The position numbers and the translations under genes were made by a program. Shown here piece after piece: positions 1 to 64,000 of a DNA stretch of 64,000 nt. Below the pieces are notes generated by a model, which saw only the letters and a list, made by a program, of their open reading frames with translations, was not told the DNA's origin and made no database searches. The stretch is taken from the NCBI RefSeq assembly GCF_004361815.1, contig NZ_SNWA01000002.1, positions 310,001 through 374,000 of the forward strand, read 5' to 3'. Each line of letters begins with the position of its first letter. Within the stretch, counting starts at the first letter, position 1. The stretch is from Paraburkholderia sp. BL10I2N1. GTDB taxonomy: Bacteria; Pseudomonadota; Gammaproteobacteria; Burkholderiales; Burkholderiaceae.

Positions 1-583
1 GCAAACGATCCGCGATAAAACCCGGCACCTCCTTGCGCACGCGCAACGGCCGCATGCCGAGCGAGCGATAGATACGGATGGCGGCGTCGATCGTCGCAGA
101 CGCCGTCCTCTCGCCGCCGAGCACTTCCACGAGTGGCAGCAGATAGACCGGATTGAAGGGATGCCCAACGACGCACCGCTCAGGATGCTCGGCACGCGCG
201 TAAAAATCGCTGGGCAGGAGCCCCGAGGTCGACGATGCGATGATCGCATCGGACTTCGCCGCGCGGCTGATCTGCTCGTGCAGCGCGAGCTTCAGGTCTT
301 CGCGCTCAGGCGCGCTCTCCTGAATGAAGTCCGCGTGAGCGACGCATTCCTCGATCGTTTTGACGAAGCGCAAGCGTTCCTGCGAAGCGCCCTCTTTCAA
401 TCCCACGCGCTCGAGCGCGGGCCACGCATTGGCGACGTTGTCGCGTAACTGCTTTTCTGCGCCGGGCGCGGGGTCCCACGCGAGCACATCAAGTCCGTTC
501 GCGAGTGCGCGCGCCACCCAGCCGCTGCCGATAACCCCCGCCCCGATTGCCGCAAATGTCCTGATATCGACGATCACTGCCAT
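1..583 (-). CDS. lcdH: L-carnitine dehydrogenase, N-terminal part (cut by window edge)
   Basis: The reading frame opens at the ATG complementary to 581-583 and runs off the window start, so only about 194 N-terminal residues are visible. The beginning carries a dinucleotide-binding GxGxxGSGW motif (residues 14-21), then the 3-hydroxyacyl-CoA dehydrogenase N-domain with a SSTSG stretch and a GHPFNP motif. Such enzymes oxidise L-carnitine to 3-dehydrocarnitine with NAD+. The assignment to carnitine rather than a 3-hydroxyacyl-CoA rests on context. Upstream on the same strand lie a beta-keto acid cleavage enzyme and a CaiX-like binding protein, with a divergent CdhR regulator. This matches the Pseudomonas aeruginosa cdhR-caiX-cdhC-cdhA order (PA5389-PA5386), where the gene is called cdhA. 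The 46-bp gap to the upstream gene suggests one operon. Confidence 0.85.
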
Positions 584-629
584 TAATGAAAACCCTTCAT
601 TCAGATGGTTTTTTGCGTACGCATCGTGC

Positions 630-1559
630 TCAGGCGAATTGCGCCATCTCACGACGTTCAAGCTGACGTTCACCGCGTGCCGGCAGGCCAAGCTTGCGGC
701 GCCCTTCCGCGGGCGTGAGCGCCCTGCCGCCGAGCCGCTCGATGATCTCGACCGCACGCTGCACGAGCGAGCCGTTGCTCGCGGGCACACCACGATCCAG
801 CCAGATGTTGTCTTCCAGACCGACGCGCACATGGCCGCCGAGCAGCATCGCCTGCGCGACCATCGGCATCTGCATGCGGCCGATGCCGAAGCCGGCCCAC
901 TGCGCGCCGGCGGGCAAGTTGTCCACCATGGCCTTCATCGTGGTGGTGTCGGCGGGCGCGCCCCAGGGAATGCCCATGCAAAGCTGGAACAACGGCGGCG
1001 CATCGAGCAGCCCTTCTTTCAGAAGCTGATTTGCGAACCACAGATGGCCGGTATCGAAGATTTCCAGCTCCGGTTTTACGCCCAGTTCCTGGATGCGCCT
1101 CGCTCCGGCGCGCAACTGGGCGGGCGTCGACACGTAGATGTAGTCGCCGTCGCCAAAATTGAGCGTGCCGCAGTCGAGTGTGCAGATTTCCGGCAGCAAC
1201 TCCTCGACGTGCGCAAGACGCGTCAGGCCGCCGACCAGGTCCGTGTTCGCGCCAAAGCGCAGCGGATCCTCGCCCGGTCCGATCTCGAGGTCGCCGCCCA
1301 TGCCGGCCGTCAGATTGATGATGACGTCCGTATCCGCCGAGCGGATGCGATCGACTACCTCGCGATACAGGTTCGGGTCGCGGCTGCCGCGTCCCGTCTT
1401 CGGATCGCGCACGTGGCAGTGGGCCACGGTCGCACCAGCCTTTGCCGCTTCGATGGCTGCATCGGCGATCTGTTTCGGCGTAACCGGAATCGCCGGATGC
1501 TTGCCGACGGTATCACCTGCGCCAGTGACCGCCGCGGTCACGATGACTTCGTAGTTCAT
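630..1559 (-). CDS. cdhC: 3-dehydrocarnitine cleavage enzyme (BKACE/DUF849 family)
   Basis: The 309-residue protein belongs to the beta-keto acid cleavage enzymes. These condense a beta-keto acid with acetyl-CoA and release acetoacetate plus a new CoA thioester. The zinc-binding HCH motif (H47, H49) is followed by the RDPKTGRGS loop, and an NLTAGMGGD segment and the GVEDN-like RVGLEDNIW motif near the C-terminus are typical of the family. Next to carnitine dehydrogenase and a CaiX-like binding protein, the expected substrate is 3-dehydrocarnitine, giving betainyl-CoA (glycine betaine-CoA). A thioesterase (CdhB) would then free glycine betaine; it is not visible and is presumably beyond the window start. 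The ATG at 1557-1559 follows an AGAGGAT ribosome site. Confidence 0.88.
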
Positions 1560-1597
1560 GCGTACATATCCTCTTCGATGATCGGATCGGCGCTCAT

Positions 1598-2548
1598 TCA
1601 GAGGCCGAGGTAGGCCTTGACAGCCGGCAGGCCGTCCTTGCCGTCATAGGTCTTCACGCCGGCGAGCCATGCGTCGAGCACCTGCGGGTTCTTCTTCAGG
1701 TAGGCCTTCGCCGCTTCAGCCGGTTTTTCCTTGTTCATCACCGACTGCATCACCTGGTTTTCCAGCTGCGTCGTAAAGCGCAGATTCGTCACCAGCTTGC
1801 CGGCGTTCGGGCAGCGCTGCAGAAAATCGGGCGAGGTCAGCGTGTACACGCGCGCTTCGCCGTAGTTGGGACCGAACACATCGTCGCCGCCAGACAGATA
1901 GTTCATGCTGAACTGGATGTTCATCGGATGCGGCTCCCACCCAAGAAAGACCACCCACTTTTTGTCGCGGATCGCACGCTCGACCGTCACCAGCATCCCG
2001 GCCTCGCTCGATTCGATCAACTTGAAGCCGCCGAGCCCGAACTGGTTCGTGTCGATCATCTTCTGGATCTTCGCGTTCGCGCTGCTGCCAGGCTCGATGC
2101 CATAGATCTTGCCGTCGAGTTCCTCGCGATGCTTCGCGATATCGGCGAAGGTCTTCAGGCCCGCCTGATACTCATAGCCCGGCACCGCGAGCGTCGCTTT
2201 CGCGCCGGAGAGATTCGGCGGTTCGATCACCTGGATCGCCTTCGCCTGCACGAACGGTTGAATCGCTTTTTCCTGCACCGGCCACCAGTAGCCGAGCGAG
2301 ACGTCGAGCTGCCTGCTCTTCAGGCCCGCAAACGAAATCGGCACCGAAGCGACGGTCGTCACCGGCTGATAGCCCAGGCCTTCGAACACGGTCGTGGCAA
2401 GCGCCGTCGTCGATGTGATATCGGTCCAGCCGATGTCCGCAAAATGCACCGCGCGACAGGCCGGCGGATCCTGCGCGAAAACGGGCGACGCCAGCAGGCC
2501 GACGAGACAACTCAAACCAGCGGATAAGGTTTTGACGCGTAACTTCAT
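1598..2548 (-). CDS. caiX: Carnitine-type ABC transporter substrate-binding protein
   Basis: The 316-residue periplasmic binding protein belongs to the ChoX/CaiX branch of OpuAC-like proteins. It has a Sec signal peptide (basic start, hydrophobic core to about residue 23, ASPVFA|QD cleavage). Family features include the GWTDI start of the mature domain, [15 protein letters not shown] and the [10 protein letters not shown] aromatic-cage region. Placed 38 bp upstream of the 3-dehydrocarnitine cleavage gene, it most likely binds carnitine. No ATPase or permease gene adjoins it. In P. aeruginosa CaiX, CbcX and BetX share one CbcWV core, which fits the three orphan binding proteins seen here. It is a paralogue of the binding protein at 5385-6335. 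Confidence 0.82.
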
Positions 2549-2916
2549 GACGATCCCCTCTCTGACACGCTATTCGGCGTGTTTCGAATCAGGCCGCAAG
2601 ACGGGCGGCTACCTGGACATCCATCGACACCGTAAGACCAATTGCATGAGGTAAAAGGTACAACCCCATATTGTCCCCAAAGCGACCGCCAGCGACCCGT
2701 TCTTGCTCACGTGCGACCATGAGGGAAAACCAGCATGGCGCGCCGAAAGCCCGTGGCACGGGCGTCACGCGAATATTGACGGTCTTGCCGCCGGCCGCGC
2801 CGCTTGCTACCCTCGGCGCACCCCAGCGGCACTTTATGGCGCGTCTGCCCTTGCGTGGCCCGGAAGACGCCCAGGACCAGGGCGGAATAAACTGCGTCAC
2901 ACACGTTGCTCACCCA
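2549..2916. promoter_or_regulatory. Divergent promoter region between caiX and cdhR
   Basis: A 368-bp gap separates the caiX start (minus strand) from the chosen cdhR start (plus strand). No coding frame in it looks real; an in-frame extension of cdhR to 2671 exists but lacks family similarity. CdhR-type activators bind in exactly this gap in P. aeruginosa, so a CdhR site is expected, but I could not identify one by eye. Confidence 0.4.
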
Positions 2917-3876
2917 ATGCCTCAAGACATTTCGTTTCTGCTGCTGCCGGGCTTTTCTGCGATCGGCTTCATGTCGGCGGTCGAACCGCTGCGCGTCGCG
3001 AACCGGTTTCGCGGCGAGCTGTATCGCTGGCACATTCTGAGCGCCGACGGCGCGCCGGTGAGCGCAAGCAACGGCATCTCGCTGAACGCAGAGGCGGCGT
3101 TCGGCGATGTCGCGCAGGCGGACACGGTTTTCGTGGTGGCGGGATTCGAGCCGCTCGCCTGCTACACGCGCGCGCTCGGCGACTGGCTCAAGGGTCTCGA
3201 TCGCGCAGGCGCGACGCTCGGCGGCATCGATACGGGCAGCTTCGTGCTGGCCGAAGCGGGTCTCTTTCGCCAGGCCGATCGCCTGACCGTGCATTGGGAA
3301 GCGCTGTCCGCGTTTCATGAACGCTATCCGTCGTTGCAGGCAAGCCAGGAACTCTTCGAAATCGGCACGCGGCGCATCACGTGCGCGGGCGGCACGGCCT
3401 CGATCGACATGATGCTCGACCTGATCGCCCGCAGTCATGGCGATGCGCTCGCGTCAGAGGTATCGGAGCAGTTTGTCCTGAGCCGGATCCGGCAGCGCTC
3501 GGACCATCAGCGAATGGAAATCGCCGCGCGCTATGGCGTGCACAATCCGAAGCTGATCCAGGTGATCGGCGCGATGGAGCAGCACATGGAAGACCCGCTC
3601 GCGCCCGACGAACTCGCCCAGGAAATCGGCGTGACGCGCCGTCATCTGGAACGGCTCTTTTGTTCGGCGCTAAAAGACACGCCGACGCATTTCTATCTGC
3701 AGCTAAGGCTCACCCGTGCGCGCGAGCTGCTGCAACAGACCGACATGTCGATCACATCGGTCTGCGTCGCGTGTGGCTTCGAGTCGCCGTCGCATTTCTC
3801 ACGCACCTATCGGGCGCGGTTTGGCGCGAGCCCAAGGCGCGATCGATCCGCATCGTCGCGGCCGCCGGGCGGCTAA
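2917..3876 (+). CDS. cdhR: GATase1/DJ-1-AraC family activator of carnitine catabolism (CdhR)
   Basis: The product (319 residues from the ATG at 2917) has the two-domain layout of GlxA/GbdR/CdhR regulators. An N-terminal DJ-1/PfpI-like ligand domain starts with FLLLPGFSAIGF and contains EPLRVANRF and a GGIDTGSFVLA nucleophile-elbow region. A C-terminal AraC helix-turn-helix carries the signature region VCVACGFESPSHFSRTYR. A longer frame opens at 2671, but the first 82 residues have no family counterpart, so 2917 is preferred. It is divergent from caiX-cdhC-lcdH, which it presumably activates in response to carnitine, as in P. aeruginosa. It is paralogous to the GbdR at 24172-25191. Confidence 0.85.
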   Translation: MPQDISFLLLPGFSAIGFMSAVEPLRVANRFRGELYRWHILSADGAPVSASNGISLNAEAAFGDVAQADTVFVVAGFEPLACYTRALGDWLKGLDRAGATLGGIDTGSFVLAEAGLFRQADRLTVHWEALSAFHERYPSLQASQELFEIGTRRITCAGGTASIDMMLDLIARSHGDALASEVSEQFVLSRIRQRSDHQRMEIAARYGVHNPKLIQVIGAMEQHMEDPLAPDELAQEIGVTRRHLERLFCSALKDTPTHFYLQLRLTRARELLQQTDMSITSVCVACGFESPSHFSRTYRARFGASPRRDRSASSRPPGG

Positions 3877-3901
3877 ACCGGCGTCGCCCGGATCATGATG
3901 C

Positions 3902-3926
3902 GAGCCGGCACAACACGCGCCGGTTC
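3902..3926. terminator. Hairpin between convergent cdhR and porin genes
   Basis: GAGCCGGC at 3902-3909 can pair with GCCGGTTC at 3919-3926 (one G-U pair, 9-nt loop). It lies in the 69-bp gap between two convergent genes, where a terminator is expected. There is no strong T-run. Confidence 0.4.
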
Positions 3927-3945
3927 ACCTTCCCTCAATACGACC

Positions 3946-5088
3946 TTAGAACGAATGCCGCATACCGATGCGGACGTCGGCCTGCGTGGTTGTCGACGAT
4001 GGCGTGAAGCTATAGCCGATCACCGCATCGACGCCGCTCGATGCCTTCAGGTAGTCACCCGAGATATACACGTCCGTGCGCTTCGACAGCAGATAGTGCA
4101 ACCCGGCCGACACCTGGTTCCAGTGATGGCCTTCGAAGTTCGTGTACTGGTAACCGCCGATCGCGCTGAAGGCCGGCGTGACCTGCCAGTCCGCGCCGCC
4201 TTCGGCCACCCGCATGTGCGACGACTGGCCAAGGCCCTTGATCGTCGTGAACGTGAAGTTGCCCATCAGCGTGACGTCGCCGATCGCGTAGCTGGAACCG
4301 ATGCCGAACGTGCCCTGCTTGTCGACCGGGAACGGGTTTTCCGAAAAGAGACTGGTGACGGCGCCCGTTGCGGGATCGACGCTGACCGTCGGCTGGCCGA
4401 GGAAGGTGTGCACGCCGATCATCGCATACGGATCGAACGCATAGATACCGTGGGGATCGTTCAACTGCGTGTAGGCCGTACCGACGGTGAACGGCCCGTT
4501 AGCGTAGTGCGCGCCGACGCTCCAGGCGCTTTGCTCATGGAAATTACCCGCGATGTTGCCGAACGAGTACATGCCACCGAACATGAAGCCGTGAAACTCG
4601 TTCGACAGGAACTTGACCGCGTTCGGCAGACGGTCGCCGTTGAAGCGGTCGAAGTCGCCCTGGTGGATCGCATAGCCGCTCGCCCATCCGGAGATGTTGT
4701 ACGAGTAGACCATCTCTTCCGTCATGTCGAGCTGGTTACCGAACGACAGCGTACCCCAGTCGTTCTTCAGGCCGACATACGCCTGCCGTCCGAACAGCGA
4801 GCCGCCGAATCCAAGCTGGCCGTTGCTCAGGTGAAAGCCGCTTTCGAGCACGAACACCGCAGACAGACCGCCGCCGAGATCTTCCGAACCCTTGATGCCC
4901 CAACGGTTGCCGTACGAAACGCCGTCATCGAACTTGATGACGTGCGAGCCGCCGGTGTTGGAGACATAGGTAATCCCTGCATCGATGATTCCGTATAGCG
5001 TCACGCTGCTTTGCGCCTCGCTTACGCCTGGCATGCTGGCGAGCGCAAACGCGACGCCGGAGAGTGCTGCGGCATTCAGTCTTCTCAT
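3946..5088 (-). CDS. Gram-negative general porin (OmpC/Porin_4 family)
   Basis: The 380-residue outer-membrane protein has a cleavable signal (MRRLNAAALSG..., cleavage near SEA|QSS) followed by the SSVTLYGIIDAGITY first strand typical of Burkholderiales trimeric porins. It ends in the RIGMRHSF aromatic terminus needed for outer-membrane assembly. Alternating beta strands and a PEFG-like constriction region fit the family. A longer frame reaches 5136, but the ATG at 5088 has an AGGAGAG ribosome site about 9 nt upstream and starts exactly at the signal peptide. Its location between the carnitine and choline-sulfate genes suggests a role in osmolyte passage, although these porins are usually broad-specificity. 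Confidence 0.88.
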   Translation of the reverse strand: MRRLNAAALSGVAFALASMPGVSEAQSSVTLYGIIDAGITYVSNTGGSHVIKFDDGVSYGNRWGIKGSEDLGGGLSAVFVLESGFHLSNGQLGFGGSLFGRQAYVGLKNDWGTLSFGNQLDMTEEMVYSYNISGWASGYAIHQGDFDRFNGDRLPNAVKFLSNEFHGFMFGGMYSFGNIAGNFHEQSAWSVGAHYANGPFTVGTAYTQLNDPHGIYAFDPYAMIGVHTFLGQPTVSVDPATGAVTSLFSENPFPVDKQGTFGIGSSYAIGDVTLMGNFTFTTIKGLGQSSHMRVAEGGADWQVTPAFSAIGGYQYTNFEGHHWNQVSAGLHYLLSKRTDVYISGDYLKASSGVDAVIGYSFTPSSTTTQADVRIGMRHSF

Positions 5089-5384
5089 TGTGTGTTTCTC
5101 TCCTGCCTGTCGGTTGGGGAAGAGGATTCCACGCAATGGCGCGGAACCGCCCGAGCTTGCCTGACTGACGCGCCGACCATGAAGCTTCCGGTCAGGCGCT
5201 CATCGCGTGAACCACCCTTCGCGCGACAATGAGGCACAGTACAAGCTCATACTTCCCCTAACTCAACGGCAAGCGACGTCGATTGGTCCGATAACGACAA
5301 CGTGTAGAAACGCGACGGAATGCTGCAAGGCAGCGAGCGCGACATGAATGTCGCGCTCGCTGAGAGGGAAGCTGGCGCGCCAGG
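5089..5384. other. Intergenic gap upstream of the porin, no gene
   Basis: The 296-bp gap holds the porin promoter region and, near its far end, a long hairpin. No credible coding frame was found. Confidence 0.5.
5332..5361. terminator. Perfect 14-bp stem hairpin downstream of the choline binding-protein gene
   Basis: AGCGAGCGCGACAT (5332-5345), a 2-nt spacer and its exact complement ATGTCGCGCTCGCT (5348-5361) form a very strong hairpin 24 bp past the stop of the minus-strand binding-protein gene. No T-run follows on either strand, so it may act as a transcript 3'-end stabiliser or a Rho-assisted terminator. Confidence 0.55.
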
Positions 5385-6335
5385 CTAGTGGATGCCCAAC
5401 GATGCATGCACGGCCTGCAAGCCGTCTGCGCCGGTCGCCGTGGTCACGCCCTTGAGCCAGGTCGTCAGCATCTCAGGGTTGGCCTGCAGCGCGTGCAATG
5501 TCGCCGTCTTCAGGTCGACCTTGTTTTGCAGCACATTCGTGATGATCTGGTTTTCGAGGTCGACGTTGAACGTCATCTGCTGGAACAGGCGCGCGAGGTT
5601 CGTGCACTGGTCTGCGAAGCCGGCGCGCGTCACGGTGTTGACCGTCGCACCGCCATAGTTCGGCCCGAAGTACGCATCGCCGCCGGACAGGTAGTTCAGA
5701 TGGAACTTCGTGTTCATCAGATGCGGCTCCCACGCGAGAAATACGATCCACTTGTGGTCGCGCACCGCACGTTCCACCTGGGTCAGCATGCCGGTCTCGC
5801 TCGACTCCACGAGCGACCAGCTGCCGAGGCCGAACGCCTTGTCCGAAATCATCTTCTTGATGTTCTGGTTAGCCGGTGCACCCGGTTCGATCCCGTAGAT
5901 CTTGCCGCCGAACTCGTCGGCATGCTTCATCAGATCGGCGAACGAGTGCACGCCAGCGGCCGCAACATAGTCGGGAACCGCAAGCGTAAACTTCGCGTTG
6001 GTGAGATTCGCGTGCAGTACGTCGATCGAATGCTCGTCGACAAACGGCTTCACGAGCGGCCCCTGCGCCGGCATCCAGTTGCCGAGGAACACGTCGATTT
6101 GCCCTTTCTTGAGGCCCTGATAGGTGATCGGCACCGACAGGTTCGACACGCTCTGCTGATAGCCAAGCGCTTTCAGCACCACGCCAGCGACGGCGTTGGT
6201 CGCGTCGATATCGGTCCAGCCCGGGTCGGCCATGCGCACCTGAGTGCAGCTCTGCGGCTCTGCGGCCGCGACGCCCGATATGCCGCACACCGCGGCGAGC
6301 ATCAGGGAGAACAGGAATGTCCTGAATATTTTCAT
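5385..6335 (-). CDS. choX: Choline ABC transporter substrate-binding protein (ChoX-like)
   Basis: The 316-residue periplasmic protein has a Sec signal (about residues 1-25, VAAA|EPQ). Its mature domain contains [28 protein letters not shown] and FLAWEPHLMN, the choline-binding OpuAC/ChoX pattern. It lies 43 bp downstream of betC on the same strand, so the pair probably forms a choline-O-sulfate operon. The protein may bind choline released by BetC or choline sulfate itself; TIGRFAM-type families for choline ABC binding proteins are the closest match I recognise. It is paralogous to CaiX at 1598-2548 and, like it, lacks an adjacent ATPase or permease. Confidence 0.85.
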   Translation of the reverse strand: MKIFRTFLFSLMLAAVCGISGVAAAEPQSCTQVRMADPGWTDIDATNAVAGVVLKALGYQQSVSNLSVPITYQGLKKGQIDVFLGNWMPAQGPLVKPFVDEHSIDVLHANLTNAKFTLAVPDYVAAAGVHSFADLMKHADEFGGKIYGIEPGAPANQNIKKMISDKAFGLGSWSLVESSETGMLTQVERAVRDHKWIVFLAWEPHLMNTKFHLNYLSGGDAYFGPNYGGATVNTVTRAGFADQCTNLARLFQQMTFNVDLENQIITNVLQNKVDLKTATLHALQANPEMLTTWLKGVTTATGADGLQAVHASLGIH

Positions 6336-6378
6336 GGCCGGCTCCGGGGTCGATCAGTCTTGTCGTGACAGGTTGAGG

Positions 6379-7917
6379 TCAAGGTGTGACGCGTGGGAAG
6401 CGCGCCATCGCTTCCAGCGTGTCGAGTTCGATGTGATTGCGCATGTAGCGCTGGCTCGCATCGGCAAACGGCTGCCAGTCCCACGACTGGATGCGGCCCT
6501 GTGTCGTCGCTTCGAAATGAAAGCGCCGGCGGCGCTGGCTGGTGAGTACGTCCTGATGCAACGCGGGAAGGTTCCAGCGGCGTGCCACGTCCTCGCGGAA
6601 TGCCGCAAGCAGTTGGGCTGCGCCGGGATCTCCTGCCAGGTTATGGACCTCCTGCGGATCCCGGGCGAGGTTGTAGAGCTGGTCAGGATCCACGGGCGAG
6701 TGGATGAACTTGTAGTCGCCGTTGCGGATCATCACGATCGGGGCGATGGCGCCTTCCGCCAGATATTCGCCGATTGCTTCGCCCTGGCCACCCTCCCCGC
6801 GCAGATGCGGCACGAGGCTGCAGCCATCGACCGGGTCCGGCCAGCGGGTATCCCGCGTGCCTGTCGCGAGTTCGACGAGCGTGGGCAGCAGGTCCACGTG
6901 CGACACGGGCGCCGCCACGCGGCGCGCACTGAAGCGCCCCGGTGAGTGAATGATCAGCGGCACGCGCACGCCACCCTCGAAGAAGGTCATCTTGTACCAG
7001 AGGCCGCGTTCGCCGAGCATTTCGCCGTGGTCGGATGTGACGAGCACGATGGTGTCGTCGGCGAGGCCCGTGTCGTTGAGCGCGTCCAGAATGGCGCCGA
7101 ACTGTGCGTCGACGTATGACAGTGCCCCGTAATAGGCGTGGCGCGCGTTGCGCACCTGTTGCTCGGTCGGTGGCGTGCGGTCCGTTTCGCACACATGGCG
7201 CAGCCGGCGCGAATGGGGATCGCTGTCCTCGTAGCTCTGCGAGGTTTTGGGCAGATCGATGTCTTCATCGCGATAGAGGTCCCAGTATTGACGCGGAATC
7301 GCGTACGGGTCGTGCGGGTGCGTCAGCGACGCAACGAGACAGAAGGGTCTGTCGTCCTTGCCGGCCTGCCGTTCGCGCGCGATGTCGAAGAGCTTCTGAC
7401 GCGCGGTAAACGTGACCTCATCGTCGAAGTCGAGCTGGTTGGTGCGCACGCATGGGCCCGCATCCAGCACCGAACTCATGTTGTGATACCAGCTCGGACG
7501 CTCACCGGGCCGGTCCCAGTCGGGCACCCAGCCGAAATCGGCCGGATAGATGTCGGTGGTCAGGCGTTCTTCGAAACCATGCAGCTGGTCGGGGCCACAG
7601 AAATGCATCTTGCCGGACAGAATCGTGCGGTATCCGGCTGCGCGCAGGTAGTGCGCGAAAGTCAGGGTTTGCGCCGGAAATTCGGCGGCGTTATCGTAGG
7701 CTGCAATCTTTGACGGGAGCTTGCCCGCCAGCATCGAAAAACGCGCTGGTGCGCATAGCGGGCTCGCGCAATACGCCGAATCGAACACCACGCCTTCGCG
7801 GGCAAGAGCGTCGATGCGCGGCGTGAGCGCGACCTGGTGGCCATATGAGCGCAATGCGAACGGCGTCATCTGATCCGCCATCAGGATAAGGATATTCTGC
7901 TTTGTGTTAAGGCTCAT
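6379..7917 (-). CDS. betC: Choline-sulfatase
   Basis: The 512-residue sulfatase hydrolyses choline-O-sulfate to choline and sulfate. The N-terminus has the metal-binding MADQ motif (residues 13-16). The catalytic formylglycine site is CAPAR with Cys55, a Cys-type CxPxR motif. GKMHFCG and TSDHGEMLGERGLWYKM further along are typical of the alkaline-phosphatase fold. The C-terminal RRRFHFEATTQGRIQSWDWQPF segment is characteristic of BetC, whose C-terminal extension takes part in oligomerisation. Length and start agree with the Sinorhizobium enzyme. A LysR regulator is divergent and a choline-binding protein is downstream. Confidence 0.93.
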   Translation of the reverse strand: MSLNTKQNILILMADQMTPFALRSYGHQVALTPRIDALAREGVVFDSAYCASPLCAPARFSMLAGKLPSKIAAYDNAAEFPAQTLTFAHYLRAAGYRTILSGKMHFCGPDQLHGFEERLTTDIYPADFGWVPDWDRPGERPSWYHNMSSVLDAGPCVRTNQLDFDDEVTFTARQKLFDIARERQAGKDDRPFCLVASLTHPHDPYAIPRQYWDLYRDEDIDLPKTSQSYEDSDPHSRRLRHVCETDRTPPTEQQVRNARHAYYGALSYVDAQFGAILDALNDTGLADDTIVLVTSDHGEMLGERGLWYKMTFFEGGVRVPLIIHSPGRFSARRVAAPVSHVDLLPTLVELATGTRDTRWPDPVDGCSLVPHLRGEGGQGEAIGEYLAEGAIAPIVMIRNGDYKFIHSPVDPDQLYNLARDPQEVHNLAGDPGAAQLLAAFREDVARRWNLPALHQDVLTSQRRRRFHFEATTQGRIQSWDWQPFADASQRYMRNHIELDTLEAMARFPRVTP

Positions 7918-8009
7918 GGACTGGGTCGATTAATATCGTCGGGATTGCCCTGCGTGCTGTCGGCGGCTTGACTCGTGGCCAGTCGTGGGCACAGGTGTAT
8001 GCACTATTG

Positions 8010-8025
8010 CCGCTTAATAAAGCGG
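8010..8025. promoter_or_regulatory. Inverted repeat CCGCTT-N4-AAGCGG in the betC/LysR divergent promoter
   Basis: CCGCTT (8010-8015), AATA, AAGCGG (8020-8025) form a perfect palindrome in the 149-bp gap between divergent betC and its LysR-type regulator. Position and symmetry fit a regulator-binding site. Assigning it to this LysR protein is inference. Confidence 0.45.
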
Positions 8026-8066
8026 TGTGAAGGCGCTGAACGCTTATAGACCCATAAGGGGGACTT

Positions 8067-8978
8067 ATGCCGAGACAGGATCGACTGCCGCCGATGCAGA
8101 CGTTATCGGTATTCGAATCGGCGGCACGGCTTGCGAGCTTCACGGCTGCTGCGCGCGAACTGGGTTCGACGCAGCCGGCCGTCAGCCAGCGCGTGGTGCA
8201 ACTGGAAACCGATCTCGGCACGCCACTGTTCGAACGCGGACATCGCGGCGTCACGCTGACTCCCGACGGCGCCCGCCTTTTCGAGGCCGTGCGCCAGGGG
8301 CTCGAAACCATTCGCGCGGCGACGGCCGATATCCGGACCCGCCGCGCGACAGGCGAACTGACGATCCTGACCGACTTCGGCTTCGCGACCTACTGGCTGA
8401 TGCCGCGCCTGACGCGTCTGAAGCATCTGATGCCCGATGTCAACGTCAGGATCATCACGTCGCAGCCTGGCTACGACCCGCAACGGGACCGCGCCGACAT
8501 CGCGATCGCGTTCGGCGACGGCAACTGGGCGCCCTGCACCTCCACCCGGCTTTTCCGCGAGGAGGTCACGCCGGTTTGCACACCGGCCTTTCGCGATGCA
8601 CACCCAAGCGTGTCGCACGCCGCGGATCTCGCGCAATTGCCGCTGCTGAATCTGCAACCGACAGAACCCGAGCGCTGGCTGGCGTGGGATGGCTGGTTCG
8701 CGGCGCAGGGCCTGCCGCCGCCTGCGGACCAGCACGGCGTGACGTTCAACAGCTATGCGCTGGTGATTCATGCCGTGTTGATGAACCAGGGCGTCGCGCT
8801 GGGCTGGACGCCACTGACTGACGACCTGCTTGCCACCGGCCAACTGGTGCGGCTGCTCGACGCGCCGGTTGTGACCACGCGCGGCTATTTTCTGGTATGC
8901 CCGCAGGCGCGTCCCGAGGCGCCAGCCGTACCGCTCTTTCGCCGCTGGCTGTTCGAGGAATGCACCGAGGCGGCCTGA
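8067..8978 (+). CDS. LysR-family regulator of choline-sulfate utilisation
   Basis: This 303-residue LysR-type regulator has an N-terminal winged helix (residues 9-68: LSVFESAARLASFTAAARELG, then TQPAVSQRVVQLE). A substrate-binding domain follows with the GcvA-like TDFGFATYWLMPRL and DIAIAFGDGNW segments. It matches the family annotated as the choline-sulfate utilisation transcription factor, which is encoded beside betC in many proteobacteria. It is divergent from betC, so it probably controls betC-choX in response to choline sulfate or choline. Confidence 0.82.
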   Translation: MPRQDRLPPMQTLSVFESAARLASFTAAARELGSTQPAVSQRVVQLETDLGTPLFERGHRGVTLTPDGARLFEAVRQGLETIRAATADIRTRRATGELTILTDFGFATYWLMPRLTRLKHLMPDVNVRIITSQPGYDPQRDRADIAIAFGDGNWAPCTSTRLFREEVTPVCTPAFRDAHPSVSHAADLAQLPLLNLQPTEPERWLAWDGWFAAQGLPPPADQHGVTFNSYALVIHAVLMNQGVALGWTPLTDDLLATGQLVRLLDAPVVTTRGYFLVCPQARPEAPAVPLFRRWLFEECTEAA

Positions 8979-9144
8979 CATGGCATGACGGATTGCTGCG
9001 GCCGCACAGGGCGCTGACGCGTCGATACCATAGGCGCGGCGCATTGATTCTATTCGCGTGGAATCTGGACTGGTCTACTTCAGCATCCCGCGCGCTCCCG
9101 TTGTTTCGCTTGCGTGCGGATTCCATACTGAATCAAGGACCCGC

Positions 9145-10023
9145 ATGCCTGCTACCGATCGCCTCCACCAGTTCGCCCTGACGCTCGACTGCCCCAGCGC
9201 GGCGGGCCAGGTCGCCGCCGTAGTCGGCTTTCTCGACCGGCATCACTGCTATATCGATGAACTTGCCGTTTTCGACGACGACATCAGTTCCCGGTTCTTC
9301 GTGCGGTGTGTTTTTCACGGCGTAGGCGTTGCGTCCGATGCCACGCTGCATATCGATGCGCTGCGGCGTGAGTTTGCCGCGATCGCCGCGGACTTCCGCA
9401 TGAACTGGGCTATTCACGATATCGCCGCGCGGCCCAAGGTCTTGATCATGGTGTCAAAGCTTGAACATTGCCTGGCGGATCTGCTGTTTCGCTGGCGCAT
9501 GGGTGAGTTGAAGATGGACATTGTGGGGATTGGGTCGAATCATCCTGACTTCGAGCCGCTTGCAGTGCAGCATGGTTTGCCGTTCTGGCATCTGCCCGTC
9601 ACTTCGGAGACGCGGGATTCGCAGGAAGCGCAGATGCTTGATCTGTTTGAATCTACCGGTGCCGAGTTGATGATTCTTGCGCGCTATATGCAGATTCTTT
9701 CTGACAAGACCAGCCGTCGGCTCGCGGGGCGGGCAATCAATATTCATCATTCATTCTTGCCGGGATTCAAGGGGGCGAGACCCTATCACCAGGCGCATGC
9801 GCGTGGGGTCAAGCTGATTGGCGCTACCGCGCATTTCGTGACCGATGATCTCGATGAAGGGCCGATCATCGAGCAGGTCGTCGAACGGGTCGATCATTCC
9901 TATGGACCTGAGAGGCTGCTTGCTGTTGGCCGCGATGTTGAATGTATTACGCTTGCGCGGGCGGTCAAGGCGTTCGTTGAGCGGCGGGTTTTTATTAATG
10001 GGGATCGGACGGTTGTGATCTAG
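9145..10023 (+). CDS. purU: Formyltetrahydrofolate deformylase
   Basis: The 293-residue product has an N-terminal ACT-like domain (about residues 1-90) and a C-terminal formyltransferase-fold domain with INIHHSFLPGFKGARPY and GATAHFVTDDLDEGPII, the PurU active-site region. It hydrolyses 10-formyl-THF to formate and THF. An in-frame start exists at 9058, but the ATG at 9145 has an AAGGA ribosome site 5 nt upstream and the usual length. In a betaine island it would drain the C1 units made by demethylation. P. aeruginosa keeps a second purU next to its sarcosine oxidase genes for the same reason. The 3' third uses more T-ending codons than its neighbours. Confidence 0.9.
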   Translation: MPATDRLHQFALTLDCPSAAGQVAAVVGFLDRHHCYIDELAVFDDDISSRFFVRCVFHGVGVASDATLHIDALRREFAAIAADFRMNWAIHDIAARPKVLIMVSKLEHCLADLLFRWRMGELKMDIVGIGSNHPDFEPLAVQHGLPFWHLPVTSETRDSQEAQMLDLFESTGAELMILARYMQILSDKTSRRLAGRAINIHHSFLPGFKGARPYHQAHARGVKLIGATAHFVTDDLDEGPIIEQVVERVDHSYGPERLLAVGRDVECITLARAVKAFVERRVFINGDRTVVI

Positions 10024-10069
10024 GACCAAGGCCACCGCCTCTGCCAGGGGATTACCCTTAAAACACAGT

Positions 10070-10097
10070 TTATCGACTCTTTATCGATAAATTATCG
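10070..10097. repeat. Three TTATCG repeats at exact 11-bp spacing
   Basis: TTATCG occurs at 10070-10075, 10081-10086 and 10092-10097. The middle copy also forms the palindrome TTTATCGATAAA (10080-10091). One-helical-turn spacing is typical of a multi-site operator. It lies about 100 bp upstream of the broken DUF969 gene. Confidence 0.5.
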
Positions 10098-10195
10098 CGT
10101 TAGATTTCGTCGCATTGACCGCAGCAACCCGGTTGCGCCATACGCCACCGATGTGCTCGCGCTACGACACGTCAGAAATCAACGGAGGAGGAGAC

Positions 10196-10360
10196 ATGCT
10201 GGTTCTGGTAGGAGTGCCGATCGTGGTGATCGGCTTCGCGTTGCGCTTCAACGCGCTCCTTGTGGTGATGGTCGCGGGCATCGCAACAGGACTCGCGGGC
10301 GGGATGCACACCGTCGATATCATTACTGCATTCGGCAAGGCCTTCGCAGACAACCGTTAG
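10196..10360 (+). pseudogene. DUF969 membrane-protein remnant (5-oxoproline transporter subunit family)
   Basis: A strong ribosome site (GGAGGAGG) precedes an ATG at 10196 that opens 54 codons with the typical DUF969 N-terminus: two hydrophobic segments (VLVGVPIVVIGFALRF and LLVVMVAGIATGLAGGM) and GKAFADNR. Translation stops at a TAG where the family has Tyr (DNRY). The next seven codons (KFAALAL) still look like the family, after which similarity is lost. The gene is therefore truncated by a nonsense change and a deletion. Intact DUF969 proteins are about 230-240 residues and are paired with DUF979. No DUF979 gene follows. Confidence 0.7.
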
Positions 10361-10843
10361 AAATTCGCGGCCCTGGCACTGGACGATGGACAGTCTGCCG
10401 CTACGCCAGGTCTGTCTGTGCTTTGCTGAGAATCCAAACTACCTGGTCGTCCTTTCCATGAACAGGATGACGTGCAAGACGCCATCCGCCGGAGTGCTGA
10501 CGATCAACACGTCGCACTCCCCTCGCCGACGTACATCGCTGCCGCCATAAAAAACGCAAATCCTTCCGCGCCCCACCCCGAGAACCGGGGAATAGCAAGC
10601 GCGATGACGTCAGCTGAATCGTGGAACGATGCCGATATCAACTTCGCGCTATTGCTCGATTTGCAACAATCAAGCAAGACATTCCGCATCAGGCATGTCG
10701 TTATTTTGGGGTACGCAATGCATCACCCGCCGCTCCCCCACGAAGCCGCGCGCTGACCGCGCTGCGGGCCGCCGGACACGGCCACCCCACACGCTGCCAT
10801 GCGACCTATGATGTAAGAAACACACTCGCATCAGAGGTCGGCC
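10361..10843. other. Gene-free stretch after the DUF969 remnant
   Basis: Several short overlapping frames occur on both strands, but none has a ribosome site plus recognisable sequence. The stretch probably contains decayed remains of the transporter locus. No repeats or terminators were noted. Confidence 0.4.
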
Positions 10844-11077
10844 ATGGAGAACCGGGATGTGTTAGGCACGGGGCGGCGCGAGGCCGTCCGGCGCGTAGCT
10901 TACAGTCTTGCCGATAGCGGCAGGTATCCCTATTGGCAAGCACTCCAGGATGTCTTACGGACCCGTTACGGCGTGCTCGAAACGCGTCATTTGCTCGACG
11001 ATCCAATAGTGCGCGCCAACATCGATCAACGGTGTACCGCGGCACAGAGGAAATCTTCGCCACATAACGGCGCATGA
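10844..11077 (+). CDS. Small conserved hypothetical protein (77 aa)
   Basis: The ATG at 10844 follows an AGAGGT ribosome site 8 nt upstream. The product is polar and probably cytosolic, with a GRYPYWQALQDVLRTRYG segment and a VLETRHLLDDP segment that look like a folded helical protein of a type common in Burkholderia genomes. No domain was recognised and no function can be given. It stands alone between the DUF969 remnant and the convergent betaine binding-protein gene. Confidence 0.55.
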   Translation: MENRDVLGTGRREAVRRVAYSLADSGRYPYWQALQDVLRTRYGVLETRHLLDDPIVRANIDQRCTAAQRKSSPHNGA

Positions 11078-11276
11078 GCCTGCCCAGGCAACGTGCAACG
11101 CGGGTGCCGCGCCGAGGACCGTCGAAAGGCGCCGGTCATCGTGATGCGCGCGCAGGACCCGAGGCGACGTCGATGAACCGATAACCGATCAAGCATCAGC
11201 AAAAAAGCAAAAAGGCGAGAAAGCGTCAATCAAGCCGCTATCTCGCCAACCAACGCCAGGAGGAAAACAGAAGGAA

Positions 11277-12152
11277 TTACTGCGCGCCCGCAACCCAGCT
11301 ATCAACCCGATCGCCGTGCGCGGCAATCCAGGCGTCGGCCGCTGCAACCGGCTTGGTACCGTTCTCGGTGGCGAGCATCACGCTATCGATCTCACCCGGC
11401 TTCCACTGGAACTTCTTGAGAAAGGCCACCACAGGCGCAGCCTTGGTCTCAAGCTGAGGGTTGACCACGTTATCGACGTGCTCGGCCTCGCCAAACACTT
11501 TCTTGGGGTCTTCAAGGAACTTGAGCTTCCACTTGGCGAACATCCAGTGGGGCGCCCAACCCGTCACGACCACGGGTTTGCTCGCATTAATCTGGCGCGC
11601 CAGTTCAGCCGTCATCGCGCTGCCCGAGCTCGGCATCAGTTGCAGGCTAAGGTTATAAGCCTTGATTGCCTCGTCGGTCTTCTTCATTACGCCCGCTCCG
11701 GCATCGATCCCTACGATCCGGTCGTTGAAATCAGCCTTGTGCGCTTCGAGATCGGCAACGGTCTTCTCCGGCACGCTTGCCGGCACGATCAGACCGATCT
11801 TTGCATCCGGGAAATTGACACCGAGGTCCGTCACCTTCCCCTTGAACTGCTCCCAATAGGCGCCCTGCGTCACAGGCAACCATGCCGACAACGTCGCGTC
11901 CAGATCGCCACGCGCCACGCCCTGCCACATCACCCCCGCCGCCACCGGCACGAGCTGCACCGGATAGCCAAGCCGCTTCTCGATGATGCGGGCCGCCACG
12001 TTCGAGGTCGCCACGCTGTCGTCCCAACCTTCGACATAACCAATCTTGATCGTGGGTTTGGTGTCGGCAGTCGCCGTGACCGTCGCACTCATCGTCGCAA
12101 TCAGCGCGGTGCCCATGGCACTGCACAGCAACAGCTTTTTGAAGCCTTTCAT
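11277..12152 (-). CDS. Glycine betaine ABC transporter substrate-binding protein (OpuAC family)
   Basis: The 291-residue periplasmic protein has a Sec signal (to about residue 29, TATA|DTKP). The mature OpuAC domain contains KIGYVEGWDDSVATS, AWLPVTQGAYW, RIVGIDAGAGVM and the VVVTGWAPHWMFAKW aromatic-cage motif, typical of glycine betaine/proline betaine receptors. It is the last gene of the long minus-strand betaine run, 125 bp after gbcB, and corresponds functionally to P. aeruginosa BetX. No ATPase or permease accompanies it. It is only distantly related to the two ChoX-like proteins at 1598 and 5385. Confidence 0.85.
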   Translation of the reverse strand: MKGFKKLLLCSAMGTALIATMSATVTATADTKPTIKIGYVEGWDDSVATSNVAARIIEKRLGYPVQLVPVAAGVMWQGVARGDLDATLSAWLPVTQGAYWEQFKGKVTDLGVNFPDAKIGLIVPASVPEKTVADLEAHKADFNDRIVGIDAGAGVMKKTDEAIKAYNLSLQLMPSSGSAMTAELARQINASKPVVVTGWAPHWMFAKWKLKFLEDPKKVFGEAEHVDNVVNPQLETKAAPVVAFLKKFQWKPGEIDSVMLATENGTKPVAAADAWIAAHGDRVDSWVAGAQ

Positions 12153-12277
12153 GACTGATCTCCTTGATTGCCGCAGTTGCGGTATGTATCCAGCATCACC
12201 AGCCAGAAATCGCAGGTGAGTATGCTTTACGACATCCGTTTGTCGAAAAACGACCGCTTATGGCGCGGCTTGTCTGA

Positions 12278-13414
12278 TCATTTATCTACCACCAGATCCG
12301 AGAGCGGCTTGCTGCAACAGAGCAGCACCATTCCCTGATCGATTTCACGCTGGCGGATTCCGCCGTTGTGTTTCATCTCCACCTGCCCGGATACGAGCTT
12401 CACCTTGCAGGTGCCGCACATACCCTGCGTACACGACGCGGGCAGCCGCACGCCCGCCTGACGCGCCGCGTCGAGCACATGCTGCTCCGTTCCACACGTG
12501 ATCTCGCGATTGCTGCGCGCAAAGCTCACGGAAAAGGCCGAGGTGGAGCCGTTCTGTGCGGGCAACTCGATCGGGTCGACAAGCGGCGTCGCTTCGGTCA
12601 GCGTTTCGAACGAGAAGCTTTCCTCGTGATACTGCCTGCAATCGAAACCGGCTTCATCGAGCAGATCTCTCACGGCCTTCATGTACGGCGCAGGACCGCA
12701 CGTGAACACCTCGCGCTCCATGAAGTCAGGCGCGATCAGCCTGAGAAGCGGCAGCGTCAAAAATCCGGTTACGCCGGGCCAGTTCGTGCGTGATCCCACG
12801 CGCTCGCAGACGAACGACGTCCTGAACCGCTCCTGGTTCGACGCAATCAAATCGAGTTCGCGCGAGAAGATAATGTCGTCCGGCGTGCGAGCGCTGTGCA
12901 CGAAGACGATGTCGCGGTCCTCGCTCAACTCGTGATGTGCGCGGCTCATCGACATCAGCGGCGTGATGCCGGAGCCTGCCGACAAAAACAGATACTTGCG
13001 CGCCGGATGCCGCGCACAGGTGAACTCACCCGCCGGACCGAGCACGCGCACGTTGTGGCCGGCCTGCAGGTTGTCGTGCAGCCAGTTCGATACCTTGCCG
13101 CCAGGTACACGCTTTACCGTGATGGAGATCGTATGCGGCCGCGTGGGTGACGACGAAATCGTGTAGCAGCGGTTGATCCGCTCGCCGTCGATCTCGAGTT
13201 CGAGCGTCACGAACTGCCCGGGCTCGAACACGAACGCGCGACCTCGCTGCGACCGGAAGAAAAAGCTCTTGACGTCGTGCGTTTCCTGCCGCACCTGACA
13301 GCAGACGAGCGTCTCTTCGTCATCGCTCGTCCAGCGCCCCGGCAGCGCGTGCCAGAATTCCGGCCTCGTCAGCCGGCTTGCCACGGGGTCGAAGTTGTCC
13401 GTATCCCGCATCAT
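12278..13414 (-). CDS. gbcB: Glycine betaine demethylase, reductase subunit (GbcB)
   Basis: The protein supplies electrons from NAD(P)H to the Rieske oxygenase GbcA. From N to C it has an FAD-binding barrel with RCYTISSSPTRPH, an NAD-binding domain with SAGSGITPLMSM and VFTCGPAPYM, and a C-terminal plant-type [2Fe-2S] ferredoxin domain with CTQGMCGTC plus a later CC pair. With the ATG at 13414 the protein has 378 residues. A GTG four codons upstream is also in frame, but ATG 13414 has GTGGAGTGG as ribosome site. The gene lies 49 bp downstream of gbcA. Confidence 0.92.
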   Translation of the reverse strand: MMRDTDNFDPVASRLTRPEFWHALPGRWTSDDEETLVCCQVRQETHDVKSFFFRSQRGRAFVFEPGQFVTLELEIDGERINRCYTISSSPTRPHTISITVKRVPGGKVSNWLHDNLQAGHNVRVLGPAGEFTCARHPARKYLFLSAGSGITPLMSMSRAHHELSEDRDIVFVHSARTPDDIIFSRELDLIASNQERFRTSFVCERVGSRTNWPGVTGFLTLPLLRLIAPDFMEREVFTCGPAPYMKAVRDLLDEAGFDCRQYHEESFSFETLTEATPLVDPIELPAQNGSTSAFSVSFARSNREITCGTEQHVLDAARQAGVRLPASCTQGMCGTCKVKLVSGQVEMKHNGGIRQREIDQGMVLLCCSKPLSDLVVDK

Positions 13415-13463
13415 TGTCCACTCCACTTGCCGCGAGGCTTCCGGTCGGTTGTCGATTGATTCG

Positions 13464-14705
13464 TCAGTTGTCGATCTGCGCAGCGAGCCGGCTCAGGTAC
13501 CAGTCACTGAACTTCTCCACCAGCCCTTCGGTGAAGGGCGAGTACGGACCCGGCTCGTAAGCGCTGCTCGTCGCGCCGAGCTGCGAATATTCCACCAGCG
13601 CGCGGTCCTGATCGTTGGTCGCGTTCCACACGGCGGTCAGGTTCTTGACGTCGTAGTCGATGCCCTCTTTCGCGTCCTTGTGCACGAGCCATTTCGTGCG
13701 CACGAGCGTTTCGCCCGCAGACAGCGGGATCACCGAAAACGTCACGACGTGATCGCTCATGAAGTGGTGCCATGAATTAGGCTGCGTCCAGAACGACAGG
13801 CCGCCGAGGTCAGCCTGCCTGAACTCGCCGAGCAGTTTCTTCGATGCCACTTTCGCATCGAGCGTCTGCGATTCGCCGCTGCGATCGAGCGGCAGGCGCT
13901 GTGTGCGGAAGCCCGTCACATCCAGCAGGCGGTCGACTTCGACCGACGGCAGATCCATCGCTTCCCATTGCTCGCTGCGCTCGACACAGGTGCGCTCAAA
14001 CGCTGCCATGCCTTCCGCGTTTGCCGGCGACGGCTGGTAGCCAAAGCCGTACTCGTAAAGCGAAATCGTCAGCTCGGGATGGTTCGCGACGCAGTGATAG
14101 CACTCGCGATTGTTTTCCATCGTGAGCTTCCAGTTGCCCTTTTCGATGAGATCGACCGAAGCCGCGATCTTGAGGTTCGGCAGATCGTGCGGCAGCATGT
14201 ACGGCTCCATCGCAGCGCGCATCATGTCGAAATCGACAGGGGGCTCTTCCGCGAGGCAGATAAAAATGAGTCCCGCCAGACTCTGCACATGCACCGACTT
14301 CAGGCTGTGCTTGCAGCGATCGAACTGCTCGCCCATGTGCTCGGCGAACATCAGCTGGCCGGTCAGGTTGTAGGTCCAGCTGTGATACGGGCACACGATG
14401 TTGCCGACCGAACCCTTGTCCTCATTACAGAGCCGCGCACCGCGATGGCGGCAGACGTTATGAAAGGCACGAACTTCCATATCGTCGTCGCGGACGATCA
14501 GGATCGAATCGTGGCCCAGCTCGACGGTTGTGTAATCGCCCGGCTCGGGAATATCCGGCTCGACCGCGACCTGGATCCAGTGCTTGCGGAAAATCGCTTC
14601 CATGTCGAGCGCGAAGATTTCGTCGCTCGTGTAAAACGGCGCTTCGAGGCTAAAACCCTTTTTGCGCCGATCGACCAGCGCGCGAATGTCTGCCGATACT
14701 TTCAT
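13464..14705 (-). CDS. gbcA: Glycine betaine demethylase, Rieske oxygenase subunit (GbcA)
   Basis: This 413-residue ring-hydroxylating-type oxygenase converts glycine betaine to dimethylglycine and formaldehyde. The Rieske centre is CRH (C85, H87) and CPYH (C105, H108). The catalytic domain carries the mononuclear iron motif ENNRECYHCVANHPEL with H204 and H209. The sequence is the GbcA/stachydrine-demethylase type rather than an aromatic dioxygenase. It lies between etfB and gbcB in one minus-strand run. In P. aeruginosa gbcA and gbcB are at a separate site and are transcribed divergently, so fusion with the dgc-etf run is a local arrangement. Confidence 0.93.
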   Translation of the reverse strand: MKVSADIRALVDRRKKGFSLEAPFYTSDEIFALDMEAIFRKHWIQVAVEPDIPEPGDYTTVELGHDSILIVRDDDMEVRAFHNVCRHRGARLCNEDKGSVGNIVCPYHSWTYNLTGQLMFAEHMGEQFDRCKHSLKSVHVQSLAGLIFICLAEEPPVDFDMMRAAMEPYMLPHDLPNLKIAASVDLIEKGNWKLTMENNRECYHCVANHPELTISLYEYGFGYQPSPANAEGMAAFERTCVERSEQWEAMDLPSVEVDRLLDVTGFRTQRLPLDRSGESQTLDAKVASKKLLGEFRQADLGGLSFWTQPNSWHHFMSDHVVTFSVIPLSAGETLVRTKWLVHKDAKEGIDYDVKNLTAVWNATNDQDRALVEYSQLGATSSAYEPGPYSPFTEGLVEKFSDWYLSRLAAQIDN

Positions 14706-14750
14706 CGTTCTGCTCCGGATTGCATGGGTGCCGTTATGTTCGGCGCAAAA

Positions 14751-15530
14751 TCAGTAATCGATGAGTTGATGCTCGCGCAAATAGCCGAGTATCACTTGTG
14801 CTTTTTCGACCGAAGTCCCTTCAATTACGACGCTTCCGCCACGGCTCTCGGTGGTCGTTGCGGACAGCATCCGCGCGTGGCCAGAACGCTTCTCGGCGGC
14901 GGCGAGCCGGACCGGCTTGCGCTGGGCCGCAGCTACGGTCCATTGCGCCGCATCGGCGTGTTCGCGCGGCGCGACGTGTTGCGTATCGATGGAGCCGGCG
15001 CGCAGGCGCGCGTAGGCATAGTGCGGCGTCACGGCCGCCAGCGGGTGCACGGCCACCACGGCGGGCAACGAAGCCTGCGCCCGGCGGCGCACGCCCTTCG
15101 GCAGGAACTGCCGCACCGTCACCTTGCCGCCGGCGACAGCCGCATCGACAGCCGACCCGAGCAGCGGTAAGCCGAGCGCGTCGGCAATCTGATAGGGGAG
15201 CATGCCGCTGTCGTAGGCCCCTTCGGCACAGGTACCGGTCAAAACGAGGTCGTACCCCTGGACGCGGACTGCAAGCGTCGCGGCAGCGTCACCATCGGTG
15301 CGGCACATGAGCACCTCGACACGGGGAGCGCCCAGCGCCAGATAATCCTCGAGCGCGGGATTCGTGGGGTCGCCTGCATGCAGCACGTCGAGCGTGGCGC
15401 CGTGTTCCTTTGCCAGTGCGAGGCCGGTTTCGAGCGCAGCAGCGTCATTGCGGCTATAGCGCGCGACGCCGCTCACCGGGTGACGCCCCACCGAAACCAG
15501 CACGGCAATCCGTTCGAGCTTTCTGTTCAT
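14751..15530 (-). CDS. etfB: Electron transfer flavoprotein beta subunit for dimethylglycine oxidation
   Basis: The 259-residue EtfB-like protein starts at ATG 15530, which overlaps the etfA stop by ATGA, showing translational coupling. A longer upstream frame merely shadows etfA. Features include IAVLVSVGRHPVSG, the ALETGLALAKEHGA helix and the DLVLTGTCAEGAYDSGMLPYQIADALGLPL core typical of ETF beta. Near the C-terminus a GTSVEKAQVILGYLREH segment ends the protein. It forms a heterodimer with EtfA that accepts electrons from the DgcA/DgcB dimethylglycine demethylase system. It is divergent from housekeeping EtfB and matches the set in the P. aeruginosa dgc locus. Confidence 0.86.
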   Translation of the reverse strand: MNRKLERIAVLVSVGRHPVSGVARYSRNDAAALETGLALAKEHGATLDVLHAGDPTNPALEDYLALGAPRVEVLMCRTDGDAAATLAVRVQGYDLVLTGTCAEGAYDSGMLPYQIADALGLPLLGSAVDAAVAGGKVTVRQFLPKGVRRRAQASLPAVVAVHPLAAVTPHYAYARLRAGSIDTQHVAPREHADAAQWTVAAAQRKPVRLAAAEKRSGHARMLSATTTESRGGSVVIEGTSVEKAQVILGYLREHQLIDY

Positions 15531-16696
15531 GCTGCGACTCCTTCGACAGCGGTCGTAACCGCGGGCGCCACGGCCCGCGAATCCGGCGAGCGTGCACGCG
15601 CGACCTCGTCGATCAGCGACGAGATCGTCGCCTGCGTATCCGCGATGATCGTCAGGTTCGCGCGCTTGACGATGGGCGCGCTGCCGTCCAGATTCACCGC
15701 GATCACGTGACGACAATCCTTGATGCCTTGCAGATGCTGAACCGCGCCTGAAATGCCAAATGCGATATAGACGCTCGCCTCGACGGTCTTGCCGGTCGCA
15801 CCGATCTGCTTGTCACGCGTGAACATGCCGTTATCGACCGCCACACGGCTTGCACCGATCGCCGCACCGAAAGCCCCTGCCAGACGCTCGAACGCGCCGA
15901 CGTCGGTCACGCCGTTGCCGGCGGAGACAATGAAATCGGCTTCTTCGAGCGCGACCTGGGCCGCGTCGATCTCTTCAATGCCGAGGTCCACATACGTGGA
16001 GCCGTGCGCGTGGTCCGCAGCCGTACCGGGCAATTCGATACGCTCTCCCGCGCCTGTGAACGGCAAACGCGTGTCCACAGCGCCCGGCGCGAGCAGTATC
16101 AGGTCCGGCAACGCCCGGGTTGCAAACGACTTCCTGGCGTGGATGTACACGCTGACACGCGCCGGGTCGATCTCCACCACATGCGTCGCCACGCTCGCAC
16201 CGGCGTACGCGGCATAGCGGCGGCCGAGATCGCCATCACCGGTCGCGTTGTCGGGCAGGAGGATGTGTGCCGGTGCGATCTGTGCGACACAGGCGGACAG
16301 CGTCTGCAATTCGCTTTCGGGCGCAAACACCCGGCGATCGAAGGCGGGCAACTCGATCAGCCTGTCAGCGCCTAGCGCCGCGGCGTCGTCTTTCATCTCG
16401 CCAAAGACGAGCAACGCGACCTGCGTATGCGCGTCGGCGATCAACGCGGCAGCCGCGATCGTCTGGCGTGCATGTTCGTCGAGCGAGCCGCGATCGCTGT
16501 GCGCGGCGACGAGGATCGTGCGCGTGGCAGTCAGCGTCGTACGACGCGGCTTCGCTGCGCCGCCGTGCACGGCGCGCGGCGCGTCGCCGCCCGTCATCGC
16601 ACCGGCTTCAGCCACAGCGCCCAGCGTGATGCGCCGCAGGCCCGCGGCTGTGATCGTGTAAGGCCGGCGCGGATCGATACGTTTGATCGTGTTCAT
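15527..16696 (-). CDS. etfA: Electron transfer flavoprotein alpha subunit for dimethylglycine oxidation
   Basis: The 389-residue protein has an ETF alpha N-domain and the C-terminal FAD domain with DFIVSAGNGVTDVGAFERLA, FTRDKQIGATGKTVEA and YIAFGISGAVQHLQG (FAD-binding SGAxQH). It is longer than housekeeping EtfA (about 310 residues) because of an extra N-terminal 70-80 residues, as in other dgc-linked EtfA proteins. Start at 16696, 4 bp after dgcB. It overlaps etfB. The pair passes electrons from dimethylglycine demethylation to the quinone pool. Confidence 0.87.
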   Translation of the reverse strand: MNTIKRIDPRRPYTITAAGLRRITLGAVAEAGAMTGGDAPRAVHGGAAKPRRTTLTATRTILVAAHSDRGSLDEHARQTIAAAALIADAHTQVALLVFGEMKDDAAALGADRLIELPAFDRRVFAPESELQTLSACVAQIAPAHILLPDNATGDGDLGRRYAAYAGASVATHVVEIDPARVSVYIHARKSFATRALPDLILLAPGAVDTRLPFTGAGERIELPGTAADHAHGSTYVDLGIEEIDAAQVALEEADFIVSAGNGVTDVGAFERLAGAFGAAIGASRVAVDNGMFTRDKQIGATGKTVEASVYIAFGISGAVQHLQGIKDCRHVIAVNLDGSAPIVKRANLTIIADTQATISSLIDEVARARSPDSRAVAPAVTTAVEGVAA

Positions 16697-16700
16697 TGCT

Positions 16701-18623
16701 TCACTCCAGCGCGGCTGCAACGAGTTCGGCCACATCGAGCACTTCCGGACGCGGTCCCACGACGCCTTCCAGCATCGCCGTGCAATTCGGGCAACCCACG
16801 GCGACCACATCGGCACCGATCGCGCGGGCGTCGTTGATGCGGATGTCCGGGATGCGCTGCTTGCCGGGAATATCGGTCAGCGGCGCGCCGCCACCGCCGC
16901 CGCAGCAACGGCCACGCTTGCCATGGCGTTCCATTTCGACGATCTGGATGCCGATCGAACGCAGCAGCTTGCGCGGCGCTTCCGTCTCGCCGTTGTAGCG
17001 GCCCAGGTAGCAGGGATCGTGATAGGTGATCTTCTGCTCACGCATGGCTTCGTTCGCCTTCGGCGTCACCTTGCCCGCCGCGACGAGCTCCGCGACAAAC
17101 GTCGTGTGATGCAGCACGTCGAAACGTCCGCCCAGTGCGCAATATTCGTTGCGCAGGCTGTGCATCACGTGCGGGTCCGCCGTCACGATGCGCCTGAACG
17201 AGAGGGTAGAAAGCGTGCCTTTCAACTGCTTCGCAAGGCGCTGGAATGTGGCTTCGTCCCCCAGGCGGCGGGCCACGTCGCCCGTATCCGTCTCGATGCC
17301 GCCGAGCACGGCGTAGTCGACGCCGGCCTTGTTCAGCACTTTGACCAGCGCGCGCAAGGTGCGTTGATAGCGCATGTCGAAAGCGCCTTCGCCGACGACA
17401 AGAAGCACGTCGACAGGCTTGCCCGGCTGTGCGACCGGCGCGTTCAGATCGACGGCCCAGTCGTAGCGGGCGGTCTTGTCGTAGCCTCCGGCAGTGCCGG
17501 TTTCGCGCAGATTCGCCAGCACTTCAGGGCCTTTGCCCGGCACCATGCCATGCACGAGCGTCTGATTGCGGCGCATATCGACGATTGCATCGACATGTTC
17601 GATCAGCATCGGGCACTCCTCAACGCAGGCCCGGCACGTCGTGCACGACCAGAGCGTGTCTGCCTCGATCAGGCTCGATACGATCGGGCGTTGCGGATCG
17701 CCGCCATGCTGCCCCACGGGAAGGCCCGGCGTGGGACTGCCGGCATACGCGGCATCGGTGCCGCCGACCATCCCGGTGACGAGATCCTGAATCAGCTTCT
17801 TCGGATTGAGCGGCTGCCCGGCGGCGAACGCGGGACACGCTGCTTCGCACTTGCCGCACTGCACGCAGGCATCGAAGCTCAGCAACTGGTTCCAGCGAAA
17901 CTCGACGGGCTTGCCGACACCGTATTCGTTCTGATCGAGTGCGGGCGTCTTGAGTGCGGTGGGCGGTATGGCATCGGCGGCGCGCACATCGCCATTGCCC
18001 GCAAACCGCTCCTGACGCGGATGAAATGCGAGATGCAGCAAGCCGGCAAGCGCGTGCTTCATCGGACCGCCACGTGCCGCGCCTACCGTCATCGCGAATG
18101 CGCCCACGGCGATCAGGACGGCAAAGATGACGGCGAGTCCACCCGACATCGCCGACGCCGGCACCAGCACGAACAGCAACAGGCCGACAGCAAACGAACC
18201 GAGCAGCCACGGCAACGTATCCCACGGACCACGCGACAGTCTTGCAGGCACCGCCTTGGCGCCATGCCGGCGACGCCAGACAAACACCGCGCCCACCAGC
18301 ATCACCAGCGCGGCAAGAAAAATCGCGCGATCGAGCCAGGGCGAATAGATCGCCAGTCCGTAGTTGATGAACACGAAGGCGAACGCCGCGATTGCACCGC
18401 CCGCTGTCGCAACGTGCGTCTTCGCAATGTACGGATCGCGGGCCACGACGTGGTGCAGATCCACGAAATAGCGCTTCGGGATGGTCAGCAGGTTGGTCCA
18501 GCCGAACGCGCCCGCTGCGGTCGCACGGCCGAGCCGCCAGTACGACGCCCGGCGCGCGAGGGCGAACGCAAGACCGGCGACCGATACCCACAGCAATGCG
18601 GTGATGAGAAACGCCGGGCTCAT
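16701..18623 (-). CDS. dgcB: Dimethylglycine demethylase subunit DgcB, membrane iron-sulfur protein
   Basis: The roughly 640-residue protein has about six N-terminal membrane segments (residues 5-190), then two 4Fe-4S motifs (CVQCGKCEAACP and CTTCRACVEECP), then two CCG-type cysteine-rich domains (DPCYLGRYN..., CCGGGGG..., GCPNC). This layout resembles heterodisulfide-reductase/glycolate-oxidase iron-sulfur subunits and matches P. aeruginosa DgcB (PA5399). It likely links the soluble DgcA/ETF components to the membrane. The ATG at 18623 begins 2 bp after the dgcA stop; an in-frame upstream start lies inside dgcA. Confidence 0.9.
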   Translation of the reverse strand: MSPAFLITALLWVSVAGLAFALARRASYWRLGRATAAGAFGWTNLLTIPKRYFVDLHHVVARDPYIAKTHVATAGGAIAAFAFVFINYGLAIYSPWLDRAIFLAALVMLVGAVFVWRRRHGAKAVPARLSRGPWDTLPWLLGSFAVGLLLFVLVPASAMSGGLAVIFAVLIAVGAFAMTVGAARGGPMKHALAGLLHLAFHPRQERFAGNGDVRAADAIPPTALKTPALDQNEYGVGKPVEFRWNQLLSFDACVQCGKCEAACPAFAAGQPLNPKKLIQDLVTGMVGGTDAAYAGSPTPGLPVGQHGGDPQRPIVSSLIEADTLWSCTTCRACVEECPMLIEHVDAIVDMRRNQTLVHGMVPGKGPEVLANLRETGTAGGYDKTARYDWAVDLNAPVAQPGKPVDVLLVVGEGAFDMRYQRTLRALVKVLNKAGVDYAVLGGIETDTGDVARRLGDEATFQRLAKQLKGTLSTLSFRRIVTADPHVMHSLRNEYCALGGRFDVLHHTTFVAELVAAGKVTPKANEAMREQKITYHDPCYLGRYNGETEAPRKLLRSIGIQIVEMERHGKRGRCCGGGGGAPLTDIPGKQRIPDIRINDARAIGADVVAVGCPNCTAMLEGVVGPRPEVLDVAELVAAALE

Positions 18624-18625
18624 CG

Positions 18626-20689
18626 TCAAAAGTCCTTGCAAAGACGCAGCGCGTCGTAGATCGCGCCGTGAATGTTATGCATCGAGATGCAGTCGCCAAC
18701 ACGGAACAGCAGGAAGCGGCCGTTGCCCAGTTCCTCGGACAGCGACGGCTGCGGCTCCGCAGCGAACAGCTTGTGCACATCGACCTGGCCGCGGTTCACC
18801 GATTCCGGCTTGAGCTTCCAGTACAACGCGTCGTTGGGCGTGCTGCCGTTTTCGATCACCACCTGATCGACCGCCCGCTCTTCCTGTTCCTCGGTGTATT
18901 CGTTGCGCAGCACGGCGATCTTCTTGCCATCCTCTTCGTAGACGCGATCGAGCCAGTAGTTCGGCGTGTGAATCACGCCCTGCGCATAGAGGCGTCGATA
19001 GAAGATCGGGAATGTCGTACCGCCGACGTCGTCGGCCACTTTCACATCCGGCGTGACGATTTCGACCTTCGAGCCGCGGCTGGAGATGAAGTCCGCTACG
19101 CCGGCGCCCGCATGCGTGCTGACGCCGTCATAAACCAGCACGTTCTGCTTTGGCTCGACGCGACCGGCGAGGATGTCCCATGAACTGACGGCGAGCCCTT
19201 CGTCGACGCCCCATGCCGGCACCTGTTGCGTGAAGCTCGAGCCGCCCGTTGCCAGCACGATGATGTCCGGCTTTTCCGCGAGAATCATCTTCTCGTCGGC
19301 TTCAACGCCAAGACGCCGATCCACGCCAAGGCGCTTCGTTTCCATATCGAACCAGCGGACGATGCCCGCCATCTGCTCACGCTGCGGCGCTTTCGCCGCG
19401 AGCATGATCTGGCCGCCAACAGCGTCGGCCTTTTCGAACAGCACGACCTCGTGGCCGCGCGAGCGCGCGACGCGTGCCGCTTCCAGACCAGCAGGACCCG
19501 CGCCGACGACCACCACCTTGCGGCGCGGCCCGCGTGTCTTCTCGATCACGTGCGGCATCGTCGCTTCGCGCGAAGTGGCGGCGTTCTGCACGCACAGCAC
19601 ATCGAGGCCGTTGTACTGGCGGTCGATGCAATAGTTGGCGCCGACGCATTGTTTGATTTCATCTTCGCGGCCGTCGCGGATCTTGATGACCATGTGCGGG
19701 TCGGCGATCTGCGCACGCGTCATGCCGACGAGGTCGACCATGCCATTGGCGAGCAGACGTTCGGCTTGCCCTGCATCGCGGATACTTTGCGCATGCATCA
19801 CCGGTACCTTGACAACCGATTTGATGCCTGCCGCCAGATGCACGAACGGTTCAGGCGGCAATGCCATAGGCGGCATGCAGTTCGCGAGCGTATTGTGCGT
19901 GTCCGCGCCGGAGCCGATCACACCGAGGTAATCGATCAGGCCGGATTCGGACATCGCCTGCGCGATCTCCTTCAACTGCTCGTGATCCAGACCATCTTCG
20001 TGAAATTCATCGCCGCACATGCGCAGGCCGACGCAGAAATCCGGGCCGACCGCTTCACGCACGGCCTTGAGCACTTCCACGCCAAAGCGCAGACGGTTCT
20101 CGAGCGAGCCGCCCCATTCGTCAGTGCGAAAGTTCGTGCGTGGGCTCCAGAACTGATCGATCAAATGCTGGTGCGCGGCGGAAATCTCGATGCCGTCCAT
20201 GCCGGCCTGTTGCACGCGTTTCGCCGCTGCCGCGAAATCGCTGATGATGCGGCGGATTTCCTCGACCTCGATGATCTTCGCGTTGCCGCGGTGTACCGGT
20301 TCGCGCACACCGGACGGCGTCATCAGATGCGGCCAGTGCTCGCCATGGAACGCCGAGCGGCGGCCCATGTGCGTCGCCTGGATCATGATCTTCGCGCCGT
20401 GACGATGCATGGCTTCTGCCAGCCGCCCAAGCGGATCGACGATCCGGTCCGTCGACAGATTCACCGACTTCCACCATCCCTGCGGACTGTCGATCGACAC
20501 CGGGCTCGAGCCGCCGCACACGGCAAGCCCCACACCTCCCTTGGCCTTTTCCTCGTAGTAACGGATATAGCGGTCGCCCGGCAGACCGCCCGGTTCGGCA
20601 TAAACCTCGGCATGCGCCGTGCTGACGATGCGGTTGCGCAACGTGAGCTTGTTCAGCGTCAAGGGTTTGAACAGATTCGGATAACGCAT
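18626..20689 (-). CDS. dgcA: Dimethylglycine demethylase subunit DgcA (NADH:flavin oxidoreductase family)
   Basis: The 687-residue flavoprotein removes a methyl group from dimethylglycine to give sarcosine. The N-terminal Old Yellow Enzyme TIM barrel begins with LFKPLTLNKLTLRNRIV and contains QATHMGRR and SAAHQHLIDQFWSPRTN. A four-cysteine Fe-S cluster region (CVGANYCIDRQ..., CVQNAA) leads to a C-terminal FAD/NAD domain with VVVVGAGPAGLEAARVA. The layout is shared with trimethylamine and dimethylamine dehydrogenases. The chosen ATG 20689 starts at MRYPNLF. It is part of the dipeptidase-DUF5943-dgcA-dgcB-etfA-etfB order also found in P. aeruginosa PA5396-PA5401. Confidence 0.92.
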   Translation of the reverse strand: MRYPNLFKPLTLNKLTLRNRIVSTAHAEVYAEPGGLPGDRYIRYYEEKAKGGVGLAVCGGSSPVSIDSPQGWWKSVNLSTDRIVDPLGRLAEAMHRHGAKIMIQATHMGRRSAFHGEHWPHLMTPSGVREPVHRGNAKIIEVEEIRRIISDFAAAAKRVQQAGMDGIEISAAHQHLIDQFWSPRTNFRTDEWGGSLENRLRFGVEVLKAVREAVGPDFCVGLRMCGDEFHEDGLDHEQLKEIAQAMSESGLIDYLGVIGSGADTHNTLANCMPPMALPPEPFVHLAAGIKSVVKVPVMHAQSIRDAGQAERLLANGMVDLVGMTRAQIADPHMVIKIRDGREDEIKQCVGANYCIDRQYNGLDVLCVQNAATSREATMPHVIEKTRGPRRKVVVVGAGPAGLEAARVARSRGHEVVLFEKADAVGGQIMLAAKAPQREQMAGIVRWFDMETKRLGVDRRLGVEADEKMILAEKPDIIVLATGGSSFTQQVPAWGVDEGLAVSSWDILAGRVEPKQNVLVYDGVSTHAGAGVADFISSRGSKVEIVTPDVKVADDVGGTTFPIFYRRLYAQGVIHTPNYWLDRVYEEDGKKIAVLRNEYTEEQEERAVDQVVIENGSTPNDALYWKLKPESVNRGQVDVHKLFAAEPQPSLSEELGNGRFLLFRVGDCISMHNIHGAIYDALRLCKDF

Positions 20690-20726
20690 CGCGGACGACC
20701 TCGGACGGTGTACGGTTAGGCCTGGT

Positions 20727-21260
20727 TTATTGAGCGACTGGCGACACTTCGAACACACAATGGTCGTGACCTTCCGCTGCGCATTGAATTTCCTTCGACT
20801 GCGAGCGCGGTGCGCCCTTGCCGGCTTCGGTCGTGTCGTTCACCCAGTCCATCGCGCCGGCGAACCAGCCCGCGAACATGTAGCAAAGTTTGCCGTGTTT
20901 GCCCGGCTGCGCGAGGACAAACGACGAGTGACGCAGTTCGACACGCGCACGCGCGCTCCCCGGATCGGCTTCGATAATCGTAAAAATGCCCCAGCCGCGT
21001 TGCGAAAGACGCTTCAGGTAATGCTCGAATACCGCCATGCCGCTGATACCGTGCTGCTTTGCTTCCTTGTCGCACCAGTGATACGCCGACTTGTAACCAG
21101 CCTTGTAGAGAATCTCCGCGTAGGCGTCACGCCCGAGCGCTTCTTCGACAGCCGTATGATTGTTCGTGAAGAAATGACGGGGGACGTACAGCATCGGCAG
21201 TGCGTCGGAGGTCCAGACGCCAGTGTTCGGATCGACGTCGATCGGCAGTTGCGGTTGCAT
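20727..21260 (-). CDS. DUF5943 protein of the betaine operon, V4R-like C-terminus
   Basis: The 177-residue protein starts at ATG 21260 (an in-frame start at 21329 is less likely). It is the counterpart of P. aeruginosa PA5397, which lies in the same place between the dipeptidase and dgcA, and its function is unknown. The C-terminal half (KLCYMFAGWFAGAMDWV ... QCAAEGHDHCVFEV) resembles the V4R/4-vinyl-reductase domain, whose members bind small hydrophobic ligands or tetrapyrroles. That resemblance is my reading by eye. A role as ligand sensor, folding factor or flavin/folate helper for the demethylases would fit but is not shown. Confidence 0.8.
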   Translation of the reverse strand: MQPQLPIDVDPNTGVWTSDALPMLYVPRHFFTNNHTAVEEALGRDAYAEILYKAGYKSAYHWCDKEAKQHGISGMAVFEHYLKRLSQRGWGIFTIIEADPGSARARVELRHSSFVLAQPGKHGKLCYMFAGWFAGAMDWVNDTTEAGKGAPRSQSKEIQCAAEGHDHCVFEVSPVAQ

Positions 21261-21353
21261 CGCGAGGGTGCTCCGTGGGGTGAGTTTCGGTTCGTGCGGG
21301 CGCTCATCACGGCGCCCGTCGCGTTTCAATGAATGAAGATCGAGCTTCGGTGC

Positions 21354-22325
21354 TTATGCGCCCCAGACATCGCGGAACACGCGCACCCAGTTTTCGCCCA
21401 TGATCTTGCGGATGCGCGTCTCGCTCCAGCCGGCGCGCTCCATCGCCGAGGTCAGGTTCGGGAACTCGCCGATCGTGCGGATGCCTTCCGGGTTCACGAC
21501 CTTGCCGAAGTTCGTCAGACGGCGATAGCGGCCCTTGTCGTGCGTGAGCCAGTCGAAGAAGTCCACACTGTAGCCCTGCGTGAAATCGGTGCCGATGCCC
21601 ACCGTATCCTCGCCGACCAGATTGACGACATAGTCGATGGCTTCGATGTAGTCTTCCACCGTCGCATCGATACCGCGCTTGAGGAACGGCGCGAACATCG
21701 TTACGCCGATGAAGCCGCCGGCATCGGCGATTTCCTTCAGTTGTTCATCGGACTTGTTGCGCGGATGCTCCTTGAGACCCGACGGCAGGCAATGCGAATA
21801 GCAGACCGGTTTCTTCGAGAACGCGATCGCCTCCGACGACGTATTGCCGCCAACGTGCGACAGATCCACCATGATCCCAACCCGGTTCATTTCGGTGATC
21901 ACTTCGCGGCCGAAATCCGACAGCCCGCCGTCGCGCTCGTAGCAACCGGTGCCAACGAGGTTCTGCGTGTTGTAGCAAAGCTGCACGACGCGCACGCCCA
22001 TGTCGGCGAAGGCTTCGATGTAGCCGAGGTTGTCCTCGAAGGCATGCGCGTTCTGAAAACCCAGAATCACGCCGGTGCGGTTTTCCTTCTTCGCACGCGC
22101 AATGTCTTCGGTGGTGCGCACGAGCGTTAGCAGCTCGCTGTTTGCGCGGATCTGCTGCTTCATCAACGCGATGTTGTCGACGGTCTTCGTAAAGCTCTCC
22201 CACACCGACACCGTACAGTTCGCCGCGGTGATGCCGCCCTTCCTCATGTCCTCGAACACCGAGCGGTCAAATTTCGAAATGTTCAGGCCGTCGATGATGA
22301 TGCTGTTCTCATGCAGATTGCTCAT
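21354..22325 (-). CDS. Membrane-dipeptidase family (peptidase M19) protein of the betaine operon
   Basis: The 323-residue protein has the M19 renal-dipeptidase fold: an early IIDGLN in place of the usual HxD metal motif, GFQNAHAFEDN, MVDLSHVGG, CYSHCLPSGLKEHPRNKSD and GIGTDFTQGY. The normal N-terminal His-x-Asp zinc pair appears altered (IDGLN), so a standard dinuclear dipeptidase site is doubtful. The P. aeruginosa orthologue PA5396 lies in the same operon. The true substrate is unknown; a betaine-linked amide or N-methyl amino-acid derivative would fit the context better than a dipeptide. Confidence 0.83.
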   Translation of the reverse strand: MSNLHENSIIIDGLNISKFDRSVFEDMRKGGITAANCTVSVWESFTKTVDNIALMKQQIRANSELLTLVRTTEDIARAKKENRTGVILGFQNAHAFEDNLGYIEAFADMGVRVVQLCYNTQNLVGTGCYERDGGLSDFGREVITEMNRVGIMVDLSHVGGNTSSEAIAFSKKPVCYSHCLPSGLKEHPRNKSDEQLKEIADAGGFIGVTMFAPFLKRGIDATVEDYIEAIDYVVNLVGEDTVGIGTDFTQGYSVDFFDWLTHDKGRYRRLTNFGKVVNPEGIRTIGEFPNLTSAMERAGWSETRIRKIMGENWVRVFRDVWGA

Positions 22326-22396
22326 TCGATGCTCCGTATAGGGTTCTGGCGTGTGGGGTCGCTATAGCTGCGCGCAACGTTCGGCGATTGGGCGAA

Positions 22397-23671
22397 TCAG
22401 TAAATCGGAAAGCGCTCGCACAGCGCGAAAATCTCGCGGCGCACGCGCTGTTCGGTGGCCGCATCCCCGTCCGGGTGGTGGCGCAGCGCGTCGAACACTT
22501 CGAGGATCAGACGGCCCACCTCGCGGAACTCGCCGACGCCAAAGCCGCGCGTTGTGCCGGCCGGCGTGCCGAGGCGAATCCCCGACGTGACGGTCGGCTT
22601 CTCGGTGTCGAACGGAATCCCGTTCTTGTTGCAGGTGATGCCGGCGCGCTCCAGCGCATGCTCGACCTGCGTGCCCTTCAGGCCCTTCGGTCGCAGATCG
22701 ACCAGCAGCAGGTGGTTATCCGTGCCGCCCGTGACGAGATCGACGCCGCCCGCCTTCAGCACCTCGCCGAGCGCCTGTGCGTTGGCCAGCACGTTGTCGA
22801 TATAGCTCTTGAAGTTGTCCTGAAGCGCCTCGCCGAATGCGACCGCCTTGCCGGCGATCACGTGCATCAACGGACCGCCTTGCAGCCCCGGGAACACTGC
22901 CGAGTTGATCTTCTTCGCGATGTCTTCGTGGTTGGTCAGCACGAAGCCGCCGCGCGGGCCGCGCAACGTCTTGTGCGTCGTCGATGTCACGACATGCGCA
23001 TGTTCGACAGGATTCGGATGACGCCCCGCCGCGATCACCCCGGCGATGTGCGCCATATCGACCATCAGCTTCGCGCCCACGCTATCGGCAATGGCGCGGA
23101 AGCGCGCGAAATCGAGGACACGCGGGTAAGCGGAGAAACCGGCGATGATCAGAGCCGGTTTGTGCTCATGCGCGAGTGCTTCGATCTGGTCGTAGTCGAT
23201 GCGCAGCGTTTCGCGATCCACGCCGTACTGAACCGCGTTGAACCACTTGCCCGACAGCGCCGGTTTCGCACCGTGCGTGAGGTGGCCGCCTGCGTCCAGC
23301 GACATGCCCAGCACCGTGTCGCCCGGCTTCGTCAACGCGAGCATCACCGCACCGTTGGCCTGGGCTCCCGAGTGCGGCTGGACGTTCGCATAGCCGGCCT
23401 TGAAAAGCTGCTTGATGCGATCGATTGCCAGCGATTCGATCTGGTCGGCGAATTCGCAACCGCCGTAGTAACGCTTTCCGGGGTAACCTTCCGCGTATTT
23501 GTTGGTCAGCACCGAGCCCTGCGCTTCCAGCACCGCGCGCGACACGATGTTTTCCGACGCGATCAGCTCGACCTGCGACTGTTGACGTTCGAGTTCCTTG
23601 AGAAGCGCACTGCGCACCGGCGCATCGCGTTCGGCGAGAGTCTGAGTGAAGAAGGGAGTGGCGTTCGACAT
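22397..23671 (-). CDS. glyA: Serine hydroxymethyltransferase
   Basis: The 424-residue PLP enzyme interconverts serine and glycine with methylene-THF. It shows LIASENIVS near the N-terminus, [16 protein letters not shown], the PLP-lysine motif [14 protein letters not shown] and [13 protein letters not shown] 23671 (MSNATPFF) gives the normal length; ATG 23689 six codons upstream is also possible. As the first gene of the minus-strand betaine run it captures the C1 units and glycine produced when betaine is fully demethylated. It is the catabolic type of glyA found beside sarcosine or betaine genes. Confidence 0.93.
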
Positions 23672-24171
23672 GAGAAATCCGTTGGTCATGGAAAGCGTTG
23701 CATGCGCGCGGGGCGGGCCTTTTGCGTTGCCTTGAACGGCCTGCCGGCAGCGGTTACCGACGGCTCTATTCTTCTCCCTCGCCCCAAACGCCAATTTACG
23801 AATTCAGACGCGTTCTTTACCTTTTCCGCCATTCAAGTCCGTTTTGGACAAGTGCAGGTTATGGCGCACGACCGTGCCAAACACCCGTTCAACGGCTAAC
23901 GGACAGCCTGTGACGGGAGCTGCACATCATTTTTCTGCGCGTGCTGCGGCGCAGCACAACCGCACTGCATACGTGCGCGTCACGCCCGCCGTTAGTGCCT
24001 GACACGCACAGGCAAGGTGCGGCAGACGGAGCTTTGAGGCGATCACCGAGGCGCGAGCCTGGGGTTTAGCCGTATGGCATGCTTGTTGCCTCGATCCCAG
24101 AATAAACAGCCCGTCCCCCCGATACTTCAAGACAGCTGCAACACTACAGAGTCGAAGGAAACATCAGCCCC
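23672..24171. promoter_or_regulatory. 500-bp divergent region between glyA and gbdR
   Basis: This is the only large gap in the betaine run and separates glyA (minus) from gbdR (plus). Short frames in it lack ribosome sites and recognisable sequence. It should contain the glyA and gbdR promoters and probably GbdR-binding sites, but no site could be fixed by eye. Confidence 0.45.
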
Positions 24172-25191
24172 ATGTCGCCCGACCGTACCGCGTCGCTGTC
24201 GCACTTCGCGTTCATGCCGCTGCCCAACTTCACGATGATCGCGTTCACGAACGCTATCGAGGTGCTGCGCATGGCGAACTACCTGAGCGGGCAACCGCTT
24301 TACCGGTGGTCGATCATCAGCCCGGATGGCGGCCTCGTCACGGCAAGCAACGGACTCAGCGTCGACACGGGTCCGGCCGAATGCGTCGGGCAGCCCGACA
24401 TCGTGTTCGTGTGCGGCGGCATTGACGTACAACGCGAAACCACGCCCGCCCATCTGTCGACGCTGCGCCGCTTCGCGCGCACAGGCGTCGCGCTGGGCAG
24501 CCTGTGCACCGGTACGTATGCGCTGGCGAAGTCCGGTCTGCTGGCGGGCTACGCATGCGCGATCCATTGGGAAAACATGTCGGCGCTCAAGGAGGAGTTT
24601 CCCGACACGCGCTTCCTGAAAGAGCTGTTCGTGATCGACCGCGACCGCGTGACCTGCACCGGCGGCGTCGCGCCGCTCGACATGATGCTCAACCTGATTG
24701 CTTCGCGCGTCGGCACTGCGCGCGTGACGCAGATCGCCGAACAGTTTATCGTCGAGCACGTGCGCGACAACAGCGCACAGCAGCGCATGCCGCTCGTCGC
24801 GCGGCTGGGCTCGGCGAACAAGTCGCTGTTCGAAGTCATCTCGCTGATGGAGAACAACATCGAGGAGCCGCTGTCGCGCGAAGAGCTCGCGCGACTGGCC
24901 GGCATGTCGCAACGCCAGTTGCAGCGCCTTTTCCGCGAACATCTCGGCATGACGCCGACGCACTACTACCTGACGCTGCGTCTGCGGCGCGCCCGTGAGC
25001 TTTTGCTGCAAACGGACATGTCCATCATGCACATCACCATGGCGTGCGGCTTCCAGTCAGCGTGTCATTTCAGCAAGAGCTATCGCGATGCGTTCGGCAC
25101 GGCGCCGACCCGCGAACGCCGCAAGCAGGTTGCGCCGCTCGCCCATACCCTGACGCCCGCGTTGCACCCGGGCCTCGCCGTGACCGCCTGA
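24172..25191 (+). CDS. gbdR: GbdR, AraC-family activator of glycine betaine catabolism
   Basis: The 339-residue regulator has an N-terminal GATase1/DJ-1-like domain (FMPLPNFTMIAFTNAIEVLRMANYL; LGSLCTGTYALAKSGLL with the nucleophile-elbow Cys) and a C-terminal AraC domain (LARLAGMSQRQLQRLFREHLG; MACGFQSACHFSKSYRDAFG). It corresponds to P. aeruginosa GbdR (PA5380), which senses glycine betaine and dimethylglycine and activates gbc, dgc, sox and related genes. It is divergent from glyA and the whole dgc-gbc run. The similarity to CdhR at 2917-3876 points to duplication and specialisation. Confidence 0.9.
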   Translation: MSPDRTASLSHFAFMPLPNFTMIAFTNAIEVLRMANYLSGQPLYRWSIISPDGGLVTASNGLSVDTGPAECVGQPDIVFVCGGIDVQRETTPAHLSTLRRFARTGVALGSLCTGTYALAKSGLLAGYACAIHWENMSALKEEFPDTRFLKELFVIDRDRVTCTGGVAPLDMMLNLIASRVGTARVTQIAEQFIVEHVRDNSAQQRMPLVARLGSANKSLFEVISLMENNIEEPLSREELARLAGMSQRQLQRLFREHLGMTPTHYYLTLRLRRARELLLQTDMSIMHITMACGFQSACHFSKSYRDAFGTAPTRERRKQVAPLAHTLTPALHPGLAVTA

Positions 25192-25368
25192 TCCCCGGCT
25201 TTTTCCCTTTCATCGCGCCCTTGATCGCTGCCATTGCGGCGATCGGCTGTGTGCGGTACCGTGAGATGAATCGCGGTACCGTGTCCTCGCGCGTTGCGCG
25301 CTGGCCAGTACCAATCCGCTTGAAACGCCGCATTGCATCATGCGTGCACATGCCGTTCGGGATGGGCC

Positions 25369-27888
25369 ATGGCCGAAAACGATCCGAAGCTATCGATTGC
25401 TCCGCAGCAATTCTCCACCGAGGTGATGCTCGAGAAGTACGCCAAAGGCGACGAGCAGACCGTCGACGATGTCTATCGACGCGTCGCCCGCGGCGTGGCG
25501 ATGGCGGAGCCTGAGGCGTTGCGCGAGACAATTGAGGCACGCTTCTTTGAGAACTTTCAGCATGGCGCGCTCGGTGCGGGCCGCATCATGAGCGCGGCCG
25601 GCAGCGGCATCGCGGCCACGCTGATCAACTGCTTCGTTCAACCCGTCGGCGACTCGATCCAGGGCGTCGATGAAGCCGGCCTGCCGGGCATCTATGTCGC
25701 GCTGCTGCAGGCCGCTGAGACGATGCGGCGCGGCGGCGGAGTCGGCTACAACTTCTCCGCCATCCGTCCGAAGGGCGCGCGCGTTCACACTACCAGTTCG
25801 TCGGCATCCGGACCTTGCAGCTATATCGACGTCTTCGACGCGTCGTGCCGCACGGTGGAAAGCGCGGGCGCGCGACGCGGTGCGCAGATGGCGGTGCTCG
25901 ACTGCGACCACCCAGACCTGCTCGAATTCATCGAGGCGAAGCATTCGAAGGGGCGCTGGAATAACTTCAACGTCTCGGTCGCGGTCAGCGACGAATTCAT
26001 GCGTGCGGTCGAACAGGATCAACCATGGCAGCTCGTGCATCGTGCCGAGCCCTCGCCCGCCCTGCGGGCCGCCGGAGATCTGCGGCAACGCGAGGATGGC
26101 TACTGGATCTACGTCGAGAAGCCGGCTCGCGCCATCTGGGACACGATCATGCGCTCGACCTACGACGTCGCGGAGCCAGGTGTCGTCTTCGTGTCGCGGA
26201 TGAACGAGGACAACAACCTGCGCGCGATCGAAACCATACGCGCGACCAACCCGTGCGGCGAACAACCGCTGCCGGCCTATGGATGCTGCAACCTGGGGCC
26301 GCTCAACCTCACGCGCTTTGTCCTCGATCCCTTTGCGCAGATGCACGGCGGCAAGCCCTCGTTCGACTGGGACGGACTTGCAGCGCGCACACGCACGCAG
26401 GTGCGCTTTCTCGACGATGTGCTGGACGTCACGCTCTGGCCGTTGACCGAACAACTTGACGAAGCCGCCGCCAAGCGACGCATTGGCGTCGGCCTGACCG
26501 GTCTTGGCGACACGCTCGTCATGCTGGGCCTTCGCTATGACGGGCAGGAAGGCCGCGATTTCGCCGCGCGTGTCGCGCGCCTGATGCGCGACGAGGCGTA
26601 TCGCGCGTCGGTCGAACTCGCGCGTGAGCGTGGCGCATTCCCGCACTTCGACGCGGCCGGCTATCTGGAAGAAGGCACGTTCGCATCGCGCCTGCCCGAC
26701 GACATCAAGGATGCGATTCGTCGTCACGGCATCCGTAACAGCCATCTGCTGTCGATCGCGCCGACCGGCACCGTGAGCCTCGCGTTCGCGGACAATGCTT
26801 CGAACGGCATCGAGCCGGCGTTTTCCTGGACCTATACGCGGATGAAGATCATGGCGGACGGCAGCCGCCAGTCGTTCGCCGTCGAAGATCACGCGTGGCG
26901 TCTCTATCGGGAACTGGGCGGCAATATCGATGCCCTGCCCGGTTACTTCGTCAGCGCGCTGGAAATGTCCGCACGCGACCATCTGGAAATGATGGCGGCC
27001 GTGCAGCCCTTCGTCGATACCTCGATTTCGAAGACGGTTAACGTCCCCGCCGATTATCCGTTTGCGGATTTCGAAGGCCTGTATTTCGACGCATGGAAAA
27101 GAGGCCTGAAGGGCCTCGCGACCTACCGGCCCAACGATACGCTAGGCGCGGTGCTAAGCGTTTCCCCTGCTGAGCCCGACGAATCGCTCGGCGCGGGTGA
27201 TCTCGACCCGTTGAGGGTCGCCATCGATCATCGCCCCAGGGGCGAACTGCCGGCGATCATCGAAAAGGTCGAATATCTCACGCAGGCGGGCAAGAAGTCG
27301 CTGTACGTCGCCGTGTCGTTCATCGAGGTCACCGGGCGCGTGGGCGGCAAGGAAGTCACGATCGAGCGGCCAATCGAATTCTTTATTCCCGCCGGGCAAC
27401 GCGACGAATCCCAGCAATGGATCACCGCCACCATGCGTTCGCTGTCACTCGCCGCGCGTGGCGGTTTCGTCGCACGCAATCTGCAGGATCTGCGCAAGGT
27501 GTCGTGGGATCGTGGCCAGGTGAGGCTCGGCGAGGTACAGCGGCTTGACGGCCATCGCACGCCGCGCTGGCATGATTCCGAAGTCGCGGCATTGAGTTAC
27601 GCGATCCAGCAGATCCTCCACCGGCGCGGCTTTCTCGATTCCGAAGGCAACCAGGTGCCGTCGCGCCTGCTGGCCCGGCTGCCTCGCGGGCTGATGACGG
27701 AGGCGGGCCGAACATCCTCGCGGCCGAATGATGCAGGCGACGACGGGTCTTTGCAGGAACATGCCGCACCGGCGGTGGCGCCGACGATGCTGGGCCGGAA
27801 ATGCGACACGTGCGGAGCAAATGCGGTCATTAGAAAAGACGGCTGCGACTTCTGCACCGCATGCGGAGAAATCGGCGCATGCGGCTAG
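25369..27888 (+). CDS. nrdJ: Adenosylcobalamin-dependent (class II) ribonucleoside-diphosphate reductase
   Basis: The roughly 839-residue protein begins at ATG 25369 (an upstream in-frame start at 25333 is less likely). It has the RNR barrel motifs: GGGVGYNFSAIRPKGA, the catalytic NPCGEQPLPAYGCCNLG loop, IGVGLTGLGDTLVMLG and SIAPTGTVSLAFADNASNGIEPAF. The C-terminus ends in a Cys-rich zinc-ribbon type tail (CDTCGANAV ... CDFCTACGEIGACG) that shuttles reducing equivalents in class II enzymes. It makes deoxyribonucleotides without oxygen. Its place between gbdR and fdhA has no obvious pathway logic. The convergent arrangement with fdhA is closed by a hairpin at 27954-27984. Confidence 0.9.
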   Translation: MAENDPKLSIAPQQFSTEVMLEKYAKGDEQTVDDVYRRVARGVAMAEPEALRETIEARFFENFQHGALGAGRIMSAAGSGIAATLINCFVQPVGDSIQGVDEAGLPGIYVALLQAAETMRRGGGVGYNFSAIRPKGARVHTTSSSASGPCSYIDVFDASCRTVESAGARRGAQMAVLDCDHPDLLEFIEAKHSKGRWNNFNVSVAVSDEFMRAVEQDQPWQLVHRAEPSPALRAAGDLRQREDGYWIYVEKPARAIWDTIMRSTYDVAEPGVVFVSRMNEDNNLRAIETIRATNPCGEQPLPAYGCCNLGPLNLTRFVLDPFAQMHGGKPSFDWDGLAARTRTQVRFLDDVLDVTLWPLTEQLDEAAAKRRIGVGLTGLGDTLVMLGLRYDGQEGRDFAARVARLMRDEAYRASVELARERGAFPHFDAAGYLEEGTFASRLPDDIKDAIRRHGIRNSHLLSIAPTGTVSLAFADNASNGIEPAFSWTYTRMKIMADGSRQSFAVEDHAWRLYRELGGNIDALPGYFVSALEMSARDHLEMMAAVQPFVDTSISKTVNVPADYPFADFEGLYFDAWKRGLKGLATYRPNDTLGAVLSVSPAEPDESLGAGDLDPLRVAIDHRPRGELPAIIEKVEYLTQAGKKSLYVAVSFIEVTGRVGGKEVTIERPIEFFIPAGQRDESQQWITATMRSLSLAARGGFVARNLQDLRKVSWDRGQVRLGEVQRLDGHRTPRWHDSEVAALSYAIQQILHRRGFLDSEGNQVPSRLLARLPRGLMTEAGRTSSRPNDAGDDGSLQEHAAPAVAPTMLGRKCDTCGANAVIRKDGCDFCTACGEIGACG

Positions 27889-27953
27889 GCGATGGTTGCC
27901 CGAGGGTTACGTGATGGTTGCCCACTGGCGGCCCGATAGGCGCAAGCACCGGA

Positions 27954-27984
27954 CCGCCGTCAGCGCAACGCTGCGCGACGGCGG
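27954..27984. terminator. Hairpin between convergent nrdJ and fdhA
   Basis: CCGCCGTC (27954-27961) pairs perfectly with GACGGCGG (27977-27984); inside the loop AGCG and CGCT can extend the structure. It lies in the 107-bp gap between two convergent genes, with no long T-run. Confidence 0.5.
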
Positions 27985-27995
27985 CCCGCACCGCA

Positions 27996-29198
27996 TCAAG
28001 CGGCCTTTTGCAGCAACCCGTGCGGATCGATGACGAACTTGCGCGGTGCGCCGCCGTCGAATTGCCGATAACCATCGGCGGCCTGATCCAGCGAGATCAC
28101 CGACACGTTCACGATCTCGGCGATCGGCAGGCGGTCCCACAGGATCGCCTGCATCAGGTTGCGGTTGTACTTCATTACTGGCGTCTGTCCCGTGTGGAAC
28201 GAGTGCGACTTCGCCCAGCCCAGGCCGAAGCGGATGCTGAGACTGCCCTTGCGCGCGGCGGCGTCGGCGGCACCCGGATCGTCCGTGACGTACAGGCCCG
28301 GAATGCCGATTGCGCCGGCCACCTTCGTGATATCCATCAACGAGTTGAGCACCGTCGCGGGCGCTTCTTCCTGGCTGCCATGGCTGCCGTGGCCGTGCGC
28401 CTCGAAACCGACACAGTCGACCGCACAGTCCACTTCCGGCTTGCCGAGAATCTGCGCGATCTGCTCGCCAAGCGAAGCATCGCGTGACAGGTCGACGGTT
28501 TCGAAGCCCACCGCACGCGCATGCGCCAGACGGTCCGCATTCATGTCGCCGACGATCGTGCAGGCGGCGCCCAGAAGACGCGCCGATGCGGCCGCCGCCA
28601 TCCCGACCGGTCCCGCGCCGGCGATATAAACCGTCGAGCCTGGCTTCACACCCGCCATCACTGCGCCGTGATAACCGGTCGGCAGGATATCGGACAGACA
28701 CGTGAGGTCGCGGATCTTCTCCATCGCGCGGTCGCGATCCGGGAATTTCAGCAGGTTGAAGTCGGCATACGGCACGAGGACATATTCGGCCTGGCCGCCG
28801 ATCCAGCCGCCCATGTCGACATATCCATACGCGCCGCCCGCACGCGCCGGGTTCACATTCAGGCACACCCCCGTGTGCTGCTCCTTGCAGGTCTGGCAGC
28901 GCCCGCATGCCACGTTGAAGGGTACGGAAACCAGATCGCCGATCTTCAGCGTCTCGACGTCGCGGCCCACCTCGATCACCTCGCCGGTAATTTCATGGCC
29001 GAGCACGAGGCCGACTTCGGCCGTGGTGCGGCCGCGCACCATATGCTGGTCGGAGCCGCAGATATTGGTCGACACAACCTTGAGGATCACGCCATGGCCG
29101 ATGGCGCGGCCACGTGGATCGACCATTTTCGGATAGTCGATCCGCTGGACCTCGACCTTGCCCTGCCCCAGATACACGACACCACGATTACCGCTCAT
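27996..29198 (-). CDS. fdhA: Glutathione-independent formaldehyde dehydrogenase
   Basis: The 400-residue zinc-dependent medium-chain dehydrogenase starts at ATG 29198, with a GGAGACG ribosome site. Motifs are NICGSDQHM (catalytic zinc), GHEITGEV, a four-Cys structural zinc loop (CGRCQTCKEQHTGVC) and the NAD site VYIAGAGPVGMAAAASA. A long loop including CVGFEAHGHGSHGSQEE is typical of the Pseudomonas putida FdhA type. It oxidises the formaldehyde released by GbcAB and DgcAB. It is divergent from betI, with a BetI-type operator in the gap. Confidence 0.93.
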   Translation of the reverse strand: MSGNRGVVYLGQGKVEVQRIDYPKMVDPRGRAIGHGVILKVVSTNICGSDQHMVRGRTTAEVGLVLGHEITGEVIEVGRDVETLKIGDLVSVPFNVACGRCQTCKEQHTGVCLNVNPARAGGAYGYVDMGGWIGGQAEYVLVPYADFNLLKFPDRDRAMEKIRDLTCLSDILPTGYHGAVMAGVKPGSTVYIAGAGPVGMAAAASARLLGAACTIVGDMNADRLAHARAVGFETVDLSRDASLGEQIAQILGKPEVDCAVDCVGFEAHGHGSHGSQEEAPATVLNSLMDITKVAGAIGIPGLYVTDDPGAADAAARKGSLSIRFGLGWAKSHSFHTGQTPVMKYNRNLMQAILWDRLPIAEIVNVSVISLDQAADGYRQFDGGAPRKFVIDPHGLLQKAA

Positions 29199-29356
29199 TG
29201 TTTCGTCTCCATGTTCGTCTGATGACGTCTTTGGTCGCGACATTCGGCGAATGCCGCTCGTTCGAGCGTAGTCCCTGATGCCCTGCGGCAATCGTGCAAA
29301 ACCCGACACGCGCTTTCCCCAAACCGACAAAGCGGGACGTAACGCAGTTTTTGTTG

Positions 29357-29370
29357 ATTGAACGTTCAAT
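29357..29370. promoter_or_regulatory. BetI operator (perfect palindrome ATTGAACGTTCAAT)
   Basis: The 14-bp perfect palindrome at 29357-29370 sits inside a wider TTGATTGAACGTTCAATAAA context, which agrees with known BetI boxes. It lies 58 bp before betI and 159 bp from the fdhA start, so BetI may affect both the bet operon and fdhA. Confidence 0.8.
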
Positions 29371-29428
29371 AAAAAACCGCTAAGCTGGCGACTTCTGGTC
29401 AAACGGTAGGCGACTCGCCCCCTACGCC

Positions 29429-30016
29429 ATGCCCAAGCTTGGAATGCGCGAAGTGCGTCGCGCGCAACTGATCGACGCCACCCTGCTTACCATCGATCAG
29501 GCGGGCCTTGCGGGCACCACGCTGGCATCGGTGGCGCAGCGCGCGAACATTTCGACGGGCATCGTCAGTCACTATTTCGGCGACAAGGACGGCCTGCTCG
29601 AAGCCACGATGCGCCATATCCTGCGGGATCTATGGACCGCCACGACGCGCCGCCGGATCGCCGCGAAGCCGCAGCCGCGCGCGCGGTTGCGGGCCATCGT
29701 CGCGGCGAATTTCGATGTGACGCAGGTGAGCGGGCCGGTCATGAAGACGTGGCTTGCGTTCTGGACCCAGAGCATGCATGAGCCGGCGCTGCGCCGCCTG
29801 CAACGCGTCAATACGCGGCGGCTCTATTCGAACCTGTGCGCGGAATTCGCCAGGACCTTACCGCGCAGTGCGGCGCGCAGGGCCGCAAGCGGCCTCGCCG
29901 CGATGATCGACGGACTCTGGCTGCGCGGCGCACTGTCCGGCGATCCGTTCGATACGCGCGCCGCATTGCGTCTCGCCAACGATTACATCGACATGCTGCT
30001 GGCGCAACCAGCTTAA
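29429..30016 (+). CDS. betI: Choline-responsive TetR-family repressor BetI
   Basis: The 195-residue repressor has the TetR helix-turn-helix ([33 protein letters not shown]) and a BetI-type ligand domain ([39 protein letters not shown]). It represses betIBA when choline is absent. It opens the betI-betB-betA operon, with betB 49 bp downstream. The start ATG gives [11 protein letters not shown], the standard BetI N-terminus. A matching operator palindrome lies just upstream. Confidence 0.94.
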
Positions 30017-30065
30017 AGCACGGCGCCCACGTCTCTCAGCAAAAAGCATTCACGGAGAATCCACG

Positions 30066-31535
30066 ATGCCCTCTTACGGTCTGCAACGTCTCTATATCGG
30101 CGGTGAGTACGTCGACGCCACCAGCGGCGAAACCTTCGATACCTTCGATCCCGCCACCGGCGAAAAGCTCGCAACCGTGCAGCAGGCGAGCGCGGCCGAT
30201 ATCGACCGTGCCGTGCAGTCGGCCCGCGAAGGCCAGCGTACCTGGGCCGCGATGACCGCGATGCAGCGCTCCCGTATCCTGCGCCGTGCGGTCGAGTTGC
30301 TGCGCGAACGCAACGACGCGCTTGCGGAACTCGAAATGCACGACACCGGCAAGCCGATTGCGGAAACACGCGCAGTGGATATCGTGACGGGCGCAGACGT
30401 CATCGAGTACTACGCCGGGCTCGCGACGGCCATCGAAGGTCAGCAGATTCCGCTGCGTGTCGAGTCGTTTGTCTATACGCGGCGCGAGCCGCTCGGCGTC
30501 ACGGCGGGCATCGGCGCATGGAATTACCCGATCCAGATTGCGTGCTGGAAATCCGCCCCCGCGCTCGCTACCGGCAACGCAATGATCTTCAAGCCGAGCG
30601 AAGTGACACCGCTGTCCGCCTCGAAGCTGGCGGAAATCTACGTTGAAGCCGGCGTACCGCCTGGCGTGTTCAACGTCGTGCAGGGCGACGGACGCGTGGG
30701 CGCCATGCTCGCGGCCCACGACGGCATCGCAAAGATTTCGTTTACCGGTGGCGTTGAAACCGGCAAGAAAGTGATGTCGCTCGCGGGCGGTTCGACGCTC
30801 AAGGAGGTGACGATGGAACTGGGCGGCAAGTCCCCACTCATCGTTTTCGAAGACGCGGACCTCGATCGCGCCGCCGACATCGCTGTCACCGCGAATTTCT
30901 TCAGCGCGGGCCAGGTGTGTACCAATGGCACGCGCGTCTTCGTCCATCAATCGGTACAGCGGGAGTTCGAAGCACGCATCGTCGAACGCGTGAAGCGGAT
31001 CCGCATCGGCAAGCCATCCGATGATGCGACAAACTTCGGCCCACTCGCCAGCGCCGCGCAGCTCGACAAGGTGCTCGGTTACATCGAAAGCGGCAGACAG
31101 CAAGGCGCCCGGCTGGTGACAGGCGGCGCGCGGATCGTCGATGGAGACTACGCGCGCGGCCAGTACGTGCAGCCGACGGTCTTCGCCGATTGCCGTGACG
31201 ACATGAAGATCGTCCGGGAAGAAATCTTCGGCCCGGTGATGAGTCTTCTGACGTTCAACGACGAAGACGAAGTGGTCGCCCGCGCCAACGATACGGTCTA
31301 TGGCCTAGCGGCCGGCGTCGTCACGGAGAACCTTTCGCGCGCGCATCGCGTGATTCATCGTCTCGAAGCCGGCATCTGCTGGATCAATACGTGGGGCGAA
31401 TCGTCGGCTGAAATGCCGGTGGGCGGCTACAAGCAGTCGGGTGTCGGCCGCGAGAACGGCATCACGACGCTTGAGCACTACACGCGCATCAAGTCCATCC
31501 AGGTCGAACTGGGCAAGTATCAGCCGGTGTTTTGA
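30066..31535 (+). CDS. betB: Betaine aldehyde dehydrogenase
   Basis: The 489-residue NAD(P)+-dependent aldehyde dehydrogenase oxidises betaine aldehyde to glycine betaine. The catalytic residues are Glu251 (in [10 protein letters not shown]) and Cys285 (in [12 protein letters not shown]), matching E. coli BetB positions closely; the cofactor motif [11 protein letters not shown] and the proton-relay region are intact. The [17 protein letters not shown] and [24 protein letters not shown] segments are BetB-specific. It is the second gene of betIBA; betA starts 20 bp after its stop. Confidence 0.95.
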
Positions 31536-31555
31536 CGGGTTCAGGAGAGCACAGC

Positions 31556-33277
31556 ATGGCCGCACAGAAAGAGTATGACTACATCGTCATCGGCGCGGGT
31601 TCGGCGGGCAACGTGCTCGCCACACGCCTGACCGAAGACCCGGACGTTACAGCGCTGCTGCTCGAAGCAGGCGGCCCCGACTACCGGTTCGATTTCCGTA
31701 CGCAGATGCCCGCCGCGCTCGCGTATCCGTTGCAGGGTCGGCGCTATAACTGGGCCTATGAAACCGAACCGGAACCGCACATGAACAACCGGCGCATGGA
31801 GTGCGGGCGCGGCAAGGGTCTTGGCGGCTCGTCGCTGATCAACGGCATGTGCTACATCCGCGGCAACGCGCTCGATTACGACGGCTGGGCCGAGCGCAAG
31901 GGTCTGGAAGACTGGAGCTACCTCGATTGTCTGCCGTACTTCAGGAAAGCCGAGACGCGCGACGTCGGTCCGAACGACTATCACGGCGGGGAGGGCCCCG
32001 TCCATGTGACCACCAGCAAGCCAGGCGTGAATCCGCTGTTCGGTGCAATGGTCGAAGCAGGCGTGCAAGCCGGCTACCCGCGCACCAACGACCTGAACGG
32101 CTACCAGCAGGAAGGCTTCGGTCCGATGGACCGCACCGTCACGGCAAACGGCCGCCGCGCGAGCACCGCGCGCGGCTACCTCGACCAGGCACGGCAGCGC
32201 CCCAACCTGACCATCGTCACCCACGCGACAACCGATCGCATCCTGTTCTCGGGAAAGCGCGCCAACGGCGTCGCCTACCTGCAAGGCGGCGCCCAGCTCA
32301 CCGCCCACGCGCGACGCGAAGTCCTGCTTTGCGGCGGCGCGATCGCCTCGCCGCAGATCCTGCAACGCTCGGGCGTCGGGCCTGGGGCATGGTTGCGCGA
32401 ACTCGACATCCCCATCGTGCTCGATCTGCCTGGTGTCGGCCAGAACCTGCAGGACCATCTCGAGGTGTACATGCAGTACGAATGCAGGGAACCGGTCTCG
32501 TTGTACCCGGCCCTGCTGCTGCGCAACCAGCCGGCTATCGGGCTCGAATGGATGCTGAAGGGCACCGGCATCGGCGCGAGCAATCACTTCGAGGCAGGCG
32601 GCTTTATCCGCACGCGCGATGACGATCCATGGCCCAACATCCAGTATCACTTCCTGCCGGTCGCGATCAACTACAACGGCACCAACGCGATCAGGATGCA
32701 CGGCTTTCAGGCGCATGTCGGTTCGATGCGCTCACCCAGCCGCGGCCGGGTGAAGCTGCACTCGCGCAATCCGCACGAGCATCCGTCGATCCTCTTCAAC
32801 TATATGGCCGAAGCGCTCGACTGGCGCGAGTTCCGCGACGCGATCCACATCACACGCGAGATCATCCGCCAACCCGCCCTCGATCGTTTTCGCGGACGCG
32901 AACTCAACCCCGGCGCTGAACTTCAGACCGACGGCGAAATCGACGCATTCGTGCGTGCACGTGCCGAGACGGCCTATCACCCGTCCTGTTCATGCGCGAT
33001 GGGGTATGACGACATGGCCGTCGTGGATGGCGAGGGTCGCGTGCATGGCATCGAGGGCCTGCGTGTCGTGGATGCCTCGATCATGCCGCGCATCACCACG
33101 GGCAATCTCAATGCGCCGACAATCATGCTCGCCGAGAAAATCGCCGACCGGATCCGTGGACAAAAGCCGCTGACGCGGGCAGACGTGCCCTACTTCGTGG
33201 CGAATGGCGCGCCGGCTCGCGGCGTGGGCGTGAGCGCGCAAGGTGCGTCGCGTGTGCTGCCGGTGGACGCTCATTAG
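31556..33277 (+). CDS. betA: Choline dehydrogenase
   Basis: The 573-residue GMC-family flavoprotein oxidises choline to betaine aldehyde at the membrane. It begins with the FAD-binding [17 protein letters not shown] motif, then the GMC signatures [15 protein letters not shown] and [14 protein letters not shown], and the C-terminal active-site region [10 protein letters not shown] with the following [18 protein letters not shown] 31556 has a CAGGAGAG ribosome site; an in-frame start at 31532 overlaps betB. It closes the betaine island: directly after it the sequence changes to IS debris, with only a weak GC hairpin at about 33296-33319. Confidence 0.95.
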
Positions 33278-33519
33278 CCGCGGGACAGTGAAGGCTCCGT
33301 TACGCGGCCGGAGGCCAGTCACGCACGGTCGCCGACGGCGCGCCCGTTCTATCCGGATGCCGGATCCGAAGCCGGATTTACGAAAGCAAGATAAGTATTT
33401 GATTTTTAACGAACAGTCTCGCGCCGGTCAGCATTGAGATTGTCACGGCATTCAGCAGCTTCTCGGGGCATACCGAGAAACTACGGCACAGTTTGGGCAC
33501 ACTTCAGGAAGCGGTCATG

Positions 33520-33759
33520 AACGGATTGACCGTCTGCGTCGCCGCGACCACCGGAGGCTATACCGGCGACCTGGTGCGCGACGTCATGCTGCAGGCCGTC
33601 GAGAACCGCTTCGCCGGTGCACTGAAGGCTGACAGCGAAATCGAATGGCTCAGTGACAACGGTTCCTGCTACATTGCCGAGCAAATGCTGATGTTCTCGA
33701 AAGGCATCGGTCTGAAATCGGTCACGACGCCCGTGAGAAGTCCGCAGAGCAAGGAATAG
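33520..33759 (+). pseudogene. IS3-family transposase remnant (part of the rve domain)
   Basis: About 80 codons resemble the middle of an IS3-type OrfB: AATTGGYTGDLVRDVMLQAVENRF, then EWLSDNGSCYIAEQ with the second DDE Asp, then TTPVRSPQS. The frame stops after SPQSKE, where intact elements continue with N-G-M-AE and the catalytic Glu. Both ends are missing, so this is a dead fragment. Confidence 0.7.
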
Positions 33760-34039
33760 GTTTCACATTGCACCTTGTCCGGTAATTGGAGCGGCGATGA
33801 AGGTTGGCGGCGTCGCCTTGATGAGATTTAAAACACAGTGGCAGACTATCAACTGGTTGCGCGCTTCGAGCAGGCTCGGCGCAGCGCGGTTGGACAAGCC
33901 CATGGGATGGGAAGGAATCGCGGCGGCCAGGCGTGCGATGCGACCATGTGTGTCGTTGTGCGAAGGTATCGGCATCTTGCGGGCGAGCGTGACCACGGCG
34001 CGATGGCCGGCGATGAAACAAAGGTCTCGAAGCAAGTGA

Positions 34040-34907
34040 TCAGCTTCGGCAGTAGTGCCGAATATTGATCATCGTGTACGCGAGGGTTTTCAATGCGTAG
34101 TGCAGGTGGCTGAGTCGCTCGAAGCGCAGCAGCAGGCGCCGGAACTTATCTTCCCACGCGAACACCCGCTCGATTGTCCTGAACCGTTCTTTAAAGATGG
34201 CCGGATCGAACAGCGGCTTGCGCCCGCGCTTCGGTCCTTTTCTGCCGCGCGAATTAGGGTTGATGTTAGGCACCATGCCGCGATTGAAAATGGCTTTGCG
34301 GTTGGGCCGGCAATCGTACACGCCATCCAGGCTCATGACCGTGCCCCGCAGATCCAGCCCCACCGCACGGGCGATGCTCGTGAGGCGCGGCAGCGCTTCT
34401 CGTAACAGCGGTGATTCATTGCGATTGCCCGGTGCTCTGACGAACGGCGCGATGACGTTGCAATTCCGGTCACACAGGGCAACCACCTTGCAGCCCTTGA
34501 GCTTCTTGTGGCCGCTGAAGCCGAGATTGTCGCCGCCTTTCTTCGCGGCGGTTGTGGTGCCATCGCCATGGATGATGCGCGTGTCCAGGCGGTGATCGCC
34601 ATGAAGCCTGAACACCGAAGCCTCGAAAATGGCATCAAGGCATCCGTCCGATTCCCAGCGCCGGAAGGCGCGATAAATGCGTGTGTAATCGATCTCGGGA
34701 CGGCCGTGCCAATCCTTCTCGATGGGCAACTCCTTCCACTGGCAGCCGAGATAGAGCGCCTTCAGGATGTAGTTGAAAATCGCATGCGCGCTGAGCTTTC
34801 GCGCTGGTCCGCGACGGCCCTTGCTCAGATGAGGCCAGACAAATTGCTCGAAACTCTCCGACGCTCAATTTCGTTGGAATCTCTTGCCACGATTGACTTT
34901 CGGCCAT
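34040..34907 (-). pseudogene. IS5-family transposase with a frameshift near its start
   Basis: The long open part (34040-34729 and upstream in frame to about 34860) encodes a DDE transposase: SAHAIFNYILKALYLGCQWKELPIEKDWHGRPEIDYTRIYRAFRRW, IHGDGTT with the first Asp, MSLDGVYD, and ERVFAWEDKFRRLLLRFERLSHLHYAL near the end. The N-terminus (MAESQSWQEIPTKLSV, from ATG 34907) is in another frame. The frames meet around 34860-34865, equivalent to one extra or two missing bases. Either the gene is broken or a two-frame element uses frameshifting as some IS427-group members do; no slippery run is visible, so decay is more likely. About 280 bp between its stop and the IS3 scrap is unassigned. Confidence 0.72.
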
Positions 34908-35029
34908 TTCGACCTTCAAAGCATCGGGATTCTAGCCGATTCGTGCCAGGCGGGTAGAACCCAAGCCCGGGGGCCTTTCAACCGATTCCGCCAGCTGGAA
35001 AAAACCCGCAATGAAATGAACGCGTCCCA

Positions 35030-35131
35030 CCCGTGAACGAAAGCGAAGTAAGGTGGATCCTCACGGGCCAACGGCATCGATGTGCCCAAGTGGAAAATGC
35101 ACGCATTTCCCAGCAACCGGAGGATCCACAG
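35030..35131 (+). ncRNA. Structured leader of the IS110 element, possible bridge RNA
   Basis: This stretch before the IS110 transposase is rich in pairing segments: CCCGTGA (35030-35036) with TCACGGG (35061-35067); GTGGATCCTC (35053-35062) with its exact complement GAGGATCCAC (35120-35129); GGCA/TGCC around 35073-35086; and an almost perfect GGAAAATGC/GCATTTCC hairpin near 35092-35110. IS110-type elements such as IS621 encode a bridge RNA in the noncoding part next to the left end. This placement fits that model, but no expression or loop assignment can be made from sequence alone. Confidence 0.4.
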
Positions 35132-36170
35132 ATGAATGCTACGCCAGTTGGAATCGACATTGCGAAGAATGTGTTTCAGGTGCACTACGTCGACGCGCAG
35201 GTGCACTACGTCGACGCGCAGACAGGTGAGATCATGAACAGGCCGATCAAACGCGCTCAGTTTCTCGAGCACTTCGCGAATTGCGCGCCGTGCCTGATTG
35301 GCATGGAAGCATGCGGCAGTGCGCATCACTGGGCTCGGCAACTGACGAAGATGGGCCACGAGGTCAGGCTGATGCCCGCGCAGTTCGTGAAGGCATTCAA
35401 CATTCGCAACAAGAGCGATGCGGCAGACGCGAAGGCAATCTGGCTGGCAGTACAGCAGCCGTGCAAGGCGGTGGCGGTAAAGACGGAGATGCAACAGGCG
35501 GTGCTGATGATGCACCGGCAGCGAGAGCAACTGGTGAAGTTCCGCACGATGCAGATCAACGGCCTGCGCGGGATGCTGGCCGAGTTCGGCGAAGCGATGG
35601 GCAAAGGCCGCAGTGCGCTGGGCAAAGCAATTCCCGATGCGCTCATGCGTGTCGAAGAGTGTCTGCCGAAGGTGCTGATTGATACGCTACGCGAACAGTG
35701 GACGCGGATTGAAAAGTTGGACGAAGAAATCGCGACGATCGAGAGGCGGTTGCGCGAGTGGAAGAAGGAAGACAAGGCAGTGAAGGCGATCATCGAGATT
35801 CCGGGCGTGGGCCTGCTGACGGCGACGGCTGCGGTCGCGATGATCGGAGATCCGAAGGCGTTCAGATCGGGGCGTGAGTTTGCGGCCTGGGTCGGAATTG
35901 TGCCGAAGCAGACCGGTTCGGGCGGCAAGGTGAACCTGCACGGGATCAGCAAGAGGGGCGACACCTACCTGCGCACGCTACTGATCCACGGCGCGCGGGC
36001 CGTGCTGACGCGCGAAGGACCCTGGTCCGTGGGTTGAGCAGATGAAAAAACGGCGACCACCAAACGTGGTGGTGACTGCTTTGGCGAACAAGATGGCACG
36101 GACGATCTGGGCGGTGCTCGCTCATGACCGATCGTATGAAAAAGGGTACGTGAGCATGAAGCCCGTCTGA
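35132..36170 (+). pseudogene. IS110-family transposase, frameshifted near the C-terminus
   Basis: The frame begins at ATG 35132 (MNATPVGIDIAKNVFQVHYVD, RuvC-like DEDD domain), with EACGSAHHWAR, FNIRNKSDAADAKAIW, a coiled-coil middle, and the Tnp_2 domain (IPGVGLLTATAAVAMIGD; GREFAAWVGIVPKQ; GKVNLHGISKRGDTYLRTLLIHGARA). It stops early at 36037. One extra C in the CCC at 36020-36022 explains this: removing it restores GPWVEQMKKRRPPNVVVTAL and a normal end at 36170. A 21-bp in-frame tandem duplication (35177-35197 and 35198-35218) repeats QVHYVDA near the first Asp. Both changes suggest an inactive copy. Confidence 0.85.
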
Positions 36171-36489
36171 GCGGCGGCCGAAACGTAGAGGATTAACGTT
36201 TAACACAGGGTGGATGTCGAAAAGTTGCGTTGGCAATCGCGTGAGATGACAAGACAGGTCGGACCGGGACTCACTAAACTTGAACTGGTTGCCGAGCTTC
36301 GAGCTCGTACCCGCAATGAGGCGTGAGTCAGCGGATTTCATCGGGGCCCGCAGCGACAGTATCGGCTGCAACAAGGCCGGATATACAGCTGCAACCCATC
36401 CTGTCAATGTCGGAACGCACGAAACACTGGCGCAATCGGGACGCGTTCATATACCACCAGTTGGTAGTCGACGAACGGTCTGTTCGGGC
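36171..36489. other. Gene-free stretch after the IS110 transposase
   Basis: The 319-bp stretch probably holds the right noncoding part of the IS110 element and its junction with older sequence. No inverted repeats marking the end were recognised and no coding frame is convincing. Confidence 0.4.
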
Positions 36490-36570
36490 ATCAGTAGTTT
36501 TTAAAAAACTACTGATACCCGATTGCATGGTATGGAGTATCATTCTCAGTGATTTATGAAAAACTACTGA
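36490..36570. promoter_or_regulatory. Two palindromic operators upstream of the nucleotidyltransferase gene
   Basis: Site 1 (36490-36516) is a perfect 27-bp palindrome: arms ATCAGTAGTTTTT and AAAAACTACTGAT around one central A. Site 2 (36546-36570) repeats the design with arms TCAGTGATTTAT and AAAAACTACTGA, the right arm being identical to that of site 1. The second copy ends 7 bp before the start codon. Such paired operators are typical of tight repression or autoregulation. No DNA-binding regulator gene is adjacent, so either the nucleotidyltransferase or a distant repressor uses them. Confidence 0.65.
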
Positions 36571-36577
36571 GAAAACC

Positions 36578-37636
36578 GTGATCACCTCGCCAACCGGATC
36601 CCTCTACACCCTTCACGAGACCGCGCTGCACGCGATGTACGCCGACCTCGAACGCGTCGCGCAAATGCAGGACAAGGTTTTCATCGGCGCGCCCGGGACC
36701 ATCGTCCAGCACCGCAAAGGCGAGGCTGAGTACTACGCGCGCCAGTATCTGGATGGCGACGGCCGACAGCGGCAGGCGTATCTCGCGGGGCCTGTCGGCT
36801 CGCCAGAGGCGGATGCGCTGAAACAGTCGGTGCAGGACCGTATCGACGAGGTCAAGGCGGTGATCAAGACGGTGCGCGAACTCGCCAAGCTCAACTTCGG
36901 TGTGGCCGATGCGAAGACCTATGCGACGGTCGGCGCACTGTTCAACCACGGCGTGTTCGTCGCGGGCGGCACGCTGGTCGGTTCGCACGCGTACGGCGTG
37001 ATCCTGAACCGGCTCGGCATCCGCGCCGCGAGCTATCACACCGAGGACATCGACATCGCGCGACGCGAGCAGCTCGCGCTCTCCGATATCCCGGCCGGCG
37101 GTCTTCTCGAAATCCTCAAGCAGACGGGCATCCGGTTTGTCGAGGTGCCAGGGCTTGACCGATCGGCGCCAGCAACGTCCTTCAAGGAGGCGGGAGCGTC
37201 GCGTTTTCATGTTGACCTGCTTGTGCCGTCGGCCGACGAGAGTTTTACAATCCGGCCAGTACCCGAACTCAACGCGCACGCCGCTGGCCTTCCGTACCTC
37301 GCCTACGTCCTTGGGACCTCACAGAACGGCGTGCTGCTCTCGCGCCACGGTGCAGTGCCGGTACGCGTGCCCGATGCCAACCGATTTGCCGTGCACAAGC
37401 TGCTCGTCTCCCAGTTGCGCACGAACGACAGCACGAAGTCCCTCAAGGATCTGCAGCAGGCTGCCGTTGTCATCGGCTTTCTCGGCGAGCATCATCCCGG
37501 CAGTATTGCGGATGCGTGCGAAGCGCTCCCTACCAGTGCGCGTAGTCGCGTGAAGCGTGCCGTCGCGCCGCTCGAGCGGCTGCTCGAACCGCATCCGGCA
37601 GCCCTCGACGAAGTGCGGGAGGCGCTCGCGGACTAG
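36578..37636 (+). CDS. GSU2403-family nucleotidyltransferase-fold protein
   Basis: The 352-residue protein has the minimal nucleotidyltransferase fold: a GGTLVGSHAYG nucleotide-binding loop (G135-S136) followed by EDIDIA with Asp157 and Asp159 as metal ligands. The N-terminal 110 residues are helical and charged, with YYARQYLDGDGRQRQAYLAGP typical of the GSU2403 family (NTP_transf_8-like). The C-terminus is helical. The start is GTG 36578 with a weak ribosome site; ATG 36635 is the next in-frame choice. Family members have no established function, but their fold is shared with MNT and AbiEii-type antitoxins and toxins. It stands alone behind two palindromic operators and next to an IS element. 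Confidence 0.75.
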   Translation: MITSPTGSLYTLHETALHAMYADLERVAQMQDKVFIGAPGTIVQHRKGEAEYYARQYLDGDGRQRQAYLAGPVGSPEADALKQSVQDRIDEVKAVIKTVRELAKLNFGVADAKTYATVGALFNHGVFVAGGTLVGSHAYGVILNRLGIRAASYHTEDIDIARREQLALSDIPAGGLLEILKQTGIRFVEVPGLDRSAPATSFKEAGASRFHVDLLVPSADESFTIRPVPELNAHAAGLPYLAYVLGTSQNGVLLSRHGAVPVRVPDANRFAVHKLLVSQLRTNDSTKSLKDLQQAAVVIGFLGEHHPGSIADACEALPTSARSRVKRAVAPLERLLEPHPAALDEVREALAD

Positions 37637-37962
37637 GACGCGGTCGCGGCAACCCCGCGGCCCTACCCAGCGCGTCGCCGCGTCAACCGGCGCGTGGCTA
37701 CTTCCTAGACATAACGGTCGCTGCTGACTGAACACCGCAGGGGCCCGTCTCGGGCACGAGGCTGCGATAAATGACCGTTGGCGTGCTACTAAAATACTCA
37801 AGTAATGATTCTGACAGGTGCAAGGCGGCGATAATCCGGGCTGCATCGATAATGGCGCGCCGTGAAAAATAACGACCCGATTTGGCGAAAACGCGCGCTG
37901 GCATCGCCGAAATGCGCCGACATTCCTTTGGGACGCGCGGATGATTTGTTTCCAGAGGCTCC
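37637..37962. other. Gene-free stretch before the diguanylate cyclase
   Basis: The 326-bp stretch contains a minus-strand frame of 88 codons (37698-37964) overlapping the next gene, but it has no ribosome site or family resemblance. It likely holds only the diguanylate cyclase promoter. Confidence 0.4.
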
Positions 37963-39483
37963 ATGCGATTGCGGTTGACTCCTTTTCTGCTCCGATATGT
38001 ACGGTCGGCCGCCGCCCGGGCGTTGTCGCCGTCTGGTGTAATCGTATGCGGGGTCCTGCTGCTAGTGTTCGCATGCGGGCTGTGCGCGTGGGTCCTGTAC
38101 GAGTCACGTAACGATGCCTACGAACACGCCGAGGAGAACGCGCGGAATCTGATGCTGGTCATCGAGCGCGACATTGCCCGCAACGTCGAACTTTACGATC
38201 TTTCGTTACAGGCGGCCGTGGACGGAGTAGCTGATCCGCAGGTCATGGCACTTTCGCCGAAGATCCGGAGCGAAGTGTTGTTCGACCGGGCTGCCTCCGG
38301 CAAGTACCTGGGATCCATCTTCGTGATGAATGAACGCGGCGACATCATCATTGACTCCCGATTCATGCCCGCGCGCGTGGGGAACTTCGCTGACCGTGAC
38401 TATTTCACCGTCCACCGTGATCACCGCAACACCGGCCTCTACATCGGCAAACCCTACGCTTCACGGCTGCGCGATGGGGCGCTCACAATTGCGCTGAGTC
38501 GCCGGATCACGCGCGCGGACGGCTCGTTCGGTGGGGTCGTGGTCGGAACATTGAGCATCGACTATTTCCGCGCTTTACTGGACGGGCTGTCCGTGGGGGA
38601 GCACGGAACAGCTGCGGTGGTCGAGACAAACGGCACCATGATCACGCGATTACCGTACGACCGGAACGTAGTCGGACGCGACATCCGGAACGCTCCCGTA
38701 TTCATTCAGGCGATGTCGAGGAACGATGGTGCATTCACCGGTACTGCATCGATCGACGGGATTCGCCGACTCTACGTGTACAGGCGCCTGGCAGGGCTTC
38801 CACTCATTGTCGATGTAGCACCTGCGGAAGCGGACATTTACGCTGGATGGCAACAGCGCGCCCGCCGGCTTGCGATCCTGATGGCCGTATTCAGTGCGAT
38901 CATTGTCGGCGGCTCGTTGGTACTGTCGCGGGAACTCCAGCGGCGGCAGCTTGCCGAGTCAAGACTGACGCGTCTCGCGCGTACGGACGCACTCACTGGA
39001 CTCTGTAACCGGGGCACCTTCGATGAAACGCTGCAGAAGGAATGGCAGCGGGCCCACCGAACGGGGCGTCCACTCTCACTGCTGTTCGTCGACATCGATC
39101 AGTTCAAGGCATACAACGACTACTATGGTCATCAGGCGGGCGACGAAGTGTTAAGGATCATCGCTCAATGTCTGGCCCTGTGCGTTCGTCGCCCCGCCGA
39201 CGAGGTGGCGCGCTATGGTGGCGAGGAATTCGTGGTGACCCTTCCCGATACCGATCCGGCAGGCGCGATGGGAATGGCCGAAACCATCCGGCACGCGGTC
39301 TACGACCTGGATATCGAACATGTCCAGAGCCGGTATGGCCGCGTGACCGTGAGCATCGGCGTGGTCACGACCCAGGACCGCGCGGCTCACGATGGAGCGG
39401 TGCTGGTGAAGATGGCTGATTCGGCCCTGTACGAAGCCAAATCAACGGGCCGTAACCGGGTGTGTGAAGCACAGAACGTATGA
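37963..39483 (+). CDS. Membrane diguanylate cyclase with a periplasmic dCache sensor
   Basis: The 506-residue protein has a membrane segment at about residues 24-46 (VIVCGVLLLVFACGLCAWVLY), a periplasmic double-Cache-like sensor (to about residue 300; FADRDYFTVHRDHRNTGLYIGKPY is typical), a second membrane helix at about 305-325 and a C-terminal GGDEF domain. The active site is GGEEF (419-423), a functional variant, and the inhibitory I-site RPAD (410-413) lies five residues before it. The protein should make cyclic di-GMP in response to a small external ligand and be product-inhibited. No linked target gene is visible. Confidence 0.92.
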   Translation: MRLRLTPFLLRYVRSAAARALSPSGVIVCGVLLLVFACGLCAWVLYESRNDAYEHAEENARNLMLVIERDIARNVELYDLSLQAAVDGVADPQVMALSPKIRSEVLFDRAASGKYLGSIFVMNERGDIIIDSRFMPARVGNFADRDYFTVHRDHRNTGLYIGKPYASRLRDGALTIALSRRITRADGSFGGVVVGTLSIDYFRALLDGLSVGEHGTAAVVETNGTMITRLPYDRNVVGRDIRNAPVFIQAMSRNDGAFTGTASIDGIRRLYVYRRLAGLPLIVDVAPAEADIYAGWQQRARRLAILMAVFSAIIVGGSLVLSRELQRRQLAESRLTRLARTDALTGLCNRGTFDETLQKEWQRAHRTGRPLSLLFVDIDQFKAYNDYYGHQAGDEVLRIIAQCLALCVRRPADEVARYGGEEFVVTLPDTDPAGAMGMAETIRHAVYDLDIEHVQSRYGRVTVSIGVVTTQDRAAHDGAVLVKMADSALYEAKSTGRNRVCEAQNV

Positions 39484-39638
39484 AATGGTGCCGCTCCATT
39501 GTTGATAAAAGCGGCCCATCCGGCAGGACGGGCCGAACGTTCGGATTAACCGGTGCCATTGTTAGTTGTGCGATTAATCCATCCCGGCATGGCGTATCAG
39601 GCTTTTCGTTTGGCTGATGTTTCGGCCGGGATACTGCT

Positions 39639-39896
39639 TCAGGATGTCAGTGTGTCGCCCTGCCTGCTAGCGACGTTGCCGTCGCGCTCATTGATCCACT
39701 CAAATGCCCATTGTTGGGCAACTTCGGTCGCCTCTTCCTCGGTGTCGCACCAGGCAAGGTTACGCTCGATGTGCATTTCACAGTCAGCAGCATCATCATC
39801 AGTCGATGCGTGGACCAGCCTCGCATGGGCGAAAAATTTCCCAATGGAGAAATTCGGGGTCGCATCGATGATCCACCCACGGTATCCGCATTCCAT
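39639..39896 (-). CDS. Small conserved hypothetical protein (85 aa)
   Basis: ATG 39896 follows a strong GGAGGTGATC ribosome site. The sequence (ECGYRGWIIDATPNFSIGKFFAHARLV ... ERNLAWCDTEEEATEVAQQWAFEWIDE-like end) is typical of small Burkholderia proteins with a single alpha/beta domain; I recognise the type but not a function. It is monocistronic, on the minus strand between the diguanylate cyclase and DUF2239 genes. Confidence 0.72.
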   Translation of the reverse strand: MECGYRGWIIDATPNFSIGKFFAHARLVHASTDDDAADCEMHIERNLAWCDTEEEATEVAQQWAFEWINERDGNVASRQGDTLTS

Positions 39897-40594
39897 GATC
39901 ACCTCCGATACTCAGCCTAATCGGGATTCGAAACGACAAAGCATGGATTCGTCCGGTCGCAATCGCTAAACCTCCAACGTCAAAAGTTCGCCGCTTCCAT
40001 GCCTCGCAGATGGACAGACGTCCGTCTCGGGCTGCCGATACTGTTATAGACCCGCCAGCGATCCGCCGGTGATTCCGACTATCGATGAAAGCAAAAAAAA
40101 TGCCTCCAGACAGACAGTCGACCGAAGGACCTGGCGGGGAAGTCGCCTGGCTCTGCTGGCGAACGGCCGGACTCGTCCTGACCTGCTGAAAATGCAGTCC
40201 CCTCGCCGCCTGCCCGCTCCGCTTGGGGTTTTGATGCAGCCGACGCCGAACCCTGGGAGCCTTGCCGCGCGGGTAGCAGGAAGAATTCGGGCGCAGCAAC
40301 GTGCTGCATTTTGATGCGCGTAAGCGGGGAAGGTATTCGCATTTCTGGCTGATGCTTGCGTTCTTTGTTGCATCGCAAAATTTCGAATCCTGAGCGTGTG
40401 TGGAGCGACGGACTCATGTCGACCCGTTTCTGCCTTACGCACTTCCCGAAACCGGCCGTTCCAACGCGCAGAAACCGACGCTCACTGTCGGCTATTCCCG
40501 CTTCCAGAAGCCGCAACAAGCCGGAGTTTGTGCAGCGCACTCGCGATCACCCCGACCGCACGGAGCGCACGGTCGAGTGACTCGAATCGCAGGA
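39897..40594. other. Gene-free 700-bp stretch
   Basis: Overlapping frames up to 166 codons occur on the minus strand but are low-complexity, lack ribosome sites and resemble nothing. GC content is lower than in neighbouring genes. No repeats longer than 12 bp were noted. Confidence 0.4.
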
Positions 40595-40638
40595 TTTTTA
40601 TCCGGGTGTTATTGACAACATTTTTACCCGGGTATAAA
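40595..40638 (+). promoter_or_regulatory. Promoter of DUF2239-carotenoid oxygenase operon with CCGGGT operators
   Basis: A TTGACA -35 box (40612-40617) and a TATAAA -10 box (40633-40638, 15-bp spacer) precede DUF2239. Two related sites flank the -35: TTTTTATCCGGGTGTTA from 40595 and TTTTTACCCGGGTATAAA from 40621, a 26-bp offset. The second contains the perfect palindrome ACCCGGGT overlapping the -10 region. This looks like a repressor-controlled promoter; the regulator is not encoded nearby. Confidence 0.6.
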
Positions 40639-40670
40639 TTGGTGGCCGTTCCCGATCCGAGATCCGCGCG

Positions 40671-41336
40671 ATGTCACACGATTTCCCCTCTCTATATACA
40701 TCCTTCGACGGTCATCGGCGTATTGCGTCGGGTCCATTGGAAACGGTCGCCCTAGCGGTTAAACAGGCAGTCGAGACCGGGGCCCACGGCCCCGTCCTGA
40801 TTTTCGATGACACAACCGGGCGTTCGATCGACATCGATACGAGAGGTTCGGATCACGAGATGTTGGCGCGTCTCGCCACGCACCCGGCTAAAGCCGATGA
40901 TCGTGCCGGGTCGGCGCAACCTGGCAACCCATTCGACGCCGCTATCAACTCGCCCGAAACTGGGGAGCCGGTAGATCAACGTCGCGGGCGGGGGCGTCCC
41001 AAGCTAGGCGTAGTAGCTCGCGAAGTTACTCTGCTGCCGCGTCACTGGGAATGGCTAACTGCACAGCCCGGCGGTGCTTCCGTAGTTTTGCGAAAACTGG
41101 TCGATGAAGCCAAGCGAACGCACGGCGAGAAAGACAGACGTCGCAGAGCGCAGGAGCGTACCTACCATTTCATGTCTGCGATGGCCGGAGACATGCCCTT
41201 TTTCGAAGAGGCTGCGCGCGTGCTTTTTGCGAACGATCAGCAACGCTTCCGCGATCTTGTTGCTGCGTGGCCCGGGGACGTGCGCGATCACGCCATCGCG
41301 CTCGCTTTCGGTACCAACCATGATGGTGCCGTTTAA
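40671..41336 (+). CDS. DUF2239 family protein
   Basis: The 221-residue protein carries the family's conserved parts: an N-terminal beta-rich segment (FPSLYTSFDGHRRIASGPLETVALAVKQA; PVLIFDDTTGRSIDIDTRG) and the central RGRGRPKLGVVAREVTLLPRHWEWLTAQPGGASVVLRKLVDEA, which looks like a ribbon-helix-helix/AT-hook-like DNA-binding portion. The C-terminal half is helical. Function is unknown. The RGRPKLG stretch and the 'replace-arginine' tail suggest nucleic-acid contact, which is my inference. It is first in a two-gene operon; the oxygenase gene starts 22 bp after its stop. Confidence 0.8.
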   Translation: MSHDFPSLYTSFDGHRRIASGPLETVALAVKQAVETGAHGPVLIFDDTTGRSIDIDTRGSDHEMLARLATHPAKADDRAGSAQPGNPFDAAINSPETGEPVDQRRGRGRPKLGVVAREVTLLPRHWEWLTAQPGGASVVLRKLVDEAKRTHGEKDRRRRAQERTYHFMSAMAGDMPFFEEAARVLFANDQQRFRDLVAAWPGDVRDHAIALAFGTNHDGAV

Positions 41337-41358
41337 CGCCTAGATAGAAAGACAAAAA

Positions 41359-42690
41359 ATGACCACAATCGACTTAAATTCAGGCGCAACAGCGGCCGTC
41401 TTTAACGAAGTCCATCTTGTCGATCTTCCCGTTACGGGAACAATCCCGCAAGATCTCAATGGTGTACTGGTACGCAATGGGCCCAATCCATTGCGCGGGC
41501 ATTTCAACGGACACGACGTGTTGGATTGGTGGCCGGAAGATGCGATGCTGCATGGCATCTCTCTGCAGGGCGACCGTGCAACGAGCTACAGAAATCGCTG
41601 GGCTCGCACAAAGAGATGGGCACACGTACACGACCCGGATGCCTCGCCGATGCTGCTTGATACGAATCCGAACGTGAATGTGCTTTACCACGCAGGCGAA
41701 ATTTTGGCATTGGCTGAAGGCGGTGTCCCGCTCGCCATAACAGCCGAGCTCGAGACACTCGGCGCGACACGTTCTCATCCGGGACTCGCAAACGGCATGA
41801 CCGCCCATCCGAAAGTTGACCCCCAGACGGGCGAACTGATGAGCTTTCGCGCGGATTGGAAAAAGCCGTATTTGCGCTATGCCGTGACGGACGCGAACGG
41901 CATGCCAAGCGTTGAGCTCGACATTGAGATGTCATCGCCCTCAATGATGCACGATATGGCAATCACCGCCACCCGAAGTATCTTTCTAGATCTTAATGTC
42001 GGTTATGACTTTTCGATGCTATCTCGTGGTCATCGGATGCCGCTACGTTGGCGCGACGACCATAAGGCAAAGTTGGGGATCATTCCGCGCCATGGCGGCG
42101 AGGTGCGCTGGTTTGAAATAGCGCCGTGCTTTATCCTGCACGTTGTGAACGCATACGACGCAGACGAGGCTACAGTGGTGCTCGACGCGATTCGATATCC
42201 CCGGTATTTGCGGCTGCATGAGGAGGGTTTGACTTTTGAAGACCCGCCGCTGGGAGTCTTGTGGCGCTATGTCATTGACCTCGGTAGAGGAATCGTGACT
42301 GAAAAGCAAATGACGGATGTTTGTATCGAGCTGCCTCGCATCAACGAAGGACGAACTGGCCGCCCCTATCGATTTCTCTACGCCGCTGAGCAACCTACAA
42401 ATACGGAAATTCGTGGCGTCGTTCGCTATGATTTCGAATCCGGTTCAATACAGCGATATAGGGTTCCGGAAGGGGACCAAAACAGTGAACCGGTGTTCGT
42501 AGCGCGTCCTCTGTCCTCGGCCGAAGACGATGGCTGGCTGCTCGTCTGTGTCTATCGTCACGCGACCGACACCAGCGATCTGGTCATTCTCGACGGCCAG
42601 AGTATAGAGGCCGCTCCGATCGCGACAGTACGACTGCCCAGGCGAATTCCCTCTGGATTTCACGGGGCATGGTTGTCAAAAGACTGCTAG
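41359..42690 (+). CDS. Carotenoid oxygenase (RPE65/CCD) family protein
   Basis: The 443-residue protein is a seven-bladed non-haem iron oxygenase that cleaves C=C bonds in carotenoids or stilbenes. The four iron-binding histidines are visible: H150 (NGMTAHPKVD), H198 (SMMHDMAIT), H261 (FILHVVNAYD) and H435 (GFHGAWL). The length fits bacterial lignostilbene/apocarotenoid dioxygenases. GMTAHPKVDPQTGEL is a family signature. It is cotranscribed with DUF2239. The substrate is unknown; no carotenoid synthesis gene is in the window, so an aromatic stilbene-like or imported apocarotenoid substrate is plausible. Codon use is noticeably less GC-biased than in the betaine island, suggesting acquisition. 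Confidence 0.88.
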   Translation: MTTIDLNSGATAAVFNEVHLVDLPVTGTIPQDLNGVLVRNGPNPLRGHFNGHDVLDWWPEDAMLHGISLQGDRATSYRNRWARTKRWAHVHDPDASPMLLDTNPNVNVLYHAGEILALAEGGVPLAITAELETLGATRSHPGLANGMTAHPKVDPQTGELMSFRADWKKPYLRYAVTDANGMPSVELDIEMSSPSMMHDMAITATRSIFLDLNVGYDFSMLSRGHRMPLRWRDDHKAKLGIIPRHGGEVRWFEIAPCFILHVVNAYDADEATVVLDAIRYPRYLRLHEEGLTFEDPPLGVLWRYVIDLGRGIVTEKQMTDVCIELPRINEGRTGRPYRFLYAAEQPTNTEIRGVVRYDFESGSIQRYRVPEGDQNSEPVFVARPLSSAEDDGWLLVCVYRHATDTSDLVILDGQSIEAAPIATVRLPRRIPSGFHGAWLSKDC

Positions 42691-43203
42691 GTTGCCGCGA
42701 CAGCCTTCCTCGCTGCGATGTATGCTGGCCGGCAGCAAGCGAGTCCTTGAATGGCTGTTCATGAGAAAAATGAAAGGGCAACCTCAAGGTCCGCTGTTGG
42801 CCGGCTACTGCCTGATGCGGTCGGCCGAAATCAGCCGAGGCGGTCGATCGGCTTGTTCCTTCTGACGGTATCGTTCTGGCCGACCGGCACCTCTTCGATG
42901 ACACGGGGCCGGCGTGGTTGCCTAGGGGGACAAGAGGCGTGGCCGGTAACGGATTTATTGTCGCAACCGTGACAGATTCATGGCGGTCTACGGAAGCGCG
43001 GGATGATTTGCGAGAAATCAGGATTAATTGAGCTGCTGCCGACCTATTGACGTCCAGGAGCACGGCTTTTTCACAACTTTTTGCGGATACACTCCCTTTC
43101 CAATACCTGGACGCATAAGCCGGTGGTGTGACCACCGAAACTGATCCGGCAAACAGCTTCGCTATAATCGGGCTATCTTCCCACACCACCCTGCTTCCAG
43201 TAG
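42691..43203. other. Intergenic 513-bp stretch with a promoter near its end
   Basis: Long minus-strand frames here (for example 42584-43189) have no family features. A TATAAT box at 43163-43168 lies 35 bp before the next gene and is probably its -10 element. Confidence 0.45.
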
Positions 43204-43662
43204 ATGTCCGTCAAACGTAACCGGTCTCGGGCCGGTCAGCCACGCCGGCCGCTGACAAAGGCGCTGTTATTACCGATGGATCGTGCGTCCGCTAGCGAAC
43301 AGTCCCTGAGGCTGCATCTGGCGCTTGTCGCTTGTCGTGAGTGCCAGGCCAATAGTCACCTGATCAACGAACTGATGCGCGCCGTCTACCTTGCTTATTT
43401 TCTGCAACGCGCGGGCTACGGAAGGCATCCCGCCGAGCACTTCAAGGTCGCCGAGTGTGCTGTGGAGGTGACGCTGGCGCACGCGCATGAGACGGGTGAG
43501 TGGCGTCTGACGCCGGACGTCATCGTCGACTTTGAAGAACTGATAGCTCTGTATGACGCGCAACTTGCCCGCGCACCACTGCATGCGGTATTTCACGCCG
43601 AAGCGCAACTCAGGGATTTTCTCGCAGGAACGGAAAGCTCGCCTATCGTCGTGGAGGAGTAA
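43204..43662 (+). CDS. Hypothetical protein of a Burkholderia family (152 aa)
   Basis: The protein has a basic N-terminus (VKRNRSRAGQPRRPLTKALLLPM) followed by an all-helical domain (SLRLHLALVACREC; LMRAVYLAYFLQRAGYG; FKVAECAVEVTLAHAHETGEW). The layout, with GQPRRPLTKA and a YFLQRAGYG helix, is that of small Burkholderia proteins often labelled Fis-family regulators without evidence. No DNA-binding motif is clear, so function is unassigned. A TATAAT box lies 35 bp upstream. Confidence 0.65.
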   Translation: MSVKRNRSRAGQPRRPLTKALLLPMDRASASEQSLRLHLALVACRECQANSHLINELMRAVYLAYFLQRAGYGRHPAEHFKVAECAVEVTLAHAHETGEWRLTPDVIVDFEELIALYDAQLARAPLHAVFHAEAQLRDFLAGTESSPIVVEE

Positions 43663-43907
43663 CTCTCGCACCGCTGCACTAGCTTGTGGGTGTATGAGTT
43701 CAAGCTACGACATCCTTGGATGTGAGCGGTGATCTCTAGCAGCGCGAAGCCACGCTCACCACGTTCCGACACGCGCAAGGCGGAGCGCTAACGTCGTTGA
43801 ACACTTGAGCACCAGTGTTATATATTAGGACTACCTATAAATGTTGATCATTTCTTTTATGTCAAATTGAGTGGATCGTTGTTGTTCCATACAGCCTCGC
43901 GTTGGTT

Positions 43908-44370
43908 CAAGTAATTTTGTTTCCGTTTTGCAAGTAATTTTGTTCCCAACCCCCAAGGCGAGCGACCAAGGGTGAGCTTTCCGGCGCGTCGTGCTCGTCG
44001 GTCAGCGGCTCGGCGAGCAGCCCGTACATCCACTCTGCAGGACAACGCAGACAGATCATGAGCACGGCTACGCCGAGCGGGTCATGATCGCCACTGGTCC
44101 GCAGTGAGCAGCTCACGTCGAAGCATTTTTGTTGGGCTCCACGTCGTTATTCTGTTCCCTGGTCCAGCCGGTCCGTCGCGAAACGCCTGCAGAAGGCCCA
44201 GCCCTTCGGGCTTTTGACCCACCGAATGAGCGACAACGTGTTGAAAAGGATACGAAATTGCTTGTACTGTCGGCCGAAGGCACAATTTTGCTTGAACTTT
44301 TTGCAAGCAATTTTGTTCTCGATGGTCGTGGCAGCCGCTAATTTCCGGCGGTCCAGTAGTAACAAAATTA
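43908..44370. repeat. Cluster of CAAGTAATTTTGT-type repeats, possible IS21-like end remnants
   Basis: CAAGTAATTTTGT occurs at 43908-43920 and 43931-43943, a CAAGCAATTTTGTT variant at 44304-44316, and inverted variants near 44252, 44281 and 44362 (AACAAAATTA, continued as CTTGC beyond the ISL3 element at 45755). IS21-family ends carry several such repeats. Two repeat groups facing each other about 450 bp apart, with no istA/istB between, suggest a deletion derivative or MITE. The ISL3 element is inserted inside one repeat copy. Family assignment is tentative. Confidence 0.45.
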
Positions 44371-45746
44371 GGATCTTCGCGGAAAGGTGTGATGAAAAAT
44401 CGCCATTTTTCAGATTCGAGGCAGCATGCAAGTGAGGATCTTCAGGCGCAGATATTCCTCATCTCGCAATCCGTACGCGCGTCGCTGGATAACCCGAACC
44501 TTGTTGTTGAGTCCCTCAACGAATCCGAGCGGCACCTTGTTTTCTGGCTTGCAATAGGAAGCAATCCCGTCCCAATGACGCTCGACCATCGCGGCAAACT
44601 TCTCGTAGGGCTTCAAACGCTGCCACTTCAAGCTGGATTTCCAGTTCTCGAAGAAGCGACGTGCCCAGCCTTCGCGCTCGTAGTCCCACAACTGCCCGAA
44701 CGACTCCTTGAGCAGGTACGCGGTATTCAGACGTCGGTTCGCTGCGAGCAGCGTCTTCAACGAGTTCCTGCCTTCCATCGACAGGTTCTCGCGATGACTG
44801 AGCAGAACGTACTTCTGGCCTTTGATGTAGCGCCGCTGCTCGCCTTGCAGGCGAGCGTATTCGCTCTTGCGCACTTCATCCAGGGCTTCGTTGAGCTGCT
44901 TTATGACGTGGAATTTGTCGTACAGGATGGCCGCATGCGGCACGCGTTCCTGCGCGACGTTGTAAAACGGCCGCCACATGTCCATCACGACAAGCCGGAT
45001 GCCGCGGGCCTTTTTCTCGCCCAGCCAGTCATAGAACTGATGCATGCTGGCCTCCTTTCGATCTTCGCCACCAAACCAGATTGCACGGCCCCGTATCAGG
45101 TCGCTCACAACAATGCGGTACGTCTGTCCCTTGCCAATCGAAATCTCGTCGATGCCGATGACCTTCGGCCCGGGCGTGCCGAACCGCTCCAGTTGCGCCC
45201 GCATGTACTGCATCTCGAGGTCCTTGACCGTGTGCCAGTGCAATTGCAGTTCGTCAGCCACGTCCTTGATCGTGCTGTCGCGACAGCGGCGACCGACGTA
45301 CCACGCGAAGCGCTTCGTGTAGTGAGGGTTGTCCGCCAGAAAGCTCAGTCGTTCGCCTTTCACGCTGCCATCGCATCGACAGCGGACCCGACGAGCTTCG
45401 AGTTCCAGGTAAATCCGTACATCGCCGTTCGGCAGATCTCGAACGCGACGCACCCTGCGATCGTGGATCGAGCACCGCCGACCACATCCCTTGCAGGCCG
45501 TTTTTTTGAGCGCCGAAACAGCGTGACGACGCGTGCCATGCGATCACCGAAGACACCGCGCAGCGCTTCGCAAGGACGGAACCCGTCGAACCGGTATGCG
45601 TCGGAAAGACGCTTGAGTTTGCGTGAAGTAGCCATCGCGAAATCATGCCCGATTTCGAGAGGCCATCAAGACGCGCAAACCCTTGCCCAGATTGGCTCTC
45701 CGACATTTTCATCATGAAAAACCATCACACTTTTCCGCGAAGACCC
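44371..45746 (-). mobile_element. Complete ISL3-family insertion sequence with 8-bp target duplication
   Basis: The element is 1376 bp. Its 24-bp terminal inverted repeats (44371-44394 and 45723-45746) match at 22 of 24 positions, with the core TCTTCGCGGAAA. It is flanked on both sides by the direct repeat CAAAATTA (44363-44370 and 45747-45754), the 8-bp duplication expected for ISL3. The perfect duplication shows a recent, intact insertion. The one transposase gene lies on the minus strand across two frames. Confidence 0.92.
44410..45635 (-). CDS. ISL3-family transposase, joined by a -1 frameshift at an A7 run
   Basis: The N-terminal frame opens at ATG 45635 (MATSRKLKRLSDAYRFDGF...). The main frame covers the rest to 44410 and includes the zinc-ribbon CKGCGRRCSIHDRR, IGIDEISIGKGQTY (first DDE Asp), VVMDMWRPFYN (second) and a C-terminal LGFVEGLNNKVRVIQRRAYG with the Glu. 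The frames differ by -1. At 45501-45507 the message reads A AAA AAA, exactly phased as a slippery heptamer after codon 45 in the zero frame. The joined product would be about 408 residues, normal for ISL3. The intact ends and target duplication argue that the gene is functional and the shift programmed, but a recent indel in the A run is possible. Confidence 0.85.
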
Positions 45747-46106
45747 CAAAATTACTTGCACCGACGGCTTTCAAAGCTAGCTGGCGTATTGGTGAGTTAT
45801 CTCACAACGGACACGCAGATCGAGCGGGCTACCGACGCGATCGATACCCTCGTGAACTTTCGAGAGCGCCGAGTGAGTCAGTAAATGTTTTACCGTCAGA
45901 AAGTCTTCAGGTTACGAAACAACTGCTGATAAGTCAGTGCTCGCATTGCATCGAAACTTGCTTGGGTGTTGTCGAGAACGACAAGACCGGGAGCCGCTTT
46001 ACCACTTGGATTTGTAACTGGTTCGTCAACCGGTCTTATTTCGTAGACGGCCACAGCGATTAACGTGAGACCGCACACCACCTTCAAGACGAAAACCTTG
46101 CGGCGC

Positions 46107-46121
46107 TTCGCAGTTGTCAGT
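46107..46121. repeat. Left copy of the 15-bp direct repeat flanking the IS3 element
   Basis: TTCGCAGTTGTCAGT at 46107-46121 is repeated exactly at 47511-47525. Each copy is adjacent to the 26-bp end of the IS3 element. It is much longer than the 3-5 bp duplications usual for IS3. Confidence 0.8.
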
Positions 46122-46187
46122 GCCGCGCCTCCTGTTTTTCTGGACACAGATTTGGGGTAAAACGTGGGTCCCAAACTGGAGTTGTTG

Positions 46188-46577
46188 ATGTTGAAGAAAA
46201 CAGATGTAAACGGGGTTGCGCCAGAGGCGCTGGAAGGAGCGCGTAGCGCGACTGGAAGCGCCTCTGGCGCCGCCGAAGTCAAGCGTTGGTCGACCGGTCG
46301 CAAACGCGGCGTGGTGCTTCGGTTGCTGCGTGGCGAACCCGTCGACGCCGTGTCCCGTGAAGTCGGTGTGACGATCGCCGTGCTCGAGCAATGGCGTGAG
46401 CTGGCACTGGCCGGCATGGAGGCCGGCCTGAAGGCACGCACCAGCGATCCCCTGGAAGCCCGGCTCAATGACGCCGTGCGGCGCGTCGGCGAGTTGTCTA
46501 TGGAAAACGAGATCCTGCGCAAGGAACGTGAACTGCAGGCCCGTCGCCCTTTGACCGCTCGGAGATCGTCGACATGA
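46188..46577 (+). CDS. IS3-family transposase OrfA
   Basis: The 129-residue protein starts at ATG 46188 with GGAG 8 nt upstream (a GTG at 46164 is in frame). It has a helix-turn-helix (KRGVVLRLLRGEPVDAVSREVGVTIAVLEQW) and a leucine-zipper helix (ARLNDAVRRVGELSMENEILRKE). It binds the element ends. Its TGA stop overlaps the orfB start as ATGA, so the two are translationally coupled; whether a -1 fusion is also made is unclear. Confidence 0.85.
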   Translation: MLKKTDVNGVAPEALEGARSATGSASGAAEVKRWSTGRKRGVVLRLLRGEPVDAVSREVGVTIAVLEQWRELALAGMEAGLKARTSDPLEARLNDAVRRVGELSMENEILRKERELQARRPLTARRSST

Positions 46578-47473
46578 GCCGCGCGATCTCCGTTAGTGCG
46601 AACAAGCCCTTTGGATTGCAACGGGTTTGCCAGGTGCTCGGATTCCCCCGCTCGACGATCTATGCTGTCCGCGCGAGGACAGCGGACAACGTGGTGCCGA
46701 TCATCCCGGGCCGCCGCGGCCCGAAACCGAAGATGCCCGATGCTGACCTGCTGAAGGCCATCCGCGACGATCTGGTGGCTTCCCCCTTCATCGGCGAGGG
46801 GCATCGCAAGGTCTGGGCGCGCTTGCGTATCCTGCACGACATCCGGGTCTCCCGGACCCGCGTGCTGCGACTGATGCGCGAGCACAGCCTGCTGTCGCCG
46901 CACCGGCAAGCGCGAGGCGAACCCAACCTTCACGATGGCCGGATCACAACCGATTGCCCGAATGAGATGTGGGGCACCGACGGCGTGCGCATCGCGACCG
47001 TGGACGACGGCATGGTGTGGATCTTCTCGGCCGTTGATCATTGCGACGGCATGTGTACCGGCATTCATGCCGCGAAGATTGGCGACCGCTTTGCTGCCCT
47101 CGAGCCGATCTCCCAGGGGCTGCTGGACGAATTCGGTTCCGTGCTCGCCGATGCGGGCCGCGGGCTGTCGCTGCGTATGGATCACGGTTCGCAGTACACG
47201 TCGGACGACTTCCGTAACCAGATCCGGTTCTGGGGCATCGCGCCGAGCTATGCCTTCGTCGCCGAACCCCAGACCAACGGCGTCGCCGAGCGATTCAACC
47301 GGACAATGAAGGAACAGGCTATTCATGGACGCATCTTCAAAAACCTGGAGGAAGTTCGTGCCGCCGCCATCGCGTTCAAGGATCGATACAATCGCGACTG
47401 GCGTCTTGAAAAGTTGGGCTTCAAATCACCCCTCGAAGCCCGTCAGGAACGGCTGATGAAGCTGGCCGCCTGA
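46574..47473 (+). CDS. IS3-family transposase OrfB
   Basis: The 299-residue integrase-type protein has an N-terminal HTH_21 region (IGEGHRKVWARLRI; VSRTRVLRLMREHSLLSPHR) and an rve catalytic core with Asp in WGTDGVRI, Asp in RMDHGSQYTSDDF and Glu in GVAERFNRTMKEQ, the DDE triad. The end (LGFKSPLEARQERLMKLAA) is complete. The gene is intact and the element may still move. Confidence 0.88.
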   Translation: MSRAISVSANKPFGLQRVCQVLGFPRSTIYAVRARTADNVVPIIPGRRGPKPKMPDADLLKAIRDDLVASPFIGEGHRKVWARLRILHDIRVSRTRVLRLMREHSLLSPHRQARGEPNLHDGRITTDCPNEMWGTDGVRIATVDDGMVWIFSAVDHCDGMCTGIHAAKIGDRFAALEPISQGLLDEFGSVLADAGRGLSLRMDHGSQYTSDDFRNQIRFWGIAPSYAFVAEPQTNGVAERFNRTMKEQAIHGRIFKNLEEVRAAAIAFKDRYNRDWRLEKLGFKSPLEARQERLMKLAA

Positions 47474-47510
47474 GCTGCAAAAGCGTGTCCAGACAACCGG
47501 AGCCGGTACA

Positions 47511-47525
47511 TTCGCAGTTGTCAGT
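47511..47525. repeat. Right copy of the 15-bp direct repeat flanking the IS3 element
   Basis: Exact copy of 46107-46121. On the minus strand it encodes part of the split gene (codons for LTTAK), and one copy suffices to restore the frame. Confidence 0.8.
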
Positions 47526-47662
47526 CCATAAAACCAGTTCATGCAACACCTCATCTACATTGAACCTAGCTTTGCGAAATGTCGAACATTTAGGTCCGAC
47601 GTGCTGGAACGCTGCCACATTCATGAGCTTTTCTGATTCGCAGAAGCTTGGCCTGATACTTG

Positions 47663-47872
47663 TCAGATTACGTCCGACAAACCCATCACGCGCTCGTGAG
47701 CCCGATCGATGCCCTCAGAGTTTGTTTCGCTGGCACCCAACTCGCGAATACTGTTTGCAAAGCGCTGAAGGGCCTGAAGGGATCCATACACGCTTTTGTA
47801 TTCTGCGCTGCCGATCCGACCGTCGAGAACTACCTGCATTCCCGAGTCGCTCGCTATCCTTTCGATATCCAT
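47663..47872 (-). CDS. Small hypothetical protein (69 aa)
   Basis: ATG 47872 has an AAGGTG ribosome site 8 nt upstream. The product is acidic, helical and soluble (MDIERIASDSGMQVVLDG; YGSLQALQRFANSIRELG). No family was recognised. It lies 120 bp upstream of the split membrane-protein gene on the same strand, so the two may have formed a small operon that is now an IS-broken relic. Confidence 0.5.
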   Translation of the reverse strand: MDIERIASDSGMQVVLDGRIGSAEYKSVYGSLQALQRFANSIRELGASETNSEGIDRAHERVMGLSDVI

Positions 47873-48122
47873 GATCTTTCACCTTCAATTGCTAACACTA
47901 CCCGCGGGAGTTCCGCCTGATTCGTTCGGCCCGCGGTGAAAACTTCCACCGTCGGACCGCCTGACTAAGGGGGAAGCACGCACCGCAATTTATGACCGTG
48001 CCCGAAAAACATTCCGGCAATTTCTTTTTTGTAACCTCTGCGGTTTCATATACTAACAGGCTGTTGAAATACCTCGTTTCTCCGTCATCCGGGACGAAGG
48101 GGTAAACGTTGAAGGTAATGTC

Positions 48123-49247
48123 ATGAATGTGAGCGGGATGAAACGGATGCGCGGTGCCGATGGTTTTACGGAGTCGATGTTCACGGTGTTGAAGCTGGAT
48201 GATTTTGTGCCGAAAGACCATCCGTTGCGTCCGATTCGCACTTGGCTCAACGATGCGCTCAAACGCATGGACGACGTGTTTGCCCGGATGTACGAGGCTG
48301 ATGCGAAAGGTGGGCGGCCGAGCATTGCACCGGAGAAGCTGGTGCGAGCGTTACTGCTTCAGGTGCTGTACTCGATTCGCAGCGAGCGCATGTTGATGGA
48401 ACAGATTTCCTACAACATGCTCTTTCGCTGGTTCGTCGGCTTGCCGATGGATGGGACGGTGTGGGACCACTCGACATTCAGCAAGAACCGCGACCGACTG
48501 CTTGAGCACGATGTGCTGGTATTGCTCTTCAACGAGACGGTTGAGACTGCGCGCGAGCGTGGGCATCTGTCGGGTGAGCACTTTAGCGTTGACGGCACGC
48601 TGATTCAGGCATGGGCGGGACACAAGAGCTTTGTGCCGAAGGCAAGTCCGGACAAAGACGATACGCCGCCCGACGAACCGCGGGCGCCCAATGACAACTG
48701 GCACGGTCAGAAGCGCAGTAACGCGACGCATCAGTCCACGACCGACGAGCAGGCGCGCCTGTTTCGCAAGAGCAAAGGAACCGGTGCGATGCTTTGCTAC
48801 ATGGGCCATGTACTGACTGACAACCGGCACGGCCTGGTAGTCAACGCGCAGGTGACGCTGGCGACGGGCACCGCCGAGCGCGACTGCGCCGCGCAAATGC
48901 TTGCTGACGCCGCGAAGGTGGCCCCGGGCGGCATTACGGTCGGGGCAGACAAGAACTACGACACGGCCGGCTTTGTCGCCACCTGTCGAGCAAATCGCGT
49001 CACGCCTCATGTCGCGCAAAACGATGGGCGTCCAGGAGGCTCAGCGATTGACGAGCGAACCACGCGTTGGCCGGGTTACGCGGTCAGCCAGCAAAAACGT
49101 AAGCGGATTGAGCAGGTGTTCGGATGGGGCAAGACAGTCGGACGAATTCGACAGGCGATGTATCGAGGACTTGAACGCGTGGACCAGCTCTTCGTGCTGA
49201 CGCAGGTCGGCTACAACTTGACGCGTATGCGCACACTTGCCCGTTGA
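48123..49247 (+). CDS. IS5-family transposase
   Basis: The 374-residue protein has the DUF772-type N-terminal domain (DFVPKDHPLRPIRTWLNDAL; GRPSIAPEKLVRALLLQVLYSIRSERMLMEQ) and a DDE core with HFSVDGTLIQAW, VGADKNYDTAGF and the Glu in IEQVFGWGKTVG. The frame is intact. The left end probably lies near 48058 (AGGCTGTTGAAA). The right terminal repeat is not clear; a GCAGCCT at about 49291-49297 is a weak candidate, so the element may be truncated on that side. Confidence 0.85.
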   Translation: MNVSGMKRMRGADGFTESMFTVLKLDDFVPKDHPLRPIRTWLNDALKRMDDVFARMYEADAKGGRPSIAPEKLVRALLLQVLYSIRSERMLMEQISYNMLFRWFVGLPMDGTVWDHSTFSKNRDRLLEHDVLVLLFNETVETARERGHLSGEHFSVDGTLIQAWAGHKSFVPKASPDKDDTPPDEPRAPNDNWHGQKRSNATHQSTTDEQARLFRKSKGTGAMLCYMGHVLTDNRHGLVVNAQVTLATGTAERDCAAQMLADAAKVAPGGITVGADKNYDTAGFVATCRANRVTPHVAQNDGRPGGSAIDERTTRWPGYAVSQQKRKRIEQVFGWGKTVGRIRQAMYRGLERVDQLFVLTQVGYNLTRMRTLAR

Positions 49248-49325
49248 GGGCCGGGATGCAATGGATAACATCGATATGGTGAAACCGTTAGCAGCCTCGA
49301 ACGCCCGGAAAATGTGTTCCGCGTT

Positions 49326-49724
49326 TCAGAAGTGCGAACTCAGCATCCGTCGCAATGCACCTGAGTGCATCAACGACGGATATTTCAACAGCCTGCTAAC
49401 TTCCGAGGACCCGAGCCCATGTCGGTATGCATATCGGATCATATCGGCGTTATTTTCAAAGCCGAGCTTGCGCATTATCCTCAACTTGTGCGAACTGATC
49501 GTCTTCGCACTCACTTCACAAGTATTGGCAATCTCGTTTATCTTCTTTCCTTTTGCCAGCATTTGCAGCACCTGACACTGCCGCTCAGAAAGGACGTCAT
49601 GGGGCGGTATATCACCGCGAAGATTTCCAAATACCATTGCATCGACAAGCGTAGAATCAACGATTCGTCCACCGTTAGCGAGCTTTCGGATCGCCGTAAG
49701 CAGCGCTTCGCTATCGATTCGCAC
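49326..49724 (-). pseudogene. NarL/FixJ-type response regulator fragment (LuxR HTH without receiver)
   Basis: The C-terminal LuxR-type helix-turn-helix is complete (DVLSERQCQVLQMLAKGKKINEIANTCEVSAKTISSHKLRIMRKLGF), preceded by the linker SEALLTAIRKLANGGRIVDS typical of the end of a receiver domain. The phospho-acceptor receiver is missing: upstream of about 49735 similarity stops. The apparent GTG start lies inside the ancestral receiver. A rearrangement on the 5' side and an IS5-type element on the 3' side flank the piece, so it is likely nonfunctional. Confidence 0.68.
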
Positions 49725-49787
49725 CGCCTCGGAGAGCTGACCAGCCCCGGCGTGCGAACCCCGGCAGCGAAGATTCAGGAGACACGC

Positions 49788-49922
49788 ATGAGCCGCCCCT
49801 TCAAACCCTATCCGTTTTCGCCGCGTCTCTATGAGGGCGCGGCGCCGCCGCTCGTTTATCGCGCCATTGCCGCACAGTTCACTTCGCGGATGACGGCGCG
49901 GGCCTGTTCACTCGCGGCGTAA
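49788..49922 (+). CDS. Short reading frame of 44 codons, possible gene start left by rearrangement
   Basis: ATG 49788 is preceded by AGGAGAC at proper spacing and encodes MSRPFKPYPFSPRLYEGAAPP and then a helix, before a TAA stop. The strong ribosome site and coding-like composition suggest the 5' end of a longer gene whose remainder was lost at the junction near 49920. No family was recognised. Confidence 0.35.
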   Translation: MSRPFKPYPFSPRLYEGAAPPLVYRAIAAQFTSRMTARACSLAA

Positions 49923-50166
49923 ATCGCTTCTGAGATGATCGCGATGCGGCGTTCGTCACGTTCGTCACGATTCCGCTAACCGCTTCGCCGGCTCGACGTA
50001 TCAGCCACGAGCCCGGTCCACGGCATCGACTTCGAATCAAGGCCGATGAAAATCTGATCAGGAATGCGATACGTCTGGATAACCTGGATAGAGCACCCGG
50101 ACTACGGCCGCTATCCCAGGCGACGGCAAACGAAACGATTTGCCTTGGCCACCGCCATGCGGTCCC

Positions 50167-50856
50167 CTATATCAGCTGCATCACATCGTCGAGAGAAGCG
50201 CGGCTTGTTCTGAAACCATTGGCAGGATGATCGGCGTCGGCATAGCCAAATGCGATACCACAAACCATCTTCCGCTCGTCACCGATTCCGAAGTACGACC
50301 GAATAAACTTCGCGTGTCGGGCGAGCGCCCCCTGAGGCGTCGTCGCCACGCCGTGCGCCTGTGCTGCCCACATGAATGCGCCGATGAACGCGCCGCAATC
50401 GATGCCCGCGTACGCGCCAAGCTCGGCCGACATCGTGACTATCGCCACGTGCGGCGCGCCGAACATTCGGAAATTCTCGAAACTCTGCGCGGCCTGGCGT
50501 CCCTTCTCGCTTCGTTCGATTCCCAGCGCGCCGTACAACCTGTAAGCCACTTCGCGCCGGCGTTCCGCATATACACCGCAGTATTGTTCCGGAAACGGAA
50601 TGTCCGAATCCACTTCAGATGTCCCGCTCGCATGACTCACGAGGGCATCGCGGAACTTTGCAGTGGTATCCGGCGTTGTAACTACAAGGTGCCAGGGCTG
50701 AACGTTGCACCAGGACGCGCATCTTCCCGCCAAAGTCACGATGCTCTCGATGACTTCGCGCGGTACCGACGTGTCCTGATAAGCCCGGCACGTGAACCGC
50801 CCTGCCGACAGACGCTGCAGAACCTCCACGTCACGGTTAATAGATTGCGTAGTCAT
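50167..50856 (-). CDS. Nitroreductase family protein
   Basis: The 229-residue FMN-dependent oxidoreductase has the family's N-terminal RFTCRAYQDTSVPREVIESIVTLAGRCASWCNVQPWHLVV (FMN-phosphate contact R and the S/N-QPW motif) and the C-terminal GIAFGYADADHPAN. AGIDCGAFIGAFMWAAQAHGVAT lies in the dimer core. It reduces nitro groups or quinones with NAD(P)H. Its place at the end of the acyl-CoA cluster could reflect a role in reducing a pathway substrate, but this is weak. The start ATG has an AGGAG ribosome site. Confidence 0.85.
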   Translation of the reverse strand: MTTQSINRDVEVLQRLSAGRFTCRAYQDTSVPREVIESIVTLAGRCASWCNVQPWHLVVTTPDTTAKFRDALVSHASGTSEVDSDIPFPEQYCGVYAERRREVAYRLYGALGIERSEKGRQAAQSFENFRMFGAPHVAIVTMSAELGAYAGIDCGAFIGAFMWAAQAHGVATTPQGALARHAKFIRSYFGIGDERKMVCGIAFGYADADHPANGFRTSRASLDDVMQLI

Positions 50857-50928
50857 CCGACACCACTCCTGTCAGAAGAAATAACCCACCGGCCAGCGCC
50901 TCGCCGGCGTCAGGCATCCGGACCATCG

Positions 50929-52866
50929 CTATCGCTTGGCGTCCTTGCGCACTGCTTCAAGCACTACATCGAGCGAAGCCGGATCTTCGAGCCCGGTCAA
51001 ATCGCCCTCGATTGCCCCGGTTTCCACTGCCTCGCGCAGCAATCGTCGCATGATCTTCCCTGCCCGTGTCTTCGGCAAAGCCGTCACGACATAGACAGAG
51101 CCAAGGCGCGCGAACGTTCCCACTGCCCGCTCCGCTGCGGCGGACACTGCGGCCAAAGCATCGCTGGAATCGACACCCTGCTTCAGGGTGACGAAGGCTA
51201 CGGGAAGCGTGCCTCGTAGGGCATCGTTCACCCCGACGACCGCCGCTTCGACGACACCTTCGCAGCTCGCTACGGCACTTTCAATCTCCATGGTGCTGAT
51301 CCGATGTGCGGCAACGTTGATGACGTCGTCCGCCCGCCCGAGCACCCAGATCTGGCCGTCGTTGTCCACCACGGCTTCGTCGGAGGTCGCATAGCTTCCC
51401 GGGAACCGCTTGAAATAGGACTCGACATAGCGCCCGGGGTCGTCCCAGATGGTTCGGGCCAGTGTGGGAAACGGTTCGGTGAGAACGAGATTGCCGCGCA
51501 CACCCGCGCCGACGGGTTTGCCGCCGTCATCCACAACTGCGAAGCAATGACCCGGAACCGGACGCCCGCAGCTTCCATGCTTGATCGGGTCGACCCCGTA
51601 GACGGGCATCGTCCAGGTCGAGCCCGTCTCGGTCTGTCCGTAAGCGTTCACGACGGGGACGTCCAGCGTGCGGCAGGTCCATTCCGCTGTTGCTGTGTCT
51701 AGCGTCTCCCCCTGGGTGGTTACGAGCCTGAGGTCAGGCGGAAGACTATCCCGTATCGCCGCCTCACCGGCTGCCCGCAGCATGCGCAAGCCGGTCGGTG
51801 CAACGAGGAGCTTCGTCACGCCATGCCGCTTCGCGATGTCGAGCATGCGCGTCTTGTCGGGAAAGTCGAGTGCCCCCTCGTAGCAGACGAGCGTCAATCC
51901 ATGTGCGAGGCCGCCAATGACAGCCTGAATCGGGAACGTCAGCCAGCCGACGTCCGCGGCGCACCAGTACACGTCGTCGGGCTGCGGGCCCACCTGCCAT
52001 TGAACGTTGGCCCAGGTGCCCACCAGAAAGCCGGCCACGCTGTGAACCACCCCCTTCGGCCTGCTCTCCGTGCCCGACGTGAAGATCAGAAAAGCGGGAT
52101 CGTTAGCCTCCATGGGCTCACATGGACAATGCGAATCCTGTCTTTCGAGAAGCCCGTTCCACTCGATTTCGTTCTGTTCCAATGAAAGCGGATCGCCGGT
52201 CCGGTTCACGACAACCGTATGCCTTACATGGACCGATGCGGCACGACCCGCACGCATGTTCTGCAGCAAGGGCACCTTCCGGCCGCGTCTGAGCGCCGCG
52301 TCGGCGGTGACGACGACCGCCGCGCGCGATGCCTGAAGGCGCAACGAAATCGCCTCGGACGAGAAACCACTGAAAAGCACGGTATAAATCGCGCCGATGC
52401 GGTTGCATGCATGAATCGCAACGAACGCCTCCGGTACGTTGGGCAGGTGAATCGCTACCACGTCACCCCGGCGCACGCCAAGTCCACGCAACGCACTAGC
52501 GAAACGCACGACTTGGTCGCGCAGGTCGAGATAGCTGAGGCGTCTGACCGCACCGTCCTCCCCTTCCCAGATCACGGCATCCCGCGTCGAGCTGACGGGA
52601 TCCTCGGCGTACCGGTCGACGCAGTTGTCCGCGACATTCAACGTACCGCCGACGTAGTAGCGCAGCGAGTCGAAGCCGCCCTTGCGGATCACATCCCACG
52701 ATCTGCTCCAGCGCATCCTGTCGGCGACCCATCCCCAGTACCTGTCCGACCCTTGTGATTCGATCGCGCGCGCCTCCGTGAGCAGCCTTTGTTGGCTCTC
52801 CACTCGCCATTCCGGACGAAGATCCGTCAGGGGTGTCGAGGTGAGTTCGGCAAGAATGTCGGTCAT
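50929..52866 (-). CDS. Acyl-CoA synthetase (acetyl/propionyl-CoA synthetase-like, AMP-forming)
   Basis: The 645-residue ANL-superfamily enzyme activates a carboxylic acid to its CoA ester with ATP. It has an ACAS N-domain (WGWVADRMRW; YYVGGTLNVADNCVDRY), the P-loop TSGTESRPKGVVHS, AYGQTETGSTWTMP, the hinge region YATSDEAVVDNDGQIWVLGRADDVINVAAHR, and the catalytic Lys in KTRAGKIMRRLLR. The ADDVINVAAHRIS motif and length resemble PrpE/AcsA-type enzymes. It may supply the starting acyl-CoA for the divergent carboxylase cluster. Confidence 0.86.
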   Translation of the reverse strand: MTDILAELTSTPLTDLRPEWRVESQQRLLTEARAIESQGSDRYWGWVADRMRWSRSWDVIRKGGFDSLRYYVGGTLNVADNCVDRYAEDPVSSTRDAVIWEGEDGAVRRLSYLDLRDQVVRFASALRGLGVRRGDVVAIHLPNVPEAFVAIHACNRIGAIYTVLFSGFSSEAISLRLQASRAAVVVTADAALRRGRKVPLLQNMRAGRAASVHVRHTVVVNRTGDPLSLEQNEIEWNGLLERQDSHCPCEPMEANDPAFLIFTSGTESRPKGVVHSVAGFLVGTWANVQWQVGPQPDDVYWCAADVGWLTFPIQAVIGGLAHGLTLVCYEGALDFPDKTRMLDIAKRHGVTKLLVAPTGLRMLRAAGEAAIRDSLPPDLRLVTTQGETLDTATAEWTCRTLDVPVVNAYGQTETGSTWTMPVYGVDPIKHGSCGRPVPGHCFAVVDDGGKPVGAGVRGNLVLTEPFPTLARTIWDDPGRYVESYFKRFPGSYATSDEAVVDNDGQIWVLGRADDVINVAAHRISTMEIESAVASCEGVVEAAVVGVNDALRGTLPVAFVTLKQGVDSSDALAAVSAAAERAVGTFARLGSVYVVTALPKTRAGKIMRRLLREAVETGAIEGDLTGLEDPASLDVVLEAVRKDAKR

Positions 52867-53001
52867 ATCGTCTCCAGAGCTTCTGTTCGGTATATGGTCA
52901 AACCCGATCCGGCGCGCTGCCCCGGATCGATCTGAATAGTGAGTTACAGGTACCTTCGCGCGGCGACGCGAGCAGATGCCGGACCCCGCTCGCGACAGGC
53001 A

Positions 53002-53358
53002 TCAGACCGATGATCGGCTCAAGTCCGAACGTCCGGTTGCCGGCGCAGCGCCTGCATGGCTGATCGCCTCTACAAGTCTCGCTCCCTCCTCGCGGGCAGG
53101 TTGCATCGAGTGTTGACGGACATGCCCGTATCCGCGGATTCGATCAGGAAGCTCCAGCAACTTAACGCATGCATCCAGGTTGGTGTCGCCGAGCTCGGCA
53201 ACGACGTGGTCGGCATACTGTTCGTACAAGTCTATCAACGCAAGCTCGTCGCGCCGCTCCGGCGTTCGCGAGAACGGGTCCAGCACCGTATTGCGCCAGC
53301 GACGCCACATGGATAGCGCCCGGAACACGTACAGCATCCCCGCACCGAACTCGCGCTT
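53002..53358 (-). pseudogene. C-terminal relic of indolepyruvate ferredoxin oxidoreductase
   Basis: About 118 residues match the extreme C-terminus of the large fused indolepyruvate ferredoxin oxidoreductase: KREFGAG start, then ERRDELALIDLYEQYADHVVAEL and LPDRIRGYGHVRQHSM. More than 1000 upstream residues are missing; similarity ends near 53375, 36 bp from the acyl-CoA dehydrogenase stop. A short out-of-frame peptide lies at the joint. This shows a deletion or insertion boundary inside the cluster. Confidence 0.72.
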
Positions 53359-53410
53359 TAGACTTCGCGAAGCGGAATGTCTAAAGGCCTCATAGGGATA
53401 GGAATTGCGT

Positions 53411-54589
53411 TTAGACCAGACGCTTTGCGATCTCTTCCAGCATCACTTCGGTGGCGCCGCCCCCAATGGACTGCACCCGCGCGTCCCGCGTCATGCGCTC
53501 GATGGCCGTCTCCCGGATGAACCCCATCCCGCCGTGGAACTGGAGGCAGTCGTACATCACCTCGTTCACGAGCGTCCCACACAATGCCTTGATCATGGAG
53601 ACCTCCTTGATCACCTCCTGCCCTTGGGAAACACGCCACGCGGTGTTGTAAAGAAACGTACGGGCAGCTTCTACCTGAGCGCTGCGCATTGCCAACCGGT
53701 GACGGATGACCTGCTTGTCCCATAGCGTTGCGCCGAATGCGCGACGCTGTGTGACCCATTCTAGTGCGAGTTCGATCGCCTTCGCGGCTTCTCCGATCGC
53801 TTGCGCGCCCAGCACGATGCGTTCGTTCTGAAGGTTTTTGACGAGCGCGTAGAACCCTTTGCTTTCCTCACCGAGCAGATTTTCCGACGGAATTCGACAG
53901 TTCTCAAATACAAGCTCCGCGGTGTCGCTCGAAAGCCAGCCGTGTTTCTTGAGCGGTCGCTCGACGCGAAACCCCGGCGCGCCCTTTTCGACGATAAACA
54001 TCGAGATATCACGGTTACGCCTCGATTCACCGGTCTTGGCCGCGACAAAGAATATGTCGCCGTACACGCCGTTGGTGATGAACATCTTGGAGCCGTTGAG
54101 CACCCACTCTTCGCCATCGCGCCGGGCAGTTGTCCGCATGCTCGCCAGGTCCGATCCTGCATCCGCCTCTGTCATCGCAACCGCCGCGATGCGCCGACCG
54201 GCAATGATGTCCGGCATATACCGGTCCTGCTGCGCCGCGTTGCCCGCGTGAAAGAGGTGCGGGCTCGCCATATCTGTGTGCACCAGAACCGTAATTGCAA
54301 AGCCCCCGTAGGTGGACCGACCCAGCTCCTCTGCGAGGATAGCGGTAGCCAGCGTGTCGAACTCGTTGCCTCCGTGCTTCTCGGCATACCGCATACCCAG
54401 CAGCCCCAGCGCCCCCATCTCCCGCAGAACATCGCGAGGCACAAACCCTTGCTCCTCCCATTCGTCGGCATACGGCTTTACCCGCTGGTCGACAAACCGG
54501 CGGACGGTTTCGCGAAGCATGTTGTGTTCATCAGTGAAGTACGGCATCGATGCCGTAACGGATAGCTGGAGGGGTTCAGAAGAGTTCAT
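53411..54589 (-). CDS. Acyl-CoA dehydrogenase
   Basis: The 392-residue FAD enzyme (start ATG 54589) has the ACAD fold: AMTEADAGSDLASMRTTA (FAD contacts), WVLNGSKMFITNGVYGDIF, and the C-terminal FHGGMGFIRETAIERMTRDARVQSIGGGATEVM. The MCAD catalytic-Glu position (YEG in that family) is GGG here, so the base must be elsewhere, as in isovaleryl- or citronellyl-CoA dehydrogenases. With a methyl-acyl racemase and a biotin carboxylase next door, a methyl-branched acyl-CoA is the likely substrate. Confidence 0.9.
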   Translation of the reverse strand: MNSSEPLQLSVTASMPYFTDEHNMLRETVRRFVDQRVKPYADEWEEQGFVPRDVLREMGALGLLGMRYAEKHGGNEFDTLATAILAEELGRSTYGGFAITVLVHTDMASPHLFHAGNAAQQDRYMPDIIAGRRIAAVAMTEADAGSDLASMRTTARRDGEEWVLNGSKMFITNGVYGDIFFVAAKTGESRRNRDISMFIVEKGAPGFRVERPLKKHGWLSSDTAELVFENCRIPSENLLGEESKGFYALVKNLQNERIVLGAQAIGEAAKAIELALEWVTQRRAFGATLWDKQVIRHRLAMRSAQVEAARTFLYNTAWRVSQGQEVIKEVSMIKALCGTLVNEVMYDCLQFHGGMGFIRETAIERMTRDARVQSIGGGATEVMLEEIAKRLV

Positions 54590-54615
54590 GGCGATTCGCT
54601 CAATTAGAATTGTTC

Positions 54616-54631
54616 CGTAACAGTCGTTATG
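54616..54631. promoter_or_regulatory. Inverted repeat CGTAAC-N4-GTTATG before the acyl-CoA dehydrogenase
   Basis: The 16-bp site has CGTAAC at 54616-54621 and GTTATG at 54626-54631, about 27 bp upstream of the dehydrogenase start. It matches the layout of the site at 54807-54822 and may be a TetR operator. Confidence 0.55.
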
Positions 54632-54806
54632 TTCATTAAAGTTCAGTGATCTCTCCGTGTCGAGGTGGGAGAAACCCCTAGAGCATCTAAATACGTCACA
54701 TACATCCTTTAAAACCGCTACATGTTTGGCACCTTCGCCTGGCCCTGTGAGTTCTGGATGATCCGGCCGCGTGTCGTCCAACAACGTGCCAAATCCTCTT
54801 GCCGAC

Positions 54807-54822
54807 CATAACCCTCGTTATG
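54807..54822. promoter_or_regulatory. Inverted repeat CATAAC-N4-GTTATG before the racemase gene
   Basis: Perfect 6-4-6 palindrome (CATAAC 54807-54812, GTTATG 54817-54822) about 40 bp upstream of the racemase start. It differs from the 54616 site by one base in the arms. Together they flank the 272-bp divergent promoter and are likely bound by the TetR protein encoded at 55871. Confidence 0.58.
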
Positions 54823-54861
54823 TACTATTGGCGCAATCGGATATTTAAAGAATTGCAGCAT

Positions 54862-55866
54862 ATGAACAATGCCCTTCCTCTAGACGGTGTGAGTGTCGTC
54901 GAACTGGCAGCGATCGGACCCGTCCCTTTTACCGGCCGCATGCTGCACCAACTGGGCGCTGAAGTCACGGTGGTCTGCGCCCCACGACATCGCGATCTCG
55001 GCATACCTATGTCGGACGATCCGCTGGAGAGTGGCAAACATCGGGTCGTCATTGACCTCAAGACAGCGGCTGGGCGAGACGCCTTGGGAACACTTGTTCG
55101 TGAAAGTGACGTGTTGATCGAGGGCTTCCGGCCCGGTACACTCGAAAGGCTGGAATTGGCGCCGGCCTATCTGCATTCCGTGCAGCCCGCACTGGTTATT
55201 GGACGCTGCGCCGGTTGGGCTGCCACCGGTGCGCGAGCATCTTCTGCGGGACACGACATCAACTTTCTTGCGCTTGCTGGCATTCTGGGCGCGATCGGAC
55301 CGAAAGAATGCCCTTCCCCCCCAATCAATCTGCTAGGCGACTTCGGCGGCGGAGGTATGCATCTCGCGCTGGGCGTTGTTGCCGCCCTGTTGCAAGCGAA
55401 ACGCGACGGCAAGGGAGCCGTCGTGCAGACGAGCATCTTCGGCGCGAGTGTCTCGCTCACCGCGCATCTTCACGGGATGTTGGATTCGGGGCTCTGGATC
55501 GATGACAGACAATCGAATCTGCTCGATGGCGGGGCCCCCTTCTATCGCTGCTACAGGACATCCGACGATCACTGGCTCGCGATCGGTGCAATTGAGCCTA
55601 AATTCTTTGCTGAGCTAGTGAGCGAGCTCGACGTCGAAGTCGACGCCGCGCGCCAGTATGACCGTTCATACTGGCCAACGTTGACACAGATACTGTCACA
55701 ACGGATCGCGGCCCGCACGCGGGACGAATGGGATACGGTGTTTGCACAAGGCGATGCGTGCGCCACGCCAGTCCTGACATGGAAGGAGGCACGCTCGCAT
55801 CGGGATGGCGCCGTGGCGTTTGAGCACAACGCCCCCAAGCCCGCCATAACGTTCCACAGGGAGTAG
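54862..55866 (+). CDS. Alpha-methylacyl-CoA racemase family (CaiB/BaiF) protein
   Basis: The 334-residue protein starts at ATG 54862 (an upstream in-frame start at 54799 is unlikely). It carries the racemase catalytic residues: His131 in AGHDINFLALAG and Asp161 in NLLGDFGGGGM, with the same 30-residue spacing as H126/D156 of the Mycobacterium enzyme. The LDGGAPFYRCYRTSDDHWLAIGAIEPKFF segment is also typical of that group rather than of formyl-CoA transferases. It would interconvert 2R- and 2S-methylacyl-CoA. It is first in a co-directional cluster, 4 bp before the TetR gene. Confidence 0.85.
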   Translation: MNNALPLDGVSVVELAAIGPVPFTGRMLHQLGAEVTVVCAPRHRDLGIPMSDDPLESGKHRVVIDLKTAAGRDALGTLVRESDVLIEGFRPGTLERLELAPAYLHSVQPALVIGRCAGWAATGARASSAGHDINFLALAGILGAIGPKECPSPPINLLGDFGGGGMHLALGVVAALLQAKRDGKGAVVQTSIFGASVSLTAHLHGMLDSGLWIDDRQSNLLDGGAPFYRCYRTSDDHWLAIGAIEPKFFAELVSELDVEVDAARQYDRSYWPTLTQILSQRIAARTRDEWDTVFAQGDACATPVLTWKEARSHRDGAVAFEHNAPKPAITFHRE

Positions 55867-55870
55867 CAGA

Positions 55871-56527
55871 ATGGCAAAAAAACAGGCTTCCCAGACCAGA
55901 ACAACGGCAAGAGCATCCGTCAGCGCTGACGATATCGCACCAGCGGAAGGACGGCAGCTGATTCTGGATACTGCAGCACGACTCTTCCGGCACGAAGGGT
56001 ACGCGAGCACCTCGCTACGCGACATTGCCGCGGAGTGCGGCGTAACAACCGGTAGCATTTACCATCACTTTGGATCAAAGGAAGAAATTGTCACCGAAGT
56101 GCTGCGCATTGGCGTGGTGCGTGTGGCCGAAGAAGTGCGGCGTGCTGTCATGTCACTCAATCCCGCAAGCGACGCCCGAACCATCCTGCACGCGGCCGTG
56201 TTCGCGCACCTGCACGGCATGCTCGAACTGCAGGACTACACGTCCGCCAACGTGCGCATCTTCGGACAGGTACCGCCTTCGATCCGCGAAAAACATATCG
56301 TTGTTCGGGATGCCTATGAGACGTTCTGGCACAAGTTGTTACAACGATGTGCGTCGCAGGGCACCTTTAACCCGGCTCGCGACCTCCGTCTGACGCGCCT
56401 GTTTCTCATCAACGCACTGAACGGCTCGCTCGAATGGTACAGACCTGAAATCGCTTCCATCCAAAAACTGACACACGAATTGACCGAGCTATTTCTCGAT
56501 GGACTCGAGGCAAGATCCAGGCGCTGA
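55871..56527 (+). CDS. TetR/AcrR-family regulator of the acyl-CoA cluster
   Basis: The 218-residue regulator has an N-terminal disordered, basic lead followed by the TetR DNA-binding domain (LILDTAARLFRHEGYASTSLRDIAAECGVTTGSIYHHFGSKEEIV). The ligand domain ends in LINALNGSLEWYRPE, as in regulators of acyl-CoA pathways. It lies inside the racemase-carboxylase operon, 4 bp after the racemase. The candidate operator is the repeated CRTAAC-N4-GTTATG site in the divergent promoter; an acyl-CoA intermediate is the likely inducer. Confidence 0.88.
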   Translation: MAKKQASQTRTTARASVSADDIAPAEGRQLILDTAARLFRHEGYASTSLRDIAAECGVTTGSIYHHFGSKEEIVTEVLRIGVVRVAEEVRRAVMSLNPASDARTILHAAVFAHLHGMLELQDYTSANVRIFGQVPPSIREKHIVVRDAYETFWHKLLQRCASQGTFNPARDLRLTRLFLINALNGSLEWYRPEIASIQKLTHELTELFLDGLEARSRR

Positions 56528-56578
56528 GACTTATCGGAACATCACTCTCCCCATTGTCATCCGGACATCTAAACGCAT

Positions 56579-58171
56579 ATGAAGTCTCGCATCGATATCC
56601 ATTCCGATACGTACAAGCAGAATGCAGCGGGGTACGGGAAACTGCTCGATCAGTTGCATGAGCGTCAGAGATGGGCACTCGCAGGTGGCGGCGAAAAGCT
56701 CAGTGCGCGGCACATTGAACGCGGCAAGATTCCCGTTCGCGATCGCATCGATCTCCTTCTGGACCCGGGCAGCCCCTTTCTCGAGCTTTCGGCCCTTGCC
56801 GCCTGGGGGCTGCACCACAACGACGTGCAGTCCGCCGGCATCGTCACGGGCGTCGGCTCGATCAACGGCGTGACATGCATGATAGTTGCCAATGACGCGA
56901 CAGTAAAAGGCGGCAGCTTCTTCCCCGAGACCACGCGCAAACATATCCGTGCGCAGGAGATCGCCTGGGAAAACCGCCTGCCGTGCATCTACCTGGTGGA
57001 TTGCGGCGGCGCGTATCTGCCCGAGCAGGATCGCGTGTTTCCGGACTACGGCCACTTCGGCACGACATTCTTCCACCAGTGCCGCATGAGCGCGGACGGT
57101 CTACCACAGCTCTCGGCGGTCTTTGGTGGCTGCACCGCTGGAGGCGCATATATTCCAGCGCTGTCGGACGAATCGGTCATGGTCGATGGAACGGGCCGGA
57201 TTCATCTCGGTGGCCCCCCCATCGTCAAGGCGGCAATCGGCGAGATAGTCGACGGAGAGACCCTGGGCGGTGCCAGCATGCACGCACGGGTCTCCGGCGT
57301 GACCGACTATCTGGCGATGTCGGAGCGGGAAGCGCTCCAGCGTCTGCGAGACATCGTCTCCAATCTGAACTGGCCGGTGCGCGCACACGCGACCCGACTA
57401 CCCGTCGTGCCCCCGCGCTTCGCTGCGGAGGAAATCGGCGGCATCATCGGCACGGACCTCAAACGGCCTTACGACGTTCGTGAAGTCATCATGCGCATGG
57501 TCGACGATAGCGCGCTACAGGAGTTCAAGCCCGAATACGGCGCCACCCTGGTATGTGCTACCGCACACATTCACGGGTACCCGGTCGGTGTCCTGGCCAA
57601 CAACGGTGTGCTGTTTTCGGAGTCTTCCGTCAAGGGTGCGCATTTCATCGAACTCTGCAGCCAGCGACGCATTCCATTGCTCTTCCTGCAGAACATCCCG
57701 GGTTTCATGGTAGGAACCGAGGCGGAGCGCGGTGGCATTGCCAGGCACTCAGCCAAACTGGTCTACGCGATGGCGACTGCTCGCGTGCCGCGCATCACCG
57801 TACTGATCGGCGGCAGCTACGGAGCTGGCAACTATGGCATGTGCGGCCGCGGATTCGCCCCCCGGTTCCTGTTCGCCTGGCCCAACAGCCGCGTCTGCAC
57901 GATGAGCCCCGAAGTGGCGACCACCGTGCTGACCGAACTTCGGCTCGCCTCGCTCAAGGGTGACGCCAGCGAGGAGGAACTCGCGGAACTCAGCGAACGG
58001 ACGCGACGACAGTTCGAAATGCAGAGCGATCCGTACTACGCGACAGCACGATTGTGGGACGACGGCATCATCGAACCGTCCCAGACGCGTGACGTCCTCG
58101 GCATCTGCCTCCAGCTTGCCGACGCAAGTACGCCCCGCTTCGACGGCCCCAGTCCTGTCTACCGGATGTGA
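56579..58171 (+). CDS. Biotin-dependent acyl-CoA carboxylase, carboxyltransferase (beta) subunit
   Basis: The 530-residue protein is of the methylcrotonyl/geranyl-CoA carboxylase beta type. N-domain motifs are VRDRIDLLLDPGSPFLELS, VKGGSFFPETTRKHIRAQEIA, DCGGAYLPEQDRVFPD and GGCTAGGAYIPALSDE. The C-domain has FLQNIPGFMVGTEAERGGIARH, GGSYGAGNYGMCGRGFAPRF and FAWPNSRVCTMSPE. It transfers carboxyl from carboxybiotin to an acyl-CoA, probably a 3-methyl-branched enoyl-CoA. Residues that separate methylcrotonyl from geranyl specificity could not be judged. The alpha gene starts 4 bp downstream. Confidence 0.9.
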   Translation: MKSRIDIHSDTYKQNAAGYGKLLDQLHERQRWALAGGGEKLSARHIERGKIPVRDRIDLLLDPGSPFLELSALAAWGLHHNDVQSAGIVTGVGSINGVTCMIVANDATVKGGSFFPETTRKHIRAQEIAWENRLPCIYLVDCGGAYLPEQDRVFPDYGHFGTTFFHQCRMSADGLPQLSAVFGGCTAGGAYIPALSDESVMVDGTGRIHLGGPPIVKAAIGEIVDGETLGGASMHARVSGVTDYLAMSEREALQRLRDIVSNLNWPVRAHATRLPVVPPRFAAEEIGGIIGTDLKRPYDVREVIMRMVDDSALQEFKPEYGATLVCATAHIHGYPVGVLANNGVLFSESSVKGAHFIELCSQRRIPLLFLQNIPGFMVGTEAERGGIARHSAKLVYAMATARVPRITVLIGGSYGAGNYGMCGRGFAPRFLFAWPNSRVCTMSPEVATTVLTELRLASLKGDASEEELAELSERTRRQFEMQSDPYYATARLWDDGIIEPSQTRDVLGICLQLADASTPRFDGPSPVYRM

Positions 58172-58175
58172 TTCC

Positions 58176-60173
58176 ATGTTCACCCGACTTTTGATCGCCA
58201 ATCGTGGCGAAATTGCCTGCCGTGTCGCGCGCACCTGCAGACGCCTTGGTATCGAGGTCGTTGCGGTTTATTCCGATGCCGACGCCTGTGCCCGACATGT
58301 GCGCGAGGCGGATATCGCGGTACGGATCGGTGCGCCACCCGCGCGCGACTCGTATCTGAATGTCGAAGCAATCATGAAGGCAGCAGTCGAACACGGTGCG
58401 CAGGCCATCCACCCCGGCTACGGCTTCCTCTCGGAAAAGCTCGAACTGATCGATGCCTGTGCCCAGGCCGGGATCGTCTTCGTCGGCCCCCATCGCAATG
58501 CCATCGCGAGCATGGGCTCGAAGATCGAAAGCAAGCGCATTGCGCGCGGCGCGGGCGTATCCTGTGTGCCGGGCTACGACGGCGATGATCAGAGCGACGC
58601 GCGTCTGTTCGACGAAGGGCATCGCATCGGTTTCCCCCTGCTCATCAAGGCGAGCGCCGGCGGCGGCGGCAAGGGCATGAAGCGGGTCGACGACGCCCCG
58701 GCGCTCGCTCGCCAGATCGAGGCGGCGCGCCGCGAAGCACTCGCCGCGTTCGGCGACGACAAGGTGCTGATGGAACGGTATATTCAGCGGCCGCGCCACC
58801 TCGAGGTTCAGTTGCTTGGCGATAGGCATGGGGGACTCGTGCATCTGTTCGAGCGCGAATGCTCGATCCAGCGAAACTACCAGAAGATCATCGAGGAGGC
58901 GCCGGCCAACCACCTGCCGGACGCGGTGCGCGAAACGCTGTACGGCGCCGCCACTGCACTGGGTCGAAGCATCGGCTACGACTCCACCGGCACTGTCGAA
59001 TTCGTGCTCGACGCTGACGACGAAGACCGCCCGTATTTCCTCGAGATGAACACCCGACTGCAGGTCGAGCATCCCGTCACGGAATTGACCACCGGCCTCG
59101 ATCTCGTCGAACAGCAGATCCGCAGCGCGCTGGGAGAACCGCTGACTTTCCGGCAGCAGGATATCAAGCGTCATGGCTGGGCCATCGAAGCGCGAATCAA
59201 TGCAGAAATTCCCGAGGAGGGATTCGCCGCTTCCTTTGGCCGCGTCCATGGCTACCATGAGCCGGTCATCGAAGGTCTGCGGATCGACAGCGGCATCGAC
59301 GAACGTAGCGAAATCACGCCGCACTACGACTCGATGCTCGCGAAGGCGATCGCATTCGGCGGCACGCGCGAAGTAGCACGACGCCGCCTGCTCGAAGGCG
59401 TGCGGTCGCTGCGTATCGAAGGCGTGCACACCAGTCAGCGCATGCTCGACGAAATTCTCTTGCACCCGTCGTTCGCCGGCGTATTGACGACGCGATTCCT
59501 GCTGGACGCTTTCCCGCAAGGTTGGCAGCCGCAGCCGGACGTCCCGGAGGAACAACGAAGTGCCGCGGCCGCCTCATGGGTCGCAGGCCGGATGCAGCCC
59601 AGGTCGGACCTTCCGCTTGATCGCCTGGTGGGTTTCAGGCTTGGCAGCGATGCGAACAGTAAAAGACTTGCGCGCTATACGGTGCGAGTTGGCCCGTCCG
59701 CCAGCGAGCTGCAAACCATCGCCGTCGAATGCGTCGACGCCGCCAACCTGGCATGCCACCTCGACGGCGCGAGCCGTACATTCGTATGCTGCGCCGACGG
59801 CAGTGTCATCGCTGCTTCTGGCAGACGCTACCAGCCGAGCAGGACGGACGCGAAAGAACTCGGGCTGTGGTGCGAAGGCGGATATTCCGCCTGGACCGTC
59901 GTACCCGACGTCGCGACCCTCGCCGACGAAGGCGCCGCTTCCAACGGCGGCCGCACGGTCACTGCCGACATGCCGGGCGTGCTGTCCGAGCTTCTCGTAA
60001 AGCAGGGTGACAGGGTGGCAGCGGGCACACCCGTGGCCGTGATCGAAGCGATGAAGTTGTTCCATACGCTAGAGGCACCCAGCGAAGGTATTGTCGAAAC
60101 ACTGCCTCTCGCATCGGGCGCGACGGTCAACAAGGGAACGATTCTCGTCACCTTAACCCCCCTTTCAGAGTAA
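58176..60173 (+). CDS. Biotin-dependent acyl-CoA carboxylase, biotin carboxylase/carrier (alpha) subunit
   Basis: The 665-residue protein (ATG 58176; a longer frame from 57960 shadows the beta gene) has a biotin carboxylase domain (LLIANRGEIACRVART; KASAGGGGKGMK; ECSIQRNYQKIIEEAPA; EMNTRLQVEHPVTE) and a C-terminal biotinyl domain. The biotinylation site reads EAMKLF instead of the usual EAMKM, as occurs in some MCC/GCC-type alphas. The middle BT linker is diverged. It forms the holoenzyme with the subunit encoded just upstream. Confidence 0.91.
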   Translation: MFTRLLIANRGEIACRVARTCRRLGIEVVAVYSDADACARHVREADIAVRIGAPPARDSYLNVEAIMKAAVEHGAQAIHPGYGFLSEKLELIDACAQAGIVFVGPHRNAIASMGSKIESKRIARGAGVSCVPGYDGDDQSDARLFDEGHRIGFPLLIKASAGGGGKGMKRVDDAPALARQIEAARREALAAFGDDKVLMERYIQRPRHLEVQLLGDRHGGLVHLFERECSIQRNYQKIIEEAPANHLPDAVRETLYGAATALGRSIGYDSTGTVEFVLDADDEDRPYFLEMNTRLQVEHPVTELTTGLDLVEQQIRSALGEPLTFRQQDIKRHGWAIEARINAEIPEEGFAASFGRVHGYHEPVIEGLRIDSGIDERSEITPHYDSMLAKAIAFGGTREVARRRLLEGVRSLRIEGVHTSQRMLDEILLHPSFAGVLTTRFLLDAFPQGWQPQPDVPEEQRSAAAASWVAGRMQPRSDLPLDRLVGFRLGSDANSKRLARYTVRVGPSASELQTIAVECVDAANLACHLDGASRTFVCCADGSVIAASGRRYQPSRTDAKELGLWCEGGYSAWTVVPDVATLADEGAASNGGRTVTADMPGVLSELLVKQGDRVAAGTPVAVIEAMKLFHTLEAPSEGIVETLPLASGATVNKGTILVTLTPLSE

Positions 60174-60183
60174 GGAGGCAATG

Positions 60184-60648
60184 ATGGCTGGTCTGTACTT
60201 CGAAGAGCTAACCCAGGACAGGGAATTCGAGCACCCGTGGTCGCGCACGGTGACGGAGATGGACAACGTCCTCTTCTCCACCCTCACACTGAATGTCCAG
60301 CCGCTACATCTGGACGAGCATTTCTGCCAGAAAACCGAATGGGGACAACGAATCGTCAACAGCCTCTTCACCTTGGGTTTGATGATCGGCATGACCGTCA
60401 ACGACACGACGCTCGGCACGACGATCGCCAACCTCGGCATGAGCGACGTGACCTTTCCGAAGCCCGTCTTTCACGGCGACACCATCCGGGTCCACACTCG
60501 CGTCGTCAGCCGACGCGAGAGCAAATCTCGCCCCGAGGCCGGGATTGTGGAATTTCGGCATACAGCGATCAATCAGCGCAACGAAGTGGTCGCGACATGC
60601 ACGCGCCAGGCTTTCATGCGCAAACGCCCCGCGCAGGTAAGCGCATGA
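60184..60648 (+). CDS. MaoC-like acyl-CoA hydratase
   Basis: The 154-residue hot-dog fold protein has the hydratase motif NVQPLHLDEHFCQKTEWGQRIVNSLFTLGLMIGM, with the catalytic Asp/His pair (in L-D-E-H form) shared by mesaconyl-CoA and R-specific enoyl-CoA hydratases. Two ATGs stand in a row; the second (60184) is better spaced from AAGGAGG. In this operon it most likely hydrates the carboxylated enoyl-CoA, a step done by a crotonase in the liu/atu pathways. Its stop overlaps the next start (ATGA), so it is coupled to the lyase. Confidence 0.87.
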   Translation: MAGLYFEELTQDREFEHPWSRTVTEMDNVLFSTLTLNVQPLHLDEHFCQKTEWGQRIVNSLFTLGLMIGMTVNDTTLGTTIANLGMSDVTFPKPVFHGDTIRVHTRVVSRRESKSRPEAGIVEFRHTAINQRNEVVATCTRQAFMRKRPAQVSA

Positions 60649-61502
60649 AACGAACCTGGCTTTTTGTGCCTGCCGACGACGAAGCGAAGGTCGCGAAGGC
60701 GCTCGCGAGCAGCGCGGATGCGGTGATCCTCGATCTGGAGGACGGTGTGGGCCGGGCGCCCGGGCGCAAAGCAGGCGCCCGCACCATTCTGACGCGTGTC
60801 CTCGAACGGAACGATATCGATCGCACGCGCTGCTACGTCCGCCTCAATGCGCTCGCATCCCACGAAATCGGGCTGGATATTCCGGTCGCCGTGGCGGGAG
60901 GAGCAACGGGCGTCGTGCTGCCGAAATGCGAAGGGCCAGCGGACGTTATGCGACTGGCGGAGTTGCTGTCGGAGGCCGAGCAACGCTGCAATCGTGGCAA
61001 TCCGGCCTCGATCGTCGCCATTGCAACCGAAACCGCCAGAGGAGTCCAGCTACTGCCGACTTTTCTGCACGCACTGCCACGCCTCGAAGCGCTGATGTGG
61101 GGCGCGGAAGACCTGTGCAGCGATCTCGGAGGATTCTCGAACCGGGGGCTCGACGGCAGCTACCTGGGTCCGTATGCCACCGCCCGCGATAGCTGCCTCG
61201 TGGCGGCCCGCGCCGCCGGCGCACTGGCCATCGACGCCGTTTACACGGCCTTCCGGGACATCGACGGACTCAGACGTGAGAGCGAAATGCATCGCAGTCT
61301 TGGGTTCGATGCAAAGGCGGCGATCCACCCGGCACAACTCGACACGATCAAGCAGTCGTTTCGGCCCACGCCCGCCCAGATCGACTGGGCTCTACGACTC
61401 ATGGAATTTTTCGCGGAAGGCGACGGTGCCAGGGCGCTCGATGGAGCGATGATCGACGAGCCTCACGTCAGGCTCGCGCGGAAGATTCTCGAAAGCCGCT
61501 AA
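60645..61502 (+). CDS. CitE-like CoA-ester lyase (HpcH/HpaI aldolase family)
   Basis: The 285-residue TIM-barrel enzyme has the family's RTWLFVPADDEAKVAKA start, AVILDLEDGVG (metal-binding Asp/Glu), RLNALASHEIGLDI, VVLPKCEGP, AIATETARGV and ALMWGAEDLCSDLGG. Such enzymes cleave malyl-CoA, citramalyl-CoA or similar 3-hydroxyacyl-CoA esters to acetyl-CoA plus an oxo-acid. It overlaps the hydratase gene. It probably cleaves the 3-hydroxy-3-methylglutaryl-like product, replacing an HMG-CoA lyase. Confidence 0.89.
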   Translation: MKRTWLFVPADDEAKVAKALASSADAVILDLEDGVGRAPGRKAGARTILTRVLERNDIDRTRCYVRLNALASHEIGLDIPVAVAGGATGVVLPKCEGPADVMRLAELLSEAEQRCNRGNPASIVAIATETARGVQLLPTFLHALPRLEALMWGAEDLCSDLGGFSNRGLDGSYLGPYATARDSCLVAARAAGALAIDAVYTAFRDIDGLRRESEMHRSLGFDAKAAIHPAQLDTIKQSFRPTPAQIDWALRLMEFFAEGDGARALDGAMIDEPHVRLARKILESR

Positions 61503-61564
61503 CAATCCTCTTTTGTCGCGACCGGCCGTGGTAGGCTTTCTCCGCCATGAAGCGGCCCTAGCGG

Positions 61565-61587
61565 AGCAGGAATCATCACATCCTGCT
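61565..61587. terminator. Hairpin downstream of the acyl-CoA operon
   Basis: AGCAGGA (61565-61571) and TCCTGCT (61581-61587) form a perfect 7-bp stem with a 9-nt loop, 62 bp after the lyase stop. It is the likely operon end, although no T-run follows on the plus strand. The rest of the 308-bp gap to the next gene holds nothing recognisable. Confidence 0.5.
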
Positions 61588-61810
61588 GAAAAACCGTTGA
61601 GCGAGCTCTGTAGAACGAAGAAGTAGAGATTCACAGGGAACATGTAGAGCGTCAATTAGAAAGTCCGCCCGTGTTGCCTCACGAAGGAATGTTACCAGAC
61701 GGGTTGTTGTCGTTTTCGCTTGGCGGTTTCAAGAGTGCAGCGCTGCAAAAGGTATTCGGCGTTTCGAGCTTAACCTTTGATTGAACCACGCCGCTTTTTT
61801 TACTCACTGT

Positions 61811-62251
61811 TTAGTCATATTGGTGATGTTTGTGATGGCGCTTGCCCGGTCGGTAGCCGCGGGCATAGTCGTCCGCGTACGAGTTGGACCGCGAGATGTT
61901 GCCGCCAAGCGCTGAACCCGCGCCGCCGCCCACGGCCGCGCCGACGAGGCCTCCGGCGCGGCCGCCCATGGCATTGCCTGCCGCCGTGCCGGCGCCGCCG
62001 CCGAGCGCGCCGCCGACGATGGCGCCTGTGCGCTCCCTGCGGTTTGACGTGACTGCGCCGCCGGCACCGCCGCCGACTGCACCGCCAATGACGGCACCCG
62101 TGCTGCCGCCTACTGCGCCACCAACGGCAGCACCGGCCACGCCGCCGAGCGCGCCGCCAAGAGCGTTGTTCATATCGCCGGCCACTGCCGGCAACGACGC
62201 CGCAGCGGTGAGCGCTGCAATGGCAACAATCTGGATGATTCTCTTCGACAT
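61811..62251 (-). CDS. Glycine-zipper domain protein with signal peptide
   Basis: The 146-residue protein starts at ATG 62251 and has a signal peptide (MSKRIIQIVAIAALTAAASLPAVAGD). The rest is dominated by GxxxG-type repeats (NNALGGALGGVAGAAVGGAVGG; GAVIGGAVGGGAGGAV; GGALGGGAGTAAGNAMGGRAGGLVG), a glycine zipper that can insert into membranes. It ends in a basic His-rich tail (KRHHKHHQYD). Such exported proteins are linked to envelope stress but have no clear function. Low-complexity sequence makes the frame on the opposite strand also appear open. Confidence 0.82.
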   Translation of the reverse strand: MSKRIIQIVAIAALTAAASLPAVAGDMNNALGGALGGVAGAAVGGAVGGSTGAVIGGAVGGGAGGAVTSNRRERTGAIVGGALGGGAGTAAGNAMGGRAGGLVGAAVGGGAGSALGGNISRSNSYADDYARGYRPGKRHHKHHQYD

Positions 62252-62511
62252 AAAAAGGCTTTCGTTTTTGGGACGGCGCCGAGTATAACCGGCCCTCCGA
62301 AAGGCTGTTGTAACTCGTCGGTTCCACCTCGGTAAGAGGTGTAACAAAATGATCCGGTGGGTTTTTTAGCGAGACGCTGACGGCACCGCGGTATCGGCCT
62401 CTCTGCCGGCGTCGAGCCTGGTGTGGCACTGATGGCAGAAGGCGACAGATGTCCGTGATGTCGCGACAAGCATCGATTTGGCGCATTGCGGTCGTTCGCG
62501 CCTGCGACTTT

Positions 62512-62620
62512 CTACGTACCGGACGCGACCAGATAGTGCGTAAGCGCCTCCCATCGCTTGAGGCTATAGTCGTGTGCCATCGCCATCGCCATCGCGACGC
62601 GCCGAACATGTTCGGCGGGG
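62512..62620 (-). pseudogene. Possible IS66 transposase scrap
   Basis: On the minus strand AHDYSLKRWEALTHYL matches the conserved KAIDYSLKRWEALTHYL-type segment of IS66 TnpC, followed after five codons by a stop. Sequence before it does not resemble IS66. It is either a tiny relic or a chance likeness. Confidence 0.35.
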
Positions 62621-63000
62621 GAAAGTCCGTTTCCTGGGTGGAGCAGACGTCCAAACGTCCGTGTGAAGGCGCCGGCCAACGGCCGGAGATGGCCGAACCC
62701 GGTCTGACATAGATCGGCCGGCGTGGTCGGGTCGTTGGTCAGCTGCGTCGGTCAGCAGCCGACCCCTTGCCGTCATTCGAGTCTGCGCCACGGCAACGGC
62801 TGTTTTCGAAGTCCAGCGGCCACTCGCGGTAGAAAGATACGGTATGTCGCAGCGAACTGCGTAATCACTCTGCGAAGTCGCCTTTGAAAATGCCGGGTCA
62901 TGATCGATTCCGCCTGCCTGCGCAGCGTGGGCAGGTGAATCTCAATAACGCAAGAGCGGCCATGCGTCTGAGAGCGCGGCCGACACGCCTGTTGATCCAC

Positions 63001-63021
63001 ATATAAAGGAATCCTTTATAT
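63001..63021. promoter_or_regulatory. Perfect 21-bp palindrome of unknown use
   Basis: ATATAAAGGA (63001-63010), a central A, and TCCTTTATAT (63012-63021). It is AT-rich in a GC-rich background, 310 bp before the BNR-repeat gene. It could be an operator, or a hairpin in RNA. Confidence 0.4.
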
Positions 63022-63330
63022 TGAGCGGCATTTCCCTTGCGTGGGCAACACCGTGTTTCTGCAAGCGCATACATGGTCTGGCCGCTCTTCCGCAAGTCCT
63101 ATACCACGTCAGTAACGGTGAGGACACCGCGTGATGAACTGGCATCCGTAATGAATTTTTCGCACAAATGCGGCTGCCGCGACCTAGTGTGTTTCTGCAG
63201 GTGTATTTCTTGGCGGGCGCCGCCAGTCGTTTTCGCACATGATCGACCGATCACGGTGCGAGAGTCATGGTGCCGGTGACGTACAGCCGGTTGTGCCAAG
63301 GCGTTTTATTCATATCGCGAGGGAACAAGA

Positions 63331-64000
63331 ATGAAATTCACTTCCAGACGCTTATCCCGTTTTGTTTCCCAGAGTCTCGCAGGCAGCGGCGTCATCGCGC
63401 TCGCGTGCGCGATCGGCCCAGGCGCCCACGCGCAAACGCTTGGTTCGCTCGTCCAGGTGGCGGCGGGCGATCCGTTCAGCGGATGCACTGCCGACCAGGT
63501 GCACGCGCAGGAGTCAGCATTCGGGAGCATCCTTTTTCCGGCCACGTCGATCGAGCCATGGATCGCGGCCGATCCGACCACGACCAACATCAGCACGGCT
63601 CGCCTCCTCGTCGGCCACCAGCAGGACCGCTGGGACGACGGTGGCTCGCGCGGGCTCGTCGGCGTCGTCTCCACGGATGGAGGCGGCAGCTGGACCAATT
63701 CAATTCCGACCGGCGTTACCGAATGCACCGGTGGCAAATTCGGTCGCGCCTCCGATCCCTGGGTAGACTTTGCGCAAGACGGAACGGCCTTCGTCATGTC
63801 GCTGGTCCTGGACCCCATGAAGCCGACGACTGCGTTTGGCGCACGAAATAGCGGGATGCTGGTTAGCCGCTCCGTCGACCACGGCACAACGTGGCAAGCT
63901 CCGGTTACGCTGACCCGTAACACTTCGCCGCACGTGCTGAATGACAAGAACTCGCTCACCGCCGATCCGACCGCGAACGGTAACGTCTATGCGGTGTGGG
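63331..64000 (+). CDS. Secreted BNR/Asp-box repeat protein, sialidase-like (cut by window edge)
   Basis: The frame opens at ATG 63331 after a GAGGGA ribosome site and runs off the window, giving 223 residues. It has a Sec signal peptide (to about residue 35, AHA|QTL) and a beta-propeller-like region with two Asp-box motifs: STDGGGSW and SVDHGTTW. The segment EPWIAADPTTTN ... LLVGHQQDRWDDGGSRGLVG is typical of exported exo-alpha-sialidase-like proteins of bacteria. Catalytic residues of true sialidases cannot be judged on this part, so the activity is open. Confidence 0.75.
   Translation, partial: MKFTSRRLSRFVSQSLAGSGVIALACAIGPGAHAQTLGSLVQVAAGDPFSGCTADQVHAQESAFGSILFPATSIEPWIAADPTTTNISTARLLVGHQQDRWDDGGSRGLVGVVSTDGGGSWTNSIPTGVTECTGGKFGRASDPWVDFAQDGTAFVMSLVLDPMKPTTAFGARNSGMLVSRSVDHGTTWQAPVTLTRNTSPHVLNDKNSLTADPTANGNVYAVW

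Follow-up and report, generated by a model that had tools for sequence, protein, structure and literature searches.

A second, accessory gene cluster in Paraburkholderia sp. BL10I2N1 predicted to degrade a 3-methyl-branched acid with a gamma-carboxylase of a distinct clade, a MaoC-type hydratase and a CitE-type lyase

A gene cluster within the 64,000-nucleotide stretch of Paraburkholderia sp. BL10I2N1 DNA analyzed here (the window) is predicted to encode a second, accessory pathway that degrades a 3-methyl-branched acid to acetyl-CoA and acetoacetate via (R)-3-hydroxy-3-methylglutaryl-CoA (HMG-CoA), a reading that we place just on the probable side. The substrate is likely isovalerate or 3-methylcrotonate, with a longer isoprenoid acid also possible. 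The free acid would first be activated by the ligase. The acyl-CoA dehydrogenase, which has an isovaleryl-type Glu, would then yield the 2,3-enoyl-CoA, and the biotin-dependent carboxylase would add CO2 onto the gamma methyl group. The MaoC-type protein is predicted to hydrate the resulting glutaconyl-type CoA ester with R stereochemistry, and the CitE-type lyase would cleave the hydrated product in a retro-Claisen reaction at a predicted Mg-binding site (E129/D156). Gene content and order, motifs, the carboxylase clade and recurrence in other genomes were read directly from the sequences. An original prediction for this DNA had proposed the same liu-like logic of steps and was probably right in this; all of the gene families that it named were found in place.

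The cluster consists of two divergent units, with the ligase and dehydrogenase genes on the minus strand and the remaining six on the plus strand (Table 1), and is not the single operon originally supposed. Gaps among the six plus-strand genes range from -4 to 51 bases, and those leading from the carboxylase genes to maoC and citE are, in succession, 4, 7 and -4 bases. The cluster genes are full-length open frames with family matches far above chance; active-site positions in their products were read from alignments.

Table 1. Features of the cluster, with positions in the window
Feature	Position	Strand	Basis
Acyl-CoA ligase, acetyl-CoA-synthetase type, 645 aa	50929-52866	-	Pfam PF00501/PF13193/PF16177
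Indolepyruvate ferredoxin oxidoreductase remnant, C-terminal 111 aa	53002-53337	-	PF20169; NCBIfam PRK13029
Acyl-CoA dehydrogenase	53411-54589	-	Family match; Glu256, Gly377
Alpha-methylacyl-CoA racemase homologue, family III CoA-transferase fold	54862-55866	+	Solved relatives; H131, D160
TetR-family regulator	55871-56527	+	PF00440 and PF17932
Gamma-carboxylase beta subunit (carboxyltransferase), distinct clade	56579-58171	+	Phe160; signature SFCF(T/S)xCHAYF
Gamma-carboxylase alpha subunit (biotin carboxylase + biotin carrier)	58176-60173	+	Motif EAMKL
MaoC-type hydratase, 155 aa	60181-60648	+	PF01575
CitE-type lyase, 285 aa	60645-61502	+	PF03328; best solved relative 6aq4

The novelty of the cluster is its carboxylase and not its combination of enzymes. 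The beta subunit falls in a clade (100/100) that includes neither LiuB nor the actinobacterial proteins; the LiuB proteins of the genus form their own clade (100/100), and the actinobacterial clade (91/92), which holds no sequence named AccD1, excludes the window protein. It is 54 to 59% identical to LiuB, and at 10 of the 11 positions of the clade signature it does not follow the LiuB pattern. At six of these positions, the residues T, Y, S, I, N and A of AccD1 (4q0g alignment) correspond to S, F, C, T, H and C in the window protein. Solved relatives were matched with 622 bits (3-methylcrotonyl-CoA carboxylase [MCC]), 617 bits (AccD1) and 440 bits (geranyl enzyme). Geranyl-CoA carboxylase (GCC) has Gly where MCC has Phe191, preceded by a three-residue deletion (PMC4673880). 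The window subunit keeps this Phe (Phe160 by alignment) and lacks the deletion, which rules out a geranyl-type carboxylase and argues against a geranyl-size substrate; in the geranyl-like sequence L134, the gap is present and the Phe absent.

This separate carboxylase branch is apparently unstudied. Because the clade is neither LiuB nor actinobacterial and residues near the selectivity Phe are changed, 3-methylcrotonyl-CoA as the substrate is an assumption, and the clade could be distinct enough to accept another acyl group. We suggest, tentatively, that it may represent a third kind of gamma-carboxylase beside the 3-methylcrotonyl and geranyl enzymes, acting on a short branched 3-alkyl-2-enoyl-CoA of its own. 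Carboxylase, MaoC and CitE would then make up a route with R stereochemistry that handles branched plant or isoprenoid acids, occurs across the Proteobacteria and goes unnoticed because its carboxylase is annotated as methylcrotonoyl-CoA carboxylase, with the racemase admitting 2-methyl-branched acids too.

The cluster is not the only leucine-type pathway of the genome, as open genes for LiuA, LiuC, LiuD and an HMG-CoA lyase of the canonical kind lie away from it; liuB is split by a frame change. Since the genome has its liu operon and this HMG-CoA lyase at other sites, the cluster carboxylase is not an ordinary LiuBD, a possibility that the original prediction had raised against itself.

The dehydrogenase lacks the MCAD-type Glu, as had been noted from the sequence at the outset: Gly377 occupies that position, and Glu256 is found instead at the isovaleryl-CoA dehydrogenase position, as in the genome's own LiuA. 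Identity to this LiuA is only 32%, and among solved structures the closest matches are dehydrogenases of other kinds. Relatives of the dehydrogenase occur near a same-clade carboxylase in G142 and G026 (71%; loci L073 and L074) and in G345 (57%); around the clade carboxylase of G110, no counterpart of the window's dehydrogenase or TetR gene was found. The ligase scores 610 bits against the NCBIfam acetate--CoA ligase model, under the cut-off of 657, and has Gly410 within a GQTETG motif at a position where acetyl-CoA synthetases presumably carry Trp. This difference suggests an acyl group that is likely larger than acetate. The Gly is shared by 3 of 4 relatives, the fourth being a fragment with the motif missing from the frame read.

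A CaiB-family protein closest to CoA-transferases was ruled out for the racemase homologue, whose top matches among solved structures are racemases (E = 4.5e-78, versus 1.3e-22 for the best CoA-transferase). The original prediction had named a racemase-type protein with H131 correctly; the second residue of what we take to be the catalytic pair of alpha-methylacyl-CoA racemases is D160 and not D161. The racemase is superfluous to the proposed chemistry and may feed in a 2-methyl-branched acid or be a recent insertion. The TetR protein is probably the repressor of the cluster. Homologues (46 to 47%) adjoin the dehydrogenase gene in L073 and L074, with a similar protein in L145; no inverted repeats that could serve as an operator were found between the dehydrogenase and racemase genes. 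The remnant between ligase and dehydrogenase aligns only to the C-terminal end of PRK13029 (model positions 1085 to 1183 of 1196) and is probably outside the pathway; two homologous open frames (1250 and 1232 aa; 34 to 39%) occur elsewhere in the genome.

As originally predicted, the hydratase is not a crotonase and the lyase lies outside the HMG-CoA lyase family. MaoC is 86% identical to a protein from a Hydrogenophaga MAG. The best solved relative of CitE is Rv2498c (6aq4; E = 4.1e-40), for which PMC6689899 names eight active-site residues in contact with Mg and the carboxylate, hydroxyl and methyl groups. All eight are retained in the window protein (R66, E129, M151, G153, A154, E155, D156 and V199).

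The carboxylase clade is present in 5 of 144 genomes of the genus and also outside it. Among 14 inspected clade loci, MaoC and CitE adjoin the carboxylase in 10, always in the order carboxylase, MaoC, CitE and in both alphaproteobacteria and the window's own class; this count includes the window and four loci found through CitE, without which it is 5 of 9. Of the other four loci, 3 have a crotonase beside the carboxylase and 1 has neither. An exclusive tie between the clade and the MaoC-CitE pair was dropped, as the first tally (10/10) held L055, L058, L059 and L060, found via CitE, and carboxylase-led searches gave four clade loci without the pair (L163, L164, L165 and G981). Because crotonase replaces MaoC at three plasmid loci and G981 has neither partner, MaoC and CitE are not fixed partners of the clade. 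CitE of the window's group also occurs without a nearby carboxylase, and the MaoC-CitE pair was seen with three carboxylase clades (the window's, LiuB-type and actinobacterial). Of 11 actinobacterial loci retrieved, 3 (L108, L112 and L113) carry carboxylase beta and alpha, dehydrogenase, MaoC and CitE genes in that order. Acyl-CoA ligases were found near carboxylase, MaoC and CitE in loci inspected over a wider range.

Of the alternatives, a larger acid with a beta branch (isoprenoid or terpenoid) survives best, although we rate it as rather unlikely. The carboxylase would act on a 3-alkyl-2-enoyl-CoA, and MaoC and CitE would yield acetyl-CoA and a longer 3-oxo acid, with the racemase serving a 2-methyl branch further along the chain. 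The distinct clade with its changes near the selectivity Phe is consistent with such a substrate, as is the racemase homologue, which has a counterpart (44%) about 0.8 kb behind CitE in the same gene set of Aquibium. Clusters of genus relatives add a branched-chain (liv-type) ABC transporter, a second ligase, two thiolase-family proteins, an enoyl-CoA hydratase, a hydrolase and a CoA-transferase, more than isovalerate breakdown would need. The sister carboxylases on three plasmids lie near another carboxyltransferase, two of them with a 2,4-dienoyl-CoA reductase, and in the Bradyrhizobium genome that holds L060, another gamma-carboxylase of a different kind lies about 21 kb from the first. However, Phe160 without the deletion implies no geranyl-size pocket by the MCC-GCC rule (PMC4673880), and CitE keeps the methyl-contact residues M151 and V199, although five other carboxylase-linked CitE proteins vary at M151. 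Furthermore, the ligase belongs to the acetyl-CoA-synthetase type, which is short-chain, and the window cluster has no transporter, thiolases or CoA-transferase.

For itaconate or 2-methylsuccinate, 2-methylsuccinyl-CoA would be converted to itaconyl- or mesaconyl-CoA by the racemase and dehydrogenase and then to citramalyl-CoA by MaoC, from which CitE would release pyruvate and acetyl-CoA; the carboxylase would be a neighbor with another job. Carboxylase-free loci in Azospirillum (L063) and on a Frigidibacter plasmid (L092, also with a TRAP transporter) hold CoA-transferase-type genes, a dehydrogenase, a racemase-like CaiB, MaoC and CitE and would suit this route, as would the (S)-citramalyl-CoA cleavage by mycobacterial CitE described in PMC6689899. 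It is nevertheless improbable for the window, where MaoC and CitE miss the cut-offs of the RipB/Ich (132.2 bits; cut-off, 340) and RipC/Ccl (167.4 bits; cut-off, 375) models, the carboxylase genes abut maoC and citE in the order that repeats in 10 of 14 loci, the Pfam search of the cluster's genes revealed no family I or II CoA-transferase, and the dehydrogenase Glu is of the isovaleryl type. Ordinary redundancy, with a second MCC whose product LiuC and LiuE process in trans and with MaoC and CitE incidental, would accord with the liu genes of this genome, the sister carboxylases beside crotonases and G981, but is likewise improbable given the 10 of 14 clade loci, in alphaproteobacteria and the window's class, with all three genes together and the LiuB-type and actinobacterial carboxylases that the MaoC-CitE pair also accompanies.

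For the preferred reading, breakdown of a 3-methyl-branched acid via (R)-HMG-CoA, a MaoC-CitE finish of gamma-carboxylation has, within the literature found, been worked out only for mycobacteria. In the literature searched, which took in few subscription papers, no title or abstract opening described the gene set in Proteobacteria, and no carbon-source clue for the cluster was found in the literature. The clade is labeled ordinary methylcrotonoyl-CoA carboxylase in databases, yet a simple signature separates it; with the occurrence of MaoC-CitE beside three carboxylase clades, this signature offers a testable handle on substrate range and on the retention of two routes in some bacteria.

Three reports describe a mycobacterial operon, accD1-accA1-fadE19-Rv2499c (hydratase)-citE, with the TetR repressor bkaR (PMC3920632), show that M. 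smegmatis needs accD1-accA1 to grow on isovalerate (PMC4347857) and identify CitE as an (R)-HMG-CoA and (S)-citramalyl-CoA lyase on which leucine growth depends (PMC6689899). The enzyme combination, at first thought possibly undescribed, is therefore that of the mycobacterial leucine operon. Both systems have carboxylase beta and alpha subunits, an acyl-CoA dehydrogenase, a hydratase, CitE and TetR, and the eight named CitE residues are identical. We take Rv2499c, called only a hydratase in its report, to be MaoC-type. In contrast to the mycobacterial operon, the window has a beta subunit of another clade, not of the AccD1 kind, its own ligase (mycobacteria use the bkd complex) and a racemase. 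Its dehydrogenase gene is divergent, whereas the mycobacterial one lies between those for the alpha subunit and hydratase, and has the isovaleryl-type Glu, whereas actinobacterial locus L113 has the MCAD type.

The Pseudomonas leucine/isovalerate pathway (liuRABCDE), like the liu genes of this genome, has the same order of dehydrogenation, gamma-carboxylation, hydration and cleavage but uses the crotonase LiuC and the HMG-CoA lyase LiuE in place of MaoC and CitE, with S instead of the predicted (R)-HMG-CoA. The atu acyclic terpene pathway, with geranyl-CoA carboxylase, shares the gamma-carboxylation logic; the window differs in keeping Phe160, lacking the three-residue deletion, standing apart from L134 and having no crotonase among the cluster genes. 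Itaconate dissimilation (Ict/Ich/Ccl, RipABC) likewise has a MaoC-CitE pair, but the window proteins score far under the curated cut-offs, a carboxylase is attached and no CoA-transferase matches. On Agrobacterium larrymoorei plasmid pAlCFBP5477, dehydrogenase, carboxylase beta, alpha, MaoC and CitE genes are consecutive; the first is annotated as isovaleryl-CoA dehydrogenase, and this row has LiuA-, LiuB- and LiuD-like members, unlike the window's kinds.

Gene-family matches and open reading frames confirmed the predicted gene calls of the cluster, which is arranged in two divergent units (table) within a 9.2-Mb genome on four contigs; the window covers C2:310001-374000 of it. The six genes of the plus-strand unit have successive intergenic gaps of 4, 51, 4, 7 and −4 bases. 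In the divergent region between the dehydrogenase and racemase genes, the 9-mer TCGTTATGT occurs twice (54624-54632 and 54815-54823) and is a possible regulator site. Two transposase genes lie beside the cluster, and the first has a further copy near C1:1680000 (L170) with an identical stretch of 60 initial residues. An RPE65-family oxygenase gene lies approximately 8 kb before the cluster, beyond both transposase genes. The ligase is adjoined by a nitroreductase gene, and genes of this family were also found close to MaoC-CitE clusters of Azospirillum (L063, 48%) and Frigidibacter (L092). Between the ligase and dehydrogenase genes lies a remnant of an indolepyruvate ferredoxin oxidoreductase, two homologues of which (34-39%) occupy long open frames elsewhere in the genome.

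Features of the catabolic cluster and its surroundings (positions in the window)
Feature	Position	Strand	Unit or remark
Carotenoid/stilbene-type oxygenase (RPE65 family)	41359-42690		
Transposase	46574-47473		beside cluster
Transposase	48123-49247		beside cluster
Nitroreductase	50167-50856		
Acyl-CoA ligase	50929-52866	-	minus-strand unit
Indolepyruvate ferredoxin oxidoreductase, C-terminal remnant	53002-53337		
Acyl-CoA dehydrogenase	53411-54589	-	minus-strand unit
Racemase homologue, TetR, carboxylase beta, carboxylase alpha, MaoC, CitE	54862 to 61502	+	plus-strand unit
MaoC	60181-60648		within plus-strand unit

A separate leucine/isovalerate (liu) operon encoding LiuA, LiuB, LiuC and LiuD was identified at approximately C2:3149756-3155460 (locus L007); LiuA and LiuD were confirmed by Pfam, and LiuC was named by sequence and place. 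The genome also encodes a canonical HMG-CoA lyase (C1:1683683-1684504; 497 bits against a cut-off of 246) and a second, weaker member of that family (C2:10779-11603; 272 bits). As both the liu operon and the canonical lyase are present, the window cluster is additional to them. The liuB gene of this operon is split over two frames. The reading frame shifts in or close to a five-T run at about L007:9019 (L007:9000-9060; C2 ~3152016), and either an assembly error or a real loss could account for it. In the event of a real loss, the window carboxylase would be left as the sole intact candidate enzyme for 3-methylcrotonyl-CoA in this genome; otherwise both routes would operate side by side. No internal stop in liuB was reported among the genus rows listed, those of genomes G101 and G118 being partial matches.

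As originally predicted, the dehydrogenase lacks the MCAD-type Glu, with Gly377 at that position. In an alignment with the genome's own dehydrogenases, Glu256 occupies the isovaleryl-type position; LiuA likewise has Glu in this column and Ala in the MCAD column, and all six other aligned dehydrogenases (L022-L024, L026-L028) carry the MCAD-type Glu. For the racemase homologue, encoded ahead of TetR, the proposed catalytic pair H131/D161 held for H131, and the aspartate is D160. No racemase homologue was detected in the central cluster regions of the genus relatives; one from Aquibium (44%) is encoded about 0.8 kb behind CitE. Ligase residue 410 is Gly, as in three of four relatives compared, at a position typically occupied by Trp in acetyl-CoA synthetases.

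Among solved relatives, the carboxylase beta subunit matched 3-methylcrotonyl-CoA carboxylase (MCC) best (622 bits), followed by AccD1 (617) and the geranyl-CoA enzyme (GCC; 440). A published rule distinguishes MCC from GCC by Phe191 versus Gly162 and a 3-residue insertion (PMC4673880). Alignment places Phe160 at this selectivity position of the window protein, without the deletion, while a homologue from a Ferrovibrio genome (L134) has a gap at this stretch. The cluster could alternatively degrade a longer beta-branched isoprenoid or terpenoid acid, as the original prediction allowed; we consider this rather unlikely.

In a 40-row tree, the window beta subunit and eight others formed one clade (support 100/100, stem 0.81), apart from the genus LiuB proteins (100/100) and the actinobacterial proteins (91/92). 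This tree was drawn from 45 matches, with one row per locus and rows below 40% identity excluded. A 48-row tree, which omitted 14 near-duplicate or additional loci by name and took in nine further proteins from databases plus five carboxyltransferases encoded on three plasmids, again supported the wider clade at 100/100, with three of the five plasmid proteins inside it. Long-branch warnings concerned L134 and the other carboxylase of L163, both outside the clade. At positions 113, 114, 142, 160, 163, 166, 168, 209, 382, 396 and 426, the clade carries SFCF(T or S, seldom another residue)xCHAYF, and most LiuB and actinobacterial rows carry TYSFINAFYTY. Exceptions were L105 and L087 outside the clade and, inside it, L165 (T not C at 168); alignments of Pseudomonas MCC and AccD1 showed the LiuB pattern around these places. 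Among the best 120 of 974 proteins (E 1e-200 or better), S113, F114, C142, F160, C168, H209, Y396 and F426 were present in all 120 and A382 in 119, while position 166 was variable. When 10 clade rows were compared with 29 others, 15 of 24 distinguishing positions fell within residues 103-249, around the selectivity-Phe stretch, and these positions may line the acyl pocket.

A 71%-identical carboxylase was found in 5 of 144 genus genomes, including the window's own, and the other four also retain LiuB (54-55%). These four were first found via MaoC and then again via the carboxylase. The closest carboxylase among the matches listed (94%) is named Paraburkholderia sp. Carboxylase-led searches covered 398 phylum and 399 order genomes (E 1e-200) and 398 family genomes (E 1e-202), in evenly drawn samples that may overlap and at strict thresholds that could miss weaker members. 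Beyond the window, clade members were found in G345 (phylum sample) and G981 (family sample), and none in the order sample at its threshold. The remaining three matches (G257, G756 and G771) had the LiuB motif alongside LiuA and LiuC homologues.

MaoC and CitE genes adjoin the carboxylase in 10 of the 14 clade loci inspected (the window's own, G110, G127, G026, G142, L055, L058, L059, L060 and G345, where an extra gene separates MaoC from CitE). L055, L058, L059 and L060 were found via CitE and are biased; without them and the window, the count is five of nine. A Hydrogenophaga locus (L053) with alpha subunit, MaoC and CitE was not counted, as the contig breaks off short of the beta subunit. 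Crotonase replaces MaoC and CitE in three loci (Polaromonas JS666, Sulfitobacter BSw21498 and Phaeobacter G2), these being the three plasmid loci viewed of 15 listed among 432 plasmid records with a match. On the Sulfitobacter plasmid (L164:13119-19590), genes for a B12-dependent acyl-CoA mutase, MeaB and a thioesterase shortly precede the sister carboxylase; a mutase of the pivalyl-CoA to isovaleryl-CoA type would fit a 3-methylcrotonyl route. The last locus, G981, has a clade alpha/beta pair (L167; 68%), and the regions read around it (L167, L168) showed neither MaoC-CitE nor crotonase, nor any further gene matching the pathway. A MaoC match was also present in same-genus genome G106 (9217-9654).

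The carboxylase sets of the four genus relatives (G142, G026, G110 and G127) are accompanied by a second ligase, an ABC transporter of the branched-chain type, a two-part CoA-transferase, two thiolase-family proteins, an enoyl-CoA hydratase, a hydrolase and a small protein that matches no family. Dehydrogenase and TetR genes are present in three of them and were not seen in G110, whose first ligase is a 187-residue piece. Alphaproteobacterial loci have transporter and ligase genes upstream; in the three read further (G145, G146 and G148), a TetR-like and a dehydrogenase-like gene, named from their first residues only, come after the set. In Bradyrhizobium genome G145 (L131/L154), the MaoC-CitE-linked carboxylase lies about 21 kb from a different gamma-carboxylase, which has transporter-like and ligase-like genes of its own and a small biotin-carrier-like protein encoded separately. 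A free 3-oxo acid released by CitE would presumably require a CoA-transferase and thiolases such as these. The ligases and transporter suggest that the substrate is taken up as a free acid, in contrast to leucine, which is channeled via the bkd complex.

At a site where (R)-hydratases usually have the catalytic Asp, MaoC has Asn, as do all but one of the compared MaoC rows, actinobacterial ones included. MaoC and CitE matched itaconate-pathway models weakly. In a CitE tree of 46 rows, carboxylase-linked and unlinked proteins were intermixed, and MaoC-CitE therefore looks like a module joined to varying upstream steps. A second MaoC (68%)-CitE (42%)-dehydrogenase set lies elsewhere in the genome (L029:10287-13067; C2 ~1462-1465 kb), with no carboxylase found within the 19 kb read. 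The best solved relative of CitE is 6aq4, the mycobacterial lyase Rv2498c, which is reported to cleave both (R)-HMG-CoA and (S)-citramalyl-CoA and to be required for growth on leucine and itaconate (PMC6689899). All eight Rv2498c residues to which that study assigns contacts with Mg or with the carboxylate, hydroxyl or methyl group are identical in the aligned window protein.

The most economical reading is that isovalerate or 3-methylcrotonate would be converted via (R)-HMG-CoA to acetyl-CoA and acetoacetate, with the chemistry of each step predicted from family knowledge and the step order inferred. The enzyme combination had been considered possibly undescribed; however, it is already known from the mycobacterial accD1-citE operon (PMC3920632, PMC4347857). 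There, accD1, accA1, fadE19, the hydratase Rv2499c and citE are under the TetR repressor bkaR (PMC3920632), and AccD1-AccA1 is an MCC that M. smegmatis requires to grow on isovalerate (PMC4347857). Among 11 actinobacterial loci (L105-L115) fetched from the best matches in 60 genomes searched, the order carboxylase beta, alpha, dehydrogenase, MaoC, CitE was found in three (L108, L112 and L113; in L108, MaoC is preceded by a gap of some 1.1 kb), and MaoC or CitE was not seen in the other eight. An Agrobacterium larrymoorei plasmid carries a five-gene version, the dehydrogenase of which is annotated as isovaleryl-CoA dehydrogenase.
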